64,000 nucleotides of DNA. It comes from Prevotella sp. (GTDB lineage Bacteria > Bacteroidota > Bacteroidia > Bacteroidales > Bacteroidaceae). Position numbers and translations under genes: made by a program. The stretch lies in contig JAGCOB010000014.1 of assembly GCA_017645645.1 (NCBI GenBank), positions 30,765 through 94,764 of the forward strand, written 5' to 3'. This document shows, one piece after another, positions 1-64,000 of the stretch (its first letter is position 1; each line of letters opens with the position of its first letter). The notes beneath the pieces are model-generated. The model saw only the letters and a program-made list of their open reading frames with translations, was not told the DNA's origin and searched no databases.

Positions 1-845
1 AGATAACCAGTAGCCTCACTGTTGCTGCTGCCGATGAGGTTAGTGTTTTGGTGCATGTAGGAGCGTCCCGTATAGCGGAAGATACACCAACTGACCGTGT
101 TGAAGTCTGCTTTCTGGGTGATGTCGAAGTTGCCGTCCATACCGTCCAGGAACTCACAGTGGTCTACCCAGCAGTGCTTGGCTCCTGTACATGATATCAG
201 GTCGTTGCCACTTACATCAATAGAGCCGGGTCCCTGGAATACAATATTACGGATGATGATGTTCTGGCAACCATTCAGGGTCAGACATCCCGACCTGCGG
301 TATTTCTCATCTGCGTCGTTACCAAACTGATTATAGATAATCAATCGGGTGTTGTATTCGGCTTCCTCAGAAACATTCTGACCGTTGGGCAATTTACCGC
401 CCGTACCACTACTGGTACTCATAGTTGGTACTCCGGCCTCGTCAAGGGCTGCCTTGATCTCATCCGTGACATACCATTTGGTACAGATGCGGGCCTTGTT
501 GATGCCTATCAGTGTCTTGTTGGAGGCGGTGATTCCCACATTGCTCGATACGATGAAGTCACCGTCAGCACCGTCAAAGATGATGACATCGTTCTGTTTG
601 ATGGCATTCTGGATAGTACCCTGCATATCTTGTCCGCTCGACTTTAACGTGATGACTTTACCAGTAAAGCCGTCTGGTATGGGATATGTATAGCAGCCGC
701 CTCCCGTGATGTCGTAGGTACTGGCAGCATCCGTGCGTGAAGAACGGGTACAGAAGCCAAAAGGTTCGTTCAGGTCATAGTCGCTCTGTGCATAAGACAG
801 TAGGCAACTGACGACTGTTACTAATGTCAATAGATACTTTTTCAT
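1..845 (-). CDS. pectate lyase, family PL1 (partial, runs off left edge)
   Basis: Partial gene: 281 codons are visible from an ATG at 845 and the frame stays open to base 1. The protein starts with a signal peptide (MKKYLLTLVTVVSCLLSYAQ), so it should be exported. From about residue 225 it carries the PL1 parallel beta-helix signature: WVDHCEFLDGMDGNFDI, then a TVSWC strand. In the family this region holds the Asp residues that bind Ca2+ and the wIDH motif; the enzymes cleave polygalacturonate by beta-elimination. It lies 13 nt downstream of the GH28-GH105 gene and is probably in its operon. The C-terminal part, including the catalytic Arg region, is outside the window. Family assignment is firm; exact substrate (pectate or pectin) is not determinable. 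Confidence 0.85.
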   Translation of the reverse strand, partial: MKKYLLTLVTVVSCLLSYAQSDYDLNEPFGFCTRSSRTDAASTYDITGGGCYTYPIPDGFTGKVITLKSSGQDMQGTIQNAIKQNDVIIFDGADGDFIVSSNVGITASNKTLIGINKARICTKWYVTDEIKAALDEAGVPTMSTSSGTGGKLPNGQNVSEEAEYNTRLIIYNQFGNDADEKYRRSGCLTLNGCQNIIIRNIVFQGPGSIDVSGNDLISCTGAKHCWVDHCEFLDGMDGNFDITQKADFNTVSWCIFRYTGRSYMHQNTNLIGSSNSEATGY

Positions 846-858
846 ATTGTTTTTGTTT

Positions 859-3549
859 TTAATTCGTCAGATTCTCTGTCGTGTAGCCCAGCATCTCCAT
901 CTCAAGGGATGCCCAGATGAACGGACCGACACCCTTGGCATCATTGTCACGGATGGGTTCGCTGAGGTAATAGTCGAAACTGCCGTCACGCGTCTTGTTC
1001 TCCTTGACAGTTCCTTTCGGGTTGATTCTCTTCAATGCTGCCTCCACCTCAGGAGTTGCTGCGGGACCGAGTCCTGCCACCGAACAGCAGTTGGTGAGAG
1101 AGATGGTCTTGTCGGGGTGTACCTTGATGAAGTTCTTGATAATACCCTTATAGGCCTTGACACCGGCATCACGGTATTTCTCTCCAACATAGCCCATACG
1201 GTATGCTTTTAACAGGGCATAGGCGAACATGCTGGAGCAGGTGCTCTCCAAGTAGTTGCCCTTACGTTCGGGACTGTCCATCACCTGATACCATACCCCC
1301 GTCTTCTTGTCCTGCCATTTTAGGATTGCGTCGAAGTCCTTGACAAGCAGGTCGATGACCTCCTGTCTGCGGGCATAGTCTTCTGGCAGTGCATCAAGCA
1401 CCTCGATGAGTGCCATGGTATACCAGCCTTGGGCACGTCCCCAACAATGTTGTGAGAGTCCCGTTTCCTTGTCTGCCCAGAAGGTCTTGCGTGTCTCGTC
1501 ATAGGCATGGCGGTTCAGTCCTGTCTTTGGGTCGAAGGTGCGCTGGTAGGTAATCTTCAACTGATTGACGGCATCGTCGTAAACAAGTTGAGCGTTGAGA
1601 GTTGAGAGTTGAGAGTTCTTTTTCCCTTTATTCCCCTTAACCCCATAAACAATCGGAGCCGTCAGGCAGCGGAAAGGCAGTCCCATGAAGATACCGTCGA
1701 GCCATACCTGGTAGGCATAGATTGCCTTGTGCCAGAACACCTTATCGGCAATGGTACGTGGCTGATCCTGTAACTGTTTCATCATCAGCTGCATGGCAAG
1801 GAGGTTTTTCGGTTCGGGGTATTTCTGGTACATCCGGGTCACGAAGTGTCCGGTGCGGATGTTGTCGAGGTTATAGTCCAGGATGTTAAAGCCGCGGATA
1901 TTGCCGTCGGCATAGATCATGGTGTCGGTATACTCCTTACAGTATTTCAGGATATCCTCCCCACCATAGCGCAGATAGGTGTCAAGCATACCCTCCAGTT
2001 CGATACCCATCACATAGCTCCATTTGGGTTTGTCGGAGAAGTCGAGGAGGTACGACTTTGGTACCCGCTTCATCTCGGAGTAGGTGAGCCACTCGCTATA
2101 GTGCTTGTAGGGCATCTCCTGCAAGACCAACGAACCATTGATCATCAGGTTGTCGTAGGTGATGTCCTCTGCCTTGCCGATTTGGTTGACGGGCTTGTCA
2201 TAGACTCCCTCAAACTGACAGTTCCTCACCGTGATGTTATTGACGGTATAAGCCAGTTTCGGATCGTCATAGCCTACAATCATCACACCGTACTTGGATT
2301 TCTTACAAGTAACGTTCTCCATAGTGACATTACGAACGGTGGGATAGAAGCCACGACAGCAGACCTCCTTGGGTTCATAGTCCGTGTTGATTTTCAGTAC
2401 TGCCTCACCGCACTGACCGACGGTAATGTTCCGCATGTTGATATTCTCGATGATGCCGCCACGGCAAGAGTTGGTCTTGATGCGCAGGACACGGTCGAGG
2501 TTGGGAGAGTCCATCTCACAATTTTCGGCATAGACATTCTGGCAACCGCCAGAGATCTCAGAGCCGATGACTACACCGCCATGTCCGTTCTGCATCTTAC
2601 AGTTACGGATGATAATGTTCTTGGAGGGTTTTCCGGCATAACGTCCCTGTCCGCCTTGGCGACCGTCGTTATTACGGGCACTCTTGATGGCGATACAGTC
2701 GTCACCGGTATTGAAATAACAGTTCTCAATCAGTACACGGTCACAACTCTCCGGGTCACAACCGTCACCATTCGGTCCGTCGTTGTTGATATGGACACCG
2801 CGCACCGTGATATCCGTTGACAACAGGGGATGGATAACCCAGAACGGAGAGCGCAACAGGGTCACGTCCTCAATAAGGATACCCTCACACTGGTTGAAAT
2901 TGATCATCTGCGGACGCAGACCGTCCTGCGGACCAAAGCGGCGCTCGTCCATATCGATACCGTCCTCTGCTGACTTCAGCAGACGAGGACGACTGTTTGC
3001 ATTCCATTGGGTGACCGCCATGCCGTCTTTATATCCAAAGCGCTTGTTGCCCACCCATGGCCACCAGGTATCTTTGCTTCCACCACCATCGATGGTACCT
3101 TTACCGGTAATGGCGATATCCTTTGCCTGATAGGCATAAATCAAGGGAGAGAGGTTCCAGCAGTCAAGTCCTTCCCAACGTGTCGGTACAATAGGATATA
3201 GTTCCGGTTCAAAGGCAAACTCCAGGACGGCACCTTCCTCCACAACGAGGTTGACACCGCTTTTCAGATGAATGGCTGCTGTCAGGAACTTCTGTCCGGC
3301 AGGTATGATGACACGACCGCCGCCTTTGGCGGAGCATTTGTCAATGGCCTTCTGGATGGCTTTCTGGTTCTTTGCCGCCGTCCCGTCGGTCTTGGCACCG
3401 AACTTCGTAATCACATAGTCTTTGTCTGCGAATCGGGGGACACGGATACTGTTCTCTATCTGCTTGTATTCCTGCTCATCCCATCCCTTTGCATGGACTG
3501 AGACGACGACCATCACACAGAGCAGTAGTGTCTGTAGAATTCTTTTCAT
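859..3549 (-). CDS. GH28 polygalacturonase - GH105 unsaturated rhamnogalacturonyl hydrolase fusion
   Basis: 896 residues with an N-terminal signal peptide (MKRILQTLLLCVMVVVSVHA). Residues about 40-500 are a GH28 beta-helix with its catalytic landmarks in order: NNDGPNGDGCDPESC, NTGDDCIAIK, GHGGVVIGSE and LRIKTN. Residues about 515-890 are a GH105 alpha/alpha barrel, with HAYDE and CWGRAQGWY, which in this family contain the acid/base Asp. GH28 hydrolyses galacturonan or rhamnogalacturonan backbones; GH105 removes the unsaturated galacturonate left by lyases such as the neighbouring PL1, so the two genes form a chain of reactions. A low-complexity insert at residues about 636-655 (KGNKGKKNSQLSTLNAQL) in the GH105 part comes from a heptamer repeat. 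Promoter -7 box at 3575-3582. Confidence 0.9.
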   Translation of the reverse strand: MKRILQTLLLCVMVVVSVHAKGWDEQEYKQIENSIRVPRFADKDYVITKFGAKTDGTAAKNQKAIQKAIDKCSAKGGGRVIIPAGQKFLTAAIHLKSGVNLVVEEGAVLEFAFEPELYPIVPTRWEGLDCWNLSPLIYAYQAKDIAITGKGTIDGGGSKDTWWPWVGNKRFGYKDGMAVTQWNANSRPRLLKSAEDGIDMDERRFGPQDGLRPQMINFNQCEGILIEDVTLLRSPFWVIHPLLSTDITVRGVHINNDGPNGDGCDPESCDRVLIENCYFNTGDDCIAIKSARNNDGRQGGQGRYAGKPSKNIIIRNCKMQNGHGGVVIGSEISGGCQNVYAENCEMDSPNLDRVLRIKTNSCRGGIIENINMRNITVGQCGEAVLKINTDYEPKEVCCRGFYPTVRNVTMENVTCKKSKYGVMIVGYDDPKLAYTVNNITVRNCQFEGVYDKPVNQIGKAEDITYDNLMINGSLVLQEMPYKHYSEWLTYSEMKRVPKSYLLDFSDKPKWSYVMGIELEGMLDTYLRYGGEDILKYCKEYTDTMIYADGNIRGFNILDYNLDNIRTGHFVTRMYQKYPEPKNLLAMQLMMKQLQDQPRTIADKVFWHKAIYAYQVWLDGIFMGLPFRCLTAPIVYGVKGNKGKKNSQLSTLNAQLVYDDAVNQLKITYQRTFDPKTGLNRHAYDETRKTFWADKETGLSQHCWGRAQGWYTMALIEVLDALPEDYARRQEVIDLLVKDFDAILKWQDKKTGVWYQVMDSPERKGNYLESTCSSMFAYALLKAYRMGYVGEKYRDAGVKAYKGIIKNFIKVHPDKTISLTNCCSVAGLGPAATPEVEAALKRINPKGTVKENKTRDGSFDYYLSEPIRDNDAKGVGPFIWASLEMEMLGYTTENLTN
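1586..1613. repeat. 4 x 7-nt tandem repeat (AGTTGAG) inside the GH105 domain
   Basis: Four heptamers, AGTTGAG, CGTTGAG, AGTTGAG, AGTTGAG, continuing into AGTTC. On the coding strand they read as NSQLSTLNAQL at about residues 645-655. The neighbouring T/C-rich tract to 1645 is also low complexity. Compared with GH105 proteins this is an extra loop, and the frame is kept. Confidence 0.85.
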
Positions 3550-3574
3550 GTCTATTTGTTTTAGTAGTTGCCTG

Positions 3575-3582
3575 CAAAGGTA
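3575..3582 (-). promoter_or_regulatory. -7 box TACCTTTG for the GH28-GH105 gene
   Basis: Minus-strand TACCTTTG matches the Bacteroidota TAnnTTTG box and sits 25 nt upstream of the ATG at 3549. It lies directly beside the T-run of the trp terminator, so the pectin unit starts where the trp operon ends. Confidence 0.7.
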
Positions 3583-3584
3583 AG

Positions 3585-3607
3585 CAAAAAGGGCGAGAAA
3601 TCGCCCT
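3585..3607 (-). terminator. Rho-independent terminator of the trp operon
   Basis: On the minus strand, downstream of trpA, a 7-bp stem (AGGGCGA / TCGCCCT, positions 3590-3596 and 3601-3607) with a 4-nt loop is followed by a run of T. Confidence 0.8.
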
Positions 3608-3638
3608 CTTTCACATTATTTATAATTTATAGCGTGAT

Positions 3639-4415
3639 TTATTGTTCCAAAGCCTTAAATAGTCTGTCTAATGCCTCGTCGGCATCCTTGTATTCGTTGA
3701 GCAGGGTGACGAACTTAGAGCCGATGATGGCACCGGCGGCATTCTGCTGGGCAGCCTCCAGGGTCTGTTTGTTGGAGATACCGAAGCCGATCATACGGGG
3801 ATTACGCAAGTTCATGGCGTTGATACGACGGAAATACTCCTGTTTTGCCTCGTCGAAACTCTTCTGTGCTCCCGTGATGGCTGCCGACGATACCATATAG
3901 ATGAAACCATCGGTATTATCGTCGATGAAACGGATACGCTCTTCGGAAGTCTCCGGGGTGATGAGCATGATAATACGGATGTCGTAACGGTCGGCTATAG
4001 GCTTCACGGTATCCTGATAATCCTTGAAAGGCAGGTCGGGGATGATGACACCACTCACGCCACTGTCTACGCAACTCTGACAAAACGCCTCGATACCATA
4101 TTGCATGATGGGGTTCAGATAACCCATCAGTACCAATGGGATGCTGACCTCGTCTTTAATGGTCTTCAGTTGGGCAAACAGTTTACGCAGTGTCATCCCG
4201 TTCTTCAAGGCAGTCGTTGCCGCATCCTGAATGACGGGACCGTCCGCCATGGGGTCACTGAAGGGGATGCCTACCTCTATCATAGAGATACCACGATGCT
4301 CTAAGGTCTTGATGACATTGGCAGTTCCGTCAAGGGTAGGTGCACCGGCACAGAAATAGAGTGACAGTAATTTCTTGTCTTTGTTCTCAGAGAATAATTT
4401 ATTGATCTTGTTCAT
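3639..4415 (-). CDS. trpA: tryptophan synthase alpha subunit
   Basis: 258 residues, the usual length. It splits indole-3-glycerol phosphate into indole and glyceraldehyde 3-phosphate and passes the indole to TrpB. The catalytic Glu lies in MIEVGIPFSDPMADGPVIQ and the Asp in GVIIPDLPF, both intact; GFGISNKQT is the phosphate-binding loop. Last gene of the trp operon: its start overlaps the end of trpF by 17 nt, and a terminator follows at 3585-3607. Confidence 0.97.
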   Translation of the reverse strand: MNKINKLFSENKDKKLLSLYFCAGAPTLDGTANVIKTLEHRGISMIEVGIPFSDPMADGPVIQDAATTALKNGMTLRKLFAQLKTIKDEVSIPLVLMGYLNPIMQYGIEAFCQSCVDSGVSGVIIPDLPFKDYQDTVKPIADRYDIRIIMLITPETSEERIRFIDDNTDGFIYMVSSAAITGAQKSFDEAKQEYFRRINAMNLRNPRMIGFGISNKQTLEAAQQNAAGAIIGSKFVTLLNEYKDADEALDRLFKALEQ

Positions 4416-5082
4416 AGTTTGATGGGGTTGAGTCGGTTCCTATAGTTTCTATAGTTCCTATAAATTGATTTAATAAAGTGATATCTTTGAGGGCTGGCTT
4501 TATCTCAAAGCGGGAATTGAGGTCGATGCCGATGCATTTTGCAGCAGCGGAACCGCTGCCTGCTGAGAACCAGTCGCGGATGCGTTCAGCATCGTCCGGA
4601 CCGATGCCGCCACTGAGGAGGAAAGGAGTATCGTCCTTGTAGTTGTCGAGCACACTCCAGTCGAACTTGGTGCCGTTGCCGCCTATCAGTTGTGCCTTAG
4701 TATCAAAGAGGAAGTAGTCGACGATGCCCTTGTAAGGCTTGGTTTGAACGAGGTCCTCAGTGGTGGCGATGTTGAAGGCTTTGACGATGGCGGTGACGTG
4801 GTCGCCGCACAGGGAACGGAGTTGGCGGATGTAGGAAGGGGACTCTTGGCCATGTAGCTGGATGATGTTGAGACCGTATTCCTCCACCTTCTGCTTCACC
4901 TCTTCCATGTTTGCATCGACGAAAACACCGACACGCTTGACCTTGGTAGGAAGGTAAGCAGGTCGCTCACTGACATAGCGGCTGGACTTCGGCCAGAAGA
5001 TGAAACCCATCCAGTCGATGTTGAGTTCACTTACTGCGCGTATGTTTTCGGGGTCGCGCATGCCGCATATTTTAACAATCAT
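4399..5082 (-). CDS. trpF: phosphoribosylanthranilate isomerase
   Basis: 227 residues, somewhat long for TrpF. It converts phosphoribosylanthranilate to the carboxyphenylamino deoxyribulose phosphate. Seen: N-terminal VKICGM with the catalytic Cys, FVDANMEEV, LHGQE, and LLSGGIGPDDAERI for phosphate binding. ATG overlaps the trpC stop by 4 nt (translational coupling). The last ~20 residues (IGTIETIGTDSTPSNYEQDQ) are an extension whose start is built from a 9-nt tandem repeat (4437-4463), giving the triplets IGT-IET-IGT; this tail is probably dispensable. Confidence 0.96.
   Translation of the reverse strand: MIVKICGMRDPENIRAVSELNIDWMGFIFWPKSSRYVSERPAYLPTKVKRVGVFVDANMEEVKQKVEEYGLNIIQLHGQESPSYIRQLRSLCGDHVTAIVKAFNIATTEDLVQTKPYKGIVDYFLFDTKAQLIGGNGTKFDWSVLDNYKDDTPFLLSGGIGPDDAERIRDWFSAGSGSAAAKCIGIDLNSRFEIKPALKDITLLNQFIGTIETIGTDSTPSNYEQDQ
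4437..4463. repeat. 3 x 9-nt tandem repeat (TTCCTATAG) in the trpF 3' end
   Basis: Units TTCCTATAG, TTTCTATAG, TTCCTATAA. Because the unit is 9 nt it adds three residues per copy in frame. The same unit occurs at 43442-43477 and, inverted, at 5872-5916. Confidence 0.85.
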
Positions 5083-5867
5083 AACTGGGTGATAAAATCG
5101 TTTAACGCCTGACCTGGGTTGGGAGTCTTCATGAAGGTCTCACCGATGAGGAAGCCGTGGAAGCCTGCCAGCCGTAAGTCAAGGATAGTCTGTGGATGGC
5201 TGATACCACTCTCACTAACCTTGACGGTATCTTGTGGGAGCAGTCCTGCCAGTCGGAAACTGTTTTGTACATCCGTTACGAAGGAGCCGAGGTTGCGGTT
5301 GTTAATGCCACACATGTCCGGTTCCAGTTCCGCATATTCCAGTTCTCCCTCACCATGCATTTCCAACAGCACCTCCAATCCTAACTCATGAGCGGTGTGG
5401 AGCAATGTCCTGCACTCGCTCTTTGTCAGGTCGGCGGCTATCAGCAGTGCTGCAGAGGCACCACAGAGCCGTGCCTGGAAGAGTTGGTACTCGTCGATGA
5501 TGAAGTTCTTATACAGGATAGGTATCTGTACCCCGGCATGACGTGCTATTCGGATGAAGTCGTCCTTACCGCCGAAATACTGCTCGTCAGTTAGGATGGA
5601 GAGGGCTGTAGCTCCGTTCTCTTGATAGGAGAGAGGTATCTCCTCCGCCTTACCATCCTCCTTGATCCACCCTTTGGAGGGAGAGCGGCGCTTGAACTCG
5701 GCAATGATGCCAGAGTCTGACTTCACCAGTGCCTCTCTCATAGAAGGTACGCTGAAGTCAAGGATAGCCTCCACCCGACGGTGAATCTCCTGCTCCGGGA
5801 GTTGTTCCTTGAAGCGTTCCACCTCGATGCGCTTGTGGGCGATAATTTCTTGTAATATATCTGTCAT
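5079..5867 (-). CDS. trpC: indole-3-glycerol phosphate synthase
   Basis: 262 residues, full length. It closes the indole ring of the trp pathway. Motifs: IIAEFKRRSPSKGWI (substrate-binding and catalytic Lys), LTDEQYFGGKDDF, ILYKNFIIDEYQ (catalytic Lys), LEVLLEMH, GINNRNL and VSESGI. Not fused to trpF as in E. coli; instead the two genes overlap by ATGA. Upstream, 52 nt separate it from trpD and hold a 9-nt repeat tract. Confidence 0.97.
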   Translation of the reverse strand: MTDILQEIIAHKRIEVERFKEQLPEQEIHRRVEAILDFSVPSMREALVKSDSGIIAEFKRRSPSKGWIKEDGKAEEIPLSYQENGATALSILTDEQYFGGKDDFIRIARHAGVQIPILYKNFIIDEYQLFQARLCGASAALLIAADLTKSECRTLLHTAHELGLEVLLEMHGEGELEYAELEPDMCGINNRNLGSFVTDVQNSFRLAGLLPQDTVKVSESGISHPQTILDLRLAGFHGFLIGETFMKTPNPGQALNDFITQL

Positions 5868-5871
5868 ATTT

Positions 5872-5916
5872 TATAGGGACTATAGTCGCTATAGGTACTA
5901 TAGGAACTATAATTTA
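5872..5916. repeat. 5 x 9-nt tandem repeat between trpD and trpC
   Basis: Units TATAGGGAC, TATAGTCGC, TATAGGTAC, TATAGGAAC, TATAATTTA. It is the inverse orientation of the TTCCTATAG family and fills almost the whole trpD-trpC gap, ending at the trpD stop region. Confidence 0.85.
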
Positions 5917-5919
5917 TAG

Positions 5920-6930
5920 TTATGAATTGAGTTCAACGAATTTTTTGAAGGTAGCAAGTGCCTTGCCGCTGTCAATAGACTCCCGGGCGATGGCGACACA
6001 CTCCTCGATGGGCTTCTGCCCTTTCTCCAAAACTTGAATACCGAAGGCGGCATTGGCAAGAACGATGTTCTTCTGGGCAGGCAGGGCACGGTTCTCCAGG
6101 ACACTGTCGAAGATTTGAGCAGCCTCCTCCTCGGTGGCACCACCGACTAATTCCTCTGGTTTGGCAATCTCAAAGCCCAGGTCCTGAGGCTTGAAGATAC
6201 GCTCATATTGATTAGTGGTGACCTTGAAGTCGCCAGTCAGCGAGATCTCGTCATAACCGTCAATCGAATTGACGATACCGTAGTCGATACCTAATTTCTG
6301 ATACACATTATTGTATAAGCGCATCTGGTCGAGGTTGGCAACACCGAGTAACTGGCACTTGGGGCGTGACGGATTGACGATGGGGCCGAGCAGATTGAAA
6401 ATGGTAGGGAACGGCAGTGCCTTGCGGATTGGACCGACGAACTTCATCGCCTTGGCGAAGAGCTGGGCATGGAGATAGACGATGCCTGCTTCGTTGAGCG
6501 AGCGGTTCAGTTTATCCACATCGTCGGTGAATTTGATGCCGTGATGCTGGATGACGTTAGAGGCTCCTGATACCGATGTGGCGGCATAGTTACCGTGTTT
6601 AGCCACCTTATAGCCTGCACCGGCAATCACGAAACAGGCGGTGGTGGAGATATTAAACGTGTTCTTACGGTCGCCGCCTGTTCCTACTACGTCGATATAA
6701 CGGTCGGCATCGAGGATAGCAGGTACACCAGTCTCTAAAATGCCGTCGCGGAATCCGAGTAGTTCGTCAACGGTGACACCACGCATCTGCAGACAGGTGA
6801 GCAGGGCGGTAATCTGTTCGTTGGGGTATTCACTCTGGGTGATACCAATCAGGATGGTCTTCATCTCTTCTCGGGAAAGCTCTTCGTGGTTGAGCAATCG
6901 GAAGAGGTAGGTTTTCATTGTCTGTTCCAT
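5920..6930 (-). CDS. trpD: anthranilate phosphoribosyltransferase
   Basis: 336 residues, normal for stand-alone TrpD. It transfers phosphoribose from PRPP to anthranilate. The PRPP loop VVGTGGDRKNTFNIST and the KHGNYAATSVSGASNVIQ segment are intact. Start taken at MEQTMKTY; the second Met four codons later is an alternative. Separated from trpG by 68 nt with an 8-nt tandem repeat. Confidence 0.97.
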   Translation of the reverse strand: MEQTMKTYLFRLLNHEELSREEMKTILIGITQSEYPNEQITALLTCLQMRGVTVDELLGFRDGILETGVPAILDADRYIDVVGTGGDRKNTFNISTTACFVIAGAGYKVAKHGNYAATSVSGASNVIQHHGIKFTDDVDKLNRSLNEAGIVYLHAQLFAKAMKFVGPIRKALPFPTIFNLLGPIVNPSRPKCQLLGVANLDQMRLYNNVYQKLGIDYGIVNSIDGYDEISLTGDFKVTTNQYERIFKPQDLGFEIAKPEELVGGATEEEAAQIFDSVLENRALPAQKNIVLANAAFGIQVLEKGQKPIEECVAIARESIDSGKALATFKKFVELNS

Positions 6931-6957
6931 ATTGTGTCGTTTTATTGCTATTATTTT

Positions 6958-6989
6958 CGTTATTACGTTATACCGTTATATCGTTATTA
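6958..6989. repeat. 4 x 8-nt tandem repeat (CGTTATTA) between trpG and trpD
   Basis: Units CGTTATTA, CGTTATAC, CGTTATAT, CGTTATTA. Intergenic, directly downstream of the trpG stop on the transcribed strand. Confidence 0.85.
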
Positions 6990-6998
6990 CGAAGGTGA

Positions 6999-7562
6999 TT
7001 AAAGAAATAGCCAGTTCTGCAGCATCTGACGCCCGTCGGGGGTGAGGACACTCTCTGGGTGGAACTGGATACCTCTGATATTGAGGGTTTTATGCTTGAG
7101 GGCCATAACCTGTCCCTCATCACTTTCTGCGGTGATTTCCAAGCAATCAGGAAAGTCTTCCTTGCTGACAACCCATGAGTGGTAGCGTCCCATGGTGATG
7201 CGGCTGGGCAGTCCGGAAAAGAGTTCGTCATTACCGAACTGGGTTCCCTCTGTAGCAACGCCGTGGAAGACATCACTGAGGTTCTCTAACTTTCCACCGA
7301 ACACCTCACCGATGGCCTGGTGTCCTAAACAGACACCGAGGATGGGCTTTTTGCCGGCATAGGTTTTGATGACATCCAACAGCAGTCCTGCCTCGGAGGG
7401 GATGCCGGGACCTGGTGACAGGATGATCTTACTGAAAGGCTCCAGTTGTGACAGTTCAAACTGGTCGTTCCTGTATACGGTTACCTCTGCCCCCAGTTCT
7501 TTGACAAGATGGGCAAGATTATAGGTAAACGAGTCGTAATTGTCAATAATAACTATTTTCAT
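6999..7562 (-). CDS. trpG: anthranilate synthase component II (glutamine amidotransferase)
   Basis: 187 residues from the ATG at 7562; the frame is open 15 codons further upstream, but those run into trpE and MKIVIIDNYDSFTYNL is the standard TrpG start. It releases ammonia from glutamine for TrpE. The triad is visible: Cys in GVCLGHQAIG, and His and Glu in GIQFHPES. It starts 4 nt after the trpE stop. In other bacteria such subunits can also serve p-aminobenzoate synthase; the operon position argues for Trp. Confidence 0.96.
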   Translation of the reverse strand: MKIVIIDNYDSFTYNLAHLVKELGAEVTVYRNDQFELSQLEPFSKIILSPGPGIPSEAGLLLDVIKTYAGKKPILGVCLGHQAIGEVFGGKLENLSDVFHGVATEGTQFGNDELFSGLPSRITMGRYHSWVVSKEDFPDCLEITAESDEGQVMALKHKTLNIRGIQFHPESVLTPDGRQMLQNWLFL

Positions 7563-7566
7563 AACC

Positions 7567-8967
7567 TTACATATTTTCTGCCATGAGGATGGCACGGCGC
7601 AAGGCACCGAGTTTGTTGTTTACTTCCTGTAATTCATACTCTTCATCGCTTTTGGCGACGATACCGCCGCCAGCCTGGAACCATAGCTCACCGTTGCGGG
7701 AGACGAAGGTACGGATGGTGATGGCCTGGTTAAGACTGCCGTTAAGACCGATATAACCGATACAGCCGCCATAGGCACCTCGGTTGTGCGGCTCATACTC
7801 ACTAATGAGTTGCATGGCACGTACTTTAGGGGCTCCACTGAGGGTCCCTGCCGGGAAGGTATCGATGAAAGCCTTGACAGGATCAGCCTTTTCATCCAGT
7901 TCTCCACTGACCCTTGAAACGAGATGGATGACATGGGAGTAGTATTGCAGGTCCTTATAGAAGTCTACCTTCACCCCGTGACAGTTACGCGACAGGTCGT
8001 TGCGGGCAAGGTCAACGAGCATGACATGCTCGGCATTCTCCTTCGGATCCTTACGTAGGTATTCTGCTCCTTCACGGTCTTTTTCCGGGTCACCAGTACG
8101 CTTGGTCGTTCCAGCGATGGGGTCAATGTAAGCTTTCTTTCCTTCTATGCGACAGTGCGTCTCGGGGGATGATCCGAAGATACGGAAGCCACCGAAGTCG
8201 AAGTAGAACAGATAGGGTGAAGGATTGATGCTTCGCAGGGCACGATAGAGCTTGAAGTCGTCACCCTCATATTTCTGAATGAAACGTCTGGAGAGCACAA
8301 TCTGAAAGACATCGCCACGCAGACAGTGCTGGATGCCCCGGCGGATATTCGCCTTATGCTCCTCGTCAGTCAAAGGGCTGGTAACTTCCCCGACGGGATG
8401 GAAGTCATAGGCATGGACATTTGCCTTGTTAATGGTCTTGAGAATCTCCGAGAGCTCTGAGATCTCTGAGTCCTCAGAAAGACAGACTACTGTCAGTTGG
8501 TTGTTGAAGTGGTCGAAGACGATGATATCCTTATATAATATATAGAGCATATCAGGGGCATCGTTCTTTTCCTGTGTTTCATCCTTGACGGCGATATTCT
8601 CAAAATAGCGGACGGCATTGAAGGAAGTATAGCCGTATAGTCCGCAGTATTCGGTGTATTCTCCCTCTACCTGGATGCGGTCGATGAGGGCATGGATAGC
8701 TTCGGCAGAACCGAAGCCTGCGGACAAAGGCTTACGCTCGGTGCTTCCATCGGGATAACTGATAGACACTTGCCCATGTCCGATGGCGACACTGGCGATG
8801 GGGTTGATACCGATAAAGGAACGGGAATTGTCCTTGTCGTGATAGTCAGAACTCTCCATCAATGCACTCTGTGGATAGATGTCCCGCAGTCTCATATAGA
8901 CTCCTACGGGAGTGTAGAGGTCGGCAAGGATAGTCTTGCTATAGGTCGTGAATTTAAAAGTCTCCAT
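7567..8967 (-). CDS. trpE: anthranilate synthase component I
   Basis: 466 residues; converts chorismate to anthranilate with ammonia from TrpG. The chorismate-binding C-terminal half is clear: DPIAGTTKRTG, LVDLARNDLSR, FPAGTLSGAPKVRAM and GGCIGYIG. Residues 164-175 read SED-SEI-SEL-SEI, a tripeptide repeat encoded by a 9-nt tandem repeat in a surface region between the N-terminal part and the chorismate-binding domain. It overlaps the end of trpB by 14 nt. Confidence 0.96.
   Translation of the reverse strand: METFKFTTYSKTILADLYTPVGVYMRLRDIYPQSALMESSDYHDKDNSRSFIGINPIASVAIGHGQVSISYPDGSTERKPLSAGFGSAEAIHALIDRIQVEGEYTEYCGLYGYTSFNAVRYFENIAVKDETQEKNDAPDMLYILYKDIIVFDHFNNQLTVVCLSEDSEISELSEILKTINKANVHAYDFHPVGEVTSPLTDEEHKANIRRGIQHCLRGDVFQIVLSRRFIQKYEGDDFKLYRALRSINPSPYLFYFDFGGFRIFGSSPETHCRIEGKKAYIDPIAGTTKRTGDPEKDREGAEYLRKDPKENAEHVMLVDLARNDLSRNCHGVKVDFYKDLQYYSHVIHLVSRVSGELDEKADPVKAFIDTFPAGTLSGAPKVRAMQLISEYEPHNRGAYGGCIGYIGLNGSLNQAITIRTFVSRNGELWFQAGGGIVAKSDEEYELQEVNNKLGALRRAILMAENM
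8443..8478. repeat. 4 x 9-nt tandem repeat inside trpE
   Basis: Units AATCTCCGA, GAGCTCTGA, GATCTCTGA, GTCCTCAGA; on the coding strand each gives Ser-Glu-X. The unit resembles the one in mutA (46757-46792), which encodes X-Ser-Glu. Confidence 0.85.
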
Positions 8968-10162
8968 ATTCTCCTGCCATTTGTTTGTTGTTCAGATAGG
9001 TTTCTACGTCTTTGTCCCCCCGTCCGCTGACTGTCAGTACAACGACATCGTCTTTCTTAAACGTCATCTTGCTGAGCGCAGCAATCGCATGGGCACTCTC
9101 CAAGGCAGGGATGATACCCTCCATGCGTGTCAGTTCATAGGCGGCTTTCACTGCCTCGTCGTCATTGATGGAATAGACGGTGGCACGGTGTTGTGAGGCG
9201 AGGTTGGCATGCATCGGACCGATGCCGGGATAGTCGAGTCCGGCAGAGATGGATTCCGCTTCGATGATCTGTCCGTCAGGCGTCTGCATGACTAATGTCT
9301 TGGCACCGTGCAGGATACCCAGTCTTCCGGCATGGATGGTAGCTGCCGTATGTCCGGTATCGGCACCTTGTCCTCCTGCCTCGGCAAGGACAATCTTGAC
9401 ACGCTCGTCATCGATATAGTGATAGATGGTGCCTGCGGCGTTACTGCCGCCACCGACACATGCCATCAGGATGTCGGGATAGTCACGGCCGATTTTTTCC
9501 TGTAACTGTTCCTTGATCTCTGCAGAGATGATACTCTGCAAACGTGCTACCATGTCGGGGTAGGGATGAGGCCCCACGGTACTGCCTATGATATAAAAGG
9601 TGTCGGAAGGATGACAGCACCAGTCGCGGATAGCCTCATTGGTGGCATCCTTGAGGGTCCAGTTGCCTGTCTTGACTGGTCGTACTTCTGCACCGAGCAT
9701 CTTCATACGTTCCACATTGACGTGCTGGCGTTCCACGTCCAAGGCTCCCTGGTAGACTACACAGGGCATATCCATCAAAGCACAGACCGTCGCTGTTGCC
9801 ACACCGTGCTGACCGGCACCTGTCTCGGCGATGATGCGCTTCTTGCCCATCTTCTTCGCCAGCAGGATCTGTCCGATAGTGTTGTTGATCTTATGAGCAC
9901 CCGTATGGTTCAGGTCTTCCCGTTTCAGATACAGGTGACAACCGTATTTCTCACTCATCCGTTTGGCCAGATAGAGCGGGGACGGACGACCTACATAGTC
10001 ACGCAGGAGTTCCATGTACTCTTTCTTGAAAGCTTCTGACTCAATGATCGGCAAGTATTCCTCTTGCAGCTTCTGGACTGTGGCATAGAGAATCTCGGGG
10101 ACATAGGCTCCGCCAAACTCTCCGTAGAATCCGTTCTTGTCGACTAAAAATGTTTTCTCCAT
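8954..10162 (-). CDS. trpB: tryptophan synthase beta subunit
   Basis: 402 residues. It joins indole and serine to make tryptophan with pyridoxal phosphate. The PLP Lys is in REDLNHTGAHKINN, the phosphate loop in CVGGGSNAAGTIYH, and the family signature LAEAGGQG is present. First structural gene of the operon, an unusual place for trpB, behind a 177-nt leader with attenuator. The start MEKTFLVDKNGFYGEFGG fits the family. Confidence 0.97.
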   Translation of the reverse strand: MEKTFLVDKNGFYGEFGGAYVPEILYATVQKLQEEYLPIIESEAFKKEYMELLRDYVGRPSPLYLAKRMSEKYGCHLYLKREDLNHTGAHKINNTIGQILLAKKMGKKRIIAETGAGQHGVATATVCALMDMPCVVYQGALDVERQHVNVERMKMLGAEVRPVKTGNWTLKDATNEAIRDWCCHPSDTFYIIGSTVGPHPYPDMVARLQSIISAEIKEQLQEKIGRDYPDILMACVGGGSNAAGTIYHYIDDERVKIVLAEAGGQGADTGHTAATIHAGRLGILHGAKTLVMQTPDGQIIEAESISAGLDYPGIGPMHANLASQHRATVYSINDDEAVKAAYELTRMEGIIPALESAHAIAALSKMTFKKDDVVVLTVSGRGDKDVETYLNNKQMAGEYGDF

Positions 10163-10193
10163 ATTCTTTTTGTTAAGTTTTTACTCATGACCT

Positions 10194-10226
10194 AAAAAAG
10201 GCTCGTCGCGTTAACGACGAGCCTTT
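10194..10226 (-). terminator. trp attenuator (terminator hairpin of the leader)
   Basis: Perfect 12-bp stem (AAAGGCTCGTCG at 10197-10208, CGACGAGCCTTT at 10215-10226), 6-nt loop, then six T on the minus strand. It stands between the leader peptide and trpB. The leader segment ACGAAGCC (minus strand, 10256-10249) can pair with the first stem arm GGCTCGT with one bulged A, which would form the competing antiterminator. Confidence 0.9.
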
Positions 10227-10258
10227 GGGTATCTTTATGAATACATACGGCTTCGTAC

Positions 10259-10281
10259 CTCGCGACTATTTGAATCTCGAG
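10259..10281 (-). promoter_or_regulatory. leader hairpin overlapping the leader-peptide stop codon
   Basis: On the minus strand CTCGAGATT pairs with AGTCGCGAG (one A-G mismatch, one G-U) around a 5-nt loop. A ribosome stalled on the Trp codons would block this hairpin and free the downstream segment for the antiterminator. It corresponds to the 1:2 structure of classical attenuators. Confidence 0.65.
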
Positions 10282-10316
10282 TTACGCCACCACCATGCAT
10301 TCATCATTCTTGTCAT
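10266..10316 (-). CDS. trpL: trp leader peptide with three consecutive Trp codons
   Basis: Sixteen codons, MTRMMNAWWWRNSRFK, followed by TAG. Three adjacent TGG codons at positions 8-10 are the sensor: at low charged tRNA-Trp the ribosome should stall here and the antiterminator forms. The ATG lies about 24 nt after the start expected from the -7 box at 10344-10351. The arrangement (short Trp-rich ORF plus terminator before trp genes in Bacteroidetes) is that of the Bacteroid-trp RNA motif described from comparative genomics. Length and codons are seen directly; the mechanism is inferred from the family. Confidence 0.9.
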   Translation of the reverse strand: MTRMMNAWWWRNSRFK

Positions 10317-10343
10317 ATATGATATATTTTTATGTTTTGGCTG

Positions 10344-10351
10344 CAAAAGTA
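10344..10351 (-). promoter_or_regulatory. trp operon promoter (-7 TACTTTTG, -33 TTTG)
   Basis: TACTTTTG on the minus strand with a TTTG at 10371-10374, 19 nt upstream: both elements of the Bacteroides consensus at the right spacing. Expected start near 10340. Confidence 0.85.
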
Positions 10352-10445
10352 CACATAATCTTTTAATCTGCAAACTTTTTTCATGTTTTTTTTACGATAT
10401 GAAACAAAATTATCTCAAAAACTTGCAAATCTGCTGATTTAGTAC

Positions 10446-10453
10446 TATATTTG
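10446..10453 (+). promoter_or_regulatory. promoter of a putative small RNA (-7 TATATTTG)
   Basis: TATATTTG on the plus strand, with a CTTG 20 nt further upstream as a candidate -33. No plus-strand protein gene follows; the structured element at 10459-10542 does. Confidence 0.55.
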
Positions 10454-10458
10454 CCCCC

Positions 10459-10542
10459 GATAAGACATCGTCGGCAATTGTTGACACCTTATCAAATTAT
10501 GAAGTGAGGTTGGTAGCGTCCTGCACCAACCTCTTTTCATTT
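10459..10542 (+). ncRNA. putative small structured RNA, about 80 nt
   Basis: Between the divergent trp promoter and the convergent ROK gene there is no reading frame, but the plus strand has a complete transcription unit. After the -7 box, GATAAG (10459-10464) pairs with CTTATC (10488-10493) and encloses a second hairpin (GTCGGC / GTTGAC, AATT loop). Then comes a terminator, GAGGTTGGT / ACCAACCTC (10506-10514, 10525-10533), followed by TTTTCATTT. The T-run is on the plus strand only, so this is not simply the ROK terminator. I do not recognise the RNA. It could act as a trans-acting sRNA, or antisense to the 3' end of the ROK message. Confidence 0.5.
10506..10542 (+). terminator. terminator of the putative small RNA
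   Basis: 9-bp perfect stem with a 10-nt loop and a T-rich tail running into the last bases of the ROK gene, which ends on the opposite strand at 10541. Confidence 0.7.
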
Positions 10543-11521
10543 AGATCTCCCATCCGATGGCTGAGGCACCAAGCACAGCGGCCGATGCTCCGTCAAGACC
10601 ACTGACTAAGAACTGTGCCTTGCCTTTGAAGATGTTCATGACACTTGCTTCGTAGGCACGCTTGATAGGCTCCATGATCAGGTCACCTGCCTTTACCATA
10701 CCACCGAAGAAGATGAATGCCTCAGGACTGCTGAAGGCTGCGAAGTCGGCACAGGCCTCACCCAGCATCTTACCCGTAAACTCGTATATCTCCTTGGCAA
10801 GCTCATCACCCTTACCGGCGGCGATAGAGACATCCAGGGAAGTGATATCCTCAGGATTCATCTCACGGAGCAGGGAGGGACGTTCTGTCTTTGCCAACAA
10901 TTCACGTGCCGTACGGGCAACACCTGTTGCGGAGCAATAGGCTTCCAGACAACCGGTACGTCCGCAACCACAACTACGGCCTTCCGCACCGCGGACCATG
11001 GTGACATGGCCTAACTCGCCTGCAAAACCGTCACAGCCATATACCAGTTGTCCGTTGATGACGATACCCGATCCGACACCTGTTCCCAACGTGATGACGA
11101 TAAAATTCTTCATGCCGCGAGCCACACCGTAGATCATCTCACCCAGTGCTGCTGCATTGGCATCATTGGTCAGTGCTACGGGGATACCCAGTGCATCGCT
11201 GAACAACTTGCCCAAGGGGACGATGCCGTTATTTGCCCACGGAAGGTTGGGGGCGAACTCTATGGTACCGTTATAGTAGTTGCCATTGGGGGCACCAATA
11301 CCCATGGCTTTGATCTTCTCGATACCACCGACTTGGTCGATAATGGGCTGGAGTGCCTCTACCGATGCCTTGACGTAGTCTTCCACTTTCTCATAGCCAC
11401 CAGTCTTAATGGCTGTTGTTGCCTTGATATCTCCACGGGCATCCACAATGCCGAATACAGAGTTTGTACCTCCTAAGTCTAAACCGATCACGTACGGTTT
11501 GATTCCTGATTGTTCGTTCAT
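10541..11521 (-). CDS. ROK-family sugar kinase (glucokinase-like)
   Basis: 326 residues. N-terminal ATP phosphate-binding motif GLDLGGTNSVFGIVD, sugar-binding NDANAAALGE, and the ROK Zn-binding cluster CGCGRTGCLEAYCS are all present. ROK proteins are cytoplasmic sugar kinases or repressors; there is no DNA-binding domain here, so a kinase is expected, glucose being the likeliest substrate. N-acetyl-hexosamine or allose cannot be excluded. Monocistronic, with promoter at 11568-11575. Confidence 0.88.
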   Translation of the reverse strand: MNEQSGIKPYVIGLDLGGTNSVFGIVDARGDIKATTAIKTGGYEKVEDYVKASVEALQPIIDQVGGIEKIKAMGIGAPNGNYYNGTIEFAPNLPWANNGIVPLGKLFSDALGIPVALTNDANAAALGEMIYGVARGMKNFIVITLGTGVGSGIVINGQLVYGCDGFAGELGHVTMVRGAEGRSCGCGRTGCLEAYCSATGVARTARELLAKTERPSLLREMNPEDITSLDVSIAAGKGDELAKEIYEFTGKMLGEACADFAAFSSPEAFIFFGGMVKAGDLIMEPIKRAYEASVMNIFKGKAQFLVSGLDGASAAVLGASAIGWEI

Positions 11522-11567
11522 ATATTTATAGTTTAATGTTAATTGTCATTTAAGGTGTTTAACCATG

Positions 11568-11575
11568 CAAAGATA
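11568..11575 (-). promoter_or_regulatory. -7 box TATCTTTG for the ROK kinase gene
   Basis: Minus-strand TATCTTTG, 46 nt upstream of the ATG at 11521. A clear -33 partner is not visible. Confidence 0.6.
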
Positions 11576-11601
11576 GTCATTTCTTTGCAAAACTATTGCC
11601 C

Positions 11602-11638
11602 TTTAACTCCCTTTAACTTCTTTAACTCCTTTAACTCC
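11602..11638. repeat. 4 x 9-nt tandem repeat (TTTAACTCC) before the exporter promoter
   Basis: TTTAACTCC, TTTAACTTC, TTTAACTCC, TTTAACTCC, with one extra C after the first unit. It occupies the -20 to -60 region of the LysE-type gene promoter. Confidence 0.85.
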
Positions 11639-11649
11639 TTAAAAAAGTG

Positions 11650-11657
11650 TACCTTTG
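11650..11657 (+). promoter_or_regulatory. -7 box TACCTTTG, nearly leaderless exporter mRNA
   Basis: TACCTTTG ends 8 nt before the ATG at 11666, so transcription should start only about 4-5 nt before translation. Confidence 0.65.
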
Positions 11658-11665
11658 CACCGGAT

Positions 11666-12331
11666 ATGCCGTTTCCGATACATATAAATATCGTAGATTT
11701 AGTGTTCAAGGGCATGCTGATAGGCATGATAGCCTCGGCGCCGATGGGACCGGTGGGTGTCCTCTGTGTGCAGCGTACGCTGAACAAAGGTCGCCTGTTC
11801 GGTTTGGCTACTGGTGTGGGGGCTGCCGTGAGTGATATTATCTATGCCGGCATCACCGGTTTTGGTATGGTGTTTGTGATGGATTTCATCAACAACGACC
11901 AGAACAAGTTCTACTTGCAAATCATCGGCAGTGTGTTGTTGTTGGCCTTTGGTATCTTTACCTGGCGCAGTGACCCTACGAAGAATATGCACAAGTCGGG
12001 ACAACAGAAGGGTACGCTTTGGTATAATGCATGGACGGCATTCCTGGTGACATTCTCCAATCCCTTGATTATATTCCTTTTCATGGCATTGTTCGCCCAG
12101 TTTGCCTTCGTCATTCCCGACCATCCTTTTGAGATGTTGGTGGGTTTTGCCAGTATCGTGGGCGGTGCCCTGCTGTGGTGGTATGGGTTGACATGGCTGG
12201 TAGACAAGATACGTGCCATCTTCGATGATTCGGGTATCCGTATGATCAACCAGGTGATTGGTGTCATCGTGATTATTTTCTCTGTCATCTTCCTGTTTGG
12301 GACGGTGACTAACCTTTACAGATTCTTTTAA
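11666..12331 (+). CDS. LysE/RhtB-family amino-acid exporter
   Basis: 221 residues from the ATG at 11666. The frame is open further upstream, but that part lies before the promoter and over a tandem repeat. Six hydrophobic segments; the family signature is GMLIGMIASAPMGPVGVLCVQRT near the N-terminus (the usual P-x-GP-x-G motif). LysE-type proteins export amino acids or related small metabolites through the inner membrane; the substrate is not predictable. The stop codon lies in a 7-nt repeat tract that also contains the start of the next gene, so the two are probably cotranscribed. Confidence 0.8.
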   Translation: MPFPIHINIVDLVFKGMLIGMIASAPMGPVGVLCVQRTLNKGRLFGLATGVGAAVSDIIYAGITGFGMVFVMDFINNDQNKFYLQIIGSVLLLAFGIFTWRSDPTKNMHKSGQQKGTLWYNAWTAFLVTFSNPLIIFLFMALFAQFAFVIPDHPFEMLVGFASIVGGALLWWYGLTWLVDKIRAIFDDSGIRMINQVIGVIVIIFSVIFLFGTVTNLYRFF

Positions 12332-12357
12332 AAGGTAAAAAGTAAAAGGGTAAAATG
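12329..12357. repeat. 4 x 7-nt tandem repeat (TAAAAGG) spanning a stop and a start codon
   Basis: TAAAAGG, TAAAAAG, TAAAAGG, G, TAAAATG. The first unit supplies the TAA of the exporter gene and the last the ATG of the DUF4924 gene. A-rich and purine-rich, so it may double as a ribosome binding region. Confidence 0.8.
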
Positions 12358-12900
12358 TTTATAGCACAGGAATTAAGAAAGAAGAATATAGCGGAGTATC
12401 TGTTGTATATGTGGCAGGTGGAAGACACTATCCGTGCCTTCGGCTGTTCTTTGAGTCGGATACGGCGGGAGTATATCGATCGTTTCGACTATACGGAGGA
12501 GCAGAAGGAAGAAGAGGCGGATTGGTATGGTAACCTGATCCGGATGATGAACGAGGAAGGGTGTCGTGAGAAAGGACATATACAGATTAATAAGGTGGTG
12601 CTCCAACAGTTGGAGGAGCTGCATGTCCAGTTGCTGAATAGTCCTAAGTTCCCCTTTTATAATGCGGAATACTACAAAGTGTTGCCCTATATCGTAGAAC
12701 TGCGTAACCATGGTGCCGACAGGGAGGAGAATGAGATAGAGACCTGTTTCAACTCCCTCTACGGTGTGATGATGCTCCGTCTGCAGAAGAAAGACATCTC
12801 TTTGGAAACACAGCATGCGGTGAAGGAGATTTCTACGTTTATCGGGATGCTTAACGACTATTACCTGAAAGACAAGCAGGAGCCTTTGGAATTTGAATAG
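12355..12900 (+). CDS. DUF4924 family protein
   Basis: 181 residues, soluble, mostly alpha-helical. The N-terminus (FIAQELRKKNIAEYLLYMWQ) is characteristic of a conserved Bacteroidetes protein of unknown function, which I assign to DUF4924 from memory. No catalytic motif is visible. It is followed after 3 nt by rfbD and probably belongs to the unit LysE-DUF4924-rfbD-prfC. Confidence 0.75.
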   Translation: MFIAQELRKKNIAEYLLYMWQVEDTIRAFGCSLSRIRREYIDRFDYTEEQKEEEADWYGNLIRMMNEEGCREKGHIQINKVVLQQLEELHVQLLNSPKFPFYNAEYYKVLPYIVELRNHGADREENEIETCFNSLYGVMMLRLQKKDISLETQHAVKEISTFIGMLNDYYLKDKQEPLEFE

Positions 12901-12903
12901 ATT

Positions 12904-13752
12904 ATGAAAATATTGATTACCGGCTGTAACGGCCAGTTGGGAAATGAGATGCAGTTGCTGGAGAAGGAATATTCCCGGCACCAATGGTTTAATACAGATG
13001 TGGCAGAACTGGACATCACCAATCAGGATGCCGTGGAACAGTTTGTGGCAGACAACGATATCGACGGCATCGTCAACTGTGCTGCCTATACTGCCGTTGA
13101 CAAGGCAGAGGATAACGAGGAACTCTGTACGAAACTGAATGCGGAGGCTCCTGCCTATCTGGCCCATGCCATGGGACAGCGTGGTGGATGGATGATACAG
13201 ATATCCACCGACTATGTGTTTGACGGGACGAAACATACTCCTTATGTGGAGGATGACGACACCTGTCCGAACAGTGTCTATGGACGTACCAAACTGGTAG
13301 GTGAACTCAATGTCCAGAAATTGTGTGAGCATTCGATGATTATCCGTACGGCATGGCTGTATTCCACTTTCGGAAATAATTTCGTAAAGACGATGATTCG
13401 TCTGGGGAAAGAGAAAACGGAATTAGGCGTTATCTTCGACCAGATCGGTACGCCGACTTATGCCCGTGACCTTGCTGTGGTGATAATGACGGCTATCGAC
13501 AAGGGAATCGTCCCTGGTGTCTATCATTTCTCCAACGAGGGTGTCATTTCATGGTATGACTTCACCAAGGCGATACATCGCATAGCAGGTATCACTACCT
13601 GTCATGTGCGTCCGTTGCATACCGCTGAGTATCCCACGCCTGCCAACCGTCCCCATTATTCCGTGTTGGACAAGACGAAGCTGAAAGAGATGTATGGTAT
13701 TGAGATTCCCTATTGGGAAGAAAGTTTGAAAGATTGTATTGAGAAACTATGA
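12904..13752 (+). CDS. rfbD: dTDP-4-dehydrorhamnose reductase
   Basis: 282 residues, full length. It reduces dTDP-4-keto-rhamnose to dTDP-L-rhamnose with NAD(P)H. Seen: Rossmann motif [25 protein letters not shown], and the catalytic YxxxK in [27 protein letters not shown] is typical of RmlD. The first enzyme of the pathway, rfbA, is at 21361-22233; rfbB and rfbC are not in the window. Stop overlaps the prfC start by 4 nt. Confidence 0.95.
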
Positions 13753-15335
13753 ATCAGGAAATAGAGAGAAGAAGAACCTTTGCGATTATATCGCACCCGG
13801 ATGCCGGTAAGACGACGCTGACGGAGAAGTTTTTGCTGTTCGGTGGACAGATACAGGTCGCCGGTGCAGTGAAGAATAACAAGATCAAGAAGACGGCAAC
13901 CTCCGACTGGATGGACATTGAGAAACAACGTGGTATCTCTGTGTCTACCTCTGTCATGGAGTTTGACTATACGCCAGAGGGTTCGGATATAGAATATAAG
14001 GTGAACATCCTCGACACCCCGGGTCACCAGGACTTTGCCGAGGATACCTATCGTACCTTGACAGCCGTCGACTCGGCGATTATCGTCGTGGACGGTGCGA
14101 AGGGCGTGGAGACACAGACACGTAAACTGATGAATGTATGCCGTATGCGTAATACACCCGTCATTATCTTCATCAATAAGATGGACCGCGAGGGACGTGA
14201 CCCCTTTGACTTGTTGGACGAGTTGGAGCAGGAACTGGAAATCAAGGTGCGCCCACTATCATGGCCTATCAACCAAGGAGCCAAGTTCAAGGGTGTCTAT
14301 AATATCTATGAGCAGAAGTTGGATTTATTCACCCCCGACAAGCAGCGCGTCACGGAGAAAGTGGAGGTAGAACTCGACAGCAAGGAACTGGATGAGCGCG
14401 TCGGAGAGACCGATGCGAACAAGTTACGTGAGGACTTGGAACTGGTGGATGGTGTCTACCCTGCGTTTGAGGTGGATACTTATCGCTCTGCCGAGGTGGC
14501 TCCAGTGTTCTTCGGCTCTGCTCTGAATAACTTTGGTGTGCAAGAACTCTTAAACTGTTTTGTGGAGATAGCTCCGAGTCCCCGTGACACGAAGGCAGAG
14601 GAGCGTATGGTGAAACCTGAGGAGCCTAAGTTCACGGGTTTTATCTTCAAGATCACAGCGAATATCGATCCCAACCACCGTTCGTGTATCGCCTTCTGTA
14701 AGGTGTGCAGTGGTAAGTTCCAGCGCAACCAGCCCTATCTGCATGTCCGTCAAGGTAAGACACTGCGGTTCTCCAGTCCTACGCAGTTCATGGCGCAGCG
14801 TAAGTCGACCATCGACGAGGCGTGGCCTGGTGACATCGTCGGTCTGCCGGACAATGGCATTTTTAAGATCGGTGATACGTTGACGGAAGGTGAACAACTA
14901 CATTTCCGTGGTTTGCCCTCGTTCTCGCCAGAGTTGTTCAAGTATATCGAGAATGACGATCCGATGCGCTCGAAGCAGTTGCAGAAAGGTATCGACCAGT
15001 TGATGGACGAAGGTGTTGCCCAGTTGTTTGTCAACCAGTTCAACGGTCGCAAGATTGTGGGTACCGTGGGTCAGTTGCAGTTTGAAGTCATCCAGTACCG
15101 CTTGGAAAACGAGTACAATGCCAAGTGCCGCTGGGAACCCGTCCATCTCTATAAGGCATGCTGGATAGAGAGTGACGATGCCGCAGAGTTGGAGAACTTC
15201 AAGAAGCGCAAATATCAGTATATGGCAAAGGACAAAGAGGGACGTGATGTCTTCCTTGCTGATAGTGGCTATGTGCTCTCTATGGCACAAGAAGACTTCA
15301 AGCATATCAAGTTCCATTTTACTTCAGAGTTTTGA
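13749..15335 (+). CDS. prfC: peptide chain release factor 3
   Basis: 528 residues. GTPase that ejects RF1/RF2 from the ribosome after termination. G1 [11 protein letters not shown]3 DTPGHQDF and G4 INKMDREG are intact, and the RF3-specific C-terminal domain ([10 protein letters not shown], then [16 protein letters not shown]) is complete. ATG overlaps the rfbD stop (ATGA), so translation is probably coupled. Confidence 0.97.
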
Positions 15336-15386
15336 ATCAGGTTTTATGAAAGTTAGCATTATTTCAAATAATAAAAAGTTATTATT

Positions 15387-16214
15387 ATGGGTATATTTAT
15401 ATTAATCATTCTTGCGATTCTGATTGGTTTTGGAATTGCTTTATATTTCATACACCGTCATTATGAGCGGTTGTTGAGTAAAGAAATAAAGCGTGCTCAA
15501 AAGAGTGAGCAGTTAAAGTCGGTATTTATCGATAATATTGTCCATACACTGAGAAGTCCGCTAAACGCTATATTGGAGTATAGCAATTATATCCTTGAAG
15601 AAAAGGATGAAACGATGCAGTTTGCACAGGTGAAGGAGATGGCGACTAATATCAACAAGGACTGTGAACAGTTAATCAACTTCGTCTCACAACTTTTCGA
15701 ATTATCCAAGTTTGAGGGAGTCACACCTTCTTTTACGTTCATTGAGGTCAATCTCATTGAACTCATGGCATCCTATCGACGTGAGGTTTTGAACGTCACC
15801 AAACCTGATGTCTTCGTTCATGTTAGGACTGACCTTTCCCCTCACTGTAGGGCGATGCTCGACACTAATTTCATGCATCAACTCATGATGCATCTCCTGA
15901 CGAATGCTGCAAGGCACACCACACAGGGCGATATCATCATCAAATATGGAAATGAGCGCAAGGGAATCAAGGTTACCATCACCTATACAGGCATTGGGCA
16001 GGCAGAACTGATTGGCTCTGATATTTACACTTTCCTTCAGAAAGAAGATGCCTTGATGAATTTCAAAGAGTCTTCCATACTCGGACTTGCTATGTGCAAA
16101 GCTATTGTCGAAGTTCTTGGAGGCGAGTTTTACATGGACACAGAATATAATAAGAAGACTGTTGCTACTTTCTGGTTCCCCTGCAAAATGATTGACATGC
16201 ACAAGAAGGCGTAG
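15387..16214 (+). CDS. membrane sensor histidine kinase homologue with degenerate ATP site
   Basis: 275 residues: one N-terminal membrane segment (residues 3-22), no visible periplasmic sensor, then a dimerisation/phosphoacceptor domain with the H-box VHTLRSPLNAI, and an HATPase-like domain with the N-box LLTNAARHT. The G1 box reads TYTGIG where DxGxG is expected (Asp replaced by Tyr) and the G2 box reads SSILGLA instead of GTGLGLA. Both changes hit the ATP site, so autophosphorylation is doubtful; it may be a pseudokinase acting through its His or through dimerisation. No response regulator is adjacent. Confidence 0.75.
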   Translation: MGIFILIILAILIGFGIALYFIHRHYERLLSKEIKRAQKSEQLKSVFIDNIVHTLRSPLNAILEYSNYILEEKDETMQFAQVKEMATNINKDCEQLINFVSQLFELSKFEGVTPSFTFIEVNLIELMASYRREVLNVTKPDVFVHVRTDLSPHCRAMLDTNFMHQLMMHLLTNAARHTTQGDIIIKYGNERKGIKVTITYTGIGQAELIGSDIYTFLQKEDALMNFKESSILGLAMCKAIVEVLGGEFYMDTEYNKKTVATFWFPCKMIDMHKKA

Positions 16215-16254
16215 GTTTTAAACTTCGTCATGATATGGAATAGGTAGAAAATAT

Positions 16255-16262
16255 TACCTTTG
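16255..16262 (+). promoter_or_regulatory. -7 box TACCTTTG, nearly leaderless Sua5-type mRNA
   Basis: Ends 8 nt before the ATG at 16271, leaving room for a leader of only about 4-5 nt. Confidence 0.65.
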
Positions 16263-16270
16263 CAGGTGAA

Positions 16271-16852
16271 ATGACAAAAGAGCAGGATATAAAGAAAGCA
16301 GTGGAAGTGTTACGGAAGGGTGGGGTGATCCTCTATCCTACGGATACGGTATGGGGCATCGGCTGTGATGCAACCAATGCCGAGGCTGTGAAGAGGGTGT
16401 ATGACATCAAACAGCGTGACGACTCGAAGGCACTGATCTGTCTGGTAGACAGCGATGCCCGTCTGCAACGGTATGTCAGGAATGTGCCGGATGTGGCGTG
16501 GCAACTCATTGACAGTCTGAAAGAGAGTGACAGCAAACCGACAACACTGATACTCGATGGTGCCATCAATCTGGCTCCGAACCTCATCGCGGAAGACGGC
16601 AGTATCGGTATGCGCATCACACAGGAGCCTTTCTCGAAGGAACTCTGTTATCGTTTCCAGAAGGCACTCGTCTCTACCTCGGCGAATATCAGTGGTGAGC
16701 CTGCCGCCCAGAACTACTGTGACATCGACCCTCGTATCATCGAGGCAGTCGACTATGTCTGTTGGAGCCGCCGTCAGGAGCATAAGCCTCATAAGCCATC
16801 CAGTATTATCCGTCTGAAAGAGAATGGGGAAGTGCAAATCATCAGGAAATAA
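16271..16852 (+). CDS. Sua5/YciO/YrdC family, probable L-threonylcarbamoyladenylate synthase
   Basis: 193 residues. Family members with this role make threonylcarbamoyl-AMP from Thr, bicarbonate and ATP for the t6A37 tRNA modification. Seen: LRKGGVILYPTDTVWGIGCDA at the N-terminus, KRVYDIKQRDDSKAL, and the end of the fold LVSTSANISGEPA. There is no C-terminal Sua5 domain, so it is the short YrdC/YciO type; YciO-type paralogues do not always make t6A. Followed after 2 nt by the ClC channel gene. Confidence 0.88.
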   Translation: MTKEQDIKKAVEVLRKGGVILYPTDTVWGIGCDATNAEAVKRVYDIKQRDDSKALICLVDSDARLQRYVRNVPDVAWQLIDSLKESDSKPTTLILDGAINLAPNLIAEDGSIGMRITQEPFSKELCYRFQKALVSTSANISGEPAAQNYCDIDPRIIEAVDYVCWSRRQEHKPHKPSSIIRLKENGEVQIIRK

Positions 16853-16854
16853 CC

Positions 16855-18660
16855 ATGCAAAAAGAAGCAACAGAAGGAAGGCCGACATGGCTACAGCGAC
16901 TGCATGAATGGCGGATAGAGCATGTGAGCGACAGGATGTTCCTGCTCGTACTGGCTTTCTTTGTGGGTTTGTTCTCCGCTGTTGCCGCTTTTATACTCCA
17001 TGGTATGATTAACCAGATTGTCGCCTTGTTGACGGGGCAGTTCTCTGTCACGAGTTACAACTGGTTGTATCTGGTATATCCTGTCATCGGTATCTACCTG
17101 ACTTCCTTATTCGTCCGTCATATCGTGAAGGACAATATCTCTCACGGTATTACCCGTATCCTCTATGCCATCTCCTCGAAGAAGTCGCGGTTGAAGGCAC
17201 ATAATACTTGGTCGAGTGTCATCGCCTCTGCCATCACCATCGGTTTCGGTGGTTCTGTGGGTGCTGAGGCTCCTATCGTACTGACAGGTTCCGCCATCGG
17301 CTCGAACCTGGGACAGCTCTTCAAACTCGACAGTAAGACGCTGATGACGTTGGTGGGCTGCGGTGCCGCCGGTGCCATAGCCGGTATCTTTAAGGCACCG
17401 ATAGCCGGACTGGTGTTCACGCTGGAGGTACTGATGATTGACCTAACGATGGCATCGCTGCTGCCTATCCTGATCTCCTGTGTGACAGCGACGTGCTTTA
17501 CCTATATCTTCAGTGGTAATGCGGTACTGTTTACCTTCCATCTGGATTCTGACTGGACGGTACAGCGAGTGCCTGCCACCATCCTGTTGGGTGTCACCTG
17601 CGGACTGGTGAGTCTCTATTTTATCCGGACGATGAATGCCTGTGAGGATATGTTTGCCCGTTTCAAGGACAAGCCCTATGTACGACTGCTGATAGGCGGA
17701 GCCATTCTGAGCACGCTGATCTTCCTGTTCCCGTCGTTGTATGGGGAGGGCTATCATAGCATCAATCTGTTGTTGAACGGTAAGACGGAGGCTGACTGGA
17801 ACCAGATATTGGAAGGCTCCCTATTCTACGGGCATCATGAGTTCCTGATCGGCTACCTTGCCTTGGTACTCTTCACCAAGGTCTTTGCCACCAGTGCAAC
17901 GAACGGCGGTGGCGGATGCGGCGGTACGTTTGCTCCCTCGTTGTTCATTGGCTGCTTCACGGGTTTCCTGTTCTCCCGTCTGTGGAACATGAACGAGATA
18001 GGGGTGTATGTCCCAGAGAAGAACTTTGCCCTGTTGGGAATGGCTGGCGTAATGTCGGGTGTGATGCATGCACCGTTGACGGGTATCTTCCTGATTGCGG
18101 AGATAACCAGTGGCTATGATCTCTTCATGCCATTGATGATAGTCTCTGTCTTCGCATACCTTACTATCATTATCTTTGAGCCGCATAGTATCTATGGCAT
18201 GCGACTGGCCAGGAAAGGACAACTGATTACCCATCATACCGACCATGCGGTGCTGACACTGATGAGTCTGGACTCCGTGATAGACCGTGACTATCAGGCG
18301 GTGGACCCTGATATGGAACTGGGACAGATGGTACATAAGATCAGTCGCTCGCATCATGATATGCTGCCTGTGACAGATGCCGCAGGTAGTCTGTTGGGAG
18401 AGATCAATATCGTGAAGATCCGGCATGTCGTGTTCCGTACCGAGTTGTACCATCACTTCAAGGCGAGTCAGTTGATGACAGCCCCTGCCGCCGTATTGGA
18501 TGACGGGACACCAATGGCGGAGGTGATGCGTACCTTTGAGAAGACACAGGCCGACTGGCTCCCTGTGTTGGATGAGGAGCGGCATTTGAAGGGCTATATC
18601 TCCCGGAAACGGATGTTCAGCATGTATCGGAAGACGGTGCATGACTTTAGTCAGGAGTGA
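16855..18660 (+). CDS. ClC-family chloride channel/antiporter with CBS domains
   Basis: 601 residues: about ten membrane helices, then a C-terminal pair of CBS domains (from about residue 465: LMSLDSVIDRDYQAVDPD, later FEKTQADWLPVLDEERHLKGYI). ClC signatures are present in modified form: GFGGSVGAEAPIVLTG keeps the gating Glu but not the usual GREGP, and GGGGCGGTFAPSLFIG is the pore-helix motif. CBS pairs bind adenine nucleotides and gate such proteins. Channel or H+/Cl- exchanger cannot be told from the sequence. Confidence 0.9.
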   Translation: MQKEATEGRPTWLQRLHEWRIEHVSDRMFLLVLAFFVGLFSAVAAFILHGMINQIVALLTGQFSVTSYNWLYLVYPVIGIYLTSLFVRHIVKDNISHGITRILYAISSKKSRLKAHNTWSSVIASAITIGFGGSVGAEAPIVLTGSAIGSNLGQLFKLDSKTLMTLVGCGAAGAIAGIFKAPIAGLVFTLEVLMIDLTMASLLPILISCVTATCFTYIFSGNAVLFTFHLDSDWTVQRVPATILLGVTCGLVSLYFIRTMNACEDMFARFKDKPYVRLLIGGAILSTLIFLFPSLYGEGYHSINLLLNGKTEADWNQILEGSLFYGHHEFLIGYLALVLFTKVFATSATNGGGGCGGTFAPSLFIGCFTGFLFSRLWNMNEIGVYVPEKNFALLGMAGVMSGVMHAPLTGIFLIAEITSGYDLFMPLMIVSVFAYLTIIIFEPHSIYGMRLARKGQLITHHTDHAVLTLMSLDSVIDRDYQAVDPDMELGQMVHKISRSHHDMLPVTDAAGSLLGEINIVKIRHVVFRTELYHHFKASQLMTAPAAVLDDGTPMAEVMRTFEKTQADWLPVLDEERHLKGYISRKRMFSMYRKTVHDFSQE

Positions 18661-18663
18661 CGA

Positions 18664-18711
18664 CATTCCGGCACCTCGGCATTCCGACATCCCGGCATTC
18701 CGACATAACGA
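18664..18711. repeat. 6 x 8-nt tandem repeat (CATTCCGA) before fmt
   Basis: CATTCCGG, CACCTCGG, CATTCCGA, CATCCCGG, CATTCCGA, CATAACGA. It fills the 63-nt gap between the ClC stop and the fmt start. Confidence 0.9.
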
Positions 18712-18723
18712 AATAAGAAAGAA

Positions 18724-19713
18724 ATGACAAAAGAAGACTTAAGAATAATTTTCATGGGAACCCCGGAGTTTGCAGTGGAGACTCTGAAGGCTTTGGTGTT
18801 GAACGGCTATCATGTAGTGGCGGTGGTGACGCAGCCTGACAAGCCCGTGGGACGGCATGGCTCCGTGTTACAGTCTTCGGCAGTGAAGCAATATGCCGTG
18901 GAGCACGGTATTCCCGTCCTCCAGCCCGAGAAGATGAAAGACCCGCAGTTCGTGGAGACGTTGCGCTCCTATCGTGCCAACTTGCAGGTGGTGGTCGCCT
19001 TCCGGATGTTGCCGGAGGTGGTGTGGGCCATGCCGGATTACGGCACCTTTAATGTGCATGCCGCTTTGCTACCCCAGTATCGCGGTGCCGCACCCATTAA
19101 TTGGGCGGTCATCAACGGAGAGACACAGACGGGTGTGACAACCTTCTTCCTCGACCATGACATCGACACGGGGCGTATCATCATGAAGAAAACCTTTGAC
19201 ATCCCTGACGATGCCGATGTGGAATACGTCTATGACGGGCTGATGCACCTGGGTGCAGAAATCTGTCTGGAGACATTGCAGGCGATTATTGATGCTGACG
19301 GATATCCGGTTACGATAGCACAGGATGATGCCAATAGCCAACAACCAATAGCCAACAGCCCCTTGAAGTCTGCTCCCAAGATATTCAAGGAGACCTGTGA
19401 GATCGACTGGACGAAGACAGCGAAGCAGGTCTATGACTTTGTCCGTGGACTGAGTCCTTATCCTGGTGCCTGGACAACTCTGGTCACTCCAGACGACAAG
19501 GAAACGGTGCTGAAAATCATCAAGACCCGTAAGACAGGATTGGAGTGCCAGGCAGAGACGGGGAGTTTACGGATAGAAGGAAAACAACTGCAAGTAGCCG
19601 CTGCCGACCAGTGGTTACAGTTGGAGGAGCTGCAGCTTGCCGGTAAGAAACGGATGGCGGTGCGTGACTTCCTGAACGGGATGAAAGACATCGACCAATG
19701 TCGTATAAAATAA
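18724..19713 (+). CDS. fmt: methionyl-tRNA formyltransferase
   Basis: 329 residues. It formylates initiator Met-tRNA using 10-formyl-THF. N-terminal FMGTPEFAVETLKAL, VTQPDKPVGR, and the catalytic FNVHAALLPQYRGAAPINWAV with HDIDTG (Asn, His, Asp). Between the catalytic and C-terminal tRNA-binding domains the sequence QDDANSQQPIANSPLKSAPKI is about nine residues longer than the usual linker; the extra part is a 7-nt tandem repeat. Residues before and after fit the family. Confidence 0.96.
   Translation: MTKEDLRIIFMGTPEFAVETLKALVLNGYHVVAVVTQPDKPVGRHGSVLQSSAVKQYAVEHGIPVLQPEKMKDPQFVETLRSYRANLQVVVAFRMLPEVVWAMPDYGTFNVHAALLPQYRGAAPINWAVINGETQTGVTTFFLDHDIDTGRIIMKKTFDIPDDADVEYVYDGLMHLGAEICLETLQAIIDADGYPVTIAQDDANSQQPIANSPLKSAPKIFKETCEIDWTKTAKQVYDFVRGLSPYPGAWTTLVTPDDKETVLKIIKTRKTGLECQAETGSLRIEGKQLQVAAADQWLQLEELQLAGKKRMAVRDFLNGMKDIDQCRIK
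19331..19358. repeat. 4 x 7-nt tandem repeat (CCAATAG) in the fmt interdomain linker
   Basis: CCAATAG, CCAACAA, CCAATAG, CCAACAG, encoding ANSQQPIANS at residues 203-212. The frame is kept although the unit is not a multiple of three. Confidence 0.85.
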
Positions 19714-19781
19714 ATAATGTTAATTAGAAAATAAAATATCAGGGTTGTGCGTTTGAAGAGTAGAAAGCAATTTAAATAGTA

Positions 19782-19919
19782 ATGCCTATGCAAATTTTTA
19801 CTCAAGAGAACTTAATTCAGCCCAATAAGTCGACCATCCTTCTGATCAAGCAGATGGCCCGTATGTACAGAACAGTAAAACAGTCGGACAATACCCTTGT
19901 GGTACAAGGCCTGAATTAA
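19782..19919 (+). CDS. small protein of 45 residues, unknown
   Basis: Not recognised. ATG at 19782 (a second in-frame ATG two codons on), stop TAA at 19917-19919, ten bases before rpe. The protein, beginning MPMQIFTQENLIQPNKST and ending LVVQGLN, is basic in the middle (IKQMARMYRTVKQ) and has no signal peptide or membrane segment. Codon choice looks normal for the neighbourhood, and the tight spacing to rpe suggests cotranscription. I infer a real gene because the stretch is otherwise an unexplained 216-nt gap. Purely chance coding is possible. Confidence 0.6.
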   Translation: MPMQIFTQENLIQPNKSTILLIKQMARMYRTVKQSDNTLVVQGLN

Positions 19920-19929
19920 AGAAAGAAAA

Positions 19930-20577
19930 ATGACGAAAGTATCCCCTTCATTGCTCGCTGCCGATTTCCTGCATCTCGACCGCGACATCGAAATGATTAA
20001 CCGCAGTGATGCCGACTGGCTTCACTTGGATGTGATGGACGGTGTGTTTGTACCCAACATCTCTTTTGGTTTCCCCGTATTGGAAGCTGTCGCTTCACAA
20101 TGTAAGAAACCTTTGGATGTGCATTATATGATTGTACATCCTGAGAAGTTTATCAAACAGACAGCCAAGTTAGGGGCTATGATGATGAATGTCCATTATG
20201 AGGCTTGCGACCATCTGCACCGTACCGTTCAGGAAATCCATGATGCTGGCATGAAGGCTGGTGTGACCTTGAATCCTGCCACCCCCGTTTCAATGCTCGA
20301 GGATATCATCGGTGATGTAGAGATGGTACTGCTGATGAGTGTCAATCCCGGTTTCGGAGGACAGAAATTCATAGAGAACACCATTCAGAAAGTGCAGCGT
20401 CTCCGTCGTATGATTGATGAGCGCGGGTTAAAGACCTTGATAGAGGTGGATGGCGGTGTACAGGGAGAAACAGCTCCCCGTCTTGTCAAGGCAGGAGTGG
20501 ATGTGCTGGTCAGTGGCAGCTATGTGTTCAAGGCTCCCCATCCTGAAGAGACCATCAAACAACTGAGGGCACTCTAG
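19930..20577 (+). CDS. rpe: ribulose-phosphate 3-epimerase
   Basis: 215 residues, standard. It interconverts ribulose 5-phosphate and xylulose 5-phosphate in the pentose phosphate pathway. Catalytic Asp in WLHLDVMDGVFVPN, metal ligands including His in DVHYMI, MSVNPGFGGQKFI, and the second Asp in IEVDGGVQ. Start preceded by the purine run AAAGAAAGAAAA. Its TAG overlaps the stop codon of the convergent sigma factor gene. Confidence 0.97.
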   Translation: MTKVSPSLLAADFLHLDRDIEMINRSDADWLHLDVMDGVFVPNISFGFPVLEAVASQCKKPLDVHYMIVHPEKFIKQTAKLGAMMMNVHYEACDHLHRTVQEIHDAGMKAGVTLNPATPVSMLEDIIGDVEMVLLMSVNPGFGGQKFIENTIQKVQRLRRMIDERGLKTLIEVDGGVQGETAPRLVKAGVDVLVSGSYVFKAPHPEETIKQLRAL

Positions 20578-21179
20578 ATTTCCATATCCAGTTGGATGCG
20601 GTGCTGCTTTGCCATGCGCCGCATATTGATCAGGGCGTAGCGCATACGTCCCAGAGAGGTGTTGATGCTGACACCCGTGAGTTCTGCAATCTCTTTGAAC
20701 GATAATTCCTGATAGAAGCGCATGTATACCACCTCTCGTTGAACGGCAGGTAGTGTGTCCATCAGATGACGGACATCATTCATGACTTGTGTGTTGACAT
20801 ACTCGCTTTCACGACTGCCTTCCGTGAGAGCATCGTTGCTGAGATGACTCAGGTCATTGTCGGCATTCGGCTCGATGATATGCTCACTCTTAGTCCGGCG
20901 GAACTTGTCTATGATGATGTTATGGGCGATGCGGGTGAGCCAGAAGGAGAACTTTCCGGAGTCAGCGTATTTCCCGTCCTGTAACTTCACGATAGCCTTG
21001 ATGAAGGTATCTTGGAAGATATCGTTCGCCGTATCCTGGTCACGGACCACGAATAGGATATAATTAAACAACTTTTGTTGGTTTCTCGCTAATAGCTCAT
21101 CAAAAGCCTTGTTGTCTCCCGCGGTATAGAGAAGGGCAAGCTCCTCGTCAGTGCGGTTTGCATATGTCTTCATACTCAA
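20574..21179 (-). CDS. ECF-type RNA polymerase sigma factor
   Basis: 201 residues. Region 2 is seen in YILFVVRDQDTANDIFQDTFIKAI and FSFWLTRIAHNIIIDKFR, region 4 in LPAVQREVVYMRFYQELSFKEIAELTGVSI. There is no anti-sigma gene beside it, unlike FecI-type factors that control polysaccharide loci, so it is an orphan ECF factor. A tight HTH with INTSLGRMRYALINMR completes region 4. Promoter with both elements at 21256-21263. Stop overlaps rpe, so the genes end on each other. Confidence 0.93.
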   Translation of the reverse strand: MSMKTYANRTDEELALLYTAGDNKAFDELLARNQQKLFNYILFVVRDQDTANDIFQDTFIKAIVKLQDGKYADSGKFSFWLTRIAHNIIIDKFRRTKSEHIIEPNADNDLSHLSNDALTEGSRESEYVNTQVMNDVRHLMDTLPAVQREVVYMRFYQELSFKEIAELTGVSINTSLGRMRYALINMRRMAKQHRIQLDMEI

Positions 21180-21255
21180 CTATTTTATATTGAAGTAGAA
21201 GTCTGTTCGATAGGCAATCGGTTTAAGTTATTAACAATATTTATTATTTCGCCTG

Positions 21256-21263
21256 CAAAAATA
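21256..21263 (-). promoter_or_regulatory. sigma factor gene promoter (-7 TATTTTTG, -33 TTTG)
   Basis: TATTTTTG on the minus strand with TTTG at 21284-21287, 20 nt upstream. The predicted 5' leader is about 70 nt. Confidence 0.7.
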
Positions 21264-21326
21264 AGTAAAAAAAACATTTCGACCAAATAAAATCGAAGAA
21301 AAATGATATAAAAGGGCATTTATCAT

Positions 21327-21356
21327 CAAAAAAGAGCAGCTTTCTTGCTGCTCTTG
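21327..21356 (-). terminator. Rho-independent terminator after rfbA
   Basis: Minus-strand stem GAGCAGC / GCTGCTC with a short loop, then six T, directly downstream of the rfbA stop at 21361. Confidence 0.85.
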
Positions 21357-21360
21357 GTGT

Positions 21361-22233
21361 TTATTCTGCTAATTGTAGCAGGTATTTCCCGTAATCGTTC
21401 TTTGCCATAGGCTCGGCGACTTTCCGGAGCTGTTCTTTAGTGATCCATCCCCGTTTAAAAGCAATCTCCTCCAGACAGGCGACCTTTAGTCCCTGACGTT
21501 TCTCAATCACTTCAATGAAGGTGGAAGCTTCGGAGAGTGAGTCGTGTGTGCCTGTATCTAGCCAGGCAAAGCCGCGCTGCAGGGTCTGTACTTTCAGGTT
21601 CTTCTGTTTGAGATACTCCTGGTTGACTGTCGTGATCTCCAGTTCGCCACGTGCGCTGGGTTTGATGTTTTTGGCAATCTCCACTACGCTGTTGGGATAG
21701 AAGTAAAGACCGACGACCGCATAGTTGGACTTGGGATGAGCAGGTTTCTCCTCAATGCTCAGACAGTTTCCGTCTGTGTCAAACTCCGCCACACCGTAAC
21801 GCTCCGGATCGTTGACGTAATAGCCGAACACCGTTGCCTGTCCATGTTTCTCCGCATTCTCCACGCTTTGTTTTAAGAGTCCGGTGAATCCACTTCCGTA
21901 GAAGATGTTGTCACCAAGCACAAGACAGGCGCAGTCGTCACCGATAAACTCCTCTCCGATAATGAATGCCTGGGCAAGTCCGTCGGGGGAGGGCTGTTCG
22001 GCATACTCAAAGCGTACACCTAATGCTGAGCCGTCGCCAAGCAGTCTCTTGAATCCGGGCAGGTCGTATGGGGTGGAGATAATCAGAATCTCACGGATTC
22101 CGGCAAGCATCAGTGCGGAAATCGGGTAGTAGATCATCGGTTTGTCGAAAATAGGAATTAACTGTTTGCTGATTCCTTTGGTGATGGGGTAGAGGCGTGT
22201 GCCACTGCCTCCGGCTAATACGATACCTTTCAT
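21361..22233 (-). CDS. rfbA: glucose-1-phosphate thymidylyltransferase
   Basis: 290 residues. First step to dTDP-rhamnose. N-terminal nucleotide-binding motif [26 protein letters not shown], the active-site [10 protein letters not shown], and the C-terminal [10 protein letters not shown] are all intact. Alone in its transcription unit, 8.5 kb from rfbD. Own promoter (22262-22269) and terminator. Confidence 0.97.
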
Positions 22234-22261
22234 AATAGTGAACTAATAGATGTTTTCGGTG

Positions 22262-22269
22262 CAAATATA
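22262..22269 (-). promoter_or_regulatory. -7 box TATATTTG for rfbA
   Basis: Minus-strand TATATTTG, 29 nt upstream of the rfbA ATG. It is back to back with the promoter at 22314-22321. Confidence 0.6.
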
Positions 22270-22275
22270 TAAAAT

Positions 22276-22310
22276 AATTATCAATTATCAGTTGTCAATT
22301 ATCAATTATT
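22276..22310. repeat. 5 x 7-nt tandem repeat (AATTATC) within a divergent promoter region
   Basis: AATTATC, AATTATC, AGTTGTC, AATTATC, AATTATT. The deviating third unit supplies a TTG exactly 19 nt before the plus-strand -7 box, so two repeat units form the promoter spacer. Confidence 0.9.
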
Positions 22311-22313
22311 TCG

Positions 22314-22321
22314 TACCTTTG
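22314..22321 (+). promoter_or_regulatory. -7 box TACCTTTG for the 210-residue gene
   Basis: TACCTTTG 20 nt before the ATG at 22342, with TTG at 22292-22294 as a -33 element. Confidence 0.75.
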
Positions 22322-22341
22322 CACCGTTAAATAAATATATT

Positions 22342-22974
22342 ATGGGATTTTTTTCAAAAATATTCGGTCGTAAGACTGATGAGGAACAACAGAAAGCAGG
22401 TGGCATGGAGGATTTCATGACACTGATACGGGTATATTTCCAGGCAGTCATGGCAGCAGACCTCGGCATCACTAATCTTGCCGCCTTGCCTGACCTGCGC
22501 GTTTTCAAGGCAACGTTACATGTGCCTACCCAGAACAACAAGCTCGGACTTGCAGAGAAATCACGCTGTAAGAAGATGCTGATGAATATCTATGGGATGG
22601 ATGAGGAATTCACCAAGGAGATAGAGCAGAGTATCCGTAAGCGTTGTAAGAAACCGCAGGACATTCAGACTTACATGATCCAGTTCTCTGCCTTCTCGCA
22701 GGACCTGATGATGCTGACAGGTAATCTGATGAAATTCAAGCTTCGTCTGCCGGGATTCTTCAAGAGCGCCATCTATACGATGACAGAGAAAACGGTGAAT
22801 GATATATTCAACAAAAATGACTTCTCGGATGCCGGTGTCATGAAAACGGTCGTGGCCATCCGCCAGTATGACCAGAAACTGGGTTTTACCCAGCAGTGGG
22901 TAACTCATTTCGTTTATAAGATAGTGATGCTTGCAAAGAAGGAAAAACGTCCGGCAGAGGCAGATTCGAAATAA
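22342..22974 (+). CDS. conserved hypothetical protein, 210 residues
   Basis: Not recognised. Starts MGFFSKIFGRKTDEEQQ, a short amphipathic basic stretch that could touch the membrane, but there is no signal peptide or membrane helix. The rest is alpha-helical, basic, rich in Met and Phe, with the cluster KSRCKKMLMNIYGMDEEF and a Lys/Glu-rich end. No catalytic motif visible. Monocistronic, with its own promoter built around a heptamer repeat. The composition matches its neighbours, so no sign of recent transfer. Confidence 0.7.
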   Translation: MGFFSKIFGRKTDEEQQKAGGMEDFMTLIRVYFQAVMAADLGITNLAALPDLRVFKATLHVPTQNNKLGLAEKSRCKKMLMNIYGMDEEFTKEIEQSIRKRCKKPQDIQTYMIQFSAFSQDLMMLTGNLMKFKLRLPGFFKSAIYTMTEKTVNDIFNKNDFSDAGVMKTVVAIRQYDQKLGFTQQWVTHFVYKIVMLAKKEKRPAEADSK

Positions 22975-23022
22975 AAAACGTTAAATCTGCAAAGAAAGCA
23001 GGGCTAATAACGAAAAATATAC

Positions 23023-23030
23023 TACCTTTG
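23023..23030 (+). promoter_or_regulatory. -7 box TACCTTTG for the zapA-rny operon
   Basis: TACCTTTG 20 nt upstream of the ATG at 23050. Confidence 0.7.
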
Positions 23031-23049
23031 TAAAACAAAGCGAGCTACA

Positions 23050-23349
23050 ATGACGCCTAATGAGAAAACTTTAGCCACCTTTGAAACCCGTTTAAGGCAA
23101 ATGATTCTCCGTTTTCAGGAACTGAGGAAGGAGAACGAAGACTTGTATGCGTTGGTCGAGAAGAACGAGCAGAACATCAAGCAACTGCAGGCTAAGTTGG
23201 AACAGGGACAGCGTGATTACGACTCGCTCAAAATGGCGAAGATGATTGAGATTACCGATGGCGACTTAGACGGAGCCAAGGAAAGGTTATCGAAACTTAT
23301 ACGTGATGTCAATAAGTGCATTGCAATCCTCAGTGACGAAGAACAATAG
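23050..23349 (+). CDS. small coiled-coil protein preceding zapA
   Basis: 99 residues. A single long coiled coil (residues about 8-60, heptads through RQMILRFQELRKENEDLYALVEKNEQ when read in pieces), then a short Asp-rich turn and a second helix. It resembles ZapB-like division helpers in size and shape, but I infer this only from architecture and from lying 14 nt before zapA. It could equally be a structural partner of ZapA in the Z-ring. Confidence 0.7.
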   Translation: MTPNEKTLATFETRLRQMILRFQELRKENEDLYALVEKNEQNIKQLQAKLEQGQRDYDSLKMAKMIEITDGDLDGAKERLSKLIRDVNKCIAILSDEEQ

Positions 23350-23363
23350 GGAAAACAGGCAAA

Positions 23364-23669
23364 ATGGCATATCAGAACAAACTACATATACGGTTGCATG
23401 TCTACGATGAGGAAATCGAAGTCGGAATCAACAGAGAAGACGAAGAGTTCTATCGTTTGGCAGCCAAACTCATTACCGACCGTTATAATGCCTATGCTCA
23501 GGCATATAAGGGTCGTAAGAGTGAGCATACAATTTCGTTGATGACGCTCGTCGACATCGCGTTGTTGTATCAGAAGGAACGTTCGCACAATGATACTGCT
23601 CCCTATGATAATGTTCTTGCCCGCCTGACCGCTGAGATTGAGGAAGCCTTGGGTACGTCGCCAAAATGA
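23364..23669 (+). CDS. zapA: cell division protein ZapA
   Basis: 101 residues. ZapA binds and bundles FtsZ filaments at mid-cell. The N-terminal ZapA domain (HIRLHVYDEEIEVGINREDEE) and the following helix with YRLAAKLITDRYNAYAQ match the family; the C-terminal coiled coil is short. Middle gene of a three-gene operon with rny 32 nt downstream. Confidence 0.88.
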   Translation: MAYQNKLHIRLHVYDEEIEVGINREDEEFYRLAAKLITDRYNAYAQAYKGRKSEHTISLMTLVDIALLYQKERSHNDTAPYDNVLARLTAEIEEALGTSPK

Positions 23670-23701
23670 CAAGAGAACATTAACTCAATATATATTATTT
23701 T

Positions 23702-25237
23702 ATGATTATTGTAATAATAACTGCCGTCGTAGCCCTTATATTAGGAGGGTTGTGCGGATTTTTGATTTTCCGTTTTGTTATTAAGGGAAAATATAATGAA
23801 ATAGTGAGTGCGGCGAAGAAAGAGGCCGAGGTCATCAAGGAAAAGAAACTGCTGGAGGTCAAGGAGAAGTTCCTGAACAAGAAAAGCGAGTTGGAGAAGG
23901 AGGTACAACAGCGTAACCAGCATCTCCAGCAGAGCGAGAACAAGTTGAAGCAGCGTGAGATTTCCTTGAATCAGCGTCAGGAGGAACTGGGTCGTCGTAA
24001 GAATGAACTGGACAACCAGCAGACACGTATCGACAACGAGAAGAAACTGCTCGTCATCAAGAACGAGGAACTGGAGAAGATGCAGATGCAGGAGCGTACG
24101 AAACTGGAGGAACTCTCCGGGTTGAGTGCGGAAGAGGCAAAGGCCCGTCTGGTGGAAGCCATGAAGGATGAGGCTAAGACCGATGCCGCCAGCTATATCA
24201 ATGAGATCATGGATGAGGCGAAGCTCAATGCCAATGCGCAGGCCAAGAAGATTGTCATCCAGACTATCCAGCGTGTGGCAACGGAGACAGCTATTGAGAA
24301 CTCTGTCAGTGTCTTCCATATCGACAACGATGATGTGAAAGGTCGTATTATCGGTCGTGAGGGACGTAACATCCGTGCCTTGGAGGCTGCCTGCGGTGTG
24401 GAGATTGTCGTTGACGACACTCCCGAGGCTATCGTCATCTCTGCCTTCGATCCCATCCGTCGTGAGACCTGTCGTCTGGCCCTCCATCAACTGGTGAGTG
24501 ACGGTCGTATCCATCCCGCCCGTATCGAGGAAGTGGTGGCAAAGGTGAAGAAGCAGTTGGAGAACGAGGTCATTGAGACCGGTAAGCGTACAGCTATCGA
24601 CTTGGGTGTCCACGGCCTGCATCCAGAACTTATCCGTATCATCGGTAAGATGAAATACCGTTCTTCCTATGGACAGAACCTCTTGCAGCATGCTCGTGAG
24701 ACGGCTAACCTCTGTGCCGTCATGGCTGCCGAGTTAGGACTGAACCCTAAGAAGGCAAAACGTGCCGGTCTGTTGCATGATATCGGTAAGGTGCCCGATG
24801 AGGATACCGAGGATCCACACGCACTCTATGGTGCCAAGATTGCAGAGAAATACAAGGAGAAACCTGATATCTGCAATGCCATCGGTGCTCACCATGACGA
24901 GATGGAGATGCAGACACTGCTGGCTCCTATCGTACAGATTTGTGATGCGATCAGCGGTGCCCGTCCTGGTGCTCGTCGTGAGATCGTGGAGGCCTATATC
25001 AAGCGTCTGAACGACCTGGAGGCAATCGCCATGAGCTATCCTGGTGTCACCAAGACCTATGCCATCCAGGCTGGTCGTGAACTTCGTGTCATCGTCGGTG
25101 CCGACAAGATGGACGACGCTGAGACAGAGGCACTCAGTGGTGAGATAGCTACGAAGATCCAGAACGAGATGACGTATCCGGGACAGGTGAAGATCACCGT
25201 TATCCGAGAGACGCGTTCTGTGGCTTATGCGAAATAA
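23702..25237 (+). CDS. rny: ribonuclease Y
   Basis: 511 residues. Membrane-anchored endoribonuclease that starts mRNA decay. In order: N-terminal membrane helix (residues 2-24, [20 protein letters not shown]), long charged coiled coil (25-150), KH domain (about 200-265, with [18 protein letters not shown]), and HD domain with the metal-binding HD in [11 protein letters not shown] and [11 protein letters not shown]. All catalytic elements are present. Terminated by the hairpin at 25243-25271. Confidence 0.97.
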
Positions 25238-25242
25238 AAGAG

Positions 25243-25271
25243 AAAGGCTTGGAAATTTCCAAGCCTTTTTT
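25243..25271 (+). terminator. terminator after rny, probably bidirectional
   Basis: AAAGGCTTGGAA / TTCCAAGCCTTT, an almost loopless palindrome, followed by TTTTTT on the plus strand. The A-run on the other side is shorter but may serve the minus-strand gene ending at 25273. Confidence 0.85.
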
Positions 25272-25272
25272 C

Positions 25273-26262
25273 TTATCTCTTATCCATGGGGTAGTGGACA
25301 CCCCATTTGAAACGCAGGTCGTCCATCAGTTTCATAATATATAAGGTCTCGTCCAAGGGCATGTAGGGTGTTTCTGTCAACCCGTTGTTGATGGCATCCT
25401 TACAAGCCAGGAATTGGTATTCGTACCCCGTGATCTGTTGGGGCACCTTGATCTCCTCCACGAAGACACGGTCACGCTTGTATATCTTCACGCTCTGAGG
25501 ATTATTGATATTATCTACGATGAGATAACCTTCCGTGCCACAGATGGTGCCCTGGTTGTCGTTGACACAACATGCCGATGACTGGATGTTTGCCATGATG
25601 CCACCCTCCATCCGCCATGAGATGGTGTTGGTAAGGTCCATCCCCGTGTCCGACTTCATACATTGTGACTCCATCTGCTCTATCTTGGCATCGCAGAACA
25701 TACGGACGAAATTGATGCCATAGACTCCAAGGTCGAGCAAGGCACCGCCGCAGAGGTCGGCACGCATGATACGCGGCTTGTCACCCATGCTGTAACCGAT
25801 ACTGCCTGTCAGCAGGCGCAACTCACCGAGTCTGCCGCTCTTGATGATCTTACGGATGGTCTTTACGACAGGTTGATAGCGTGTCCAGATAGCCTCTGCG
25901 AGAAATACTTTCTTTTCACGAGCCGCCTTCACAATGGCAATACTCTGCTCATAATTCGCCATGAAGGCTTTCTCTACCAGACAGGGCTTCCCTTTCTGGA
26001 TAGCCTCCATCGTCACGTCGAAATGATGGGAGTGGGGGGTACCTACATAGACGAGGTCGATATCCTCTGCGTCCAGTAATTCAGAATAAGAGCCATAGGC
26101 ATGAGGGATTCCCCATTTCCGGGCAAATGCCTCTGCCTTGGACAGGGTACGTGAGGCTACTGCCTCGCAGGTGACACCTTCCAGCCGCTGAATCGTGTAT
26201 GCAGCCTTCTCGGCAATCCACCCTGTGGCAATGATACCTACTCGTAAGTCATTCTGTTTCAT
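25273..26262 (-). CDS. Gfo/Idh/MocA family oxidoreductase
   Basis: 329 residues from the ATG at 26262; an in-frame ATG at 26295 adds 11 residues (MITTPKLNNRT) that do not fit the family, whose members begin just before the Rossmann strand, here LRVGIIATGWIAEKAAY. NAD(P) site GxGxxA is modified to ATGWIA; EKAFMANYEQ carries the conserved EKP-like Lys (EKA here). The second domain, with GGALLDLGVYGINFVR, binds the substrate and contains the catalytic His/Tyr region. Substrate, usually a sugar or sugar acid, is unknown. Downstream of and probably cotranscribed with the Rid-family gene. Confidence 0.85.
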   Translation of the reverse strand: MKQNDLRVGIIATGWIAEKAAYTIQRLEGVTCEAVASRTLSKAEAFARKWGIPHAYGSYSELLDAEDIDLVYVGTPHSHHFDVTMEAIQKGKPCLVEKAFMANYEQSIAIVKAAREKKVFLAEAIWTRYQPVVKTIRKIIKSGRLGELRLLTGSIGYSMGDKPRIMRADLCGGALLDLGVYGINFVRMFCDAKIEQMESQCMKSDTGMDLTNTISWRMEGGIMANIQSSACCVNDNQGTICGTEGYLIVDNINNPQSVKIYKRDRVFVEEIKVPQQITGYEYQFLACKDAINNGLTETPYMPLDETLYIMKLMDDLRFKWGVHYPMDKR

Positions 26263-26303
26263 AGTTCTGTTGTTTAGTTTTGGTGTTGTAATCATTGTGC
26301 TGT

Positions 26304-27449
26304 TTAGAAAGCCTCAAACTGCGGGTTGTCCACTTTCTTGACTGCCATGCACTCCATCTCTACCAGCCATCCCGGACGACAGACGGATGCGTGGACGATG
26401 ACGTATGGCTTGCCGTGGAAACGCTCCTCGTAGAGTTGTTTCACCACCTGATAATCGGCAGTGTCACGAAGATAGACAATCATATACCCGACATCCTCGT
26501 AGGTGCATTCCGCCTCGGCAAGCAGCGTCTCTACATTCTCCCACATACGGTGGGTCTGCTGGCGGACATCTTTCGGATACATAATCTCTCCCTTGTTATT
26601 GATGCTTGCCGTACCCGAGATGAACACGTGTCGGCGGTCCTGATAGTCCACACGGGTACCACGCTCAAAGCTCACTCCATAGTCGCTGGTGCGGTTGAGG
26701 TGCGTAGGAGCATACAAGTAGTGGATCTGTTTTTCCTTGATGCCTGCGATGGCATAGTTGTCCATCTGTGACAATACATTCGGGTCAGCCTGTCTGCCAC
26801 CGATACCTGTAGAGGCGATGAAATGCGTGTTGACCGTCAGTCCCTGCGTAAAGAAGAACTGGTTACGGGCGCGGACGACACCACCGTAGTTCAGGTCTAC
26901 GTCGTTGACGAAGATCCAGGTGCGGATACAGTTGTCCTTCAGCGTACATCCCTCCTCAATCAGTTGCATGCTGTATTCGTTGAAGAGCAGGCGCATCTGG
27001 TATTCCGAGTTTGCCGCCATGTTATGGGCACTGCCGTTCCACAGGTGGCGGAAACTGCCGTGACTGACTTCATACAGTCCACTTTTGCCGACCCCTGTCT
27101 GCACACCTGTCATCAGGTATACCCAGAGGGCGACCTTCGTGCCGTCCAGCGGAGCCTGTTGGATAATGCTCTTGGCACAGTCGGTAACGTCATTGACAAT
27201 GATATCGTCAGCCTGATTGGCAGCATCACTGAGAAGGTAACGCTTGAAGACACTGCGTGCCCCCTTCAGTTCTTCATTAATGAGGGCGTTATAGGCATTG
27301 AATATAGCGTTGAGTTGTTCTGCATAGGGTAGGGTGGCATCGTCCACGTGAATCATGGCGTGGTATTCTTTCACCTCAGTCCCGTTATCGAACATTGATA
27401 TTTCGGCATGTGCCTTTTCAAATGTAATTGTCTTGATAGAGTGACTCAT
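26304..27449 (-). CDS. Rid (YjgF/YER057c/UK114) superfamily protein, chorismatase-like layout
   Basis: 381 residues from the ATG at 27449 (the frame is open 16 codons upstream but that crosses the promoter). The C-terminal ~130 residues are a Rid domain: HVFISGTASINNKGEIMYP, then QQTHRMWENVETLLAEAECT. The N-terminal ~240 residues form a second, divergent half, which together recall the FkbO/Hyg5 chorismatase architecture. Rid proteins hydrolyse reactive enamine/imine intermediates; chorismatases act on chorismate. Which applies cannot be decided here. Next to a Gfo/Idh oxidoreductase, so a small-metabolite role is likely. Confidence 0.72.
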   Translation of the reverse strand: MSHSIKTITFEKAHAEISMFDNGTEVKEYHAMIHVDDATLPYAEQLNAIFNAYNALINEELKGARSVFKRYLLSDAANQADDIIVNDVTDCAKSIIQQAPLDGTKVALWVYLMTGVQTGVGKSGLYEVSHGSFRHLWNGSAHNMAANSEYQMRLLFNEYSMQLIEEGCTLKDNCIRTWIFVNDVDLNYGGVVRARNQFFFTQGLTVNTHFIASTGIGGRQADPNVLSQMDNYAIAGIKEKQIHYLYAPTHLNRTSDYGVSFERGTRVDYQDRRHVFISGTASINNKGEIMYPKDVRQQTHRMWENVETLLAEAECTYEDVGYMIVYLRDTADYQVVKQLYEERFHGKPYVIVHASVCRPGWLVEMECMAVKKVDNPQFEAF

Positions 27450-27466
27450 ATATCGTAATTTGGGGA

Positions 27467-27474
27467 CAAAGGTA
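27467..27474 (-). promoter_or_regulatory. -7 box TACCTTTG for the Rid-family gene
   Basis: Minus-strand TACCTTTG, 17 nt upstream of the ATG at 27449; sets the start codon choice. Confidence 0.7.
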
Positions 27475-27520
27475 CGAAAAATCGAGAGAAAGACCAAATG
27501 TATTTGGGCTTTCTTTGCAT

Positions 27521-27613
27521 GGAATGCTTTGTTCCACCCTATGGAACGCTTTGTTCCACCCTATGGAACGTTTTGTTCCACCCTATGGAACGCTTTGTTC
27601 CACCCTATGGAAC
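27521..27613. repeat. 22-nt direct repeat array, 4 full copies plus 5 nt
   Basis: Units start at 27521, 27543, 27565 and 27587, each reading GGAAYGYTTTGTTCCA then CCCTAT, with no spacers. Each unit contains a small palindrome, GGAAC / GTTCC, that gives a stem of 5 bp in RNA or DNA. Copies differ at one or two positions. It lies 47 nt from the Rid promoter and about 120 nt before the secreted-protein promoter. Confidence 0.95.
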
Positions 27614-27618
27614 TAGTC

Positions 27619-27638
27619 GTCTCAAAGGTGTTTGAGAC
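27619..27638. repeat. inverted repeat next to the 22-nt array
   Basis: GTCTCAAA, 4-nt loop GGTG, TTTGAGAC: perfect 8-bp stem, immediately after the 22-nt array. No T-run, so not an obvious terminator. Confidence 0.7.
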
Positions 27639-27734
27639 TATATATTAATAAGGTATCGTGTACTTATTTGTTGAAAAATGAAAGTTTTTTTAAAATTATT
27701 TTGGCAATTTATCGTTTATTTCGTGGAAATTGTT

Positions 27735-27742
27735 TACTTTTG
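27735..27742 (+). promoter_or_regulatory. -7 box TACTTTTG for the secreted choice-of-anchor protein gene
   Basis: TACTTTTG 59 nt before the ATG at 27802. The A/T-rich stretch from about 27640 to the box shows nothing else I can name. Confidence 0.65.
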
Positions 27743-27801
27743 CAGCGATTAGTCATAAATCATTAATAATACATCAATATTAACATTTAAATTAGTAGCT
27801 T

Positions 27802-29037
27802 ATGAAAAAATTTACGCTTACGATTGTTGCAGCCCTTGTGGCTGTAGTTGCATTTGGACAGGAGTCCAGAAAAGAAAGCGCTCTCCAGCCTTCCTTGGAT
27901 GGTAAGATTGTCGCAGAGACTGTAGAGAAGAAGTTGGATAAGAAGTCTTCTGCTTCTCAAAGAGCAGCCTCTACGGTTGATGATCTGGTAGGTGATTATT
28001 ATTGGACATATCAGACATCGAGTACTATAGCCGCAGACCCTTCTACAATAGAACCAACCGATAAAAGTTGTTTTGTGACGATTACGGCAACTGGGAATGA
28101 GGACGAGCTTTTGCTTTCCGGTGGCTTGTTTGAGCAGCCGGTAACAGGAACGGTAAATTGGGAATATGGTGTTGTTATAATTCCTAGAGATCAGGTTGCT
28201 TATATCGATGAGGAGGATGGAGCATGTAATTTGTATGATCTTTTTTATGATACAGAATCTACAAGTTGGAAGACTTACACCGGTATTTATGCTTATATTC
28301 AAAGGGATGGTAGCTTAGCGTTTGATGATACTCAATGGCTGTGTTATATTTTTACTGAAGGTGACTGGGCTGGTTATCTTATGACACCGTATACGCTCCC
28401 AGGTAGTGTTATGACCAAACTCGATCCTACAGAATATAATATAGAGCATGGGCAGGTTACCTTCGAAAATGGAACGATGGATTCTTTCACCACTATTGAT
28501 GCTGATGACGACGGAAATACATGGTATCGCTTAGGTATGGCTGGACATTACTCTGGTGCAGGTGTTACCTCTGCCAGTTATGCAGGTGGTAGTGTACTTA
28601 CACCCGACAACTACCTGGTATCTCCGAAGGTGGCTCTGGGCGGTAAGATAACTTTCTATGCTGCCGCACAGGATCAGGCATGGCCTGGTGAAGTGTTCAA
28701 CGTAGCAGTATCCACTACTGGCAATACCTCGGCAGCCGACTTCACCAATATATGGGAAGCTGATAAGACGATGACTGCTGGCGGCTGGTTCAAGTATGAG
28801 GCTGACCTCAGTAAATACGCTGGTCAGGAGGGTTATGTTGCCATTCGTCACTATAACTGTACAGATATGTTCCGTCTGAATGTCGACGACATCACCATTA
28901 CGGATGCGACCGGTATCAAAATTGTGAAGATGGGTAAGGACGGAAAGGCTATCTGGTACAACCTCAACGGTACACGTGTTGACAAGCCTACCAAGGGTGT
29001 CTTCATCCAGGACGGCAAGAAGGTCGTAGTGAAATAA
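27802..29037 (+). CDS. secreted protein with choice-of-anchor J domain and Por-type C-terminus
   Basis: 411 residues. Signal peptide MKKFTLTIVAALVAVVAFGQ. Residues about 25-205 are an uncharacterised beta-rich domain. Residues about 215-370 match choice-of-anchor J/cleaved-adhesin domains (VTFENGTMDSFTTIDADDDG, then NYLVSPKVALGGKITFYAA), a jelly-roll found in surface adhesins and peptidases. The end, WYNLNGTRVDKPTKGVFI plus a final DGKKVVVK, resembles C-terminal sorting tails of Bacteroidetes surface proteins (type IX/Por secretion). Likely exposed on or released from the outer membrane. No enzyme motif. Confidence 0.8.
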   Translation: MKKFTLTIVAALVAVVAFGQESRKESALQPSLDGKIVAETVEKKLDKKSSASQRAASTVDDLVGDYYWTYQTSSTIAADPSTIEPTDKSCFVTITATGNEDELLLSGGLFEQPVTGTVNWEYGVVIIPRDQVAYIDEEDGACNLYDLFYDTESTSWKTYTGIYAYIQRDGSLAFDDTQWLCYIFTEGDWAGYLMTPYTLPGSVMTKLDPTEYNIEHGQVTFENGTMDSFTTIDADDDGNTWYRLGMAGHYSGAGVTSASYAGGSVLTPDNYLVSPKVALGGKITFYAAAQDQAWPGEVFNVAVSTTGNTSAADFTNIWEADKTMTAGGWFKYEADLSKYAGQEGYVAIRHYNCTDMFRLNVDDITITDATGIKIVKMGKDGKAIWYNLNGTRVDKPTKGVFIQDGKKVVVK

Positions 29038-29047
29038 TAAATAAAAC

Positions 29048-29656
29048 TTAGATTTTATTGATATCAACGTATCCGTGCATCACCGCATAAATGGTGAGCG
29101 CGGATACGCTTTTTATACCCAGTTTCTCCACGATGTTCTTGCGGTGGGTAATCACCGTGGAGAGACCAATATGCAGGCGGTCGGCTATCTCTTTGTTGAT
29201 GAATCCCTGAACGATGAGTGACATAACCTCTATCTCACGGTCAGAGAGGATTTTCTGTTGCAGTACCTTGGGCATAGGAGGCAGATGCTCTCCCTTCCCA
29301 TGTGCATGCTGTGCCAGCATCAGAATCTGGCGGATCAGTTGAGGCTCTGGCTGGTTGATACAAAGACTATGGAACTCCGATAGTTGTGCGGTATCTTCCA
29401 GTTGCAGGGTCAGTACGATGGTCTTGCGCTGTCGCTCCAGGAAGAAGGGGCGTTCCTGAAGGACGATATTCATCGAGACGAAGTAATGGAAATAACTGTC
29501 AGGGTTGTTGGCTGTTAGTTCTGCGAAGGAGCCGAAAGTATCAACCGTCATAATGGGTATGACGTTCTGTAAGATCTGCTTCAGTCCTAATGTGGCTAAG
29601 GTATTTGCGTCGACAATAGCAATTCGGGGCCTTCCCTGTAGTGCGTGCTCCATCAC
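29048..29656 (-). CDS. LuxR-type regulator with non-canonical receiver domain
   Basis: 202 residues. The C-terminal HTH (residues about 137-195) is a clear LuxR/GerE domain: LSDREIEVMSLIVQGFINKEIADRLHIG read in pieces, then STVITHRKNIVEKLG. The N-terminal ~120 residues have a receiver-like fold (PRIAIVDANTLATLGLKQIL), but the acidic pair is reduced to one Asp and the strand that should carry the phospho-acceptor reads YFVSMNI, without Asp. It is therefore probably not controlled by phosphorylation. Starts 4 nt after the (p)ppGpp synthetase-domain gene and is the last gene of that operon. Confidence 0.85.
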   Translation of the reverse strand: MMEHALQGRPRIAIVDANTLATLGLKQILQNVIPIMTVDTFGSFAELTANNPDSYFHYFVSMNIVLQERPFFLERQRKTIVLTLQLEDTAQLSEFHSLCINQPEPQLIRQILMLAQHAHGKGEHLPPMPKVLQQKILSDREIEVMSLIVQGFINKEIADRLHIGLSTVITHRKNIVEKLGIKSVSALTIYAVMHGYVDINKI

Positions 29657-29660
29657 TTGT

Positions 29661-30755
29661 CTATTTGTTCATAAAGGCAAGCTTACTGGCTTGCTTGAGA
29701 ATAATCTCTGCCATGGCATTGTTATGTTCCGACTTCCCGTTGATGATGTCGAACATCCATTTTATTCCCTGTTTTCCTCCGTCAGACTTCAGGATATGCA
29801 CAATACAGAGATTCTGCAGTCCGACGTTGGAGGACAGAATGTCAATATCTGTGGAGCCTAACTGGAAGAGGGCCAGTTGGTAGGCATCGTCATCGTTCTC
29901 TTTGATCATGCGCTCCACGTCTCCTAAGGTATTCATGCCCATGGCCCGTAAGAGCTTGAGATAGGGCATCGGGGAGGATTGATGCAGTTCTGCCTGTGTG
30001 ATGGCTGCGATTCGCTTGTTGAGTTTGTCGAAAGGCTGCGTCTCCGTATAGGAACGGAAAGCGTCGCCGTCAAGGAGTACCTCCTCCAGTTTACCGTCTT
30101 GTACCAGACTCTGAATCTGTCGGCGGTAGTCGCTGATATCGGTACGGATACGGCTGAACTCGTTATCGGCAAGTTCCAGCATACCGGCTAAACGGCTCAG
30201 GGCGCGATGGTATTCCAGGGGAGTCTCTATCTCGCTCTTGTAGCCAATGTCGTGCTGGATGGCTGACCATACATGTTGCAGTGCCGTCCGCATCTGGAGT
30301 TCAAAAGGAATCTCGTTTAACTCCGGATACTGCTCGTCATAGAAGATGGTCTTGGGCAGTCTGCAGATATAATGCAGTGAGTTATAGCCGAAACTGTCGA
30401 ACTGGTGCATCTTACGCTTATCGATGGAGTTGGCCCAGTCGATGTCAAACAATGACTCTGCCATTGACGCAATGCGGTCGACATCCTCATTGTAGAACGT
30501 GATGATGCGTGCCCCGAAGATATCCGTGATATCTGTGATAGACTGATACTTGGAACCTTTCCGTTCCAACTTGCCGGCAAAGGATTCCTCAGCCTTGATA
30601 CGGGACTCCATGGAGTTCAGTTCGATACCGGCCTGCTTTACTAAGTCTTTGAGCTTTTTCATCACCACTTGCTGAAGAAGACTATACACAGGAAGTTTCT
30701 CCCGATAGTCTTCTAACAGCATGGTGCAGTGTAAGTCCAGTCCGTAGTCCTTCAT
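29661..30755 (-). CDS. RelA/SpoT synthetase-domain protein (GTP pyrophosphokinase)
   Basis: 364 residues from the ATG at 30755; a TTG at 30773 would add six residues and overlap the STAS gene. The synthetase domain covers residues about 40-210: KGSKYQSITDITDIFGARII, the G-loop SFGYNSLHYI, and IPFELQMRTALQHVWSAIQHDIGYK read in two parts. The HD hydrolase domain, TGS and ACT domains of long RSH enzymes are missing, so it is a small alarmone synthetase-like protein with an extra C-terminal helical half of ~150 residues. The usual AEH is AIQH here (Glu to Gln), so activity is likely but not certain. Follows the STAS gene by 4 nt. Confidence 0.85.
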   Translation of the reverse strand: MKDYGLDLHCTMLLEDYREKLPVYSLLQQVVMKKLKDLVKQAGIELNSMESRIKAEESFAGKLERKGSKYQSITDITDIFGARIITFYNEDVDRIASMAESLFDIDWANSIDKRKMHQFDSFGYNSLHYICRLPKTIFYDEQYPELNEIPFELQMRTALQHVWSAIQHDIGYKSEIETPLEYHRALSRLAGMLELADNEFSRIRTDISDYRRQIQSLVQDGKLEEVLLDGDAFRSYTETQPFDKLNKRIAAITQAELHQSSPMPYLKLLRAMGMNTLGDVERMIKENDDDAYQLALFQLGSTDIDILSSNVGLQNLCIVHILKSDGGKQGIKWMFDIINGKSEHNNAMAEIILKQASKLAFMNK

Positions 30756-30759
30756 GTAC

Positions 30760-31062
30760 TTATTTAATCTCAAAGAGATTGAAGAATCCGGTCATCATGA
30801 AGACCTTCTTGATCTCATCATTGATGTTCTCAATGATAACCTTTCCACCCTTTGCAGCAGTCTCTTTTCTGAGACTCAGGAAAAGACGAAGTCCCGAACT
30901 GCTAATGTATTCCAACTTAGAACAGTCAAGTGTGATCTCTTTGTCAGCATTGTCCATCAAGGGCTGCATGTCTTTAGCAGCCTGGATGGCAGCAGGAGTG
31001 TCAAGACGACCGTCCATCAGTGCGGTTAAACCGCCGTTTTGTTCTTTAATTTCAATCTTCAT
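30760..31062 (-). CDS. STAS-domain anti-sigma factor antagonist
   Basis: 100 residues, a bare STAS domain (MKIEIKEQNGGLTALMDGRLD). The phosphorylatable Ser is in the right place, DCSKLEYISSSGLRLF. In SpoIIAA/RsbV systems this Ser is phosphorylated by an RsbW-type kinase and dephosphorylated by a PP2C phosphatase; both activities are encoded upstream in the two SpoIIE-like genes. It should thus be the switch protein of this cluster. Its output partner is not a sigma-B (not known in Bacteroidota), so it is open. Confidence 0.92.
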   Translation of the reverse strand: MKIEIKEQNGGLTALMDGRLDTPAAIQAAKDMQPLMDNADKEITLDCSKLEYISSSGLRLFLSLRKETAAKGGKVIIENINDEIKKVFMMTGFFNLFEIK

Positions 31063-31071
31063 AGTGTAATC

Positions 31072-31869
31072 TTATTTTAAGAGAGCCTTACGGGCTGCGT
31101 TGATTTTATCTTTTGCTTCTGCAAGTTGAGCCTTCATCTCAGCAACACTGGTAGCGTTGAGAACCTCTAACGGAGCAAGAGCCTCGGCAACGGGCTTGAT
31201 GTCTGCGTCATATTCTGTGAGACGGTTGATGGCGTCGAGGATGACCACGATACGGAAGGTAACATCGGACACAGCCTCATCAGTGAATGTGCTGAGGAAC
31301 TTGTCGGTGTTCTGGTTCATGACATAGAGCTCCTCTACCAGAGCGGCTGCTGCCAACTGCCAGAAGAAGTTGACGCGTCCGTTCTCGTCCATAGCATCAT
31401 AGAGGGTAGTAGATGTCTCGAATACCGTGTTGGCATCGTCGATGGCCTTGAAAGAAGGATCGTTGATGTCGGCAATCAGTTTGGTGATGGCCTTGTCGTA
31501 GTCCTCTACAGGCATCTCATAGAGAGCAGCAATCTTCCTGTCTACGTTGAGGGCACTCAGGATGCGGTATTTCTCAGCCAGAGTAGTAGCCTCCTCGGCA
31601 GCACTGGCGGGCAACAGATAGTCGGGCTTCACCTGCTTCTCTTCCTTGGTGAGTGTGATACCACCGTTGTTCTCCTGTACGAAGGGCAGTTGCTTGAGTT
31701 TACCAAGGTCAGCAGCAATACTGTCGATGTGCATCTTGATGCTAGCCTCAATCTGCTGCTGTTCAAAACTCTTCAGAGAATCTGCACTCTCTGCGTTCTG
31801 GGCGTTTTTCTGTCCTCCACATGCTGCGAATAAGATGGCAGCGATTGCTAATACTGAAAATTTCTTCAT
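31072..31869 (-). CDS. lipoprotein of unknown function
   Basis: 265 residues. Lipoprotein signal peptide with lipobox LFAACGG, Cys at residue 17. The mature part is alpha-helical, rich in Ala, Glu and Lys, with Gln/Ser-rich linker after the Cys. No recognised domain. It stands between the ABCG-type transporter and the STAS gene in the same operon, which suggests a periplasmic or outer-membrane accessory of that system. It could bind the ligand or a lipid carried by the transporter; this is inference from position. Confidence 0.8.
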   Translation of the reverse strand: MKKFSVLAIAAILFAACGGQKNAQNAESADSLKSFEQQQIEASIKMHIDSIAADLGKLKQLPFVQENNGGITLTKEEKQVKPDYLLPASAAEEATTLAEKYRILSALNVDRKIAALYEMPVEDYDKAITKLIADINDPSFKAIDDANTVFETSTTLYDAMDENGRVNFFWQLAAAALVEELYVMNQNTDKFLSTFTDEAVSDVTFRIVVILDAINRLTEYDADIKPVAEALAPLEVLNATSVAEMKAQLAEAKDKINAARKALLK

Positions 31870-31912
31870 TGTTTTTAAATTTTTAAGTTATTAAATGTTT
31901 TATGTTTATTGT

Positions 31913-34804
31913 TCACTGTTGGTTTTTTCTGATATATCGACCTGGACGGTCTGTCAGTAAGAGGATGGTGACGATGATGCTCATCAGGAGCAGTACCGTC
32001 ATGTTGTATCGTAATGTCTTGATATGATAGGGTCCGATGATTTTCTCGCTACTATAGAAAGGAGCGCGTCCTATCTGGTTGCGAGGGGTGAGATAGACGG
32101 GACCGGTACGTGGGACGATGACATCGTCAATCACGTCGAGGAGTCTGCGATGACCGCCGCTGACTACAAAGTCTTCCAGTTTGAGGTTGAAGTTGTCGCG
32201 TTTCAGGTCAAGTAACGTCTCCTTGCCGTACTTCCTGATGAAGTCTGCCGTAAGGGCATCCACCTTGAGGGTTGCCTGATTGCTGCGCCTGGAGAGAATC
32301 TTCTCCGCCTCCTTCATGTAATCATACAATGAAGTATAAGAGGAGTCACCCTGATAGGGTTTCATGCCGCAGTATTCCGTCACGACAGGCAGGTTGGTAT
32401 GGATTACCTGCATGTGGTTGGGGTTGATGTCCTTGCCTTTCTTCTGCTCGTCTTTCAGTGTCTCCAGTTGTGACTGTATCTCATAGAGATAGCCGACATT
32501 ATAGAACTGTGTCTCGTATTTCTCTTTGTCCAAGTCGAAGAACATCCGTTCATATCTGTTGTCGGTAAACGATGTGACAGCGAGTGCCTCAAACGACCAG
32601 CGCGAAGGGATGAAGTCACCGATGACAGGTACATTGCCCGTCTTGCTCTTCGGGGTGAGATCAGCGAAACTGACGACCAAGCCGCAGAGCAGGATCTGTG
32701 GTATCAGCAACAATGGAATACTGATATAGATGGCGACCACTGAGTTCAGGCATTGTGAGAGCAACAGTCCTGTCAGGCCTGCCAGGAAGGTTGTGGCGAA
32801 CAGGATGAGCCACCATGTACAGAACAGTCCGTGCAGTCCCATAATCGTATTGCCGATGATGATAAACAGGAAGGTCTGTATCAGTGCGACACCTGCCATA
32901 TAGACAATCTTCGACCAGATATAACTGCCATACGACAGGTTCAGGAAGCTCTCGCGTTTCAACAAGGCACGGTCCTTGATAATCTCTTCCGCACTGCCGC
33001 TCATGCCGATGAAGGTGGCCACGATGACTGACATGAAGAAGTAACTCACGAGGTTTTTGTTGTTCATGACAGTATATTCACCTTGGGGGGCATAGCGTGT
33101 GAGGTAGGCACAGATGAGTGCCAGGACAGGGGCTTCCAACAATGTGATACACAGGTATTGGACGTTGGTGATCTTCGTCTTGATATTACGACGCAGGAAG
33201 ATAAAGAACTGCTTCAACTTGCCTGGCTTCTTCTGGTCCGATGGCGGCACGTCACTGACGGACGGTGCTTCCATCTCTTCCCTGTTCTTCAAATACATCT
33301 CATGCCACTCCTGTGGCGTTACTTTCCTTTCGTCCGAAGGTTCACCGGTATTGCTGAGTGCCTTCTCATCAATGATATTGAGTACAATCTCCGGATTGAC
33401 ATTACCACAGGTCGGGCAGGCACTGGTCTCCGCATCGGCATAGTTGGCTGCCTCCTTGAAATAAGTGATGGCATCAATGGGATTGCCGTCGAAGACAGGA
33501 TAGCCTCCTCTGTCAAGCAGCCACAGGCGGTCGAAGAGTTTATAGACATCACTCGACGGCTGGTGGATGTTGACGATGATAAGCTTGCCCTTGAAGGTCA
33601 ACTCCTTCAACAGGTTGATGACTTTCTCCGTATCAGCAGAAGACAGTCCGGATGTCGGCTCGTCCAGGAAGAGGACGGCAGGCTCACGGATTAGTTCCAA
33701 GGCAATGTTCAGACGCTTGCGCTGTCCGCCGGAGATGTATTTGTTGATGGCAGATCCCGCCTTTAAGTCCTTTACCGCATCCAGTCCCAAGTCCTTGAGG
33801 GTCTTCATCACACGCTTGTCGATGTCCTCGGCAGACATGCCCTCAAAACACAGCTTGGCGGTGTACCAAAGGTTCTGATAGACGGTGAGTTCCTCGATGA
33901 GCAGGTCGTCCTGAGGCACAAAGCCAATCAAATCCTTAGCGGCAGGCTCCGAGATATCGTGACCGTTGATGGTGATACTTCCCTCCTGCGGTTTAAGACT
34001 ACCGTTCAGCAGTGACAGCAAGGTCGTCTTACCTGTACCAGAGCCACCCATGATAGCGAGGAGTTCCCCGTTATGCAGGTTGAAGCTCAGGTCGTGCATG
34101 CCATTGTCACTATTGGGGAAGCGGAAGTTGATATTACGTCCACAGAATGTAACGTCTTCCGTCTTATCATCCTCGTTGCTATAGGCGCTGGCTATCGTCG
34201 AATAGTAGAGGGTTTTGCCGCTGCTGCTCTTCAGTACACTGCTCTGCAACCATACCTGATAGGCTCCGGAGAGGACAGGGACATCATTCAGCAGAACAGT
34301 ATCGTTGCCCATATAAGTGAAAATGAGCATTCCTGTCACGCTGTCCATCAGTGTCTTCAACGCTCCTTCAAAACCTTCGGGATGATGAATCATCACATGG
34401 GCAGTAGGCTGGTCGGTGGCATAGGCATAGAAGTCGTCAAACTGCGTCTTGGGGATATTGAACTTCTCTGCCATCGTCGTAAACATGCTGACAGCCTTCA
34501 GTCCGTCGTCGCTGCAGAACTCCATAAGACGCAACAACAGCAACGACTCTTCCTCAGGACGTATCTTCCCATGCAGACTGGAACAGATGGCTGCAACGGT
34601 CTCCTGCGTATTCAGGTTGTCCGTCATCTCATAAGCCCCTCGCATATCACTATATAAATCGAGATAGAGGTCTATGTTCCTGATGCCGAAATGATGACGC
34701 AAATAACTGACAAGCATGTCTTTAGCCCATGCCTCATCCACTTGCTCTTCCTTGCCGAACAGCGCAAACAGACTGATAAAACTGGATAGTATGACGTCAG
34801 TCAT
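31913..34804 (-). CDS. ABCG-type ABC transporter, fused ATPase and permease
   Basis: 963 residues. Residues 1-110: acidic helical domain recalling TerB-like modules. Residues about 225-440: ABC ATPase with Walker A GGSGTGKTTLL (~253-263), signature ISGGQRKRLN and Walker B VLFLDEPTSGLSS. A CPTCGN pair near 480 could bind metal. Residues about 545-960: ABC2-type permease with six or so helices and a large loop of ~200 residues before the last helix. The ATPase-before-permease order is that of eukaryotic ABCG half-transporters. Such proteins export lipids or small molecules. Own promoter (34822-34829); first gene of a five-gene operon running into the STAS, RelA-like and LuxR genes. Confidence 0.88.
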   Translation of the reverse strand: MTDVILSSFISLFALFGKEEQVDEAWAKDMLVSYLRHHFGIRNIDLYLDLYSDMRGAYEMTDNLNTQETVAAICSSLHGKIRPEEESLLLLRLMEFCSDDGLKAVSMFTTMAEKFNIPKTQFDDFYAYATDQPTAHVMIHHPEGFEGALKTLMDSVTGMLIFTYMGNDTVLLNDVPVLSGAYQVWLQSSVLKSSSGKTLYYSTIASAYSNEDDKTEDVTFCGRNINFRFPNSDNGMHDLSFNLHNGELLAIMGGSGTGKTTLLSLLNGSLKPQEGSITINGHDISEPAAKDLIGFVPQDDLLIEELTVYQNLWYTAKLCFEGMSAEDIDKRVMKTLKDLGLDAVKDLKAGSAINKYISGGQRKRLNIALELIREPAVLFLDEPTSGLSSADTEKVINLLKELTFKGKLIIVNIHQPSSDVYKLFDRLWLLDRGGYPVFDGNPIDAITYFKEAANYADAETSACPTCGNVNPEIVLNIIDEKALSNTGEPSDERKVTPQEWHEMYLKNREEMEAPSVSDVPPSDQKKPGKLKQFFIFLRRNIKTKITNVQYLCITLLEAPVLALICAYLTRYAPQGEYTVMNNKNLVSYFFMSVIVATFIGMSGSAEEIIKDRALLKRESFLNLSYGSYIWSKIVYMAGVALIQTFLFIIIGNTIMGLHGLFCTWWLILFATTFLAGLTGLLLSQCLNSVVAIYISIPLLLIPQILLCGLVVSFADLTPKSKTGNVPVIGDFIPSRWSFEALAVTSFTDNRYERMFFDLDKEKYETQFYNVGYLYEIQSQLETLKDEQKKGKDINPNHMQVIHTNLPVVTEYCGMKPYQGDSSYTSLYDYMKEAEKILSRRSNQATLKVDALTADFIRKYGKETLLDLKRDNFNLKLEDFVVSGGHRRLLDVIDDVIVPRTGPVYLTPRNQIGRAPFYSSEKIIGPYHIKTLRYNMTVLLLMSIIVTILLLTDRPGRYIRKNQQ

Positions 34805-34821
34805 TTCCTTATATAGATTTG

Positions 34822-34829
34822 CAAATTTA
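34822..34829 (-). promoter_or_regulatory. -7 box TAAATTTG for the ABC transporter operon
   Basis: Minus-strand TAAATTTG, 17 nt upstream of the ATG. It divides the cluster into two transcription units (38-40 kb side and 29-35 kb side), though read-through is possible as no terminator is seen in the 106-nt gap. Confidence 0.55.
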
Positions 34830-34910
34830 TTAAAAAAAATACGTTAGCCTCTTATCGTACCAGTTAAAAAATACTAAAGGGCATTGTTTCTATATCTTCT
34901 GGGTAGTATA

Positions 34911-37265
34911 TTATGTCAAGTTTTTTCGTAGTGTGAGAACGTTCATTCCGTCTATTCGTTCGTAGTTGACGGAGTCCATGATTTGTCTGACCAGATGGAT
35001 ACCTAATCCTCCGATGGAGCGTTCTTCCACACTCAGTGTAGTGTCAACGGCTTCTTTCTTCGTCGGGTCAAAGGCAATGCCAGTGTCTGTGATGACGAAT
35101 TTGAGACGCTTGTCAGTGTAGACAGCGTCGATGTCCACAAGTCCCTTTCCATTCTGATAGGCATAGAGGACCACATTCGTGACAGCCTCTTCCAGCGCGA
35201 GGTTCAGACTGGCGACGAGTGCCATGTCAACACCAGCCTCCTCACAAACAGAGTCAACGAACTCAGGCAGTTTGTTGAGCTCCTCCACCTCATTCTTGAG
35301 GGTCAGGTGCTTGGATCTTGCCTGCTCGTCTTGTTGGTGCAGATATTTGATACTCAGCATGGTCAAGTCGTCGCTCTGCTCCGCACCGCCGGCATGTTTG
35401 GTAACGGTATCGGTCATGATGTTAATCTGCTCGTGTGGTGTGAGACTATACATCTTATGTGCAACGGCAAGGGCTTGGTCGTCTCCTAATTGCTCATGCA
35501 CTTTGTTCTCCGCCTCGTTGAGTCCGTCAGTGTAAAGGAAAATGGTTGCACCATAAGGAATGATACATTCTTGTTCCTCAAACCGGAAGTCGGGCATGAT
35601 ACCTAACGGCAGATTAGGAATAATGTCAAGGAAGTGGACATCGTCCTGCTTGATGGCGATGGGCGCATTATGTCCGGCGTTACAATACCTCAACCGACCT
35701 GTAGGCATGTCAAGGATACCCATGAAGAAGGTGACGAACATATTAGAGTCGTTGTCTTTTGCCATTGCGTCGTTGATGGCATTGACAATCTTCGCAGGAC
35801 GGTTCTCATGGGTGGAGACAGTACGGAACAGGGAACGTGTGACAGCCATCACCAACGAGGCAGGTACTCCCTTTCCACTCACGTCGCCGATGCAGAAGAA
35901 CAGTTTCTCGTCACGGATATAGAAGTCGAACAAATCGCCTCCCACCTCCTTGGCAGGTCTCAGTCGTCCATAGATATCAATATCGTCTCTTTCTGGATAA
36001 GCAGGGAATATCTTGGGGAGCATCGACTGCTGGATGTTACTAGCAGTCTTTAACTCACCTTCTATCAAGGCTTTAGAGGCAGTGGTCTCCTTCAGCTCCT
36101 CAATATAGTTTGTAAGCGAATGCTGCATGTTGTTGAACGACTGACTGAGTTGCCCGATTTCATCTGTTCTCTGGGTTGGCGGCAACGCCTCGTCGAAATG
36201 TCCGGATGCGATGGTCTCTGCCCCATGTGCCAGTTGTTGAAGCGGTTTCAGTTCCTTGGTGATAATACGACTGAACACCAAGAGCATGATAACCAATCCG
36301 AGGATAATGATACCCGTCACAATCTTCAACAGTCGGAAATAGCCTCCGAAGATGTCACTTTCCGAACAGACAATGGCAACGCTCCATCCTGTAGTGCCAA
36401 GGGGTTTGTAGAATACATAGCAGTCTTTTCCGTCAACGACCATCTGATGCATGCCTTCCTCTCCGTTCTGCATGGCATGACCGAGGTTGGTGATGGCAGT
36501 GTCAGGCTTCAGCAGCGTCTCCGTATAGATGGTCTGATAGAACAGTTTCGTGGTGTCTGGATGTACGAAATAAGTACCGCTTTGTCCTATCATGATACTG
36601 TAGGAGTTGGGGTAGGGCTTGACGGCAGATATGGTATTCGAGAGCCAGTCTAACGACAAGTCGACAGACATGGTTCCTACATACTGACCTTTATTATCTT
36701 TCAACGGTTTACAATAGGAGATAATTCTGCCAGGAGAGGAGGTGTCACCATTCGAATTATCTATGAAAGGTTCTGTCCAACAGGGACGGTTCAGCAGTTT
36801 AGGTAACTGATACCAGTCCATGACAAAATATTCGAAAGACTCATTGCCTTCCTGCATCGTCAGGATTCCGTCACTTCTTCTCACGGAGTAGGCAGAGAAG
36901 AAACGTCCTTTTTCTTTAAAGAAATAAGGTTCGAAGGAGATCGAACAACCATTCAGTTCCGGGTTATTGACAAGGATACGCCGACAGTATACGAACATGG
37001 AGTCGGGAGCATCCAGATGTCGGGCAGCGAGCCAGTCAGTGTTGTTGGTGGCTACCTCCACTTTCGTAAGAATGGTGTTTACACGTTCTGCCGTATTATC
37101 CAGAATCTGGGTGGCATGGTTGATGGCCTCCTGCCGTATGGCTTTTCGTGACTGAATGAACATGAAACCGAGGGCAATCAGAAAGATAAGGGCAGCAAAG
37201 AGTACTATCCACAGGCTAAGTCGGGTGGATAGTGAACTTTTGATATGATTAAACGGATGCTTCAT
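34911..37265 (-). CDS. membrane sensor with PP2C (SpoIIE/RsbU) phosphatase and RsbW-type kinase domains
   Basis: 784 residues. Order: membrane helix (~17-40), periplasmic dCache-like sensor (~45-300, with WTEPFIDNSNGDTSSPGRIISY), second helix (~310-335), HAMP (~340-395), PP2C phosphatase (~425-620, metal-binding Asp in EVGGDLFDFY, GDVSGKG and SDDLTML), and HATPase kinase (~650-784, N-box LALEEAVTNVVLYAY, TDTGIAFDP, GGLGIHL). Both enzymatic sites look intact, so one protein could both phosphorylate and dephosphorylate a STAS protein such as the one at 30760-31062. Paralogue of the gene at 38215-40599. Confidence 0.93.
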   Translation of the reverse strand: MKHPFNHIKSSLSTRLSLWIVLFAALIFLIALGFMFIQSRKAIRQEAINHATQILDNTAERVNTILTKVEVATNNTDWLAARHLDAPDSMFVYCRRILVNNPELNGCSISFEPYFFKEKGRFFSAYSVRRSDGILTMQEGNESFEYFVMDWYQLPKLLNRPCWTEPFIDNSNGDTSSPGRIISYCKPLKDNKGQYVGTMSVDLSLDWLSNTISAVKPYPNSYSIMIGQSGTYFVHPDTTKLFYQTIYTETLLKPDTAITNLGHAMQNGEEGMHQMVVDGKDCYVFYKPLGTTGWSVAIVCSESDIFGGYFRLLKIVTGIIILGLVIMLLVFSRIITKELKPLQQLAHGAETIASGHFDEALPPTQRTDEIGQLSQSFNNMQHSLTNYIEELKETTASKALIEGELKTASNIQQSMLPKIFPAYPERDDIDIYGRLRPAKEVGGDLFDFYIRDEKLFFCIGDVSGKGVPASLVMAVTRSLFRTVSTHENRPAKIVNAINDAMAKDNDSNMFVTFFMGILDMPTGRLRYCNAGHNAPIAIKQDDVHFLDIIPNLPLGIMPDFRFEEQECIIPYGATIFLYTDGLNEAENKVHEQLGDDQALAVAHKMYSLTPHEQINIMTDTVTKHAGGAEQSDDLTMLSIKYLHQQDEQARSKHLTLKNEVEELNKLPEFVDSVCEEAGVDMALVASLNLALEEAVTNVVLYAYQNGKGLVDIDAVYTDKRLKFVITDTGIAFDPTKKEAVDTTLSVEERSIGGLGIHLVRQIMDSVNYERIDGMNVLTLRKNLT

Positions 37266-37269
37266 GTTA

Positions 37270-38205
37270 CTATTTTGCTATAATTTCTTGATAGGTAATT
37301 TCACGTCCTAACATCATGTGCTCCATCATCAGCCTGCTGGCTTGCTTTACCATATCAGGGCGCAGCCGGAATTCACGTTTCTTAGACTCACGGTCTACTT
37401 GCAAGCGGAGGATGTCTGTCAGCATCAACTGTTGCAGTACGCGGTTGGTGGCAATATGATCTTTTTGTACGTAGCGCATGACGATATCCAGTGTCTCTTC
37501 AGGATGGGCGGCAGCCCATTCCCATCCTTTTCTGCTGGCAGCAGCAAAGCGATGAGCCTGTTCCCTGTGTTTCATGTAATAATCACGTGACATATAGACG
37601 CCGTCCTCCTGTACGTTATAGCCATGATCACAGAAACGGTATACATTGTTTTTCGTAGGTATGAACCCAGCCTGTACCAACTGGTAGTACTCATTATAAC
37701 TCATAGCCAAAGTAGCATCGATGGCACCAGATACAAAGAGGTTGATATTACTGGCATAGGGAATCCATTGATAATCAAGTCCCTCTTTGATACTCATACA
37801 GATGGCAATTTGTCCGAAACCTGCATTCCAGATACCTACCTTGGCACCTTTCTGTGTCAAAGGGTTCTTGTTTCGGCGAGATGCTATCACCAAGGCATTG
37901 TTCATGGAAGTCTGCAGGATGTTGACCAAGGGGATGCCGTTGTCGATGATATCCATCGCCTGTACCAACTGTAAGGTGGTTGCATGACTCTCATTGTTAC
38001 GGATACGACTCATCGCCGATTGCGTGACAGACGGATGGACAATCTCGACATCAATGCCGGCTTGCTTGTAGAAACCTTTCTCCTGAGCAACATAATAGCC
38101 TGCAAACTGAGCTTGGGCACTCCATTGTGGTGTGAAGACCAGTTTGTCCTGTGCATAGGTTGCCGTATAAAAGAGCAACAACAGATATGTGACGGTTTTT
38201 CTCAT
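37270..38205 (-). CDS. NMT1/THI5-like periplasmic binding protein, no permease nearby
   Basis: 311 residues with signal peptide (about 19 residues, MRKTVTYLLLLFYTATYAQ). The fold is recognised from FTPQWSAQAQFAGYYVAQEKGFYKQAG and IVHPSVTQSAMSRI, typical of NMT1/THI5 and SsuA-type solute-binding proteins that bind pyrimidine precursors, sulfonates or similar. There is no lipobox and no ABC permease or ATPase of the importer type next to it. It lies 4 nt upstream of one sensor gene and 9 nt downstream of the other, so I infer that it presents a ligand to their Cache domains rather than feeding a transporter. Confidence 0.85.
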   Translation of the reverse strand: MRKTVTYLLLLFYTATYAQDKLVFTPQWSAQAQFAGYYVAQEKGFYKQAGIDVEIVHPSVTQSAMSRIRNNESHATTLQLVQAMDIIDNGIPLVNILQTSMNNALVIASRRNKNPLTQKGAKVGIWNAGFGQIAICMSIKEGLDYQWIPYASNINLFVSGAIDATLAMSYNEYYQLVQAGFIPTKNNVYRFCDHGYNVQEDGVYMSRDYYMKHREQAHRFAAASRKGWEWAAAHPEETLDIVMRYVQKDHIATNRVLQQLMLTDILRLQVDRESKKREFRLRPDMVKQASRLMMEHMMLGREITYQEIIAK

Positions 38206-38214
38206 GCTTATTAT

Positions 38215-40599
38215 TTAGGGTTGAGTGTTAAGTCTCTTAATTAGTGTCAGCACATTTTTGCCTTTGATGCGCTCGTAGTTGACAGAGTCCATGATCTGTC
38301 TGACCAGATGGATCCCCAGTCCTCCAATTTGACGCTCTTCCACGCCAAGTGTGGTGTCTACTTCTTCTTTTTGGGTAGGGTCAAAAGCGGAGCCTGTGTC
38401 CGTAAGGATGAATTTAAGGTACTTGTCCGTATAGACAGCCTCAATATCCACATCTCCCTCGTCCTTTCCATAGGCATAGAGAACGACATTGGTGGCAGCC
38501 TCCTCCAAGGCAAGGTTCAGACTGGCGATGAGTGCCATGTCAATACCTGCTTCTTCACAAACGGTATCTACGAATTCCGGCAGTTTATTGAGTTCCTCTA
38601 CTTTGTTTTTGAGGATTAAGTGACGTGACTTCGCCTGCTCGTCATGTTGATATGTGTATTTGATACTCAGCATCGTCATGTCATCACTCTGCTCCGCACC
38701 GTTTACATGTTTGTTGACAGCCTGCGTCATCTTATTGATTTGTTCCTGTGGTGAGAGGTTGAATGCATCCTGTTCGACAGCAAGGATACGTTCGTCACCG
38801 AGTTGTTCGTGCTGGTTATTCTCTGCCTCGTTGAGTCCGTCAGTAAACAGGAAGATAGTGGCACCATGGGGCATCCATGTCTCCTGCTCCTCAAATTGGA
38901 AGTCAGTGACGACACCTAAAGGTATGTTGGGAATAACCGGAAGGAAATCCACTTCGTCTTGTTTGATGAAGATAGGTGCATTATGTCCAGCGTTACAATA
39001 CCTCAACCGGCCTGTAGGAAGGTCGAGGACACCCATGAAGAAGGTCACGAACATGTTGGACTCGTTGTCTCTTGCTATTGCATCATTGATGGTATTGACA
39101 ACCCTCGAAGGACGGTTCTCATGAGAAGAGAAGGAACGGAACAGGGAACGTGTGACAGCCATCACCAACGAGGCAGGTACGCCTTTCCCACTGACGTCAC
39201 CAATGCAGAAGAACAGTTTCTCGTCACGGATATAGAAATCATAGAGGTCACCGCCGACTTCCTTGGCAGGAGCCAATTGCCCGTAGATGTCTAAGTCATC
39301 CCTTTCGGGGAAAGGCGGGAATGTCTTGGGAAGCATCGACATCTGGATGTGACGGGCGGTATGCAGTTCACCTTCTATACGACCTTTCTCCTCATTCATG
39401 ATCTTGGTCTCTTCAATCTGTTTGACAAGCGAGGTCTGCATGGTCTCAAACGAGTTACGCAGGCGGAGCATCTCGTCTTTGCTCTTAATCTTCGGCAGTT
39501 CTGCCTGGAAGTTTCCTTTGGCAATCTCATCGGCAGAGTCGGCAAAGCGACGTAGCGGTTTGGTGATGCGGCGGATTACTCCGCGACAAATCAGTGCCAC
39601 GATGATAAGTCCGATAACCATGAAGACGATGAGTGCTGTCAGGAAATAGAAGACAGGATTGAGAATGTTCATCAAGGGGATAATCACTCCCATCGTCCAA
39701 TCCGTATGTTCTATGGGTGAGTAGAACATGATGTAGACATTGTTGTTCTTACTTATAAAGATCTTCGATTTCCCTTTCTGTGTGTCTGATATATTTACGG
39801 AGTTTTTGGCATTCTCCTTGAAGAAGTCTTGGATGGTCTTATTAAGCACATAGGCTTCATTTGGATGTACTACAAAGGTTCCCTCACGGGACACGATGAA
39901 ACTATAGGCTTGTTCGGACATGTCATCCCATGACCAGTTTAAATGATCATTGTAGGTGTTATCCATCTCCTTGGTGAGGTCTGACAGCCAGTCTAATGAG
40001 ATATCTGCTGTCTGAACGGCATAGAATTCTCCCCGGCTGTTAATCAATGGCAAGGAATAGGTAATCATCGGAACCTCTCCGCCACCCTTGTCAATGTAAG
40101 GCTCAGACCACACACCCTCTCCCAACTCTATGGGTCGTTGATACCATTCCTGATGCTGATAGTCATACTCCTTATCCGTCAGTTGTTTTGTATGGATGCC
40201 TGTGCTGTCGCGATAGGCGTATGGTGAGAAAGGCTGTCCTTTCTTAGGCTCATAGTTCGGGTTGTAGGCAACGGCAGCTCCAACGATATTTGGATTGAGG
40301 ACTAGCAAGTTTTCCTGGGCAAAATACAGACGATGATCGTTACCCATGTTCTCCTGCACCTCTGGCACGTTGTTGGTTACGGCAGTCTCTACAGTGGCGA
40401 AAACATTGTTGATTCTCTCATTGGAGACTTGTATGGCAGTGACGTTCAGCAATAAGAGGAGGATAAATCCCGCTATACAGATGATGAAGAGGATAAAGGC
40501 AAGAATCGCTGTAAATACCACCGTCATAGACAGGATAACACGCCATGTCAGTCTCTTGGCGATGGAGCTTTTACGCTTGAATATGCGTGGTAGTTTCAT
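38215..40599 (-). CDS. membrane sensor with PP2C phosphatase and RsbW-type kinase domains (paralogue)
   Basis: 794 residues, same architecture as the protein at 34911-37265 and very similar from the PP2C domain onward: stretches such as IRDEKLFFCIGDVSGKGVPA and SLVMAVTRSLFR are identical, while the periplasmic sensors differ strongly. Metal Asp residues (GGDLYDFY, GDVSGKG, SDDMTML), the N-box EEAATNVVLYAY and DTGSAFDP are present; the G1 Gly-x-Gly is less regular than in the paralogue. Tandem duplication followed by divergence of the sensing part is the simplest history. First gene of the cluster, promoter at 40624-40631. Confidence 0.92.
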   Translation of the reverse strand: MKLPRIFKRKSSIAKRLTWRVILSMTVVFTAILAFILFIICIAGFILLLLLNVTAIQVSNERINNVFATVETAVTNNVPEVQENMGNDHRLYFAQENLLVLNPNIVGAAVAYNPNYEPKKGQPFSPYAYRDSTGIHTKQLTDKEYDYQHQEWYQRPIELGEGVWSEPYIDKGGGEVPMITYSLPLINSRGEFYAVQTADISLDWLSDLTKEMDNTYNDHLNWSWDDMSEQAYSFIVSREGTFVVHPNEAYVLNKTIQDFFKENAKNSVNISDTQKGKSKIFISKNNNVYIMFYSPIEHTDWTMGVIIPLMNILNPVFYFLTALIVFMVIGLIIVALICRGVIRRITKPLRRFADSADEIAKGNFQAELPKIKSKDEMLRLRNSFETMQTSLVKQIEETKIMNEEKGRIEGELHTARHIQMSMLPKTFPPFPERDDLDIYGQLAPAKEVGGDLYDFYIRDEKLFFCIGDVSGKGVPASLVMAVTRSLFRSFSSHENRPSRVVNTINDAIARDNESNMFVTFFMGVLDLPTGRLRYCNAGHNAPIFIKQDEVDFLPVIPNIPLGVVTDFQFEEQETWMPHGATIFLFTDGLNEAENNQHEQLGDERILAVEQDAFNLSPQEQINKMTQAVNKHVNGAEQSDDMTMLSIKYTYQHDEQAKSRHLILKNKVEELNKLPEFVDTVCEEAGIDMALIASLNLALEEAATNVVLYAYGKDEGDVDIEAVYTDKYLKFILTDTGSAFDPTQKEEVDTTLGVEERQIGGLGIHLVRQIMDSVNYERIKGKNVLTLIKRLNTQP

Positions 40600-40623
40600 G
40601 AGTTCTTAGTTTAATATCCGTCG

Positions 40624-40631
40624 CAAAGATA
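40624..40631 (-). promoter_or_regulatory. -7 box TATCTTTG for the sensor-phosphatase genes
   Basis: Minus-strand TATCTTTG, 24 nt upstream of the ATG at 40599, packed directly behind the terminator at 40633-40672. Confidence 0.7.
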
Positions 40632-40632
40632 C

Positions 40633-40672
40633 AAAAAAAGTGGCAATCTTGTAACGGATTGCCACTTTTTTT
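40633..40672 (-). terminator. terminator of the decarboxylase operon
   Basis: Stem AAAAAAAGTGGCAATC / GATTGCCACTTTTTTT with an 8-nt loop; symmetric A and T runs make it functional on either strand. Downstream of the beta-subunit gene on the minus strand. Confidence 0.85.
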
Positions 40673-40684
40673 ATGCGAACTAGT

Positions 40685-41842
40685 TTATGAAAGGAATCCA
40701 AGCAAGGCTCCAGCCGCTACTGCTGAGCCGATAACACCGGCGACATTCGGTCCCATCGCGTGCATGAGCAGGAAGTTATGACGGTCATATTCCAATCCGA
40801 GGTTGTTGGAGATACGTGCTGCCATTGGTACGGCACTTACACCGGCATTGCCAATCAGCGGATTCAGTTTCTTGTCCTTAGGCAGGAAGATATTCATGAT
40901 TTTCACGAAACAAACACCGCTCATCGTAGCGATGATGAAAGCACCGGCTCCAATCATAAAAATATAGATGGTGTTTATGGTCAGGAACTCCGAGGCTTGT
41001 GTAGAGCATCCCACCGTCAGTCCGAGCAGCATCACGACGATATCGTTCAGTGCGGCACCTGCCGTCTTGGCAAGTCGGGTGGTCTTTCCTGACTCCTTCA
41101 GCAAGTTACCGAAGAATAACATACCCAACAAAGGAAGACCGGAAGGTACGATGAAGGTTGTCAGCAGGAGTCCGATGATAGGGAAGAGGATACGCTCTGT
41201 CTGTGATACCTCGCGGGCGGGCTTCATCTTGATGACGCGCTCCTTCTTGGTGGTGAGCAGACGCATCAATGGTGGCTGGATCAGTGGTACCAGTGCCATA
41301 TATGAATAGGCGCAGACGGCAATGGCTCCCATCAGGTTCGGGGAGAGCTTGCTTGACAGGAAGATGGCGGTAGGACCGTCGGCACCTCCGATGATGGCGA
41401 TACCTGCAGCCTGGTTTGGCTCAAAGCCCAGGGCGAGGGCAAACATATAGGCACCGAAGATACCAAACTGGGCTGCCGCGCCTATCAGCATCAGTTTTGG
41501 ATTAGCAAGCAGGGCGGAGAAATCTGTCATGGCACCGATTCCTAAGAATATCAGTGGTGGATACCATCCCTGACGGACACCTTGATAGAATATATTCAGT
41601 ACAGAGTTGTCCTCATAGAGTCCAATCTCCAGTCCGGCATCAGCACGGAAGGGAATGTTTCCCAGGATAATACCCAGACCGATGGGAACAAGCAGTAACG
41701 GCTCAAAGTCTTTCTTGATAGCAAGCCAGATGAAGAGCGCACCTACTGCTATCATGATGAGGTTTCCTGCCGTAGCGTTGGCAAAGCCCGTATAGGTCAG
41801 GAACTCATTGAAGTTTTCGATAATAAAATTCGTAAATCCCAT
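40685..41842 (-). CDS. Na+-translocating decarboxylase beta subunit (methylmalonyl-CoA or oxaloacetate type)
   Basis: 385 residues, very hydrophobic, about nine to eleven membrane helices. Family motifs: FLGIGAMTDFSALLANPK, GGADGPTAIFLSSKL (the Na+-binding Asp region) and NAGVSAVPMAARISN. The subunit decarboxylates the carboxybiotin and pumps Na+ out. With mutA-mutB next door, a methylmalonyl-CoA decarboxylase (MmdB) of the propionate pathway is the likelier identity, but oxaloacetate decarboxylase (OadB) cannot be excluded from this subunit alone. Confidence 0.9.
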   Translation of the reverse strand: MGFTNFIIENFNEFLTYTGFANATAGNLIMIAVGALFIWLAIKKDFEPLLLVPIGLGIILGNIPFRADAGLEIGLYEDNSVLNIFYQGVRQGWYPPLIFLGIGAMTDFSALLANPKLMLIGAAAQFGIFGAYMFALALGFEPNQAAGIAIIGGADGPTAIFLSSKLSPNLMGAIAVCAYSYMALVPLIQPPLMRLLTTKKERVIKMKPAREVSQTERILFPIIGLLLTTFIVPSGLPLLGMLFFGNLLKESGKTTRLAKTAGAALNDIVVMLLGLTVGCSTQASEFLTINTIYIFMIGAGAFIIATMSGVCFVKIMNIFLPKDKKLNPLIGNAGVSAVPMAARISNNLGLEYDRHNFLLMHAMGPNVAGVIGSAVAAGALLGFLS

Positions 41843-41874
41843 ATTATAGCGGTAGCAAATTATTCACTTTTCAC

Positions 41875-42357
41875 TTATCCAATGGTCAGCAATACGGTAC
41901 CTTCCATCACGGAGTCACCTGGGTTGACAGTAATGGAGGTAACAGTACCGGCATATTCAGCCTCAATGTTGTTTTGCATCTTCATCGCTTCCAAAATGAT
42001 GACGACATCACCGATGCTCACAGTGTCACCTACCTTCACATTAATAGCATTGACGGTACCTGGCAGCGGTGCCTTCACAGGATTGCCGGCTCCTGCGGGC
42101 GCTGCTTGTGTGGCCTGTGGTTTTGCCACTGGTTGAACTGGTGCTGCTACAGGGGCTACGGGTGCTACGGGCGCCTCGGCTGCTGGTGCTGTTTTCTTGG
42201 TAGCAGCCAGCGCAGGGTGCTTAGCAGCATTGATGGGTTTCTGCATCTCAATCTCAAATGGGATGCCGTTGACGTTAACTCTGGCTATCTTGCCTTCTAC
42301 TTCGGCGATTTCTACTTCGTAGTCTACGCCTTGTACTTTATACTGATATGTCTTCAT
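41875..42357 (-). CDS. biotin carboxyl carrier subunit of the decarboxylase
   Basis: 160 residues. N-terminal conserved start YQYKVQGVDYEVEI, a flexible Ala/Pro/Val linker (about residues 50-90), and the C-terminal biotinyl domain with the biotinylated Lys in LEAMKMQN. It carries CO2 from the carboxyltransferase to the membrane subunits. Lies between the gamma-like and beta subunit genes, 17 nt after the former. Confidence 0.93.
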   Translation of the reverse strand: MKTYQYKVQGVDYEVEIAEVEGKIARVNVNGIPFEIEMQKPINAAKHPALAATKKTAPAAEAPVAPVAPVAAPVQPVAKPQATQAAPAGAGNPVKAPLPGTVNAINVKVGDTVSIGDVVIILEAMKMQNNIEAEYAGTVTSITVNPGDSVMEGTVLLTIG

Positions 42358-42374
42358 ATTTGTTTTCTTTATGT

Positions 42375-43412
42375 TTATTTTAACTCTGGACCTGTCGGAA
42401 TCTGTTGTCCCAAATGGTTGGTAGGCATCACGGGTTCGTGTAGGTGTGTCATCTGACTGTATTCATCGTCCCAACCAGTATCTTTCGGTTTGATGGTGAT
42501 CACACCCGACTCCACATCGTGGATGTCATCCTCATATTGGCGCAATGCCAGACCGATGACAGCCATATAGACCTCGCGGTCGATACCCTTGGTGTTAAGA
42601 CCTTCCTGTAGGATGACACCAGTCTTGTGACCTATCTCGATGGTCTTTTCCACGGTCTTGGTGATAGGTTTGATGGGTTGTTGGTTAATCACCTTCTTGG
42701 CTGTTTCCTGATGACGCATGAACATACCGAAGAGAGTGAAGAAAATCCATAACAGGGCAAGACACAGGAACACAATACCCATTGCCATGAGAGCCATGGC
42801 AAAACCATGAGGATCTTCTCTTTTGAATTTGTCTATCTTCGACTCGCTGACAGTTGTCACATTGGCAATACCAGGAGTCACTCGGTCTCCTGACTTCACT
42901 TCCCAGTCGCTGACATTTCCGTTGTTGGCAATACGGGCATACGACTGATTGGCAGCCAATACGGGAACGGTAATGGAGTCGATGAGTTGTGTGGCATTAC
43001 CATTGTACAGGGCTATCCATACAGGTCTTGACGGATCCACATTGACAGAGAGGTGCAAAGTGCCTAAGTTAGGTCGACTGTTGCAGAAAAGAACAAGGTG
43101 CTGACGACCGCTGAGGTTTGTCCGCGCATCCCCATTAGGAATCATGCTCATACGCTTGATGCGCTCTGGCACACTCATTGACTTGTCGAGTACGGAACGG
43201 TCGGTGGTCAGGTACATACCACGAATATTATACGTGGAATGAGAAATGTTCTCAATCTCAATCCAGGCCTTGTGTTGTCCATACTCATCCTGTAGGCTGG
43301 CTTCGTTGTTTGTCATGACTTCATTCAGTTTGATGCTTGCATCCATTTGTGCATGCACCTTGGAAGTACTGACAAATAGCAGACCGCCTAACAGTAATAC
43401 GAGTTTATTCAT
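42375..43412 (-). CDS. OadG-type gamma subunit with N-terminal lamin-tail-like domain
   Basis: 345 residues, much longer than the usual ~85-residue OadG. Signal peptide (to about residue 21), then an LTD-like beta-sandwich (~28-190: IKLNEVMTNNEASLQDEYG, AWIEIENISHSTYNIRGMYL), a single membrane helix (~210-235: MALMAMGIVFLCLALLWIFF) characteristic of OadG, and a cytoplasmic tail that ends with a conserved QYEDDIHDVESGVITIK segment. In the family gamma anchors the complex and helps assembly. The LTD should lie in the periplasm. Order gamma-biotin-beta is the family order; the carboxyltransferase subunit is missing. Confidence 0.8.
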   Translation of the reverse strand: MNKLVLLLGGLLFVSTSKVHAQMDASIKLNEVMTNNEASLQDEYGQHKAWIEIENISHSTYNIRGMYLTTDRSVLDKSMSVPERIKRMSMIPNGDARTNLSGRQHLVLFCNSRPNLGTLHLSVNVDPSRPVWIALYNGNATQLIDSITVPVLAANQSYARIANNGNVSDWEVKSGDRVTPGIANVTTVSESKIDKFKREDPHGFAMALMAMGIVFLCLALLWIFFTLFGMFMRHQETAKKVINQQPIKPITKTVEKTIEIGHKTGVILQEGLNTKGIDREVYMAVIGLALRQYEDDIHDVESGVITIKPKDTGWDDEYSQMTHLHEPVMPTNHLGQQIPTGPELK

Positions 43413-43441
43413 ATAAGTTTTATTATTAATTTATTTCTATT

Positions 43442-43477
43442 TTCCTATAGTCCCTATAGTCTCTATAGTTCCTATAG
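43442..43477. repeat. 4 x 9-nt tandem repeat (TTCCTATAG) between transporter and gamma-subunit genes
   Basis: TTCCTATAG, TCCCTATAG, TCTCTATAG, TTCCTATAG. Same unit as in trpF and the trpD-trpC gap, almost 39 kb away. Confidence 0.9.
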
Positions 43478-43484
43478 TTTTGTC

Positions 43485-45176
43485 TTATCCGCAGAAGAAC
43501 AGCACGATAATCTGTGCCGTGAAGATGCGGAGGAACATCGATAACGGATATACCGTTGAGTATCCCAATGCAGGAGCCTCTTTGGAACACACCGAATTAG
43601 CGTATGCAAGTGCTGGGGGATCAGTATATGTACCAGCTATCATACCCATGATGGTGAAATAATTGAATTTGAACTTCAGACGGGCAATGGGCCCTACGAT
43701 GAGGATGGGGATGATGGTAATCAGGAAACCCGTCAGTACGTAGAGCAGTCCGTCACCCTCGATGACTGTCGAGAAGAACGAGGCACCCGCCTTGATACCC
43801 ACAGAGGCAAGGAACAGTACCAGTCCGATCTCACGTAGCATCATGTTTGCCGATGTCGTGGTGTAGGTCACCAGGTGTATCTTATAGCCATAGCGGCCGA
43901 TCAAGATGGCGATAATCAGTGGACCGCCTGCTATACCAAGTTTCATGGGTACCGGCATGCCGGGAATGGCGATGGGCAGGGAACCGAAGACGATACCCAG
44001 GATAATGCCGACGAAGATAGTGGCGATATTGGGCGCGTTCAGACGGCGGAGGGAGTTGCCCATCTTGTTGGCGACACGGTCGACAGCATCCTCCGGACCT
44101 ACCACCATGATCTTGTCACCTACCTGCAAGGGGAGTGAGGCAGAGGCGAAGAGGTCCAGTCCATGACGGGTGACACGTGTCACGTTGACACCATGGACAC
44201 TGGAGAAATGCATGGAAGCCAGCGTCTTGCCGTTGATATGGGGATTTGTGATCAGGATGCGTTTCGATACCAGCGGTTGATCCTGTTGTTCGAAGTCGAT
44301 GTCGAGTTTCGGACCGATGAATGCCATGATGGCCTCCTGGTCTGCCTCGGCACAGACAATCAGCATCTGGTCGCCCAGATGGAAGAGGGTATCGCGGTTA
44401 GGAATGCATAGCTCACCGTCATGGACCAAGCGTGACACCACAAAGTCGCGGTTCAGGAAGTCGTGTACCTGCAGCAATGTCTTTCCTTCCAGGTATTTGT
44501 TGGTCACCTCCAAGTGCATCTTATACGGCTTCTTGTTGGCACTGGCCTCATCCATGGCTGTCAGTTCTTCCTCTTCCTTCTCTAGCCTGACCTTACAGAT
44601 ACACCTTATTAATATAGTAGCACCGATGATGCCCAATACACCTAAAGGATAAGCACAGGCATAGGCCGAGGCAATCTGGGGGGCACCGTTGGGGAAGACA
44701 GCTTGTAATGCCTCATTGGCGGCACCAAGACCAGGGGTATTGGTGACGGCACCGTAGAGCGTACCGACCATCATAGGAAGGTTCGTTACGTTGGAAGTGT
44801 CGAAGAAGATAAAGTAGCAGGCAAACATGACAAGGATGTTCAACAGGATACCTATTGCCGCCAGTCCGTTCAGCTTGATGCCTGCCTTGCCGAAACTTTC
44901 GAAGAAGCCAGGACCTACCTGCATACCGATCATGAAGACGAACAGGATGAGTCCGAAGTCCTGGACAAACGTCAGGATGGGGGTAGGAGCCGTAAAGCCG
45001 ATATGTCCTGCGACAATACCTGCAAACAATACGAAGGTGACACCTAAGGAGATGCCGCCAACCTTGATCTTGCCTAAGTATACGCCAATAGCAATCACCA
45101 CCGCATAGAGCAACGCTATATGCGCCACGGAGTCAGTTGTCGTGAATAAATCTTTTAACCATTGCAATGATTCCAT
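43485..45176 (-). CDS. AspT/YidE-type putative transporter with two TrkA-C (RCK_C) domains
   Basis: 563 residues from the ATG at 45176; the frame is open 51 codons upstream but that crosses the promoter. Architecture: about five helices, two central RCK_C domains (around residues 190-370; [27 protein letters not shown] in pieces, and [18 protein letters not shown]), then about five more helices, i.e. the AspT/AlaT duplication arrangement. Family members include aspartate:alanine exchangers; most bacterial members are uncharacterised. The repeats [21 protein letters not shown] and [19 protein letters not shown] are the paired motifs. Upstream of, and maybe cotranscribed with, the decarboxylase subunits: it may export a dicarboxylate. 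Confidence 0.85.
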
Positions 45177-45200
45177 AACATACAAATCGCAAAATTTTTG

Positions 45201-45208
45201 CAAAGTTA
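45201..45208 (-). promoter_or_regulatory. -7 box TAACTTTG for the transporter-decarboxylase genes
   Basis: Minus-strand TAACTTTG, 24 nt upstream of the chosen ATG at 45176, which argues against the longer reading frame. Divergent from the mutA promoter. Confidence 0.65.
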
Positions 45209-45301
45209 CAAAGAAATTGCTCAACACAAGCATTTTTGTGCAACTATTTTTCATAAATATGAAAATAATATTAAATTCTTCGGTAGTTAAGAAAATATTG
45301 C

Positions 45302-45309
45302 TATCTTTG
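45302..45309 (+). promoter_or_regulatory. -7 box TATCTTTG for mutA-mutB
   Basis: TATCTTTG, 64 nt upstream of the mutA ATG, with TTCG 19 nt before it as a weak -33. Confidence 0.65.
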
Positions 45310-45373
45310 TAAGCCGAATTGAAAAACAATCATCTAAGGTTAAACTTAAAAAACTTATATAATAATTCAAATT

Positions 45374-47236
45374 ATGGCAAACAAAGAGAAACTCTTTACC
45401 GAGTTCCAGGCTCCTACCACCCAAGAGTGGTTGGACAAGATTGAAGTAGACCTTAAAGGTGCTGACTTCCAGAAACGCTTGGTATGGAGAACAAATGAAG
45501 GTTTTAGTGTACAGCCTTTCTATCGCCGTGAAGACCTGGCGAACTTGAAAACGCCAGATGCCCTTCCGGGAGAGTTCCCGTTCGTACGTGGCAACAAGAA
45601 AGACTCTAATGTGTGGTATGTCCGTCAGAACATCACGGTGGACGATCCGAAGGAAGCCAACAAAAAGGCACTTGACATCCTGAACAAGGGTATCGACTCC
45701 TTAGGCTTTAAGATTCCTGGTAATCTAGTGAGCAAGGAGACTGTTGAGACATTGCTTGACGACATCCTCTGTGATATCGTTGAAGTGAATTTCTCCACCT
45801 GTCCGCGTCACTCACTGGAACTTGCTGAGATTCTCGTGGCTTATTTCGCGGGGAAGGGTTACGACAAGGAGAAGGTGGTGGGCTCTATCTGGTTCGACCC
45901 CTTGATGAAGATGGTGATGAAGGGCAAGGACGTCACACCGTTATTGGAAATTGGTCCGAAACTCGTTGAGACACTGAAGGAGTATCCTAACTTCCGCTGC
46001 ATCGCCGTCAGTACGGATGCCCTCAACAATGCTGGTGCCTATATCGTTCAGGAGTTAGGTTATGCTCTCGCCTGGGGTAATGAGTACCTGCAGCAGTTGG
46101 TAGATTCCGGTGTCGATGTGGACCTCGCTGCCAAGAGTATCAAGTTCAATATGGGTGTCAGTGAGAACTATTTCATGGAGATAGCCAAGTTCCGTGCCGC
46201 CCGTCTGCTCTGGGCTCAGATTGTGAAGCAGTATGAGCCGAAGTGCGACTGTGCCTGCAAGATGATTATCAACGCAACCACCTCAACGTATAACCAGACA
46301 CTGTTCGACAGTTATGTCAACCTGCTCCGTTCGCAGACGGAGGCAATGAGTGCTGCCTTGGGTAGTGTTCATTCAATGGTGGTAACACCGTTCGATGCTC
46401 CTTATGAGAAGGCTACTGATTTTTCAGAGCGTATCGCCCGTAACCAGCAGTTGCTGATCAAGGAGGAGGCTCACTTCGACCGTATCGTTGATCCTTCTGC
46501 CGGCTCTTACTATATTGAGCATCTGACGGATGCACTTGCCACGGAGGCATGGAAGATATTCCTGAAGGTAGAAGAGGAGGGAGGCTTCCTCGCAGCTGTT
46601 AAGGCAGGTACTATCCAGGATGATATCAATGCCACCAACGTGAAGCGTCATGGTGATGCCGCCAAGCGCAAGGAGTTCCTGCTGGGTACCAACCAGTTCC
46701 CCAATTTCACGGAGAAGAGCGAAGGCAAGAAGGCTGTTGCTGCATGCTGCTGTGGAAACTCTGAGAACTCTGAATGCTCAGAGAACTCCGAGATTAAGAA
46801 AATCAGCAGCACCCGCCTCGCAGCCGATTTTGAAGACCTCCGCATCCATACCGAGGAAACGAAGGTGCCCGTTGCCTTTATGCTTACCATTGGTAACCTT
46901 GCCATGCGTCAGGCTCGTGCACAGTTCTCATGCAACTTCCTTGCCTGCGCCGGCTATAAGGTGATTGACAACCTCGGTTTCAAGACTGTTGAAGAGGGTG
47001 TTGATGCTGCTTTGGAGGCTAAGGCCGATATCGTGGTCATCTGCTCTAGTGACGATGAATATGCTGAGTATGCCATCCCAGCCTTTAAATATCTGGATGG
47101 TCGTGCGATGTTCGTGGTGGCAGGTGCCCCTGCTTGCATGGAAGACCTGAAGGCTGCCGGCATCGAGAACTACATCCACGTTCGTTGCAATGTACTCGAG
47201 ACTTTGAAAGAATATAATCAGAAACTTGGTATTTAA
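45374..47236 (+). CDS. mutA: methylmalonyl-CoA mutase small subunit
   Basis: 620 residues. The non-catalytic partner of MutB in the B12-dependent interconversion of succinyl-CoA and methylmalonyl-CoA. N-terminal barrel (~30-440) with EVDLKGADFQKRLVWRT and the later SGSYYIE-like GSYYIEHLTDAL; C-terminal cobalamin-fold domain (~480-620) without the DxHxxG His, as usual for this subunit. Between the two, at residues 462-473, NSE-NSE-CSE-NSE is encoded by a 9-nt tandem repeat, preceded by ACCCG. Start and length fit the family. Confidence 0.96.
   Translation: MANKEKLFTEFQAPTTQEWLDKIEVDLKGADFQKRLVWRTNEGFSVQPFYRREDLANLKTPDALPGEFPFVRGNKKDSNVWYVRQNITVDDPKEANKKALDILNKGIDSLGFKIPGNLVSKETVETLLDDILCDIVEVNFSTCPRHSLELAEILVAYFAGKGYDKEKVVGSIWFDPLMKMVMKGKDVTPLLEIGPKLVETLKEYPNFRCIAVSTDALNNAGAYIVQELGYALAWGNEYLQQLVDSGVDVDLAAKSIKFNMGVSENYFMEIAKFRAARLLWAQIVKQYEPKCDCACKMIINATTSTYNQTLFDSYVNLLRSQTEAMSAALGSVHSMVVTPFDAPYEKATDFSERIARNQQLLIKEEAHFDRIVDPSAGSYYIEHLTDALATEAWKIFLKVEEEGGFLAAVKAGTIQDDINATNVKRHGDAAKRKEFLLGTNQFPNFTEKSEGKKAVAACCCGNSENSECSENSEIKKISSTRLAADFEDLRIHTEETKVPVAFMLTIGNLAMRQARAQFSCNFLACAGYKVIDNLGFKTVEEGVDAALEAKADIVVICSSDDEYAEYAIPAFKYLDGRAMFVVAGAPACMEDLKAAGIENYIHVRCNVLETLKEYNQKLGI
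46757..46792. repeat. 4 x 9-nt tandem repeat inside the mutA interdomain linker
   Basis: AACTCTGAG, AACTCTGAA, TGCTCAGAG, AACTCCGAG. Unit related to that in trpE (coding-strand TCAGAGATC). Confidence 0.9.
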
Positions 47237-47252
47237 AGAATAGGAGACTTGA

Positions 47253-49421
47253 ATGATGCGTAAACAATTTAAAGATATCGATATCTATGCTGGCATTCAT
47301 GCTCAAGATGGTGCCAAGTGGATCAAGGATAATAACATCGTAGCTGACTGGAAGACTCCAGAGCATATCGAGGTGCGTCCTGTATATACGAAAGAGGATC
47401 TGGAGGATATGGAGCACCTCGACTTCACAGCTGGTATCCCTCCTTACCTGCGTGGTCCGTACTCTATGATGTATCCGTTCCGCCCGTGGACTATCCGTCA
47501 GTATGCCGGATTCTCCACTGCTGAGGAGTCGAATGCGTTCTATCGTCGTAACCTCGCCTCTGGTCAGAAGGGACTCTCCGTTGCCTTCGACCTGCCTACA
47601 CACCGTGGCTACGACCCTGACAATGCCCGTGTGGTGGGTGATGTCGGAAAGGCTGGCGTGTCTATCTGTAATGAAGAGAATATGAAGGTACTGTTCAGTG
47701 GTATCCCCTTGAACAAGATGTCTGTGTCCATGACGATGAACGGTGCCGTGCTGCCTATCCTTGCTTTCTATATCGTGGCAGGATTGGAGCAGGGGGCTCA
47801 GCTGGAGGAGATGGCTGGTACTATCCAGAACGATATCCTGAAGGAGTTCATGGTGCGTAACACCTATATCTATCCGCCTGCCTTCTCGATGAAAATCATC
47901 GCTGATATCTTCGAATATACCTCACAGAAGATGCCGAAGTTCAACAGCATCTCTATCTCTGGCTATCACATGCAGGAGGCTGGTGCTACTGCTGATATCG
48001 AATTGGCATATACCCTTGCCGATGGTATGGACTATCTGCGCACGGGTGTGAATGCCGGCATCGACGTGGATGCCTTTGCTCCTCGTCTGAGCTTCTTCTG
48101 GGCTATCGGTATGAACCATTTCATGGAGATTGCCAAGATGCGTGCCGGTCGTCTGTTGTGGGCGAAGATTGTGAAGAGCTTCGGTGCCAAGAACCCGAAG
48201 TCTCTTGCCCTGCGTACCCACTCCCAGACCTCTGGATGGTCACTGACCGAGCAGGATCCCTTCAATAACGTGGGTCGTACGTGTATCGAGGCTATGGCTG
48301 CCGTACTGGGACATACTCAGTCTCTGCATACAAACGCACTGGATGAGGCTATCGCCCTGCCGACAGACTTCTCTGCTCGTATCGCACGTAACACTCAGAT
48401 ATATATCCAGAACGAGACAAAGGTCTGCAAGCAGATCGACCCTTGGGCTGGCTCTTACTATGTGGAGACACTGACCAACGAGCTGGTACACAAGGCTTGG
48501 GAGCATATCCAGGAGATTGAGAAACTGGGCGGTATGGCGAAGGCTATCGAGACAGGACTGCCTAAGATGCGTATTGAGGAGGCAGCCGCACGTACGCAGG
48601 CTCGTATCGACTCTGGTGTCCAGACTATCGTAGGTACCAACAAGTACCGCTTGGAGCATGAGGATCCCATCGATATCCTTGAGGTCGACAATACCGCTGT
48701 GCGCAAGCAACAGGAAGAGAGCCTGGCTCAGGTACGTGCTTCTCGCGACGAGGCTGCCTGTCAGGCTGCCCTGAAGGCTATCACCGAGTGTGTGCGTGAC
48801 TTCAAGGAAGGTCGTAAGAGTGAGAATAACCTTCTCGACCTCGCCGTGAAGGCTGCGCAGTTGCGTTGTACTCTTGGTGAGATTTCAGATGCCTGCGAGG
48901 AGATCGTAGGTCGTTATAAAGCAGTAATCAGAACAATTTCAGGCGTGTATAGTTCAGAATCAAAGAACGACAGCGACTTCGAGTTGGCTTGTAAGCTGAC
49001 CGATGAGTTCGCAGAGAAGGAGGGTCGTCGTCCTCGTATCTTCATCGCCAAGATGGGACAGGATGGTCACGACCGTGGTGCAAAGGTAGTGGCAACAGGT
49101 TATGCCGACTGTGGTTTCGACGTGGATATGGGACCGCTGTTCCAGACTCCGGAGGAGGCTGCACGTGAGGCTGTCGAGAATGATGTCCACTGTGTAGGTT
49201 GCTCATCACTGGCAGCAGGTCATAAGACGCTCATCCCACAGCTCATAGAGGAGTTGAAGAAACTGGGACGCGAGGATATCATGGTCATCGCCGGTGGTGT
49301 GATTCCTGCCCAGGACTACGACTTCCTCTATAAGGCTGGTGTTGCTGCCATCTTCGGTCCTGGCACTTCTGTCGCCAAGGCTGCCGTTGAGATGATGAAG
49401 ATTCTGCTTGATAAGGAGTAG
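47253..49421 (+). CDS. mutB: methylmalonyl-CoA mutase large (catalytic) subunit
   Basis: 722 residues. N-terminal barrel with [20 protein letters not shown] and the catalytic region [18 protein letters not shown]-terminal cobalamin-binding domain with [20 protein letters not shown], the His that ligates cobalt, and the [10 protein letters not shown] loop. Together with MutA it turns succinyl-CoA into (R)-methylmalonyl-CoA on the way to propionate. Start MMRKQF, 16 nt after mutA; one Met later is equally possible. The linker [13 protein letters not shown] before the B12 domain is encoded by a 33-nt sequence that recurs exactly at 50443-50475. Confidence 0.97.
48946..48978. repeat. 33-nt exact direct repeat, copy 1 (in mutB linker)
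   Basis: Begins TGTATAGTTCAGAATC and ends CAGCGACT; every base is the same as at 50443-50475, 1.5 kb away and same orientation. Flanking bases differ on both sides. Confidence 0.95.
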
Positions 49422-49433
49422 GGCTATTTATGA

Positions 49434-49472
49434 ACGCAGAGATGCAGAGAAATATACTCTGCGTCTCTGTGT
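49434..49472 (+). other. 16-bp hairpin after mutB, built of 8-nt units
   Basis: ACGCAGAGATGCAGAG pairs with CTCTGCGTCTCTGTGT (two G-U pairs) around a 7-nt loop. Each arm is itself two 8-nt units (ACGCAGAG, ATGCAGAG). The tail is A/T-rich but without a T-run, so it is a weak terminator at best; it could protect the mutAB mRNA 3' end or reduce read-through into the methyltransferase gene. Confidence 0.75.
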
Positions 49473-49491
49473 ATATAATAATAAAAACACA

Positions 49492-50412
49492 ATGATTTTC
49501 CAGGAGAAAGAGATTGCAGATCGTCTTCGTTTGATAGGGACATACTTTGACTTAGATGCCTTGTTGCAAGACAAGACTGACAATCAGGCTATAGCAAAGT
49601 ATTACCGAAAGTCGGATTTCTTTTATAATCTTATTCATTCCCATGGAGGGCACTACATTCACATGGGACTGTCGGACGATGTTATTTTCCATAAAGAGGA
49701 CTTTGAGAAACAAGCTCGGTTTGTTGGTGAGTTCTTGACGGGAACATCCTCCATGCGCATACTTGAAGTAGGGGCTGGTCGGCTTGCCAACACACGATTA
49801 CTGGCAAAGTTGTTCCCCCAGCATCAGTTTACTGCATTAGACCTTCCCAACCGCAACTTTCTGAAGAACCGTGTTCCAGACAATGTGACGCTTGTGGAGG
49901 GGGATTACAATGACCTGTCTGCTTTTAAGGAGACGCCCTTTGATATAGTCTTCGGCGTGGAAACCGTCTGCCATGCAGATAGCAAGGATCGCGTAATCAG
50001 TGAGATATCCAAAGTTCTCAAACCTGGTGGCAAGTTAATACTTTTCGATATCTATGAGCCGAAATCCCATGCAGAGATGACTGACTTTGAGAAGAGAACC
50101 TCTGCTATTACCATGGCTGCCATGCGTGTCACTGCTAAAGATCAGTATATAGGTGACATGCGCAGATACCTTGAGCAGCATCTATTTACAGATATAGAGG
50201 TGACTGATATGACACAGGCCATCAAGCCCACGTTACGGAATCTCGACCGCGTATCATGTTATTACTTCACGCATCCACGAATGATTAAGATGCTGGGCTG
50301 GTTCATCTCCACGGATGTCTTGATAAATAGTATTGCCGGTTGGTTGATGTTATATACGTTTGACGGGCAAAACATCCATCAATACTGTCGCATCGTTGCT
50401 ACAAAAGCTTGA
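49492..50412 (+). CDS. class I SAM-dependent methyltransferase
   Basis: 306 residues from the ATG at 49492; the open frame reaches back to 49408 but that part overlaps mutB and the hairpin. Motif I is ILEVGAGRLANTRLLA, motif II region FTALDLPNRNF, post-II DIVFGVETVCHADSK, and motif III LKPGGKLILFDIYEP. The N-terminal ~85 residues are helical and probably a substrate cap. The layout (ETVCHADSKDRVISEISKVLKPGG) recalls sterol and small-molecule C/O-methyltransferases. It converges with the NRPS gene and shares its terminator, so it may tailor the NRPS product; this is only a suggestion. Confidence 0.85.
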   Translation: MIFQEKEIADRLRLIGTYFDLDALLQDKTDNQAIAKYYRKSDFFYNLIHSHGGHYIHMGLSDDVIFHKEDFEKQARFVGEFLTGTSSMRILEVGAGRLANTRLLAKLFPQHQFTALDLPNRNFLKNRVPDNVTLVEGDYNDLSAFKETPFDIVFGVETVCHADSKDRVISEISKVLKPGGKLILFDIYEPKSHAEMTDFEKRTSAITMAAMRVTAKDQYIGDMRRYLEQHLFTDIEVTDMTQAIKPTLRNLDRVSCYYFTHPRMIKMLGWFISTDVLINSIAGWLMLYTFDGQNIHQYCRIVATKA

Positions 50413-50442
50413 TATACCTATTTATTTTGGGTATATTAGACA

Positions 50443-50475
50443 TGTATAGTTCAGAATCAAAGAACGACAGCGACT
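50443..50475. repeat. 33-nt exact direct repeat, copy 2 (in the mutB-NRPS terminator region)
   Basis: Identical to 48946-48978 in mutB. Its last 12 bases form the left arm of the terminator stem at 50464-50502. Confidence 0.95.
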
Positions 50476-50502
50476 CCTGCCTTATAGAGGAGTCGCTGTC
50501 GT
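50464..50502 (+). terminator. terminator between the methyltransferase and NRPS genes
   Basis: 14-bp stem ACGACAGCGACTCC / GGAGTCGCTGTCGT, 11-nt loop, then CTTTT on the plus strand. The T-run overlaps the stop codon of the NRPS gene on the minus strand (50506-50508). Confidence 0.85.
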
Positions 50503-50505
50503 CTT

Positions 50506-53500
50506 TTAATCTTCAAAGAAGTCGAAGCCGGCGATAGCTTGGAAGAAACGGTCGACATAGTCCCATGACGTGGGCGACCAATAGAAGCCCTGCCGGTATA
50601 GTACCTGCATGGTGTAGTCATTGACTTCTTGTACGGTGACAGCCTCCTGACCGTGGGTAACATCGCTATAAGCGACCAGACTCTGAAGACGCTCGACCTT
50701 CTCGGGGTCGGACTTCACCTGTTCCAATATCTTCAGGAATTCATCCTGCTCCACCATGCGCACAGGCGTACCAACAGAAGCCAGTTCACCGAGTACGTCA
50801 CCGAGGAATACGTTGTGATTGTTGTAAGGATGGAACATACAACATTCGCGCGGTGTGGTCGTCAGCAGGCATATGGCATGTGCCACCTCATTGATGGGCG
50901 AGAACTCGACAGGGTTCGTGAAACTGTCATAGGGACAGCATCCTAACAGACTGTAGGCGCGCATCATGTTGGCAAAACTGTTGGTTTGGAAATTTACCTG
51001 GAACTCACCGTCCGTAGAACGGGCAGCGAGGTTGCCTACACGCATAACCTTGCCAACGAGACCCTTGGTGGCTATGGCATCAAGAACGATACGCTCGGAG
51101 AGGAATTTCGAAAGGGTATACTGATTGCCCAGATACTGGTTCAGGAAGAGATGCTGCTCGTCCAGGAACGCCTTGTCAGCCGTCTCACCATGTGTTAGGA
51201 AGCCGCTCACGCTGACGGTGGATATCTGAATGAGCTTGGCTCCCGTTTTCAGGCATAAGTCTACGCAGCGTTGCGTACCTTCTACATTGACGCGCTCGAT
51301 GTCCCCGTCTTTGGAGAAGTGTTTCACGATAGCGGCACAGTTGAAGACGGTATCAATGTCTGTTGCTGTGTCACAGCAACATGCAGAACAGAGGTCGTCG
51401 GTAACATCGCCATTGATGACCCGCAGGCGACCACTTTCAAAGAGGTCGCGATAGGCAGATGCGAAATAGTAGTATAGGAGCGTCTGCAGGCGTCGCTGTG
51501 CCTCCGTTTTGCTCTTGGCGCGCACCAGACAAGTGATCGTCTCAGCATTGGAACTGATGAGTTCGTGGAGCAGGTGAATACCTAAGTATCCCGTGGCACC
51601 TGTGAGGAACACATGACCTAACGTCAGTGGCGTTCCCTTACAGAAGGCATCGATAGTACCACCAGCCAGTACTTTGTCGATGGCGGTATAGTCGAAGTCC
51701 TTCACTTCCGATTCCAACTCTCCACCAACCTCTGAATTCTCGCCTTTTAGCAGGGCGGCAATCTGTCGGGGCGTGGGATTGTCAAAGACATCACCGTAGA
51801 CCAGATGGTACCCGATCTTATCCACATCGATAATCAGGCGCGTGACGACAAGTGACGTGCCGCCCAGTTCGAAGAAGTCGTCAGTGGCTCCCACACGTTC
51901 CACCTGTAGGATATTGGCGAAAATGTCGCAGAGCTGTTTCTCGAGTTCTCCCGCTGGTGCCACATATGCTGTCGTCACGGAAAGCGTCGGTTCGGGCAGT
52001 GCCTTCATGTCTGTCTTGCCACTCGGTGTGGTAGGCATCTTATCGAGTTGGAGATAGGCAGTGGGTACCATGTATTGGGTCAGGCTCTTGCCAATCTCCA
52101 CCTTCAGTTCTTCGATATCCACAGGATGATTGGCAGTGAAGTAGGCGCAGAGATGTTCCTTGCCGTTGATCTTGCGAATCATCACAACGACCTGTCCGAT
52201 ACCCTCCTGTTGGGCTATCACACTCTCTATCTCACCCAGTTCGATACGCAGGCCACGCAGCTTCACCTGGTTGTCGGTACGTCCGAGGATGGTGACATAG
52301 CCGCGTTCGTCCCAACGGGCATAGTCGCCGGAACGATAGAGCGTCTTGTCAAGAGCATCGCCAGTGACAAACGGATTGGGGATGAATGCCTCGCGTGTCT
52401 TCTCCGGCAGGTTGTTATAACCTAAGCCCACCTGTGCACCACCTATCAGCAGCTCACCGACGACACCCACTGGTACACGGTTCATGTCGGCATCGACGAT
52501 GTATTCGGTCACGTTGACCAATGGACGGCCGATGGTGACATGGTCGTCGTGTGTCACCTCGTGACTGTTGCTCTCTACTGTCGTCTCAGTAGGACCGAAG
52601 CTGTTGAAAAGATGGGCTTTCGTGGCCTTTTGCAGTTCACGCAGTTGGCTGTCAGAGAATTTCTCACCGCCTAGCTCGATGATATGGCAGCCTGCCAGTG
52701 CCTGACGGAAGGTGTCCGACTCATAGAGCTGCATCAGACGTGAGGGTGTACCTTGGAACATTCCCACGTTGTTCTCCACCATGAATTCCGCCAGTAGGAT
52801 GGGGTCGTTGGCTATCTCGTCGCTGGCTAATGCCAAGGTGAGCCCGTTGTAGAGCGGAATACCGATTTCTTCGACAGAGGCGTCGAAGGAGATGGTGGCC
52901 AGTCCGAGGATACACTTCACCTCCTGCATCACCGTCCAGTTGCGGAAGTTGAGAGGATGGGCGAAGAGCTCGTTACAGATACCGCTGTGGTGGAGCATCA
53001 CACCCTTGGGACGACCCGTTGAACCTGACGTATAGATAATGTACGCGAGGTCACTGCCTTCCTGCGGAATGGCAGGGTTAGCCGTATTCTGGCATTGCAG
53101 TAGTTCTTCGACATTCAGGGCTTTCTCCAGTACTTTAATACTTCCCTCACCGGCTTGTGCCTTCAGGTTTGCCAGGTTCTCATCGTCAGTAACGATATAG
53201 GCAGCCTCTGAATCTTCGAGAATCAGTTTGATACGGTCGGCAGGATAGTGCGGGTCACAGGGAATGTATGCTGCACCAGCTTTCATAATACCGAACATGG
53301 TAAAGATGAGACGACTGGTACGCGGCAGTAACATAGCTACGCGGTCACCGCGTTTCACACCATGGGCAATGAGTGCATTCGCCACACGGTTCATCTCGGC
53401 ATTCAGTTGACTGAAGGTAAAGGTGCCGTCGCAGGCAACAAGTGCTTTGGCATCAGGTTTGTGCTCTGCATTTGCCTCGATGGCGTGATGGAACAGACGG

Positions 53501-56500
53501 GTGGGTACCTCTGCCGTACCTGCCATACGGAACGAACTGACGAGACGTTCCTGTTCTTCACTGAGCATCGACACCTTGAGCAGACTGCTTTTCGGTGCCT
53601 CCATGAAGTGTCCCAGAACACTGACCAGTGATTCTGCCAGACTCCTCATCGTCTTCTCACTATAGAAGGCATCGTCGTACTCCAGACAGATAACAGGCTG
53701 TCCGTGTTGTTGTATAATGATGATATCGAGTTTCTGTTTCGGCACATCTACGTCTATCGTCTTGATAGTCATCTTCTTGCCACCGATAGTATGCTCTTCG
53801 ATGACACCCATCTGATAACTATAGGTCGTATTGGCAGAGAAGTTAAAGTCGGCGGCAATACGGGCGAAGGGGTATTGCTCGTGGCGCATGGTCTGCTCAA
53901 AATCCTCACTCGTGCGACGGACGAACTCCTCTACGGTCTGTTCCGTGATGTGTCCTGCCAATGGCAGCGTGTTGACAAACATACCCGTCGTATCGGACAG
54001 ACGCAAATCGGAACGGCCGTTGCTAATGGTGGAGATATAGACATGACGGCTGTTAGTGTAGCGCGACAGCGTATAGAAAGCCACGGCGAGCATCAGACTG
54101 GCAGGTGTCACATTCAACTGCTTGCAGAACTGTTCCACTTTCGTATAATCGAAAGGACTGGCTACCTGGGCTACATGACCGTGAGGCTCACTGGGTGTGA
54201 AATCGTCGGTCAGTTCCGTACAACCCTCGCACTCCTTCATCACTTCGGCAAAATAGGCCTTTGCTTCCTGATATGCGTTGCCGCTCTCTGCCTGACGTTG
54301 TTCCTGCGAGAACTGCAGAAAACCTAACCGCTCACGATCAATAGTTTTCCCGTCAAGGACATCACATAGCTGACGTGCTACCAAGTCGAATGACGCACCA
54401 TCGAAGATGAGGTGGTGTACATCCATCAAGACGACCATGCGCTCTTCCGTCTGCACGATTTCCATGCGGTAGAGTGGACCACGGTCCAAGTGGAAAGGCA
54501 TGGTAAAGTGTTGTTGATAGGTGTCCAGTTCTGCTTCCGTCATCTCACGACGACTTATCTGGGGTGCCAGGTCGGGGTCATACACCTGGACGACATCATC
54601 ACCCTGCGTCTCGAAATGGATGTTGAAGGCAGGATGAGCCGTGACAATCTGTATTAGGGCTTGTTCCGCCTTATCACCATCAATACCCGATGGAAGTGTG
54701 ATAGCAGTAGGAAGATTATAGGTCGTGTCAAGCGGATGCTTCATACACTCGTAATAAACACCCAACTGGGCGAAAGAGAGGGGAGCGGAGGTTGGATGGC
54801 TGATGACTGACGTTTTTTCGTCTATCATCTTACTTCTTCCATCATCCATCATACTTCTTAGTATCTCATTCTCAATACTTTGGAGGGTTATTGTTTTTGC
54901 CATCGACTTGGCATCAAGCTCTATGCCGTAGCGTTTGTTGACCTCTACCGCCAGTTTCATGGCCGTAATGGATGTAAGACCAGCGTAGCCCAGTAACGTT
55001 GTGATGCCAAAGTCACTATTGCCCACCAGTTTGGATATGATCTTGTGGAGTTCCTCTTCCAGCACGTTCATCGGAGCCTGTCCAGCTTGTTGCTGTGTCA
55101 CTGCAACAGACCGTACGGGCTTGGGAAGCGCACGCTTGTCTACTTTCTGGTTTTGGTTCAACGGGATGGCATCGATTTGCATCGTCACCTCAGGCACCAT
55201 ATACGGCGGTTTCTTTTCATGGATGAAGGCATTCAGAGCCTCAATATCCACAGGAGAATCGCTCACCACGTAGGCGGCGATGTATTTGCCTGCTCCTTCA
55301 CCTTCTGTATCGAAAGCATGAACAGTGGCGTCCTTGATACCAGGGAATTCACGGATGACGGCTTCCACTTCTTTCAGCTCTACGCGGAAACCGCGAATCT
55401 TCACCATACCGTCGCGACGACCTACGAATACCAGTTTACCGTCATCACGGCGCAGAACGATATCGCCCGTCTTGAAAATCCTGCCGTGTGTGGCATCTTC
55501 TGTTATTTTCTGGGCAGTCAGCTCTGGAGCATGCAGATATCCACGGCATACCTGTGGTCCCATGACCCATAGCTCACCCTCTTCGCCAATGGCGGCAGGC
55601 TGACCGTTAGCAGCCATCACAGCCAACGTCGTCTCACCTAAAGGAGTACCAATATTAGACTGCTCTTCACGTTCGGTGAGATGATGACCGGCAATACTCG
55701 TACACTCAGAACTGCCGTAGAAGTTCACCATGCGGATATGCTTCGGTGGTGTCATGGGCGGTAATGCCTCACCACCGCAACTGAGTACCTCCAGCGTGGT
55801 GTCTTCATCCATGTTGCCTGCAAACTGATAAGCCATCATGGTGGTCATGAAGAGATGGGTGATGCCTTCTCGGCGGATGTACGCTTTCAGGCGTTCCATG
55901 TCAAAGCGCTCGGCATTGTCAAGGATATGCATGGTAGCGCCTAATGCGAGGGACCCCCATGTCTCGACAACGGTAGGTACAAAACCGAAACTGGCATAGT
56001 TGGCTACTCGGCTACCCATCTTCACGCCTAAGAACTTGACAAAGGGCACGGATGAAGAGGCGACGTTGCGCTGCTCCAGCATCACACCCTTGGGTTGACC
56101 TGTGGTTCCCGAGGTATAGATAAGCATCATTAAACCTGCAGGGTCAGGACCTTCCAAAGGTTGGGTGACAGGCGACAACTGGTCAATATCCTTGGTCAGA
56201 AGGGCTGGCACCGTGACGTCGCCTAACAGCGGCAGCAATTCCTCGTCGGCAATCAGCAACTTGGCGCTGGCATCCTGAATCATGTAGTTCAGGCGCTCCT
56301 TGGGATAAGTGGGATCGAGGGGCTGATAAGCACAGCCAGCCTTCATTACACCGAGCGGCGCGATGACCATCCATTCGCAACGAGGAATGAGAATTGAGAC
56401 TACGTCTTCAGGACCGAGGCCCTTCGATGCGACAGAGCCTGCAATGCGGTCACTTATTTCATCCACTTCTGCATAAGTGTATTTCTTGTCTTTAAAGACT

Positions 56501-56583
56501 ACCGCGATATTATTAGGCGTTGCTTTTACCTGTTGGCGGAACAGCGATACTATCGTCTGTGTGTCATTGTTGTTAAAATTCAT
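50506..56583 (-). CDS. two-module nonribosomal peptide synthetase, A-T-C-A-T-R
   Basis: 2025 residues from the ATG at 56583; the longer frame reaches into the promoter. Order: A1 (~10-490; YTSGTTGQPKG at 156), carrier T1 (~505-575; Ser 538 in GLTSITAM), C (~600-1005; HHLIFDG at 723), A2 (~1030-1530; YTSGSTGRPKG at 1184), T2 (~1545-1610; Ser 1577 in LGGTSL), and a terminal reductase R (~1655-2025; TGATGYLGIHLLHEL, catalytic YTLSK). The R domain releases the dipeptide as an aldehyde by NAD(P)H reduction; related gut NRPSs make peptide aldehydes and pyrazinones. A1 lacks the Asp that normally holds the amino group (FGFVPTVVE where FDxSVWE is expected), A2 has it (FDASVEE). No PPTase gene is in the window. 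Confidence 0.93.
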   Translation of the reverse strand: MNFNNNDTQTIVSLFRQQVKATPNNIAVVFKDKKYTYAEVDEISDRIAGSVASKGLGPEDVVSILIPRCEWMVIAPLGVMKAGCAYQPLDPTYPKERLNYMIQDASAKLLIADEELLPLLGDVTVPALLTKDIDQLSPVTQPLEGPDPAGLMMLIYTSGTTGQPKGVMLEQRNVASSSVPFVKFLGVKMGSRVANYASFGFVPTVVETWGSLALGATMHILDNAERFDMERLKAYIRREGITHLFMTTMMAYQFAGNMDEDTTLEVLSCGGEALPPMTPPKHIRMVNFYGSSECTSIAGHHLTEREEQSNIGTPLGETTLAVMAANGQPAAIGEEGELWVMGPQVCRGYLHAPELTAQKITEDATHGRIFKTGDIVLRRDDGKLVFVGRRDGMVKIRGFRVELKEVEAVIREFPGIKDATVHAFDTEGEGAGKYIAAYVVSDSPVDIEALNAFIHEKKPPYMVPEVTMQIDAIPLNQNQKVDKRALPKPVRSVAVTQQQAGQAPMNVLEEELHKIISKLVGNSDFGITTLLGYAGLTSITAMKLAVEVNKRYGIELDAKSMAKTITLQSIENEILRSMMDDGRSKMIDEKTSVISHPTSAPLSFAQLGVYYECMKHPLDTTYNLPTAITLPSGIDGDKAEQALIQIVTAHPAFNIHFETQGDDVVQVYDPDLAPQISRREMTEAELDTYQQHFTMPFHLDRGPLYRMEIVQTEERMVVLMDVHHLIFDGASFDLVARQLCDVLDGKTIDRERLGFLQFSQEQRQAESGNAYQEAKAYFAEVMKECEGCTELTDDFTPSEPHGHVAQVASPFDYTKVEQFCKQLNVTPASLMLAVAFYTLSRYTNSRHVYISTISNGRSDLRLSDTTGMFVNTLPLAGHITEQTVEEFVRRTSEDFEQTMRHEQYPFARIAADFNFSANTTYSYQMGVIEEHTIGGKKMTIKTIDVDVPKQKLDIIIIQQHGQPVICLEYDDAFYSEKTMRSLAESLVSVLGHFMEAPKSSLLKVSMLSEEQERLVSSFRMAGTAEVPTRLFHHAIEANAEHKPDAKALVACDGTFTFSQLNAEMNRVANALIAHGVKRGDRVAMLLPRTSRLIFTMFGIMKAGAAYIPCDPHYPADRIKLILEDSEAAYIVTDDENLANLKAQAGEGSIKVLEKALNVEELLQCQNTANPAIPQEGSDLAYIIYTSGSTGRPKGVMLHHSGICNELFAHPLNFRNWTVMQEVKCILGLATISFDASVEEIGIPLYNGLTLALASDEIANDPILLAEFMVENNVGMFQGTPSRLMQLYESDTFRQALAGCHIIELGGEKFSDSQLRELQKATKAHLFNSFGPTETTVESNSHEVTHDDHVTIGRPLVNVTEYIVDADMNRVPVGVVGELLIGGAQVGLGYNNLPEKTREAFIPNPFVTGDALDKTLYRSGDYARWDERGYVTILGRTDNQVKLRGLRIELGEIESVIAQQEGIGQVVVMIRKINGKEHLCAYFTANHPVDIEELKVEIGKSLTQYMVPTAYLQLDKMPTTPSGKTDMKALPEPTLSVTTAYVAPAGELEKQLCDIFANILQVERVGATDDFFELGGTSLVVTRLIIDVDKIGYHLVYGDVFDNPTPRQIAALLKGENSEVGGELESEVKDFDYTAIDKVLAGGTIDAFCKGTPLTLGHVFLTGATGYLGIHLLHELISSNAETITCLVRAKSKTEAQRRLQTLLYYYFASAYRDLFESGRLRVINGDVTDDLCSACCCDTATDIDTVFNCAAIVKHFSKDGDIERVNVEGTQRCVDLCLKTGAKLIQISTVSVSGFLTHGETADKAFLDEQHLFLNQYLGNQYTLSKFLSERIVLDAIATKGLVGKVMRVGNLAARSTDGEFQVNFQTNSFANMMRAYSLLGCCPYDSFTNPVEFSPINEVAHAICLLTTTPRECCMFHPYNNHNVFLGDVLGELASVGTPVRMVEQDEFLKILEQVKSDPEKVERLQSLVAYSDVTHGQEAVTVQEVNDYTMQVLYRQGFYWSPTSWDYVDRFFQAIAGFDFFED
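51361..51381. repeat. perfect palindrome inside the NRPS R domain
   Basis: TGTTGCTGTG, one T, CACAGCAACA: 10-bp arms with a 1-nt centre. It encodes the CCCDTATD stretch. A copy with one mismatch is at 55088-55108. Confidence 0.9.
55088..55108. repeat. second copy of the NRPS palindrome, one mismatch
   Basis: Same 21 bases as at 51361-51381 except one. Encodes VAVTQQQ in the linker between A1 and T1. Confidence 0.9.
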
Positions 56584-56629
56584 ATCCGTCGTTTTTAGTT
56601 TTGGCGTTATTTGTTTGATTAACTCGAGG

Positions 56630-56637
56630 CAAAGATA
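56630..56637 (-). promoter_or_regulatory. -7 box TATCTTTG for the NRPS gene
   Basis: Minus-strand TATCTTTG, 46 nt upstream of the ATG at 56583; it fixes the start choice. Confidence 0.7.
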
Positions 56638-56694
56638 CAAAAAAATATGATATTACCATCAATGTTATATGATAATTTACAATCCTCTTCTCCG

Positions 56695-57789
56695 TTATGC
56701 ATAAATCAGGGAACTCATGACGTAGTCACTGACGAAGAGTCCTTTCCGTGTCAGCGATAAGTGGTTGTCGTTGATACGTAGCAGCCCGTCATTGATGAAC
56801 CGTTGGGCCTCATGCAGACAGTACTTCCTGTACTTTTCAGAAAGCATGTTGAGGTCGAGTCCCTCTTTGGTACGGAGGGCGACGGTGATACGGTCGTTAT
56901 AACGGGTATCTTCGTCAAGGATTTCCCGTTCACAGGGAATCTCGCCCCTTTCAATGGCATCGATATACTGATGGATGTCCGCTATGTTCCAACTGCGACA
57001 GGTGAGGGCGTAGCTATGGGCTGCGGCACCGATTCCGATATAGGGCACTTCACGCCAGTAGTTGCTGTTATGACGGGAACGGAAACCAGGCTTGGCAAAG
57101 TTCGAAATCTCATAATGCTCATAGCCTGCGGCAGTGAGTTTGTCGATGAGCAGTTCATACATCGTACGTTCCGTCTCCTCGTCAGTCGGTTCGATACCCA
57201 TACGATGGAGTGGGGTTCCTTCTTCTATCATCAGGCAGTAGGCAGAGAGATGTTCTACGTTGAGTGCGAGGGCCGTATCAATATCATGCTCCCAATCCTC
57301 AACGGACTCCCCAGGGAAACCGTACATCAGATCAATGCTGATATGATGGATGCCAGCCTCTCGGAGTCTCTTGACGGCAAAGGATACCTGACTGGCGGTA
57401 TGCCGACGGTGCAGGAAACGTAACCGTTCGTCATCGAAGGTTTGTGCCCCCATGCTGACGCGGTTGATGCCAAGCTGCGACAGGGTCGCAGCATACTCGA
57501 CAGTAATGTCGTCGGGATTGACTTCGATGGTGATTTCGGCATCCCTCCCCACCTTATTATATATATAAATAGCATCAAACAGTTGGCTTAATTGTTCGGT
57601 TGTCAATTGGCTCGGTGTTCCTCCCCCTAAGTATATCGTCTCAAATAAACAATCTGTCCCCCTGATTGACATCTCCTTACACAGCGCATCCACGTACCGC
57701 TGCCGTAATTCCAACAGGGTGGTGGAGTAGAAACCACAGTAGATACAACGACTCTTGCAGAAAGGAATATGGATATAGAGACCTGCCAT
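56695..57789 (-). CDS. hemW: radical SAM heme chaperone HemW (HemN-like)
   Basis: 364 residues, shorter than true HemN (~450). Iron-sulfur motif CKSRCIYCGF (CX3CX2C) at residues 11-18, followed by LGGGTPSQLT and MGAQTFDDERL, and the HemW/HemN C-terminal domain with a winged-helix end. HemW lacks the fourth Cys of the HemN CX3CX2CxC motif and delivers heme to proteins rather than oxidising coproporphyrinogen III; the motif here fits HemW. Its mRNA should be leaderless or nearly so (promoter 57797-57804). Confidence 0.9.
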   Translation of the reverse strand: MAGLYIHIPFCKSRCIYCGFYSTTLLELRQRYVDALCKEMSIRGTDCLFETIYLGGGTPSQLTTEQLSQLFDAIYIYNKVGRDAEITIEVNPDDITVEYAATLSQLGINRVSMGAQTFDDERLRFLHRRHTASQVSFAVKRLREAGIHHISIDLMYGFPGESVEDWEHDIDTALALNVEHLSAYCLMIEEGTPLHRMGIEPTDEETERTMYELLIDKLTAAGYEHYEISNFAKPGFRSRHNSNYWREVPYIGIGAAAHSYALTCRSWNIADIHQYIDAIERGEIPCEREILDEDTRYNDRITVALRTKEGLDLNMLSEKYRKYCLHEAQRFINDGLLRINDNHLSLTRKGLFVSDYVMSSLIYA

Positions 57790-57796
57790 AATTATG

Positions 57797-57804
57797 CAAA
57801 AGTA
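57797..57804 (-). promoter_or_regulatory. -7 box TACTTTTG, probably leaderless hemW mRNA
   Basis: The box ends 7 nt before the ATG at 57789, so the expected start is within a few bases of the codon. Confidence 0.7.
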
Positions 57805-57857
57805 CTAATAAAGTTTAATATTTGAAAGTGTTTTTAGGTTTTTTGCATGAAAATGTC

Positions 57858-57865
57858 TACCTTTG
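57858..57865 (+). promoter_or_regulatory. -7 box TACCTTTG for the EF-G paralogue
   Basis: TACCTTTG, 40 nt before the ATG at 57906; divergent from hemW. Confidence 0.7.
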
Positions 57866-57905
57866 GCTTCGTCTTTTTAGAAATATAACCTAAAACATAA
57901 CCGAT

Positions 57906-60065
57906 ATGAAAGTTTATCAGACAAACGAAATCAAAAACATCGCATTGCTTGGCAGTGCGGGTAGCGGCAAGACTACTCTTGCCGAAGCAATGGTCTACGA
58001 AGCTGGCATCATCAAGCGCCGCGGTACCGTAGAGGGTAAGAACACCATGAGCGATTATTTCCCTGTAGAACAGGAATATGGCTACTCGGTGTTCTCTACT
58101 GTTTTTCATGTAGAGTGGAATAACAAGAAACTCAACATCATCGACTGTCCGGGTTCTGACGACTTCGTGGGTGGTGCCATCACCGCCCTGAACGTTACTG
58201 ATCAGGCTGTCATCCTTATCAACGGCCAGTATGGTCCAGAGGTGGGTACGATGAATGCTTTCCGCAATACGGAGAAACTGAAGAAGCCCGTTATCTTCCT
58301 TGTTAACCAGTTGGATCGTGACAACTGCGACTTCGACCAGATTCTGGGTCAGTTGAAGGAGGTTTATGGTAACAACTGTGTTCCCGTTCAGTATCCGATA
58401 GCCACAGGTGCAGGCTTCAACAGCGTTATCGACGTGCTGCTGATGAAGAAGTACTCTTGGAAGCCAGAGGGTGGTGCTCCCATCATCGAGGATATTCCTG
58501 CCGACCAGCTCGATAAGGCAAAGGAGATGAAGGCTGCCCTTGTAGAGGCTGCTGCCGCTGGTGACGACACGCTGATGGAGAAATTCTTCGAGACGGAAGA
58601 CCTTACCGAGGATGAGATGCGTGAGGGTATCCGCAAAGGTCTGGTGACCCGCAGCATTTATCCTGTATTCTGCGTTTGTGCTGGTAAGGACATGGGTGTC
58701 CGTCGTCTGATGGAGTTCCTCGGCAACGTGGTTCCCTTCGTCAGCGAGATGCCTGTCATCAAGAATGCTGCCGGCAAGGAGGTTCCCGCCGATGCTTCTG
58801 CTCCCACATCGCTTTATTTCTTCAAGACCGGTGTGGAGCCCCATATCGGTGAGGTCCAGTACTTCAAGGTGATGAGCGGCGTTGTGAAGAGCGGTGACGA
58901 CCTGACCAATGCTGACCGTGGTTCTAAGGAGCGCATGGGTACGCTGTATGCTTGCGCTGGTGCTAACCGTATTCAGGTCGACGAGCTGCGTGCCGGTGAT
59001 ATCGGTTGTACTGTGAAGCTGAAGGATGTGAAGACTGGTAACACCTTGAACGGCAAGGATGTAGATAACAAGTTTGACTTCATCAAGTATCCTAACTCTA
59101 AGTTCTCTCGTGCTATCAAGGCTGTCAACGAGGCTGAGACCGAAAAGATGATGGCTGCCCTGCAGAAGATGCGCCAAGAGGATCCCACATGGGTGGTGGA
59201 GCAGTCTAAGGAGTTGCGCCAGATCATCGTTCATGGTCAGGGTGAGTTCCACCTGCGTACCTTGAAGTGGCGTATGGAGAACAATGAGAAGATCCAGGTG
59301 GAGTACCAGGAGCCGAAGATTCCGTATCGTGAGACCATCACGAAGATGGCACGTGCCGACTATCGTCATAAGAAACAGTCGGGTGGTGCAGGACAGTTCG
59401 GTGAGGTACACCTGATTGTTGAGCCTTATACCGACGGAATGCCCGATCCCACCTCTTTCACCATCAACGGACAGGAGTTCAAGATGAACATCAAATCAAA
59501 GGAGGAGAAAGACCTGGATTGGGGCGGCAAGCTCGTCTTCATCAACAGTGTCGTCGGTGGTGCCATCGATATGCGTTTCATGCCAGCCATCCTGAAGGGT
59601 GTGATGGAGCGCATGGAGCAGGGTCCGTTGACAGGTTCTTATGCCCGTGATGTCCGCGTCATCGTCTACGACGGTAAGATGCACCCGGTAGACTCTAACG
59701 AGTTGTCGTTCATGTTGGCTGCCCGTAACGCCTTCAGTGCCGCCTTCAAGGAAGCAGGTCCAAAGGTATTGGAGCCTATCTATGACCTGGAGGTACTCGT
59801 TCCTGGCGACTATATGGGTGATGTGATGAGTGACCTGCAGGGTCGTCGTGCCATCATCATGGGTATGGACAGCGAGGCTGGCTATCAGAAACTGTCTGCT
59901 AAGATTCCTTTGAAGGAGCTGGCCAGTTACTCTATCGCCCTCAGTTCTCTCACTGGTGGTCGTGCATCGTTCACCACGTCGTTCAGTTCTTACGAACTCG
60001 TTCCGAACGACATCCAGCAGCAGCTCATCAAGGAGCATGAGGCTGAACTGAAGGAAGAGGATTAA
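57906..60065 (+). CDS. elongation factor G paralogue (EF-G2 type) lacking the catalytic His
   Basis: 719 residues with all five EF-G domains. The G1 loop is GSAGSGKTTL instead of AHxDAGKTTT. G3 is DCPGSDDF: Ser 84 stands where EF-G has the His that activates the water for GTP hydrolysis. G4 is NQLD. Domain IV/V segments QSGGAGQFGEVHL and PGDYMGDVMSDLQGRRAIIMG are well kept, so ribosome binding should be intact. Bacteroides thetaiotaomicron EF-G2 is reported to drive translocation without hydrolysing GTP, under carbon limitation; this gene has the same key change. Monocistronic, strong terminator. Confidence 0.92.
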   Translation: MKVYQTNEIKNIALLGSAGSGKTTLAEAMVYEAGIIKRRGTVEGKNTMSDYFPVEQEYGYSVFSTVFHVEWNNKKLNIIDCPGSDDFVGGAITALNVTDQAVILINGQYGPEVGTMNAFRNTEKLKKPVIFLVNQLDRDNCDFDQILGQLKEVYGNNCVPVQYPIATGAGFNSVIDVLLMKKYSWKPEGGAPIIEDIPADQLDKAKEMKAALVEAAAAGDDTLMEKFFETEDLTEDEMREGIRKGLVTRSIYPVFCVCAGKDMGVRRLMEFLGNVVPFVSEMPVIKNAAGKEVPADASAPTSLYFFKTGVEPHIGEVQYFKVMSGVVKSGDDLTNADRGSKERMGTLYACAGANRIQVDELRAGDIGCTVKLKDVKTGNTLNGKDVDNKFDFIKYPNSKFSRAIKAVNEAETEKMMAALQKMRQEDPTWVVEQSKELRQIIVHGQGEFHLRTLKWRMENNEKIQVEYQEPKIPYRETITKMARADYRHKKQSGGAGQFGEVHLIVEPYTDGMPDPTSFTINGQEFKMNIKSKEEKDLDWGGKLVFINSVVGGAIDMRFMPAILKGVMERMEQGPLTGSYARDVRVIVYDGKMHPVDSNELSFMLAARNAFSAAFKEAGPKVLEPIYDLEVLVPGDYMGDVMSDLQGRRAIIMGMDSEAGYQKLSAKIPLKELASYSIALSSLTGGRASFTTSFSSYELVPNDIQQQLIKEHEAELKEED

Positions 60066-60075
60066 GTCATCATTA

Positions 60076-60115
60076 CAAGAGTGTCCCGCCAATTGGTGGG
60101 ACACTCTTGTTTTTT
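60076..60115 (+). terminator. terminator of the EF-G paralogue
   Basis: Near-perfect hairpin CAAGAGTGTCCC / GGGACACTCTTG with inner CCAATTGG, followed by TTTTTT. Confidence 0.95.
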
Positions 60116-60137
60116 AATTCATATCCATTGTTGTATC

Positions 60138-62204
60138 CTAGTAGATCGTGAATAATAGCCTGTCTAACTGTGCCTCCTGGATGCAAACGATGTGGTCGGT
60201 GACATAGCGATAAAGACCAGCACTGTTGGTGACGACTAACTGATAAGGCACTCCTGGCTTCGTGTCAGTAGAAAGGATGGTATCCGCATTGGGTTCCTGC
60301 AACGGCAGATACTCGTGGAAACTGCCTGAAGAGAAGGTCTCGAAGAGATCGCTGTTGTCTGCCACAGCACGACCATAGATGGTTTCCTCAGTATAGTAGT
60401 AGCCGTTGTTGTGGGGTATATCGCCTGTAAACTGTTTCATCTGGGCGGTAGCCTCGTAGTATTCACCTGCCCCAAAGGCGACGATGCGTTTCAGTTTAGG
60501 CCACAGCACCTTGGCAAGAGCCTGTTCTGAATCGAAGGCATGCTCCACCTCGCTGGCACGTTGCGCATTGGTCTGACGGAGTTCTGCCACCAACTTGTCG
60601 CGATGCGTTGTGATGTAGTCGAACATGTCGGCTATCCGTCGTGTGTTGAGGGCTACGATCTGGTCGATGTCACGATCGAGCAATGCATAGTAACTGACGA
60701 CATGCATGTCATCCTGCGGTTCGGTTTTGAAGAACAAGTCGTTGGGCATGGAGAAATCAGCACGGCATTTTCCACGTGCAAAATGGTAGTGCCACATATA
60801 TATCTTGGTCATCACGCTCTCCAGTGTCTCCACCGTGCAGGCATCGTTGGTCTGCTTACCGAGAGGTCTTACCAGTGCTACCAGTAGGTTATGATGTCCT
60901 TTCAGCGTCGTAGCAAAGGCCTCCATATAAGGACGCAGATGACTCTCCGTACAAGGCACCCACTGTTGTTTGGCATTCACCAGATAGTGGCGTGTAGGTT
61001 CAATGGTCAGGATGTTGGTCTCACCGATGTTGGTCTGCAGGTCTATCAGCGGCTGATAGACTTGATTGTCGGACATCGGTACCTGTTTTTGATATTCAGC
61101 GAGTTTCTCTATCTGGTCGAAGCCATAGGCACGTCCGTAGTCAGTAGTGGTATTTTTACGCAGAATCCCCATCATATCACGCCATCCGTTGACAACCTCC
61201 TTCAGTACAGGACTGTCCGTCGGGCTCTCTGGGTTGCTTAGCACCTCACGTGTCAGATGGTATGACAAATAACACTCTTCAGGAGAGTGAATCTTCGACG
61301 GCACTAACCTCTGGAACTTCTCGATGTAAGGTCGTGCCATCTCACTCATGGCGCGCCTATCTTCCACCGTGAGGTCGGAAGCCAGGAAATACCTCGTCAA
61401 CAGGCGGAACATCGTCTGAGCGGTATCATTGGCATCGACACCCTGTGACGTGAGATAGTCGAGGATGATGCTGGCAGACTTGAAACACTCATAGAGTTCG
61501 TCTGTCGACTTCTTACTGTTCTGGATGATGGAGCCGCTGTTGATGAAATAGTGGTAGCCGATGAACTGCGGCAGATAACACACACGCTTGGCTGTCAACA
61601 GACACATGGCCGTATACCAGACATCCTCTACCCAGAGGACATCTTTGGAATACTTGATATCGTTCTCACGAAGGAACGCCACGTCGAACAGACGTGATGT
61701 TGTGAAGGGCCAGAGGCCTGTGAACATCTTGTCGTACTGATAGTCGTCACGGTCCATGACAATGCGCCATTTTGTCTGGTTCCACGTCACTGTCTCCGTA
61801 TGCGGATGGAGACTCTCTTTCTCCAACTCATATTCGCGACGGAAGGTCACCACCTGCGACTGCGTCTCCGCCATCTCACGACAAACCACTTCCAGACAGT
61901 CTGGCGTGTAACTGTCGTCTCCATCAAGGAATCCAACGTATGGTCCTGTCACAAACAACATACCGTGGTTGCGTGGCATGCCTGGTGAGCGAACACCATC
62001 GTTCAACTCCTTGATGATGACGTTCTTGTCATCCTTGAACATCTCCGTAAGCAGTGGCAGGTAGTGTGGCTGACAATTGTGCACCACGATAATCCACTCG
62101 ATGTTCTCGAAGCCGATGGTCTGGGCGCGCATGGACTGGGCACATTTCTCAAACATACCCATGTCCACATTATGAAATGGCGTAACGACTGATACCTTAT
62201 ACAT
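60138..62204 (-). CDS. GT2 glycosyltransferase fused to a GH3-type (auxin-responsive family) domain
   Basis: 688 residues. Residues 1 to ~330 are a GT-A family 2 glycosyltransferase: VSVVTPFHNVDMGMFEKCAQ, MPRNHGMLFVTGPYVGFLDGDD read in pieces, with the DxD-type LDGDDS. Residues about 400-688 match the GH3 superfamily of acyl-acid-amido synthetases: QWVPCTESHLRPYM, WPKLKRIVAFGAGEYY, YYYTEETIYG and QLVVTNSAGLYRYVTDHIV. The GH3 ATP-binding TSGTT motif that should precede the first of these is absent (LVNAKQQWVPCT), so the second domain may bind but not adenylate its substrate. The GT2 probably works on a cell-surface glycan. In an operon with the 83-residue gene upstream. Confidence 0.78.
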   Translation of the reverse strand: MYKVSVVTPFHNVDMGMFEKCAQSMRAQTIGFENIEWIIVVHNCQPHYLPLLTEMFKDDKNVIIKELNDGVRSPGMPRNHGMLFVTGPYVGFLDGDDSYTPDCLEVVCREMAETQSQVVTFRREYELEKESLHPHTETVTWNQTKWRIVMDRDDYQYDKMFTGLWPFTTSRLFDVAFLRENDIKYSKDVLWVEDVWYTAMCLLTAKRVCYLPQFIGYHYFINSGSIIQNSKKSTDELYECFKSASIILDYLTSQGVDANDTAQTMFRLLTRYFLASDLTVEDRRAMSEMARPYIEKFQRLVPSKIHSPEECYLSYHLTREVLSNPESPTDSPVLKEVVNGWRDMMGILRKNTTTDYGRAYGFDQIEKLAEYQKQVPMSDNQVYQPLIDLQTNIGETNILTIEPTRHYLVNAKQQWVPCTESHLRPYMEAFATTLKGHHNLLVALVRPLGKQTNDACTVETLESVMTKIYMWHYHFARGKCRADFSMPNDLFFKTEPQDDMHVVSYYALLDRDIDQIVALNTRRIADMFDYITTHRDKLVAELRQTNAQRASEVEHAFDSEQALAKVLWPKLKRIVAFGAGEYYEATAQMKQFTGDIPHNNGYYYTEETIYGRAVADNSDLFETFSSGSFHEYLPLQEPNADTILSTDTKPGVPYQLVVTNSAGLYRYVTDHIVCIQEAQLDRLLFTIY

Positions 62205-62214
62205 ATTTAGATGT

Positions 62215-62466
62215 CTACCACGGCATCATGTCGCGCTCGTCAGGGCGGTGTGCCTTTCCGTCTTCATCCTTGATGTAGACCTGAAGGTCCTGGAAGTAGC
62301 CACCGGTCTGTTCCTGCAGGTTCTTCAGGATTGCCTTCGTGTCCTCAAAACCCATGAACTCCTTGGCAGAACCGATGTGGTTCGTGAACTCTAACTTCTT
62401 GTTTTCTGTGTCAAGAACGGAGATGTACTCATCCTTGGTGCGGTCTCCAATAACAAATTTCTTCAT
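62215..62466 (-). CDS. small hypothetical protein, 83 residues
   Basis: Not recognised. Soluble, charged, mixed alpha/beta: starts MKKFVIGDRTKDEYISVLD, ends DERDMMPW. No signal peptide or motif. It has its own promoter and lies 10 nt before the GT2-GH3 gene, so they are likely cotranscribed and may be partners. Confidence 0.7.
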   Translation of the reverse strand: MKKFVIGDRTKDEYISVLDTENKKLEFTNHIGSAKEFMGFEDTKAILKNLQEQTGGYFQDLQVYIKDEDGKAHRPDERDMMPW

Positions 62467-62497
62467 ATTCGATAGTTTTAATAGATTTATTGTGTTG

Positions 62498-62505
62498 CAA
62501 AGGTA
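62498..62505 (-). promoter_or_regulatory. -7 box TACCTTTG for the 83-residue/GT2-GH3 unit
   Basis: Minus-strand TACCTTTG, 31 nt upstream of the ATG at 62466. Confidence 0.7.
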
Positions 62506-62569
62506 CGAAGAGTTTTCCCACTTTGATTCAAAATTTAAGAAATATTTAACGTAATCGTTGTCTTTTCCT

Positions 62570-63361
62570 TTAGGGAATCAACTTCTTCGCTTCGGGAGTC
62601 AGGAACGGTCGGATGTCCTTGAAAGGAATCTCGAAGGTGATGATGCCAGAAGAGTAAGGGGCTATCTCATATTGGGTGTAGAGGAAAACGACACCTGTCT
62701 CAGTGAGATAGGGAGCATTGCCTGGCAATGGGAGATTGTCGAGGTCTTCTACTTCGCTGGCAAAGAGAAACTCCAGCACTTCTTCATCGGTCATCGTTTT
62801 ATCCGGACCACCTGCAAAGAAACTCCTTACGCCTTCCTTGATAAGTTTGGAGAGGCGGGGCGAATCAGTGTCGGCAAGTATTGGAATCTGTTTACCATCG
62901 CTCTTACGGAAAGTAAAGCCAACCTCGGTAGTAAAGCCATGTATGCCGCCACCATAGTAGTATGTTTGATAATGATAGGTGACATAGTTATTGGTCTGTG
63001 CCAACATGGTAATGCTGTGACTCTTTGAGAATGCTCCCATGCGCTCCTCAGGGGCCATCTCATCGTAAACGCTGTGCCAGTCCCCTGATAGCGACTCGAA
63101 GAGTGCTTCGCCATAGGCTTTAACATCATCAGGACGGTTAAGTTCGCCATTAATCAGATAATTGATGTGATGGCGAAGACTGTCGACTACGGCCTTGTCG
63201 CCCTTAATAGGCCATTGAATCAGGAGGGATACCTCTGCCGTAGAGTCGCTTTTCTCAAAACTGACGGTCTCAACCTCGATGTTCTGTGTTGCTGCAAAAG
63301 CATGATGACCGCAGACGCTAAGCGCCGCGGTCATCACTATTGTCATAAAAAGATGTTTCAC
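62570..63361 (-). CDS. secreted DUF3298-type protein
   Basis: 263 residues. Signal peptide to about residue 23 (ending HHAFAA). Residues about 110-255 match the DUF3298/RsiV C-terminal domain: NNYVTYHYQTYYYGGGIHG, then LSKLIKEGVRSFF and FLYTQYEIAPYSSGIITFEIP. In RsiV this fold binds lysozyme; for most members the function is unknown. Periplasmic or surface location expected. Follows pgk by 21 nt on the same strand and might be read through from it. Confidence 0.8.
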   Translation of the reverse strand: MKHLFMTIVMTAALSVCGHHAFAATQNIEVETVSFEKSDSTAEVSLLIQWPIKGDKAVVDSLRHHINYLINGELNRPDDVKAYGEALFESLSGDWHSVYDEMAPEERMGAFSKSHSITMLAQTNNYVTYHYQTYYYGGGIHGFTTEVGFTFRKSDGKQIPILADTDSPRLSKLIKEGVRSFFAGGPDKTMTDEEVLEFLFASEVEDLDNLPLPGNAPYLTETGVVFLYTQYEIAPYSSGIITFEIPFKDIRPFLTPEAKKLIP

Positions 63362-63382
63362 CTTTTTATTTTTTACATTGTT

Positions 63383-64000
63383 TTACTCACCCTTGATAGC
63401 AGCTACGCCTGGGAGCACCTTACCCTCGATAGCCTCAAGCAGGGCACCACCACCTGTAGAGATGTAAGATACCTGGTCAGCCAGACCGAACTTGTTGACA
63501 CAAGCTACAGAGTCACCACCACCGATCAGTGAGAAAGCACCCTCGGCAGTAGCCTTGGCGATAGCCTCACCGATAGCACGTGAACCAGCTGTGAAGTCGT
63601 CGCACTCGAAGACACCGGCAGGACCGTTCCACAGAATGGTCTTGGCACCCTCGATAGCCTTACGGAAGTCCTCCTGAGAAGCAGGACCGGCATCAACACC
63701 CTCAAAACCTGCAGGAACTTTGTTGGCAGGGCAGGTGATGATCTCAGAACCAGGCTTAACAGTCATGGTGTCGAAGTCGAGACCGTTAGTAGCGGTGCAG
63801 TCAGAACCCAGCACGAGTTCAACACCGTTCTTCTTAGCCAGCTCCTCAACGCCCAGTGCTACATCCAGTTTGTCGAGCTCTACGATAGAGTCACCGATCT
63901 CACCATTGTGAGCCTTGGCGAAGGTATAGGTCATACCACCGCAGAGGATGAGCTTGTCAACCTTACCGAGCAGGTTCTCGATGATACCAATCTTTGAAGA
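63383..64000 (-). CDS. pgk: phosphoglycerate kinase (partial, runs off right edge)
   Basis: C-terminal 205 residues; the frame stays open to base 64000, and the internal Met at 63934 is not the start. Glycolytic ATP-forming enzyme. Seen: [30 protein letters not shown], and the ATP-binding C-terminal loop [15 protein letters not shown] followed by [14 protein letters not shown]. The N-terminal 3-phosphoglycerate domain lies outside the window. Confidence 0.97.

Follow-up and report, generated by a model that had tools for sequence, protein, structure and literature searches.

Partner switching is tied to an alarmone synthetase in a recurrent module of Bacteroidales, as judged from the proximity of STAS and small alarmone synthetase (SAS) genes across many loci and from genomes with a single STAS and a single kinase match. 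The window, a 64-kb stretch of Prevotella DNA, carries an eight-gene cluster that we take, with slightly better than even confidence, to be the Prevotella version of this module, with the SAS, gated by STAS, as its main output.

The eight-gene cluster

All eight open reading frames of the cluster were found on the minus strand at 29048-40599. Their order agrees with that given by an earlier sequence-only reading, and the domain content of the proteins was verified with Pfam and NCBIfam, which bears out the eight-gene, one-strand set that it had described. In order of transcription, the features are:

40623..40631, minus strand: TATCTTTGC, Bacteroidota -7 promoter motif preceding SP1 (motif scan)
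38215..40599, minus strand: SP1, dCache sensor-HAMP-SpoIIE (PP2C) phosphatase-RsbW-type HATPase kinase, 794 aa (ORF, Pfam/NCBIfam, conserved motif residues)
37270..38205, minus strand: SBP, NMT1/THI5-like binding protein, 311 aa (ORF, Pfam)
34911..37265, minus strand: SP2, second dCache-HAMP-SpoIIE-HATPase protein, 784 aa (ORF, Pfam/NCBIfam)
34821..34829, minus strand: TAAATTTGC, Bacteroidota -7 promoter motif preceding ABCG (motif scan)
31913..34804, minus strand: ABCG-type exporter, ABC_tran and ABC2_membrane, 963 aa (ORF, Pfam/NCBIfam)
31072..31869, minus strand: LIPO, lipoprotein without a Pfam family, 265 aa (ORF, Pfam)
30760..31062, minus strand: STAS, anti-sigma-antagonist-like switch protein, 100 aa (PF01740, 3.7e-16)
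29661..30755, minus strand: REL, SAS, 364 aa (RelA_SpoT PF04607, 1.9e-16)
29048..29653, minus strand: LUXR, receiver-like N-terminal half and GerE helix-turn-helix, 201 aa (ORF, Pfam)

SP1 and SP2 share a dCache/MCP-like PDC-HAMP-SpoIIE-HATPase_c_2 architecture. Both proposed sensors are present, but the PP2C phosphatase and RsbW-type kinase that go with each are domains of the sensor polypeptide and not separate genes. Tight spacing throughout, also proposed, does not hold, as 106 bp with the promoter-like TANNTTTGC motif (34829-34821) separate the SP2 gene from the exporter gene. Given this gap and the second motif ahead of SP1, the cluster likely comprises two transcription units. Motifs were called with what we take to be the Bacteroidota -7 promoter consensus, and 24 occur in the 64-kb window versus 5.8 expected.

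REL most likely begins at the ATG at 30755, which gives 364 aa, rather than at a TTG that overlaps STAS. Of the Pfam families, RelA_SpoT alone exceeds its cut-off in this protein, which lacks HD, TGS and ACT domains. Its synthetase domain aligns with relatives in the PDB over aa ~10-210, with motif blocks matching those of YjbM, and the synthetase residues R52, K54, D78, G81, R83, Y124, S126, H128, E152 and Q154 are each conserved in 115/115 distinct sequences. Unlike YjbM and YwaC (RelP/RelQ), REL has an extra C-terminal ~155 aa and a genomic tie to partner switching. This C-terminal region (aa ~211-364) is family-specific; a profile search of it against the PDB gave five matches, none with an independently passing stretch, the best (E 0.005) being a TAL-repeat protein. 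By domain and motifs REL is a SAS, and it is predicted to make (p)ppGpp. Toxic SAS modify tRNA rather than make (p)ppGpp. A role in phage defence or the like is a possible alternative reading, since the PADLOC candidate model PDC-S33 matches REL over aa 28-164 (E 7e-14); the STAS protein, the lipoprotein and the hydrolase found in relatives have no match among PADLOC models.

The N terminus of SBP appears signal-peptide-like by eye, and no ABC permease is encoded by the genes neighbouring SBP. The exporter has an N-terminal extension of ~220 aa without a Pfam match, and LIPO follows ABCG in the examined loci where both are labelled. LUXR gave no Pfam receiver match (E up to 0.05). The presumed phospho-acceptor position in 15 aligned orthologues is D in 8, N in 4, E in 2 and T in 1, and we read this half of the protein as receiver-like without a conserved phospho-Asp.

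Linkage of the synthetase to switch genes

The SAS family is represented by 572 genome stretches matched as relatives (tblastn E <= 1e-3), of which the best 80 (L071-L150, the named set) were examined; a ruminant or horse sample is named for 32 of these 80. Another set, of 37 loci (L031-L067), constitutes a family draw. The two sets overlap in part (the contigs of L031 and L103 are equally long) and were pooled only for conserved residues, counted over distinct sequences, and for gene orders. Genes of relatives were called among all ORFs >=60 aa by local HMMs, whose seeds were phmmer hits and sequences picked by motif. The labels CVRA, APH, HD and LIPO are our own; one example each of HD, CVRA, APH and STAS was verified with Pfam, and the SpoIIE, kinase and binding-protein labels come from the local HMMs.

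The sequence-only reading, which would have fallen had the homologues not been neighbours in related genomes, withstood this check. In 72 of the 80 named loci (the best 80 of 572 matches), STAS is no more than 5 kb from the SAS and on its strand; in 60 of them it is directly upstream (<=150 bp). It is also within 5 kb in 22/37 family-draw loci. In 23/39 SAS genomes a free-standing STAS gene is at most 5 kb from the SAS, versus 0.28 expected under uniform placement; STAS rows with an open frame >=250 aa (mostly permease-sized) were dropped from this count. The SpoIIE-kinase query matched in 38/39 SAS genomes versus 53/212 others, raw counts that ignore kinship and include some matches to the SpoIIE part only. 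Eighteen SAS genomes have one free STAS only, which is located at the SAS in 13. Eleven have a single SpoIIE-kinase match; all 11 have one free STAS, adjoining the SAS in nine. The set persists through 41 core gene orders over 117 loci, a total that counts loci truncated by contig ends and nine with the SAS alone; a second, distant SAS type adjoins STAS and kinase genes in locus L070. Since the synteny recurs across so many genomes, the cluster is more than a chance arrangement.

The linkage is not universal. The 5-kb surroundings of the SAS are free of switch genes in 11/37 loci of the family draw (all 11 belong to the 32 with full flanks) and in 7 of the best 80 of 572 matches (4/60 with full flanks). 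STAS is present in 10 of 20 additional SAS loci from the genus and in only two (L070, L166) of the family's eight distant SAS; none was seen in the stretches fetched around 14 yet more remote SAS of the phylum (L151-L164). The loci scanned contain no STAS-SAS fusion; overlong STAS or SAS ORFs in three loci (L063, L094, L112), which overlap neighbours in another frame, are read as upstream start choices.

An HD_4 hydrolase is encoded within 5 kb in 40 of the 53 named loci outside the Prevotella type (named loci being the best 80 of 572), and in L058 HD and SAS form one ORF, the sole fusion involving the SAS. No hydrolase gene was seen near the cluster in the window lineage. Because STAS goes with the SAS and, in relatives, with the hydrolase, (p)ppGpp or a like nucleotide is favoured as the output.

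Mirror-tree partial correlations over 54 loci were initially 0.62 for STAS with the kinase and 0.60 for STAS with the SAS. The latter is 0.59 for adjacent genes (29 loci) but drops to 0.21, its interval spanning zero, for non-adjacent ones (16 loci), so this signal may reflect linkage only. STAS as a coevolutionary bridge between kinase and SAS is not counted as proof, the STAS-SAS part being lost in non-adjacent genes.

A putative phospho-switch and its known counterparts

Residues typical of RsbU/W/V-type systems are conserved in all three switch domains. The SpoIIE (PP2C) motif Asp residues are kept in relatives (D11 78/78, D28 78/78, D200 77/77; domain cut-out numbering, distinct model-matching sequences), as are E45, N49, D79, G81 and G107 of the GHKL serine kinase N-box (Glu/Asn) and G boxes, each in 94/94 (domain cut-out numbering). 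In STAS, Ser54 and Ser55 are invariant in 96/96 distinct sequences, and Ser55, presumably the equivalent of SpoIIAA Ser58, is the candidate phosphosite. Four free STAS genes are encoded in the genome of the window, along with at least seven matches to SpoIIE, so that the pairing of sensors with STAS there is not certain.

By analogy with SiaABCD of Pseudomonas aeruginosa, we infer that STAS controls the SAS. A periplasmic ligand would be sensed by dCache, perhaps via the orphan NMT1-type binding protein, and would set the balance of PP2C phosphatase and GHKL kinase inside one polypeptide, and thereby the phosphorylation of STAS Ser55. Unphosphorylated STAS would bind the SAS, most likely via the family-specific C-terminal region, and turn it on to produce (p)ppGpp or a related pyrophosphorylated nucleotide. 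Activation rather than inhibition is a guess, at little better than even odds, that leans on SiaC activating SiaD. In many other Bacteroidales the product would be cleared by the cluster's own HD hydrolase, encoded by a separate gene; since none was seen near the cluster in the window lineage, this task would fall there to long Rel. The ABCG exporter, lipoprotein and LuxR-type regulator have joined in that lineage, possibly as further outputs. A bolder form of this proposal is a sensor-driven pathway of Bacteroidales devoted to alarmones, in which the STAS phospho-state directly gates the SAS, a paired hydrolase resets it and ribosome-linked Rel is not needed, with the Prevotella STAS driving SAS and ABCG exporter together; we hold this only tentatively, at less than even confidence.

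A close counterpart in mode of action is SiaABCD of P. aeruginosa, composed of the PP2C phosphatase SiaA, kinase SiaB, switch protein SiaC and diguanylate cyclase SiaD, which SiaC binds and activates. In both, opposing PP2C phosphatase and kinase activities would set the state of a phospho-switch protein, which in turn would act on an enzyme making a nucleotide second messenger. In the cluster, however, this is an alarmone synthetase and not a diguanylate cyclase (the eight proteins have no GGDEF match in Pfam/NCBIfam), the kinase is fused to the phosphatase, and hydrolase, transporter or exporter genes lie alongside. The switch protein matches STAS, a family that does not include SiaC. Both SP1 and SP2 have the NCBIfam SiaA model as their top match, though far under its cut-off. 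By this comparison, the cluster appears to work like SiaABCD and is not a member.

SypE of Vibrio fischeri, as far as the accessible text describes it, likewise combines a kinase and a phosphatase within a single polypeptide, whose substrate is a downstream STAS protein, SypA (PMC10120452). It is, however, a kinase-receiver-phosphatase without a dCache sensor, and its output is biofilm, not known to be an alarmone enzyme. The RsbU/RsbW/RsbV and SpoIIE/SpoIIAB/SpoIIAA systems of Bacillus, in the portion available, share the PP2C phosphatase, GHKL kinase and STAS protein with a conserved serine (PMC11418112). Their output is a sigma factor, and none was identified among the eight genes with Pfam/NCBIfam.

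Alternative outputs and significance

The sequence-only reading had left the target of STAS as the RelA-like enzyme, the LuxR protein or the exporter. STAS-SAS linkage and kinase co-occurrence support the enzyme, while the fading mirror-tree signal, the switch-free loci and ABCG-LIPO pairs with STAS but without SAS weaken the case. The ABCG-lipoprotein-LuxR part is a feature of the Prevotella version and is either a rival or a second output. That in the window lineage the switch governs ABCG and the lipoprotein (and/or LuxR), with the SAS a passenger or extra regulon branch, seems to us the less likely reading. Among 12 ABCG loci of our choosing without a nearby SAS, STAS is present within the fetched stretch in seven (on the opposite strand in three) and SpoIIE and/or kinase in six, and two genomes of the window clade (G603, G626) have the order SpoIIE-kinase, ABCG, LIPO, STAS with no SAS match at E <= 1e-60. 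Since ABCG-LIPO thus also travels with STAS and kinase without the SAS, the exporter and LuxR alternatives stand. STAS proteins of four SAS-less ABCG loci (L184, L185, L189, L190) fall within the 30-member window STAS clade (support 0.91), and ABCG occurs in 39/68 SAS genomes of the genus versus 22/132 others. Yet the 53 named loci outside the Prevotella type (from the best 80 of 572) have no nearby same-strand ABCG or LuxR, the sole ABCG-LIPO pair (L101) being farther away on the opposite strand, and STAS is still within 5 kb of the SAS in 45 of them. Because the window STAS clade nests inside STAS mostly from SAS loci in a midpoint-rooted tree, the SAS link looks older, a result that depends on the root.

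Co-regulation without contact seems improbable to us. Here the target of STAS and kinase would be unlinked, and the SAS would follow only through shared transcription in one stress operon. Shared orientation would explain the linkage, the mirror-tree signal hinges on adjacency, and several SAS loci lack switch genes. Gene orders nevertheless vary while STAS, SAS and often the hydrolase stay together, and in some genomes the sole free STAS and sole SpoIIE-kinase match go with the SAS.

The available portion of a 2011 census describes Bacteroidia (8 taxa) as typically having Rel and RshB and marks one further group, by column count divRel, the synthetase-only proteins left unplaced (PMC3153485); some Bacteroidia SAS may have been seen there earlier, without genomic context. 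The literature searched holds no description of partner switching tied to an alarmone synthetase. Known bacterial alarmone control acts mainly through ribosomes, transcription and nucleotide allostery. The link suggests an undescribed route from an outside signal to a predicted (p)ppGpp messenger, in a synthetase family that, with its 572 matching stretches, is not rare. If true, a phospho-switch on the SAS would give an extracytoplasmic ligand direct control over (p)ppGpp and point to a function for the SpoIIE-RsbW-STAS sets of Bacteroidales.

Gene cluster and predicted alarmone synthetase

Eight genes, all encoded on the minus strand, span 29048-40599. Pfam and NCBIfam bear out the content and order that the sequence-only reading had given this cluster, with the correction that phosphatase and kinase are parts of the sensor polypeptides.

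Genes of the cluster in order, with Pfam and NCBIfam domain calls
SP1, minus: sensor-phosphatase-kinase, dCache/PDC - HAMP - SpoIIE - HATPase_c_2
SBP, minus, between SP1 and SP2: NMT1/THI5-like binding protein
SP2, minus: sensor-phosphatase-kinase, domains as in SP1
ABCG, minus: ABCG-type exporter
LIPO, minus: lipoprotein, no Pfam family
STAS, minus: STAS-domain protein
SAS, minus: RelA_SpoT protein
LuxR, minus: GerE (LuxR-type) protein

Spacing is tight at the lipoprotein-STAS (9 bp), STAS-SAS (4 bp, counted from the STAS stop to the ATG at 30755) and SAS-LuxR (7 bp) junctions. The motif TANNTTTGC, presumably the Bacteroidota -7 box, precedes SP1 and again ABCG, and occurs 24 times in the whole window against 5.8 expected, so two transcription units would be expected, SP1-SBP-SP2 and ABCG-LIPO-STAS-SAS-LuxR. 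Adjoining the cluster (40685-42357) are genes for a sodium-pump decarboxylase beta subunit and a biotin-carrier-like protein; similar-looking genes close to a distant SAS (L153, 10641-14227) are probably a coincidence. By reading, the protein of 2044 aa encoded at 50506-56640 (minus strand) resembles a non-ribosomal peptide synthetase, with two adenylation modules and a reductase-like region at its end. The window genome has other partner-switch sets elsewhere (L171, L172 and L173), including SpoIIE-kinase and STAS genes at L171 5255-7639 and SpoIIE, kinase and STAS genes at L172 4896-7703.

Residues ~10-210 of the RelA-like protein align with small synthetases of known structure, among them YjbM and YwaC (E down to 1.8e-18), and its synthetase motif residues show no variation across 115 distinct sequences. 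Because RelA_SpoT is its sole Pfam family above the cut-off, the protein is classed here as a small alarmone synthetase (SAS), a function predicted from sequence. Residues 211-364 are conserved within the family and gave no convincing match to solved structures. The HD hydrolase query (see below) also matches a frame of 748-772 aa in 14/14 genomes checked, the window genome included; we take this frame to be the long Rel, to which the SAS would be an addition. For Bacteroidia (8 taxa), a 2011 census lists Rel and RshB as the typical forms and marks one further group, which, counting the columns, is divRel, the synthetase-only proteins left unplaced (PMC3153485).

A second, distant SAS type of about 290-320 aa occurs in 4 of 251 genomes. 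In L070 (G012, 8836-10553) it lies with STAS and kinase genes; in L166 (G151, 5115-8977) it shares its strand with STAS, an ABC ATPase gene and a binding-protein-like gene. Genes that by eye resemble SLC13 transporters are close by in L070, L165 and L166, and no STAS was seen in the fetched stretches of L165 and L167.

Linkage of STAS and SAS across the family

SAS matches (E < 1e-60) were found in 39 of 251 family genomes, among them G147 (split across two contigs) and G113 (two internal stops); 8 other genomes had weaker matches only. Within 5 kb of SAS on the same strand, the surroundings from 37 of the 39 (all except the window genome and G006) contain STAS in 22, kinase in 22, SpoIIE in 20 and HD hydrolase in 25. 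At least one switch gene (STAS, SpoIIE or kinase) is present in 26 and none in 11, all 11 among the 32 loci with 5 kb on both sides. A named set, the best 80 of 572 matching stretches, has STAS within 5 kb in 72 (directly upstream, <=150 bp, in 60 of these), kinase in 69, SpoIIE in 53 and HD in 40, and lacks switch genes near SAS in 7/80 (4/60 with full flanks); these rates overstate the family as a whole, since the loci were picked by closeness to the query. STAS is also present in 10 of 20 additional SAS loci of the genus, our choice out of 74 matches. Gene order varies, with 41 core-label orders across 117 loci from the partly overlapping family draw and named set, a figure that takes in loci truncated at contig ends and 9 that have SAS alone.

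Tandem STAS pairs precede SAS in L071, L072, L091 and L116, their copies falling in different clades of the STAS tree. A Na+/H+ exchanger with a TrkA_C domain and an APH-fold gene (Pfam calls on L056 examples) recur in SAS-STAS clusters such as L046, L049, L050 and L056, and the L048 cluster includes a CitMHS transporter.

The linkage exceeds chance. Free-standing STAS matches (open frames < 250 aa, a limit of our own) number 68, in 38/39 SAS genomes; 23 of them, in 23 of the 39 genomes, lie within 5 kb of SAS, versus 0.28 expected by uniform placement. Where a genome has exactly one free STAS, it is at SAS in 13 of 18 cases, and in 9 of the 11 SAS genomes with a single SpoIIE-kinase match a free STAS is at SAS. 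SpoIIE-kinase query matches, some covering the SpoIIE part only, occur in 38/39 SAS genomes versus 53/212 others (Fisher p 1e-18, shared ancestry ignored).

Partial correlations of pairwise distances over 66 loci gave 0.51 for STAS-SAS, 0.51 for STAS-kinase and -0.08 for SAS-kinase, the pattern expected if STAS touches both. At the 16 loci where STAS and SAS are non-adjacent, STAS-kinase was 0.73 and the STAS-SAS value dropped to 0.21 (interval spanning zero), so the STAS-SAS signal may come from linkage alone.

Proposed mechanism and precedents

Direct support covers the domains, the conserved motif and phospho-site residues, and the gene linkage. The proposed mechanism would comprise ligand sensing, phosphorylation of STAS at the candidate site Ser55, binding of SAS by STAS, and SAS activation. 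The closest characterized precedent is SiaABCD, in which SiaA and SiaB balance SiaC phosphorylation (PMC7647112) and SiaC binds and activates SiaD (PMC8457831). SypE/SypA pairs a fused kinase-phosphatase with a downstream STAS partner (PMC10120452). Among the titles and abstract openings listed, in one case 15 of 94 matches, which covered few subscription papers and no preprints and do not prove absence, we found no description of a STAS partner switch joined to an alarmone synthetase. Papers in which such terms occur together concern RelA domains in conflict systems (PMC7159879), B. subtilis SigB switching and small synthetases, treated separately (PMC10212131), and riboswitch candidates (PMC11109978).

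The Prevotella version and the HD hydrolase

Twenty-seven named loci (L071-L096 and L116) are of the Prevotella type seen in the window. STAS is within 5 kb in 27/27, with ABCG near on the same strand in 17 and a LuxR gene in 19, versus neither near on the same strand in the remaining 53; among these, L101 has an ABCG-LIPO pair on the opposite strand at greater distance. Across 200 genomes of the genus, ABCG occurs in 61, SAS in 68 and both in 39. Twelve ABCG loci without nearby SAS, again our choice, have lipoprotein in 11, STAS in 7 (3 on the opposite strand) and SpoIIE and/or kinase in 6; G603 and G626, which lack a SAS match, have the order SpoIIE-kinase, ABCG, LIPO, STAS. In the STAS tree, which is midpoint-rooted, built on a 100-residue alignment and weak in its deep branches, the window STAS falls within a 30-member clade (support 0.91) of SAS+ABCG, SAS-only and four ABCG-only loci, nested in a larger clade whose STAS members come mostly from SAS and hydrolase loci. 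The simplest reading is an old STAS-SAS module, later joined in Prevotella by ABCG-LIPO and LuxR, with subsequent SAS loss in some; STAS of this lineage may thus have two outputs.

Many relatives carry an HD_4 protein of ~190 aa (Pfam check on one example), which fits a predicted small alarmone hydrolase of Mesh1 type. HD and ED motifs are present in 63/63 distinct hydrolase sequences, a partly circular count as model seeds were picked by the same motif. Among the best 80 of 572, HD is near SAS in 40/53 loci not of Prevotella type versus 0/27 of Prevotella type, and the HD query matched nothing beyond the long frame in the window genome, which is 64% complete. HD and SAS form a single open frame in L058; in G063 the hydrolase lies beside a binding protein and a sensor-phosphatase-kinase, with SAS on a separate contig. 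The occurrence of a predicted synthetase together with a predicted hydrolase in one partner-switch cluster points to a role of the cluster in nucleotide turnover.
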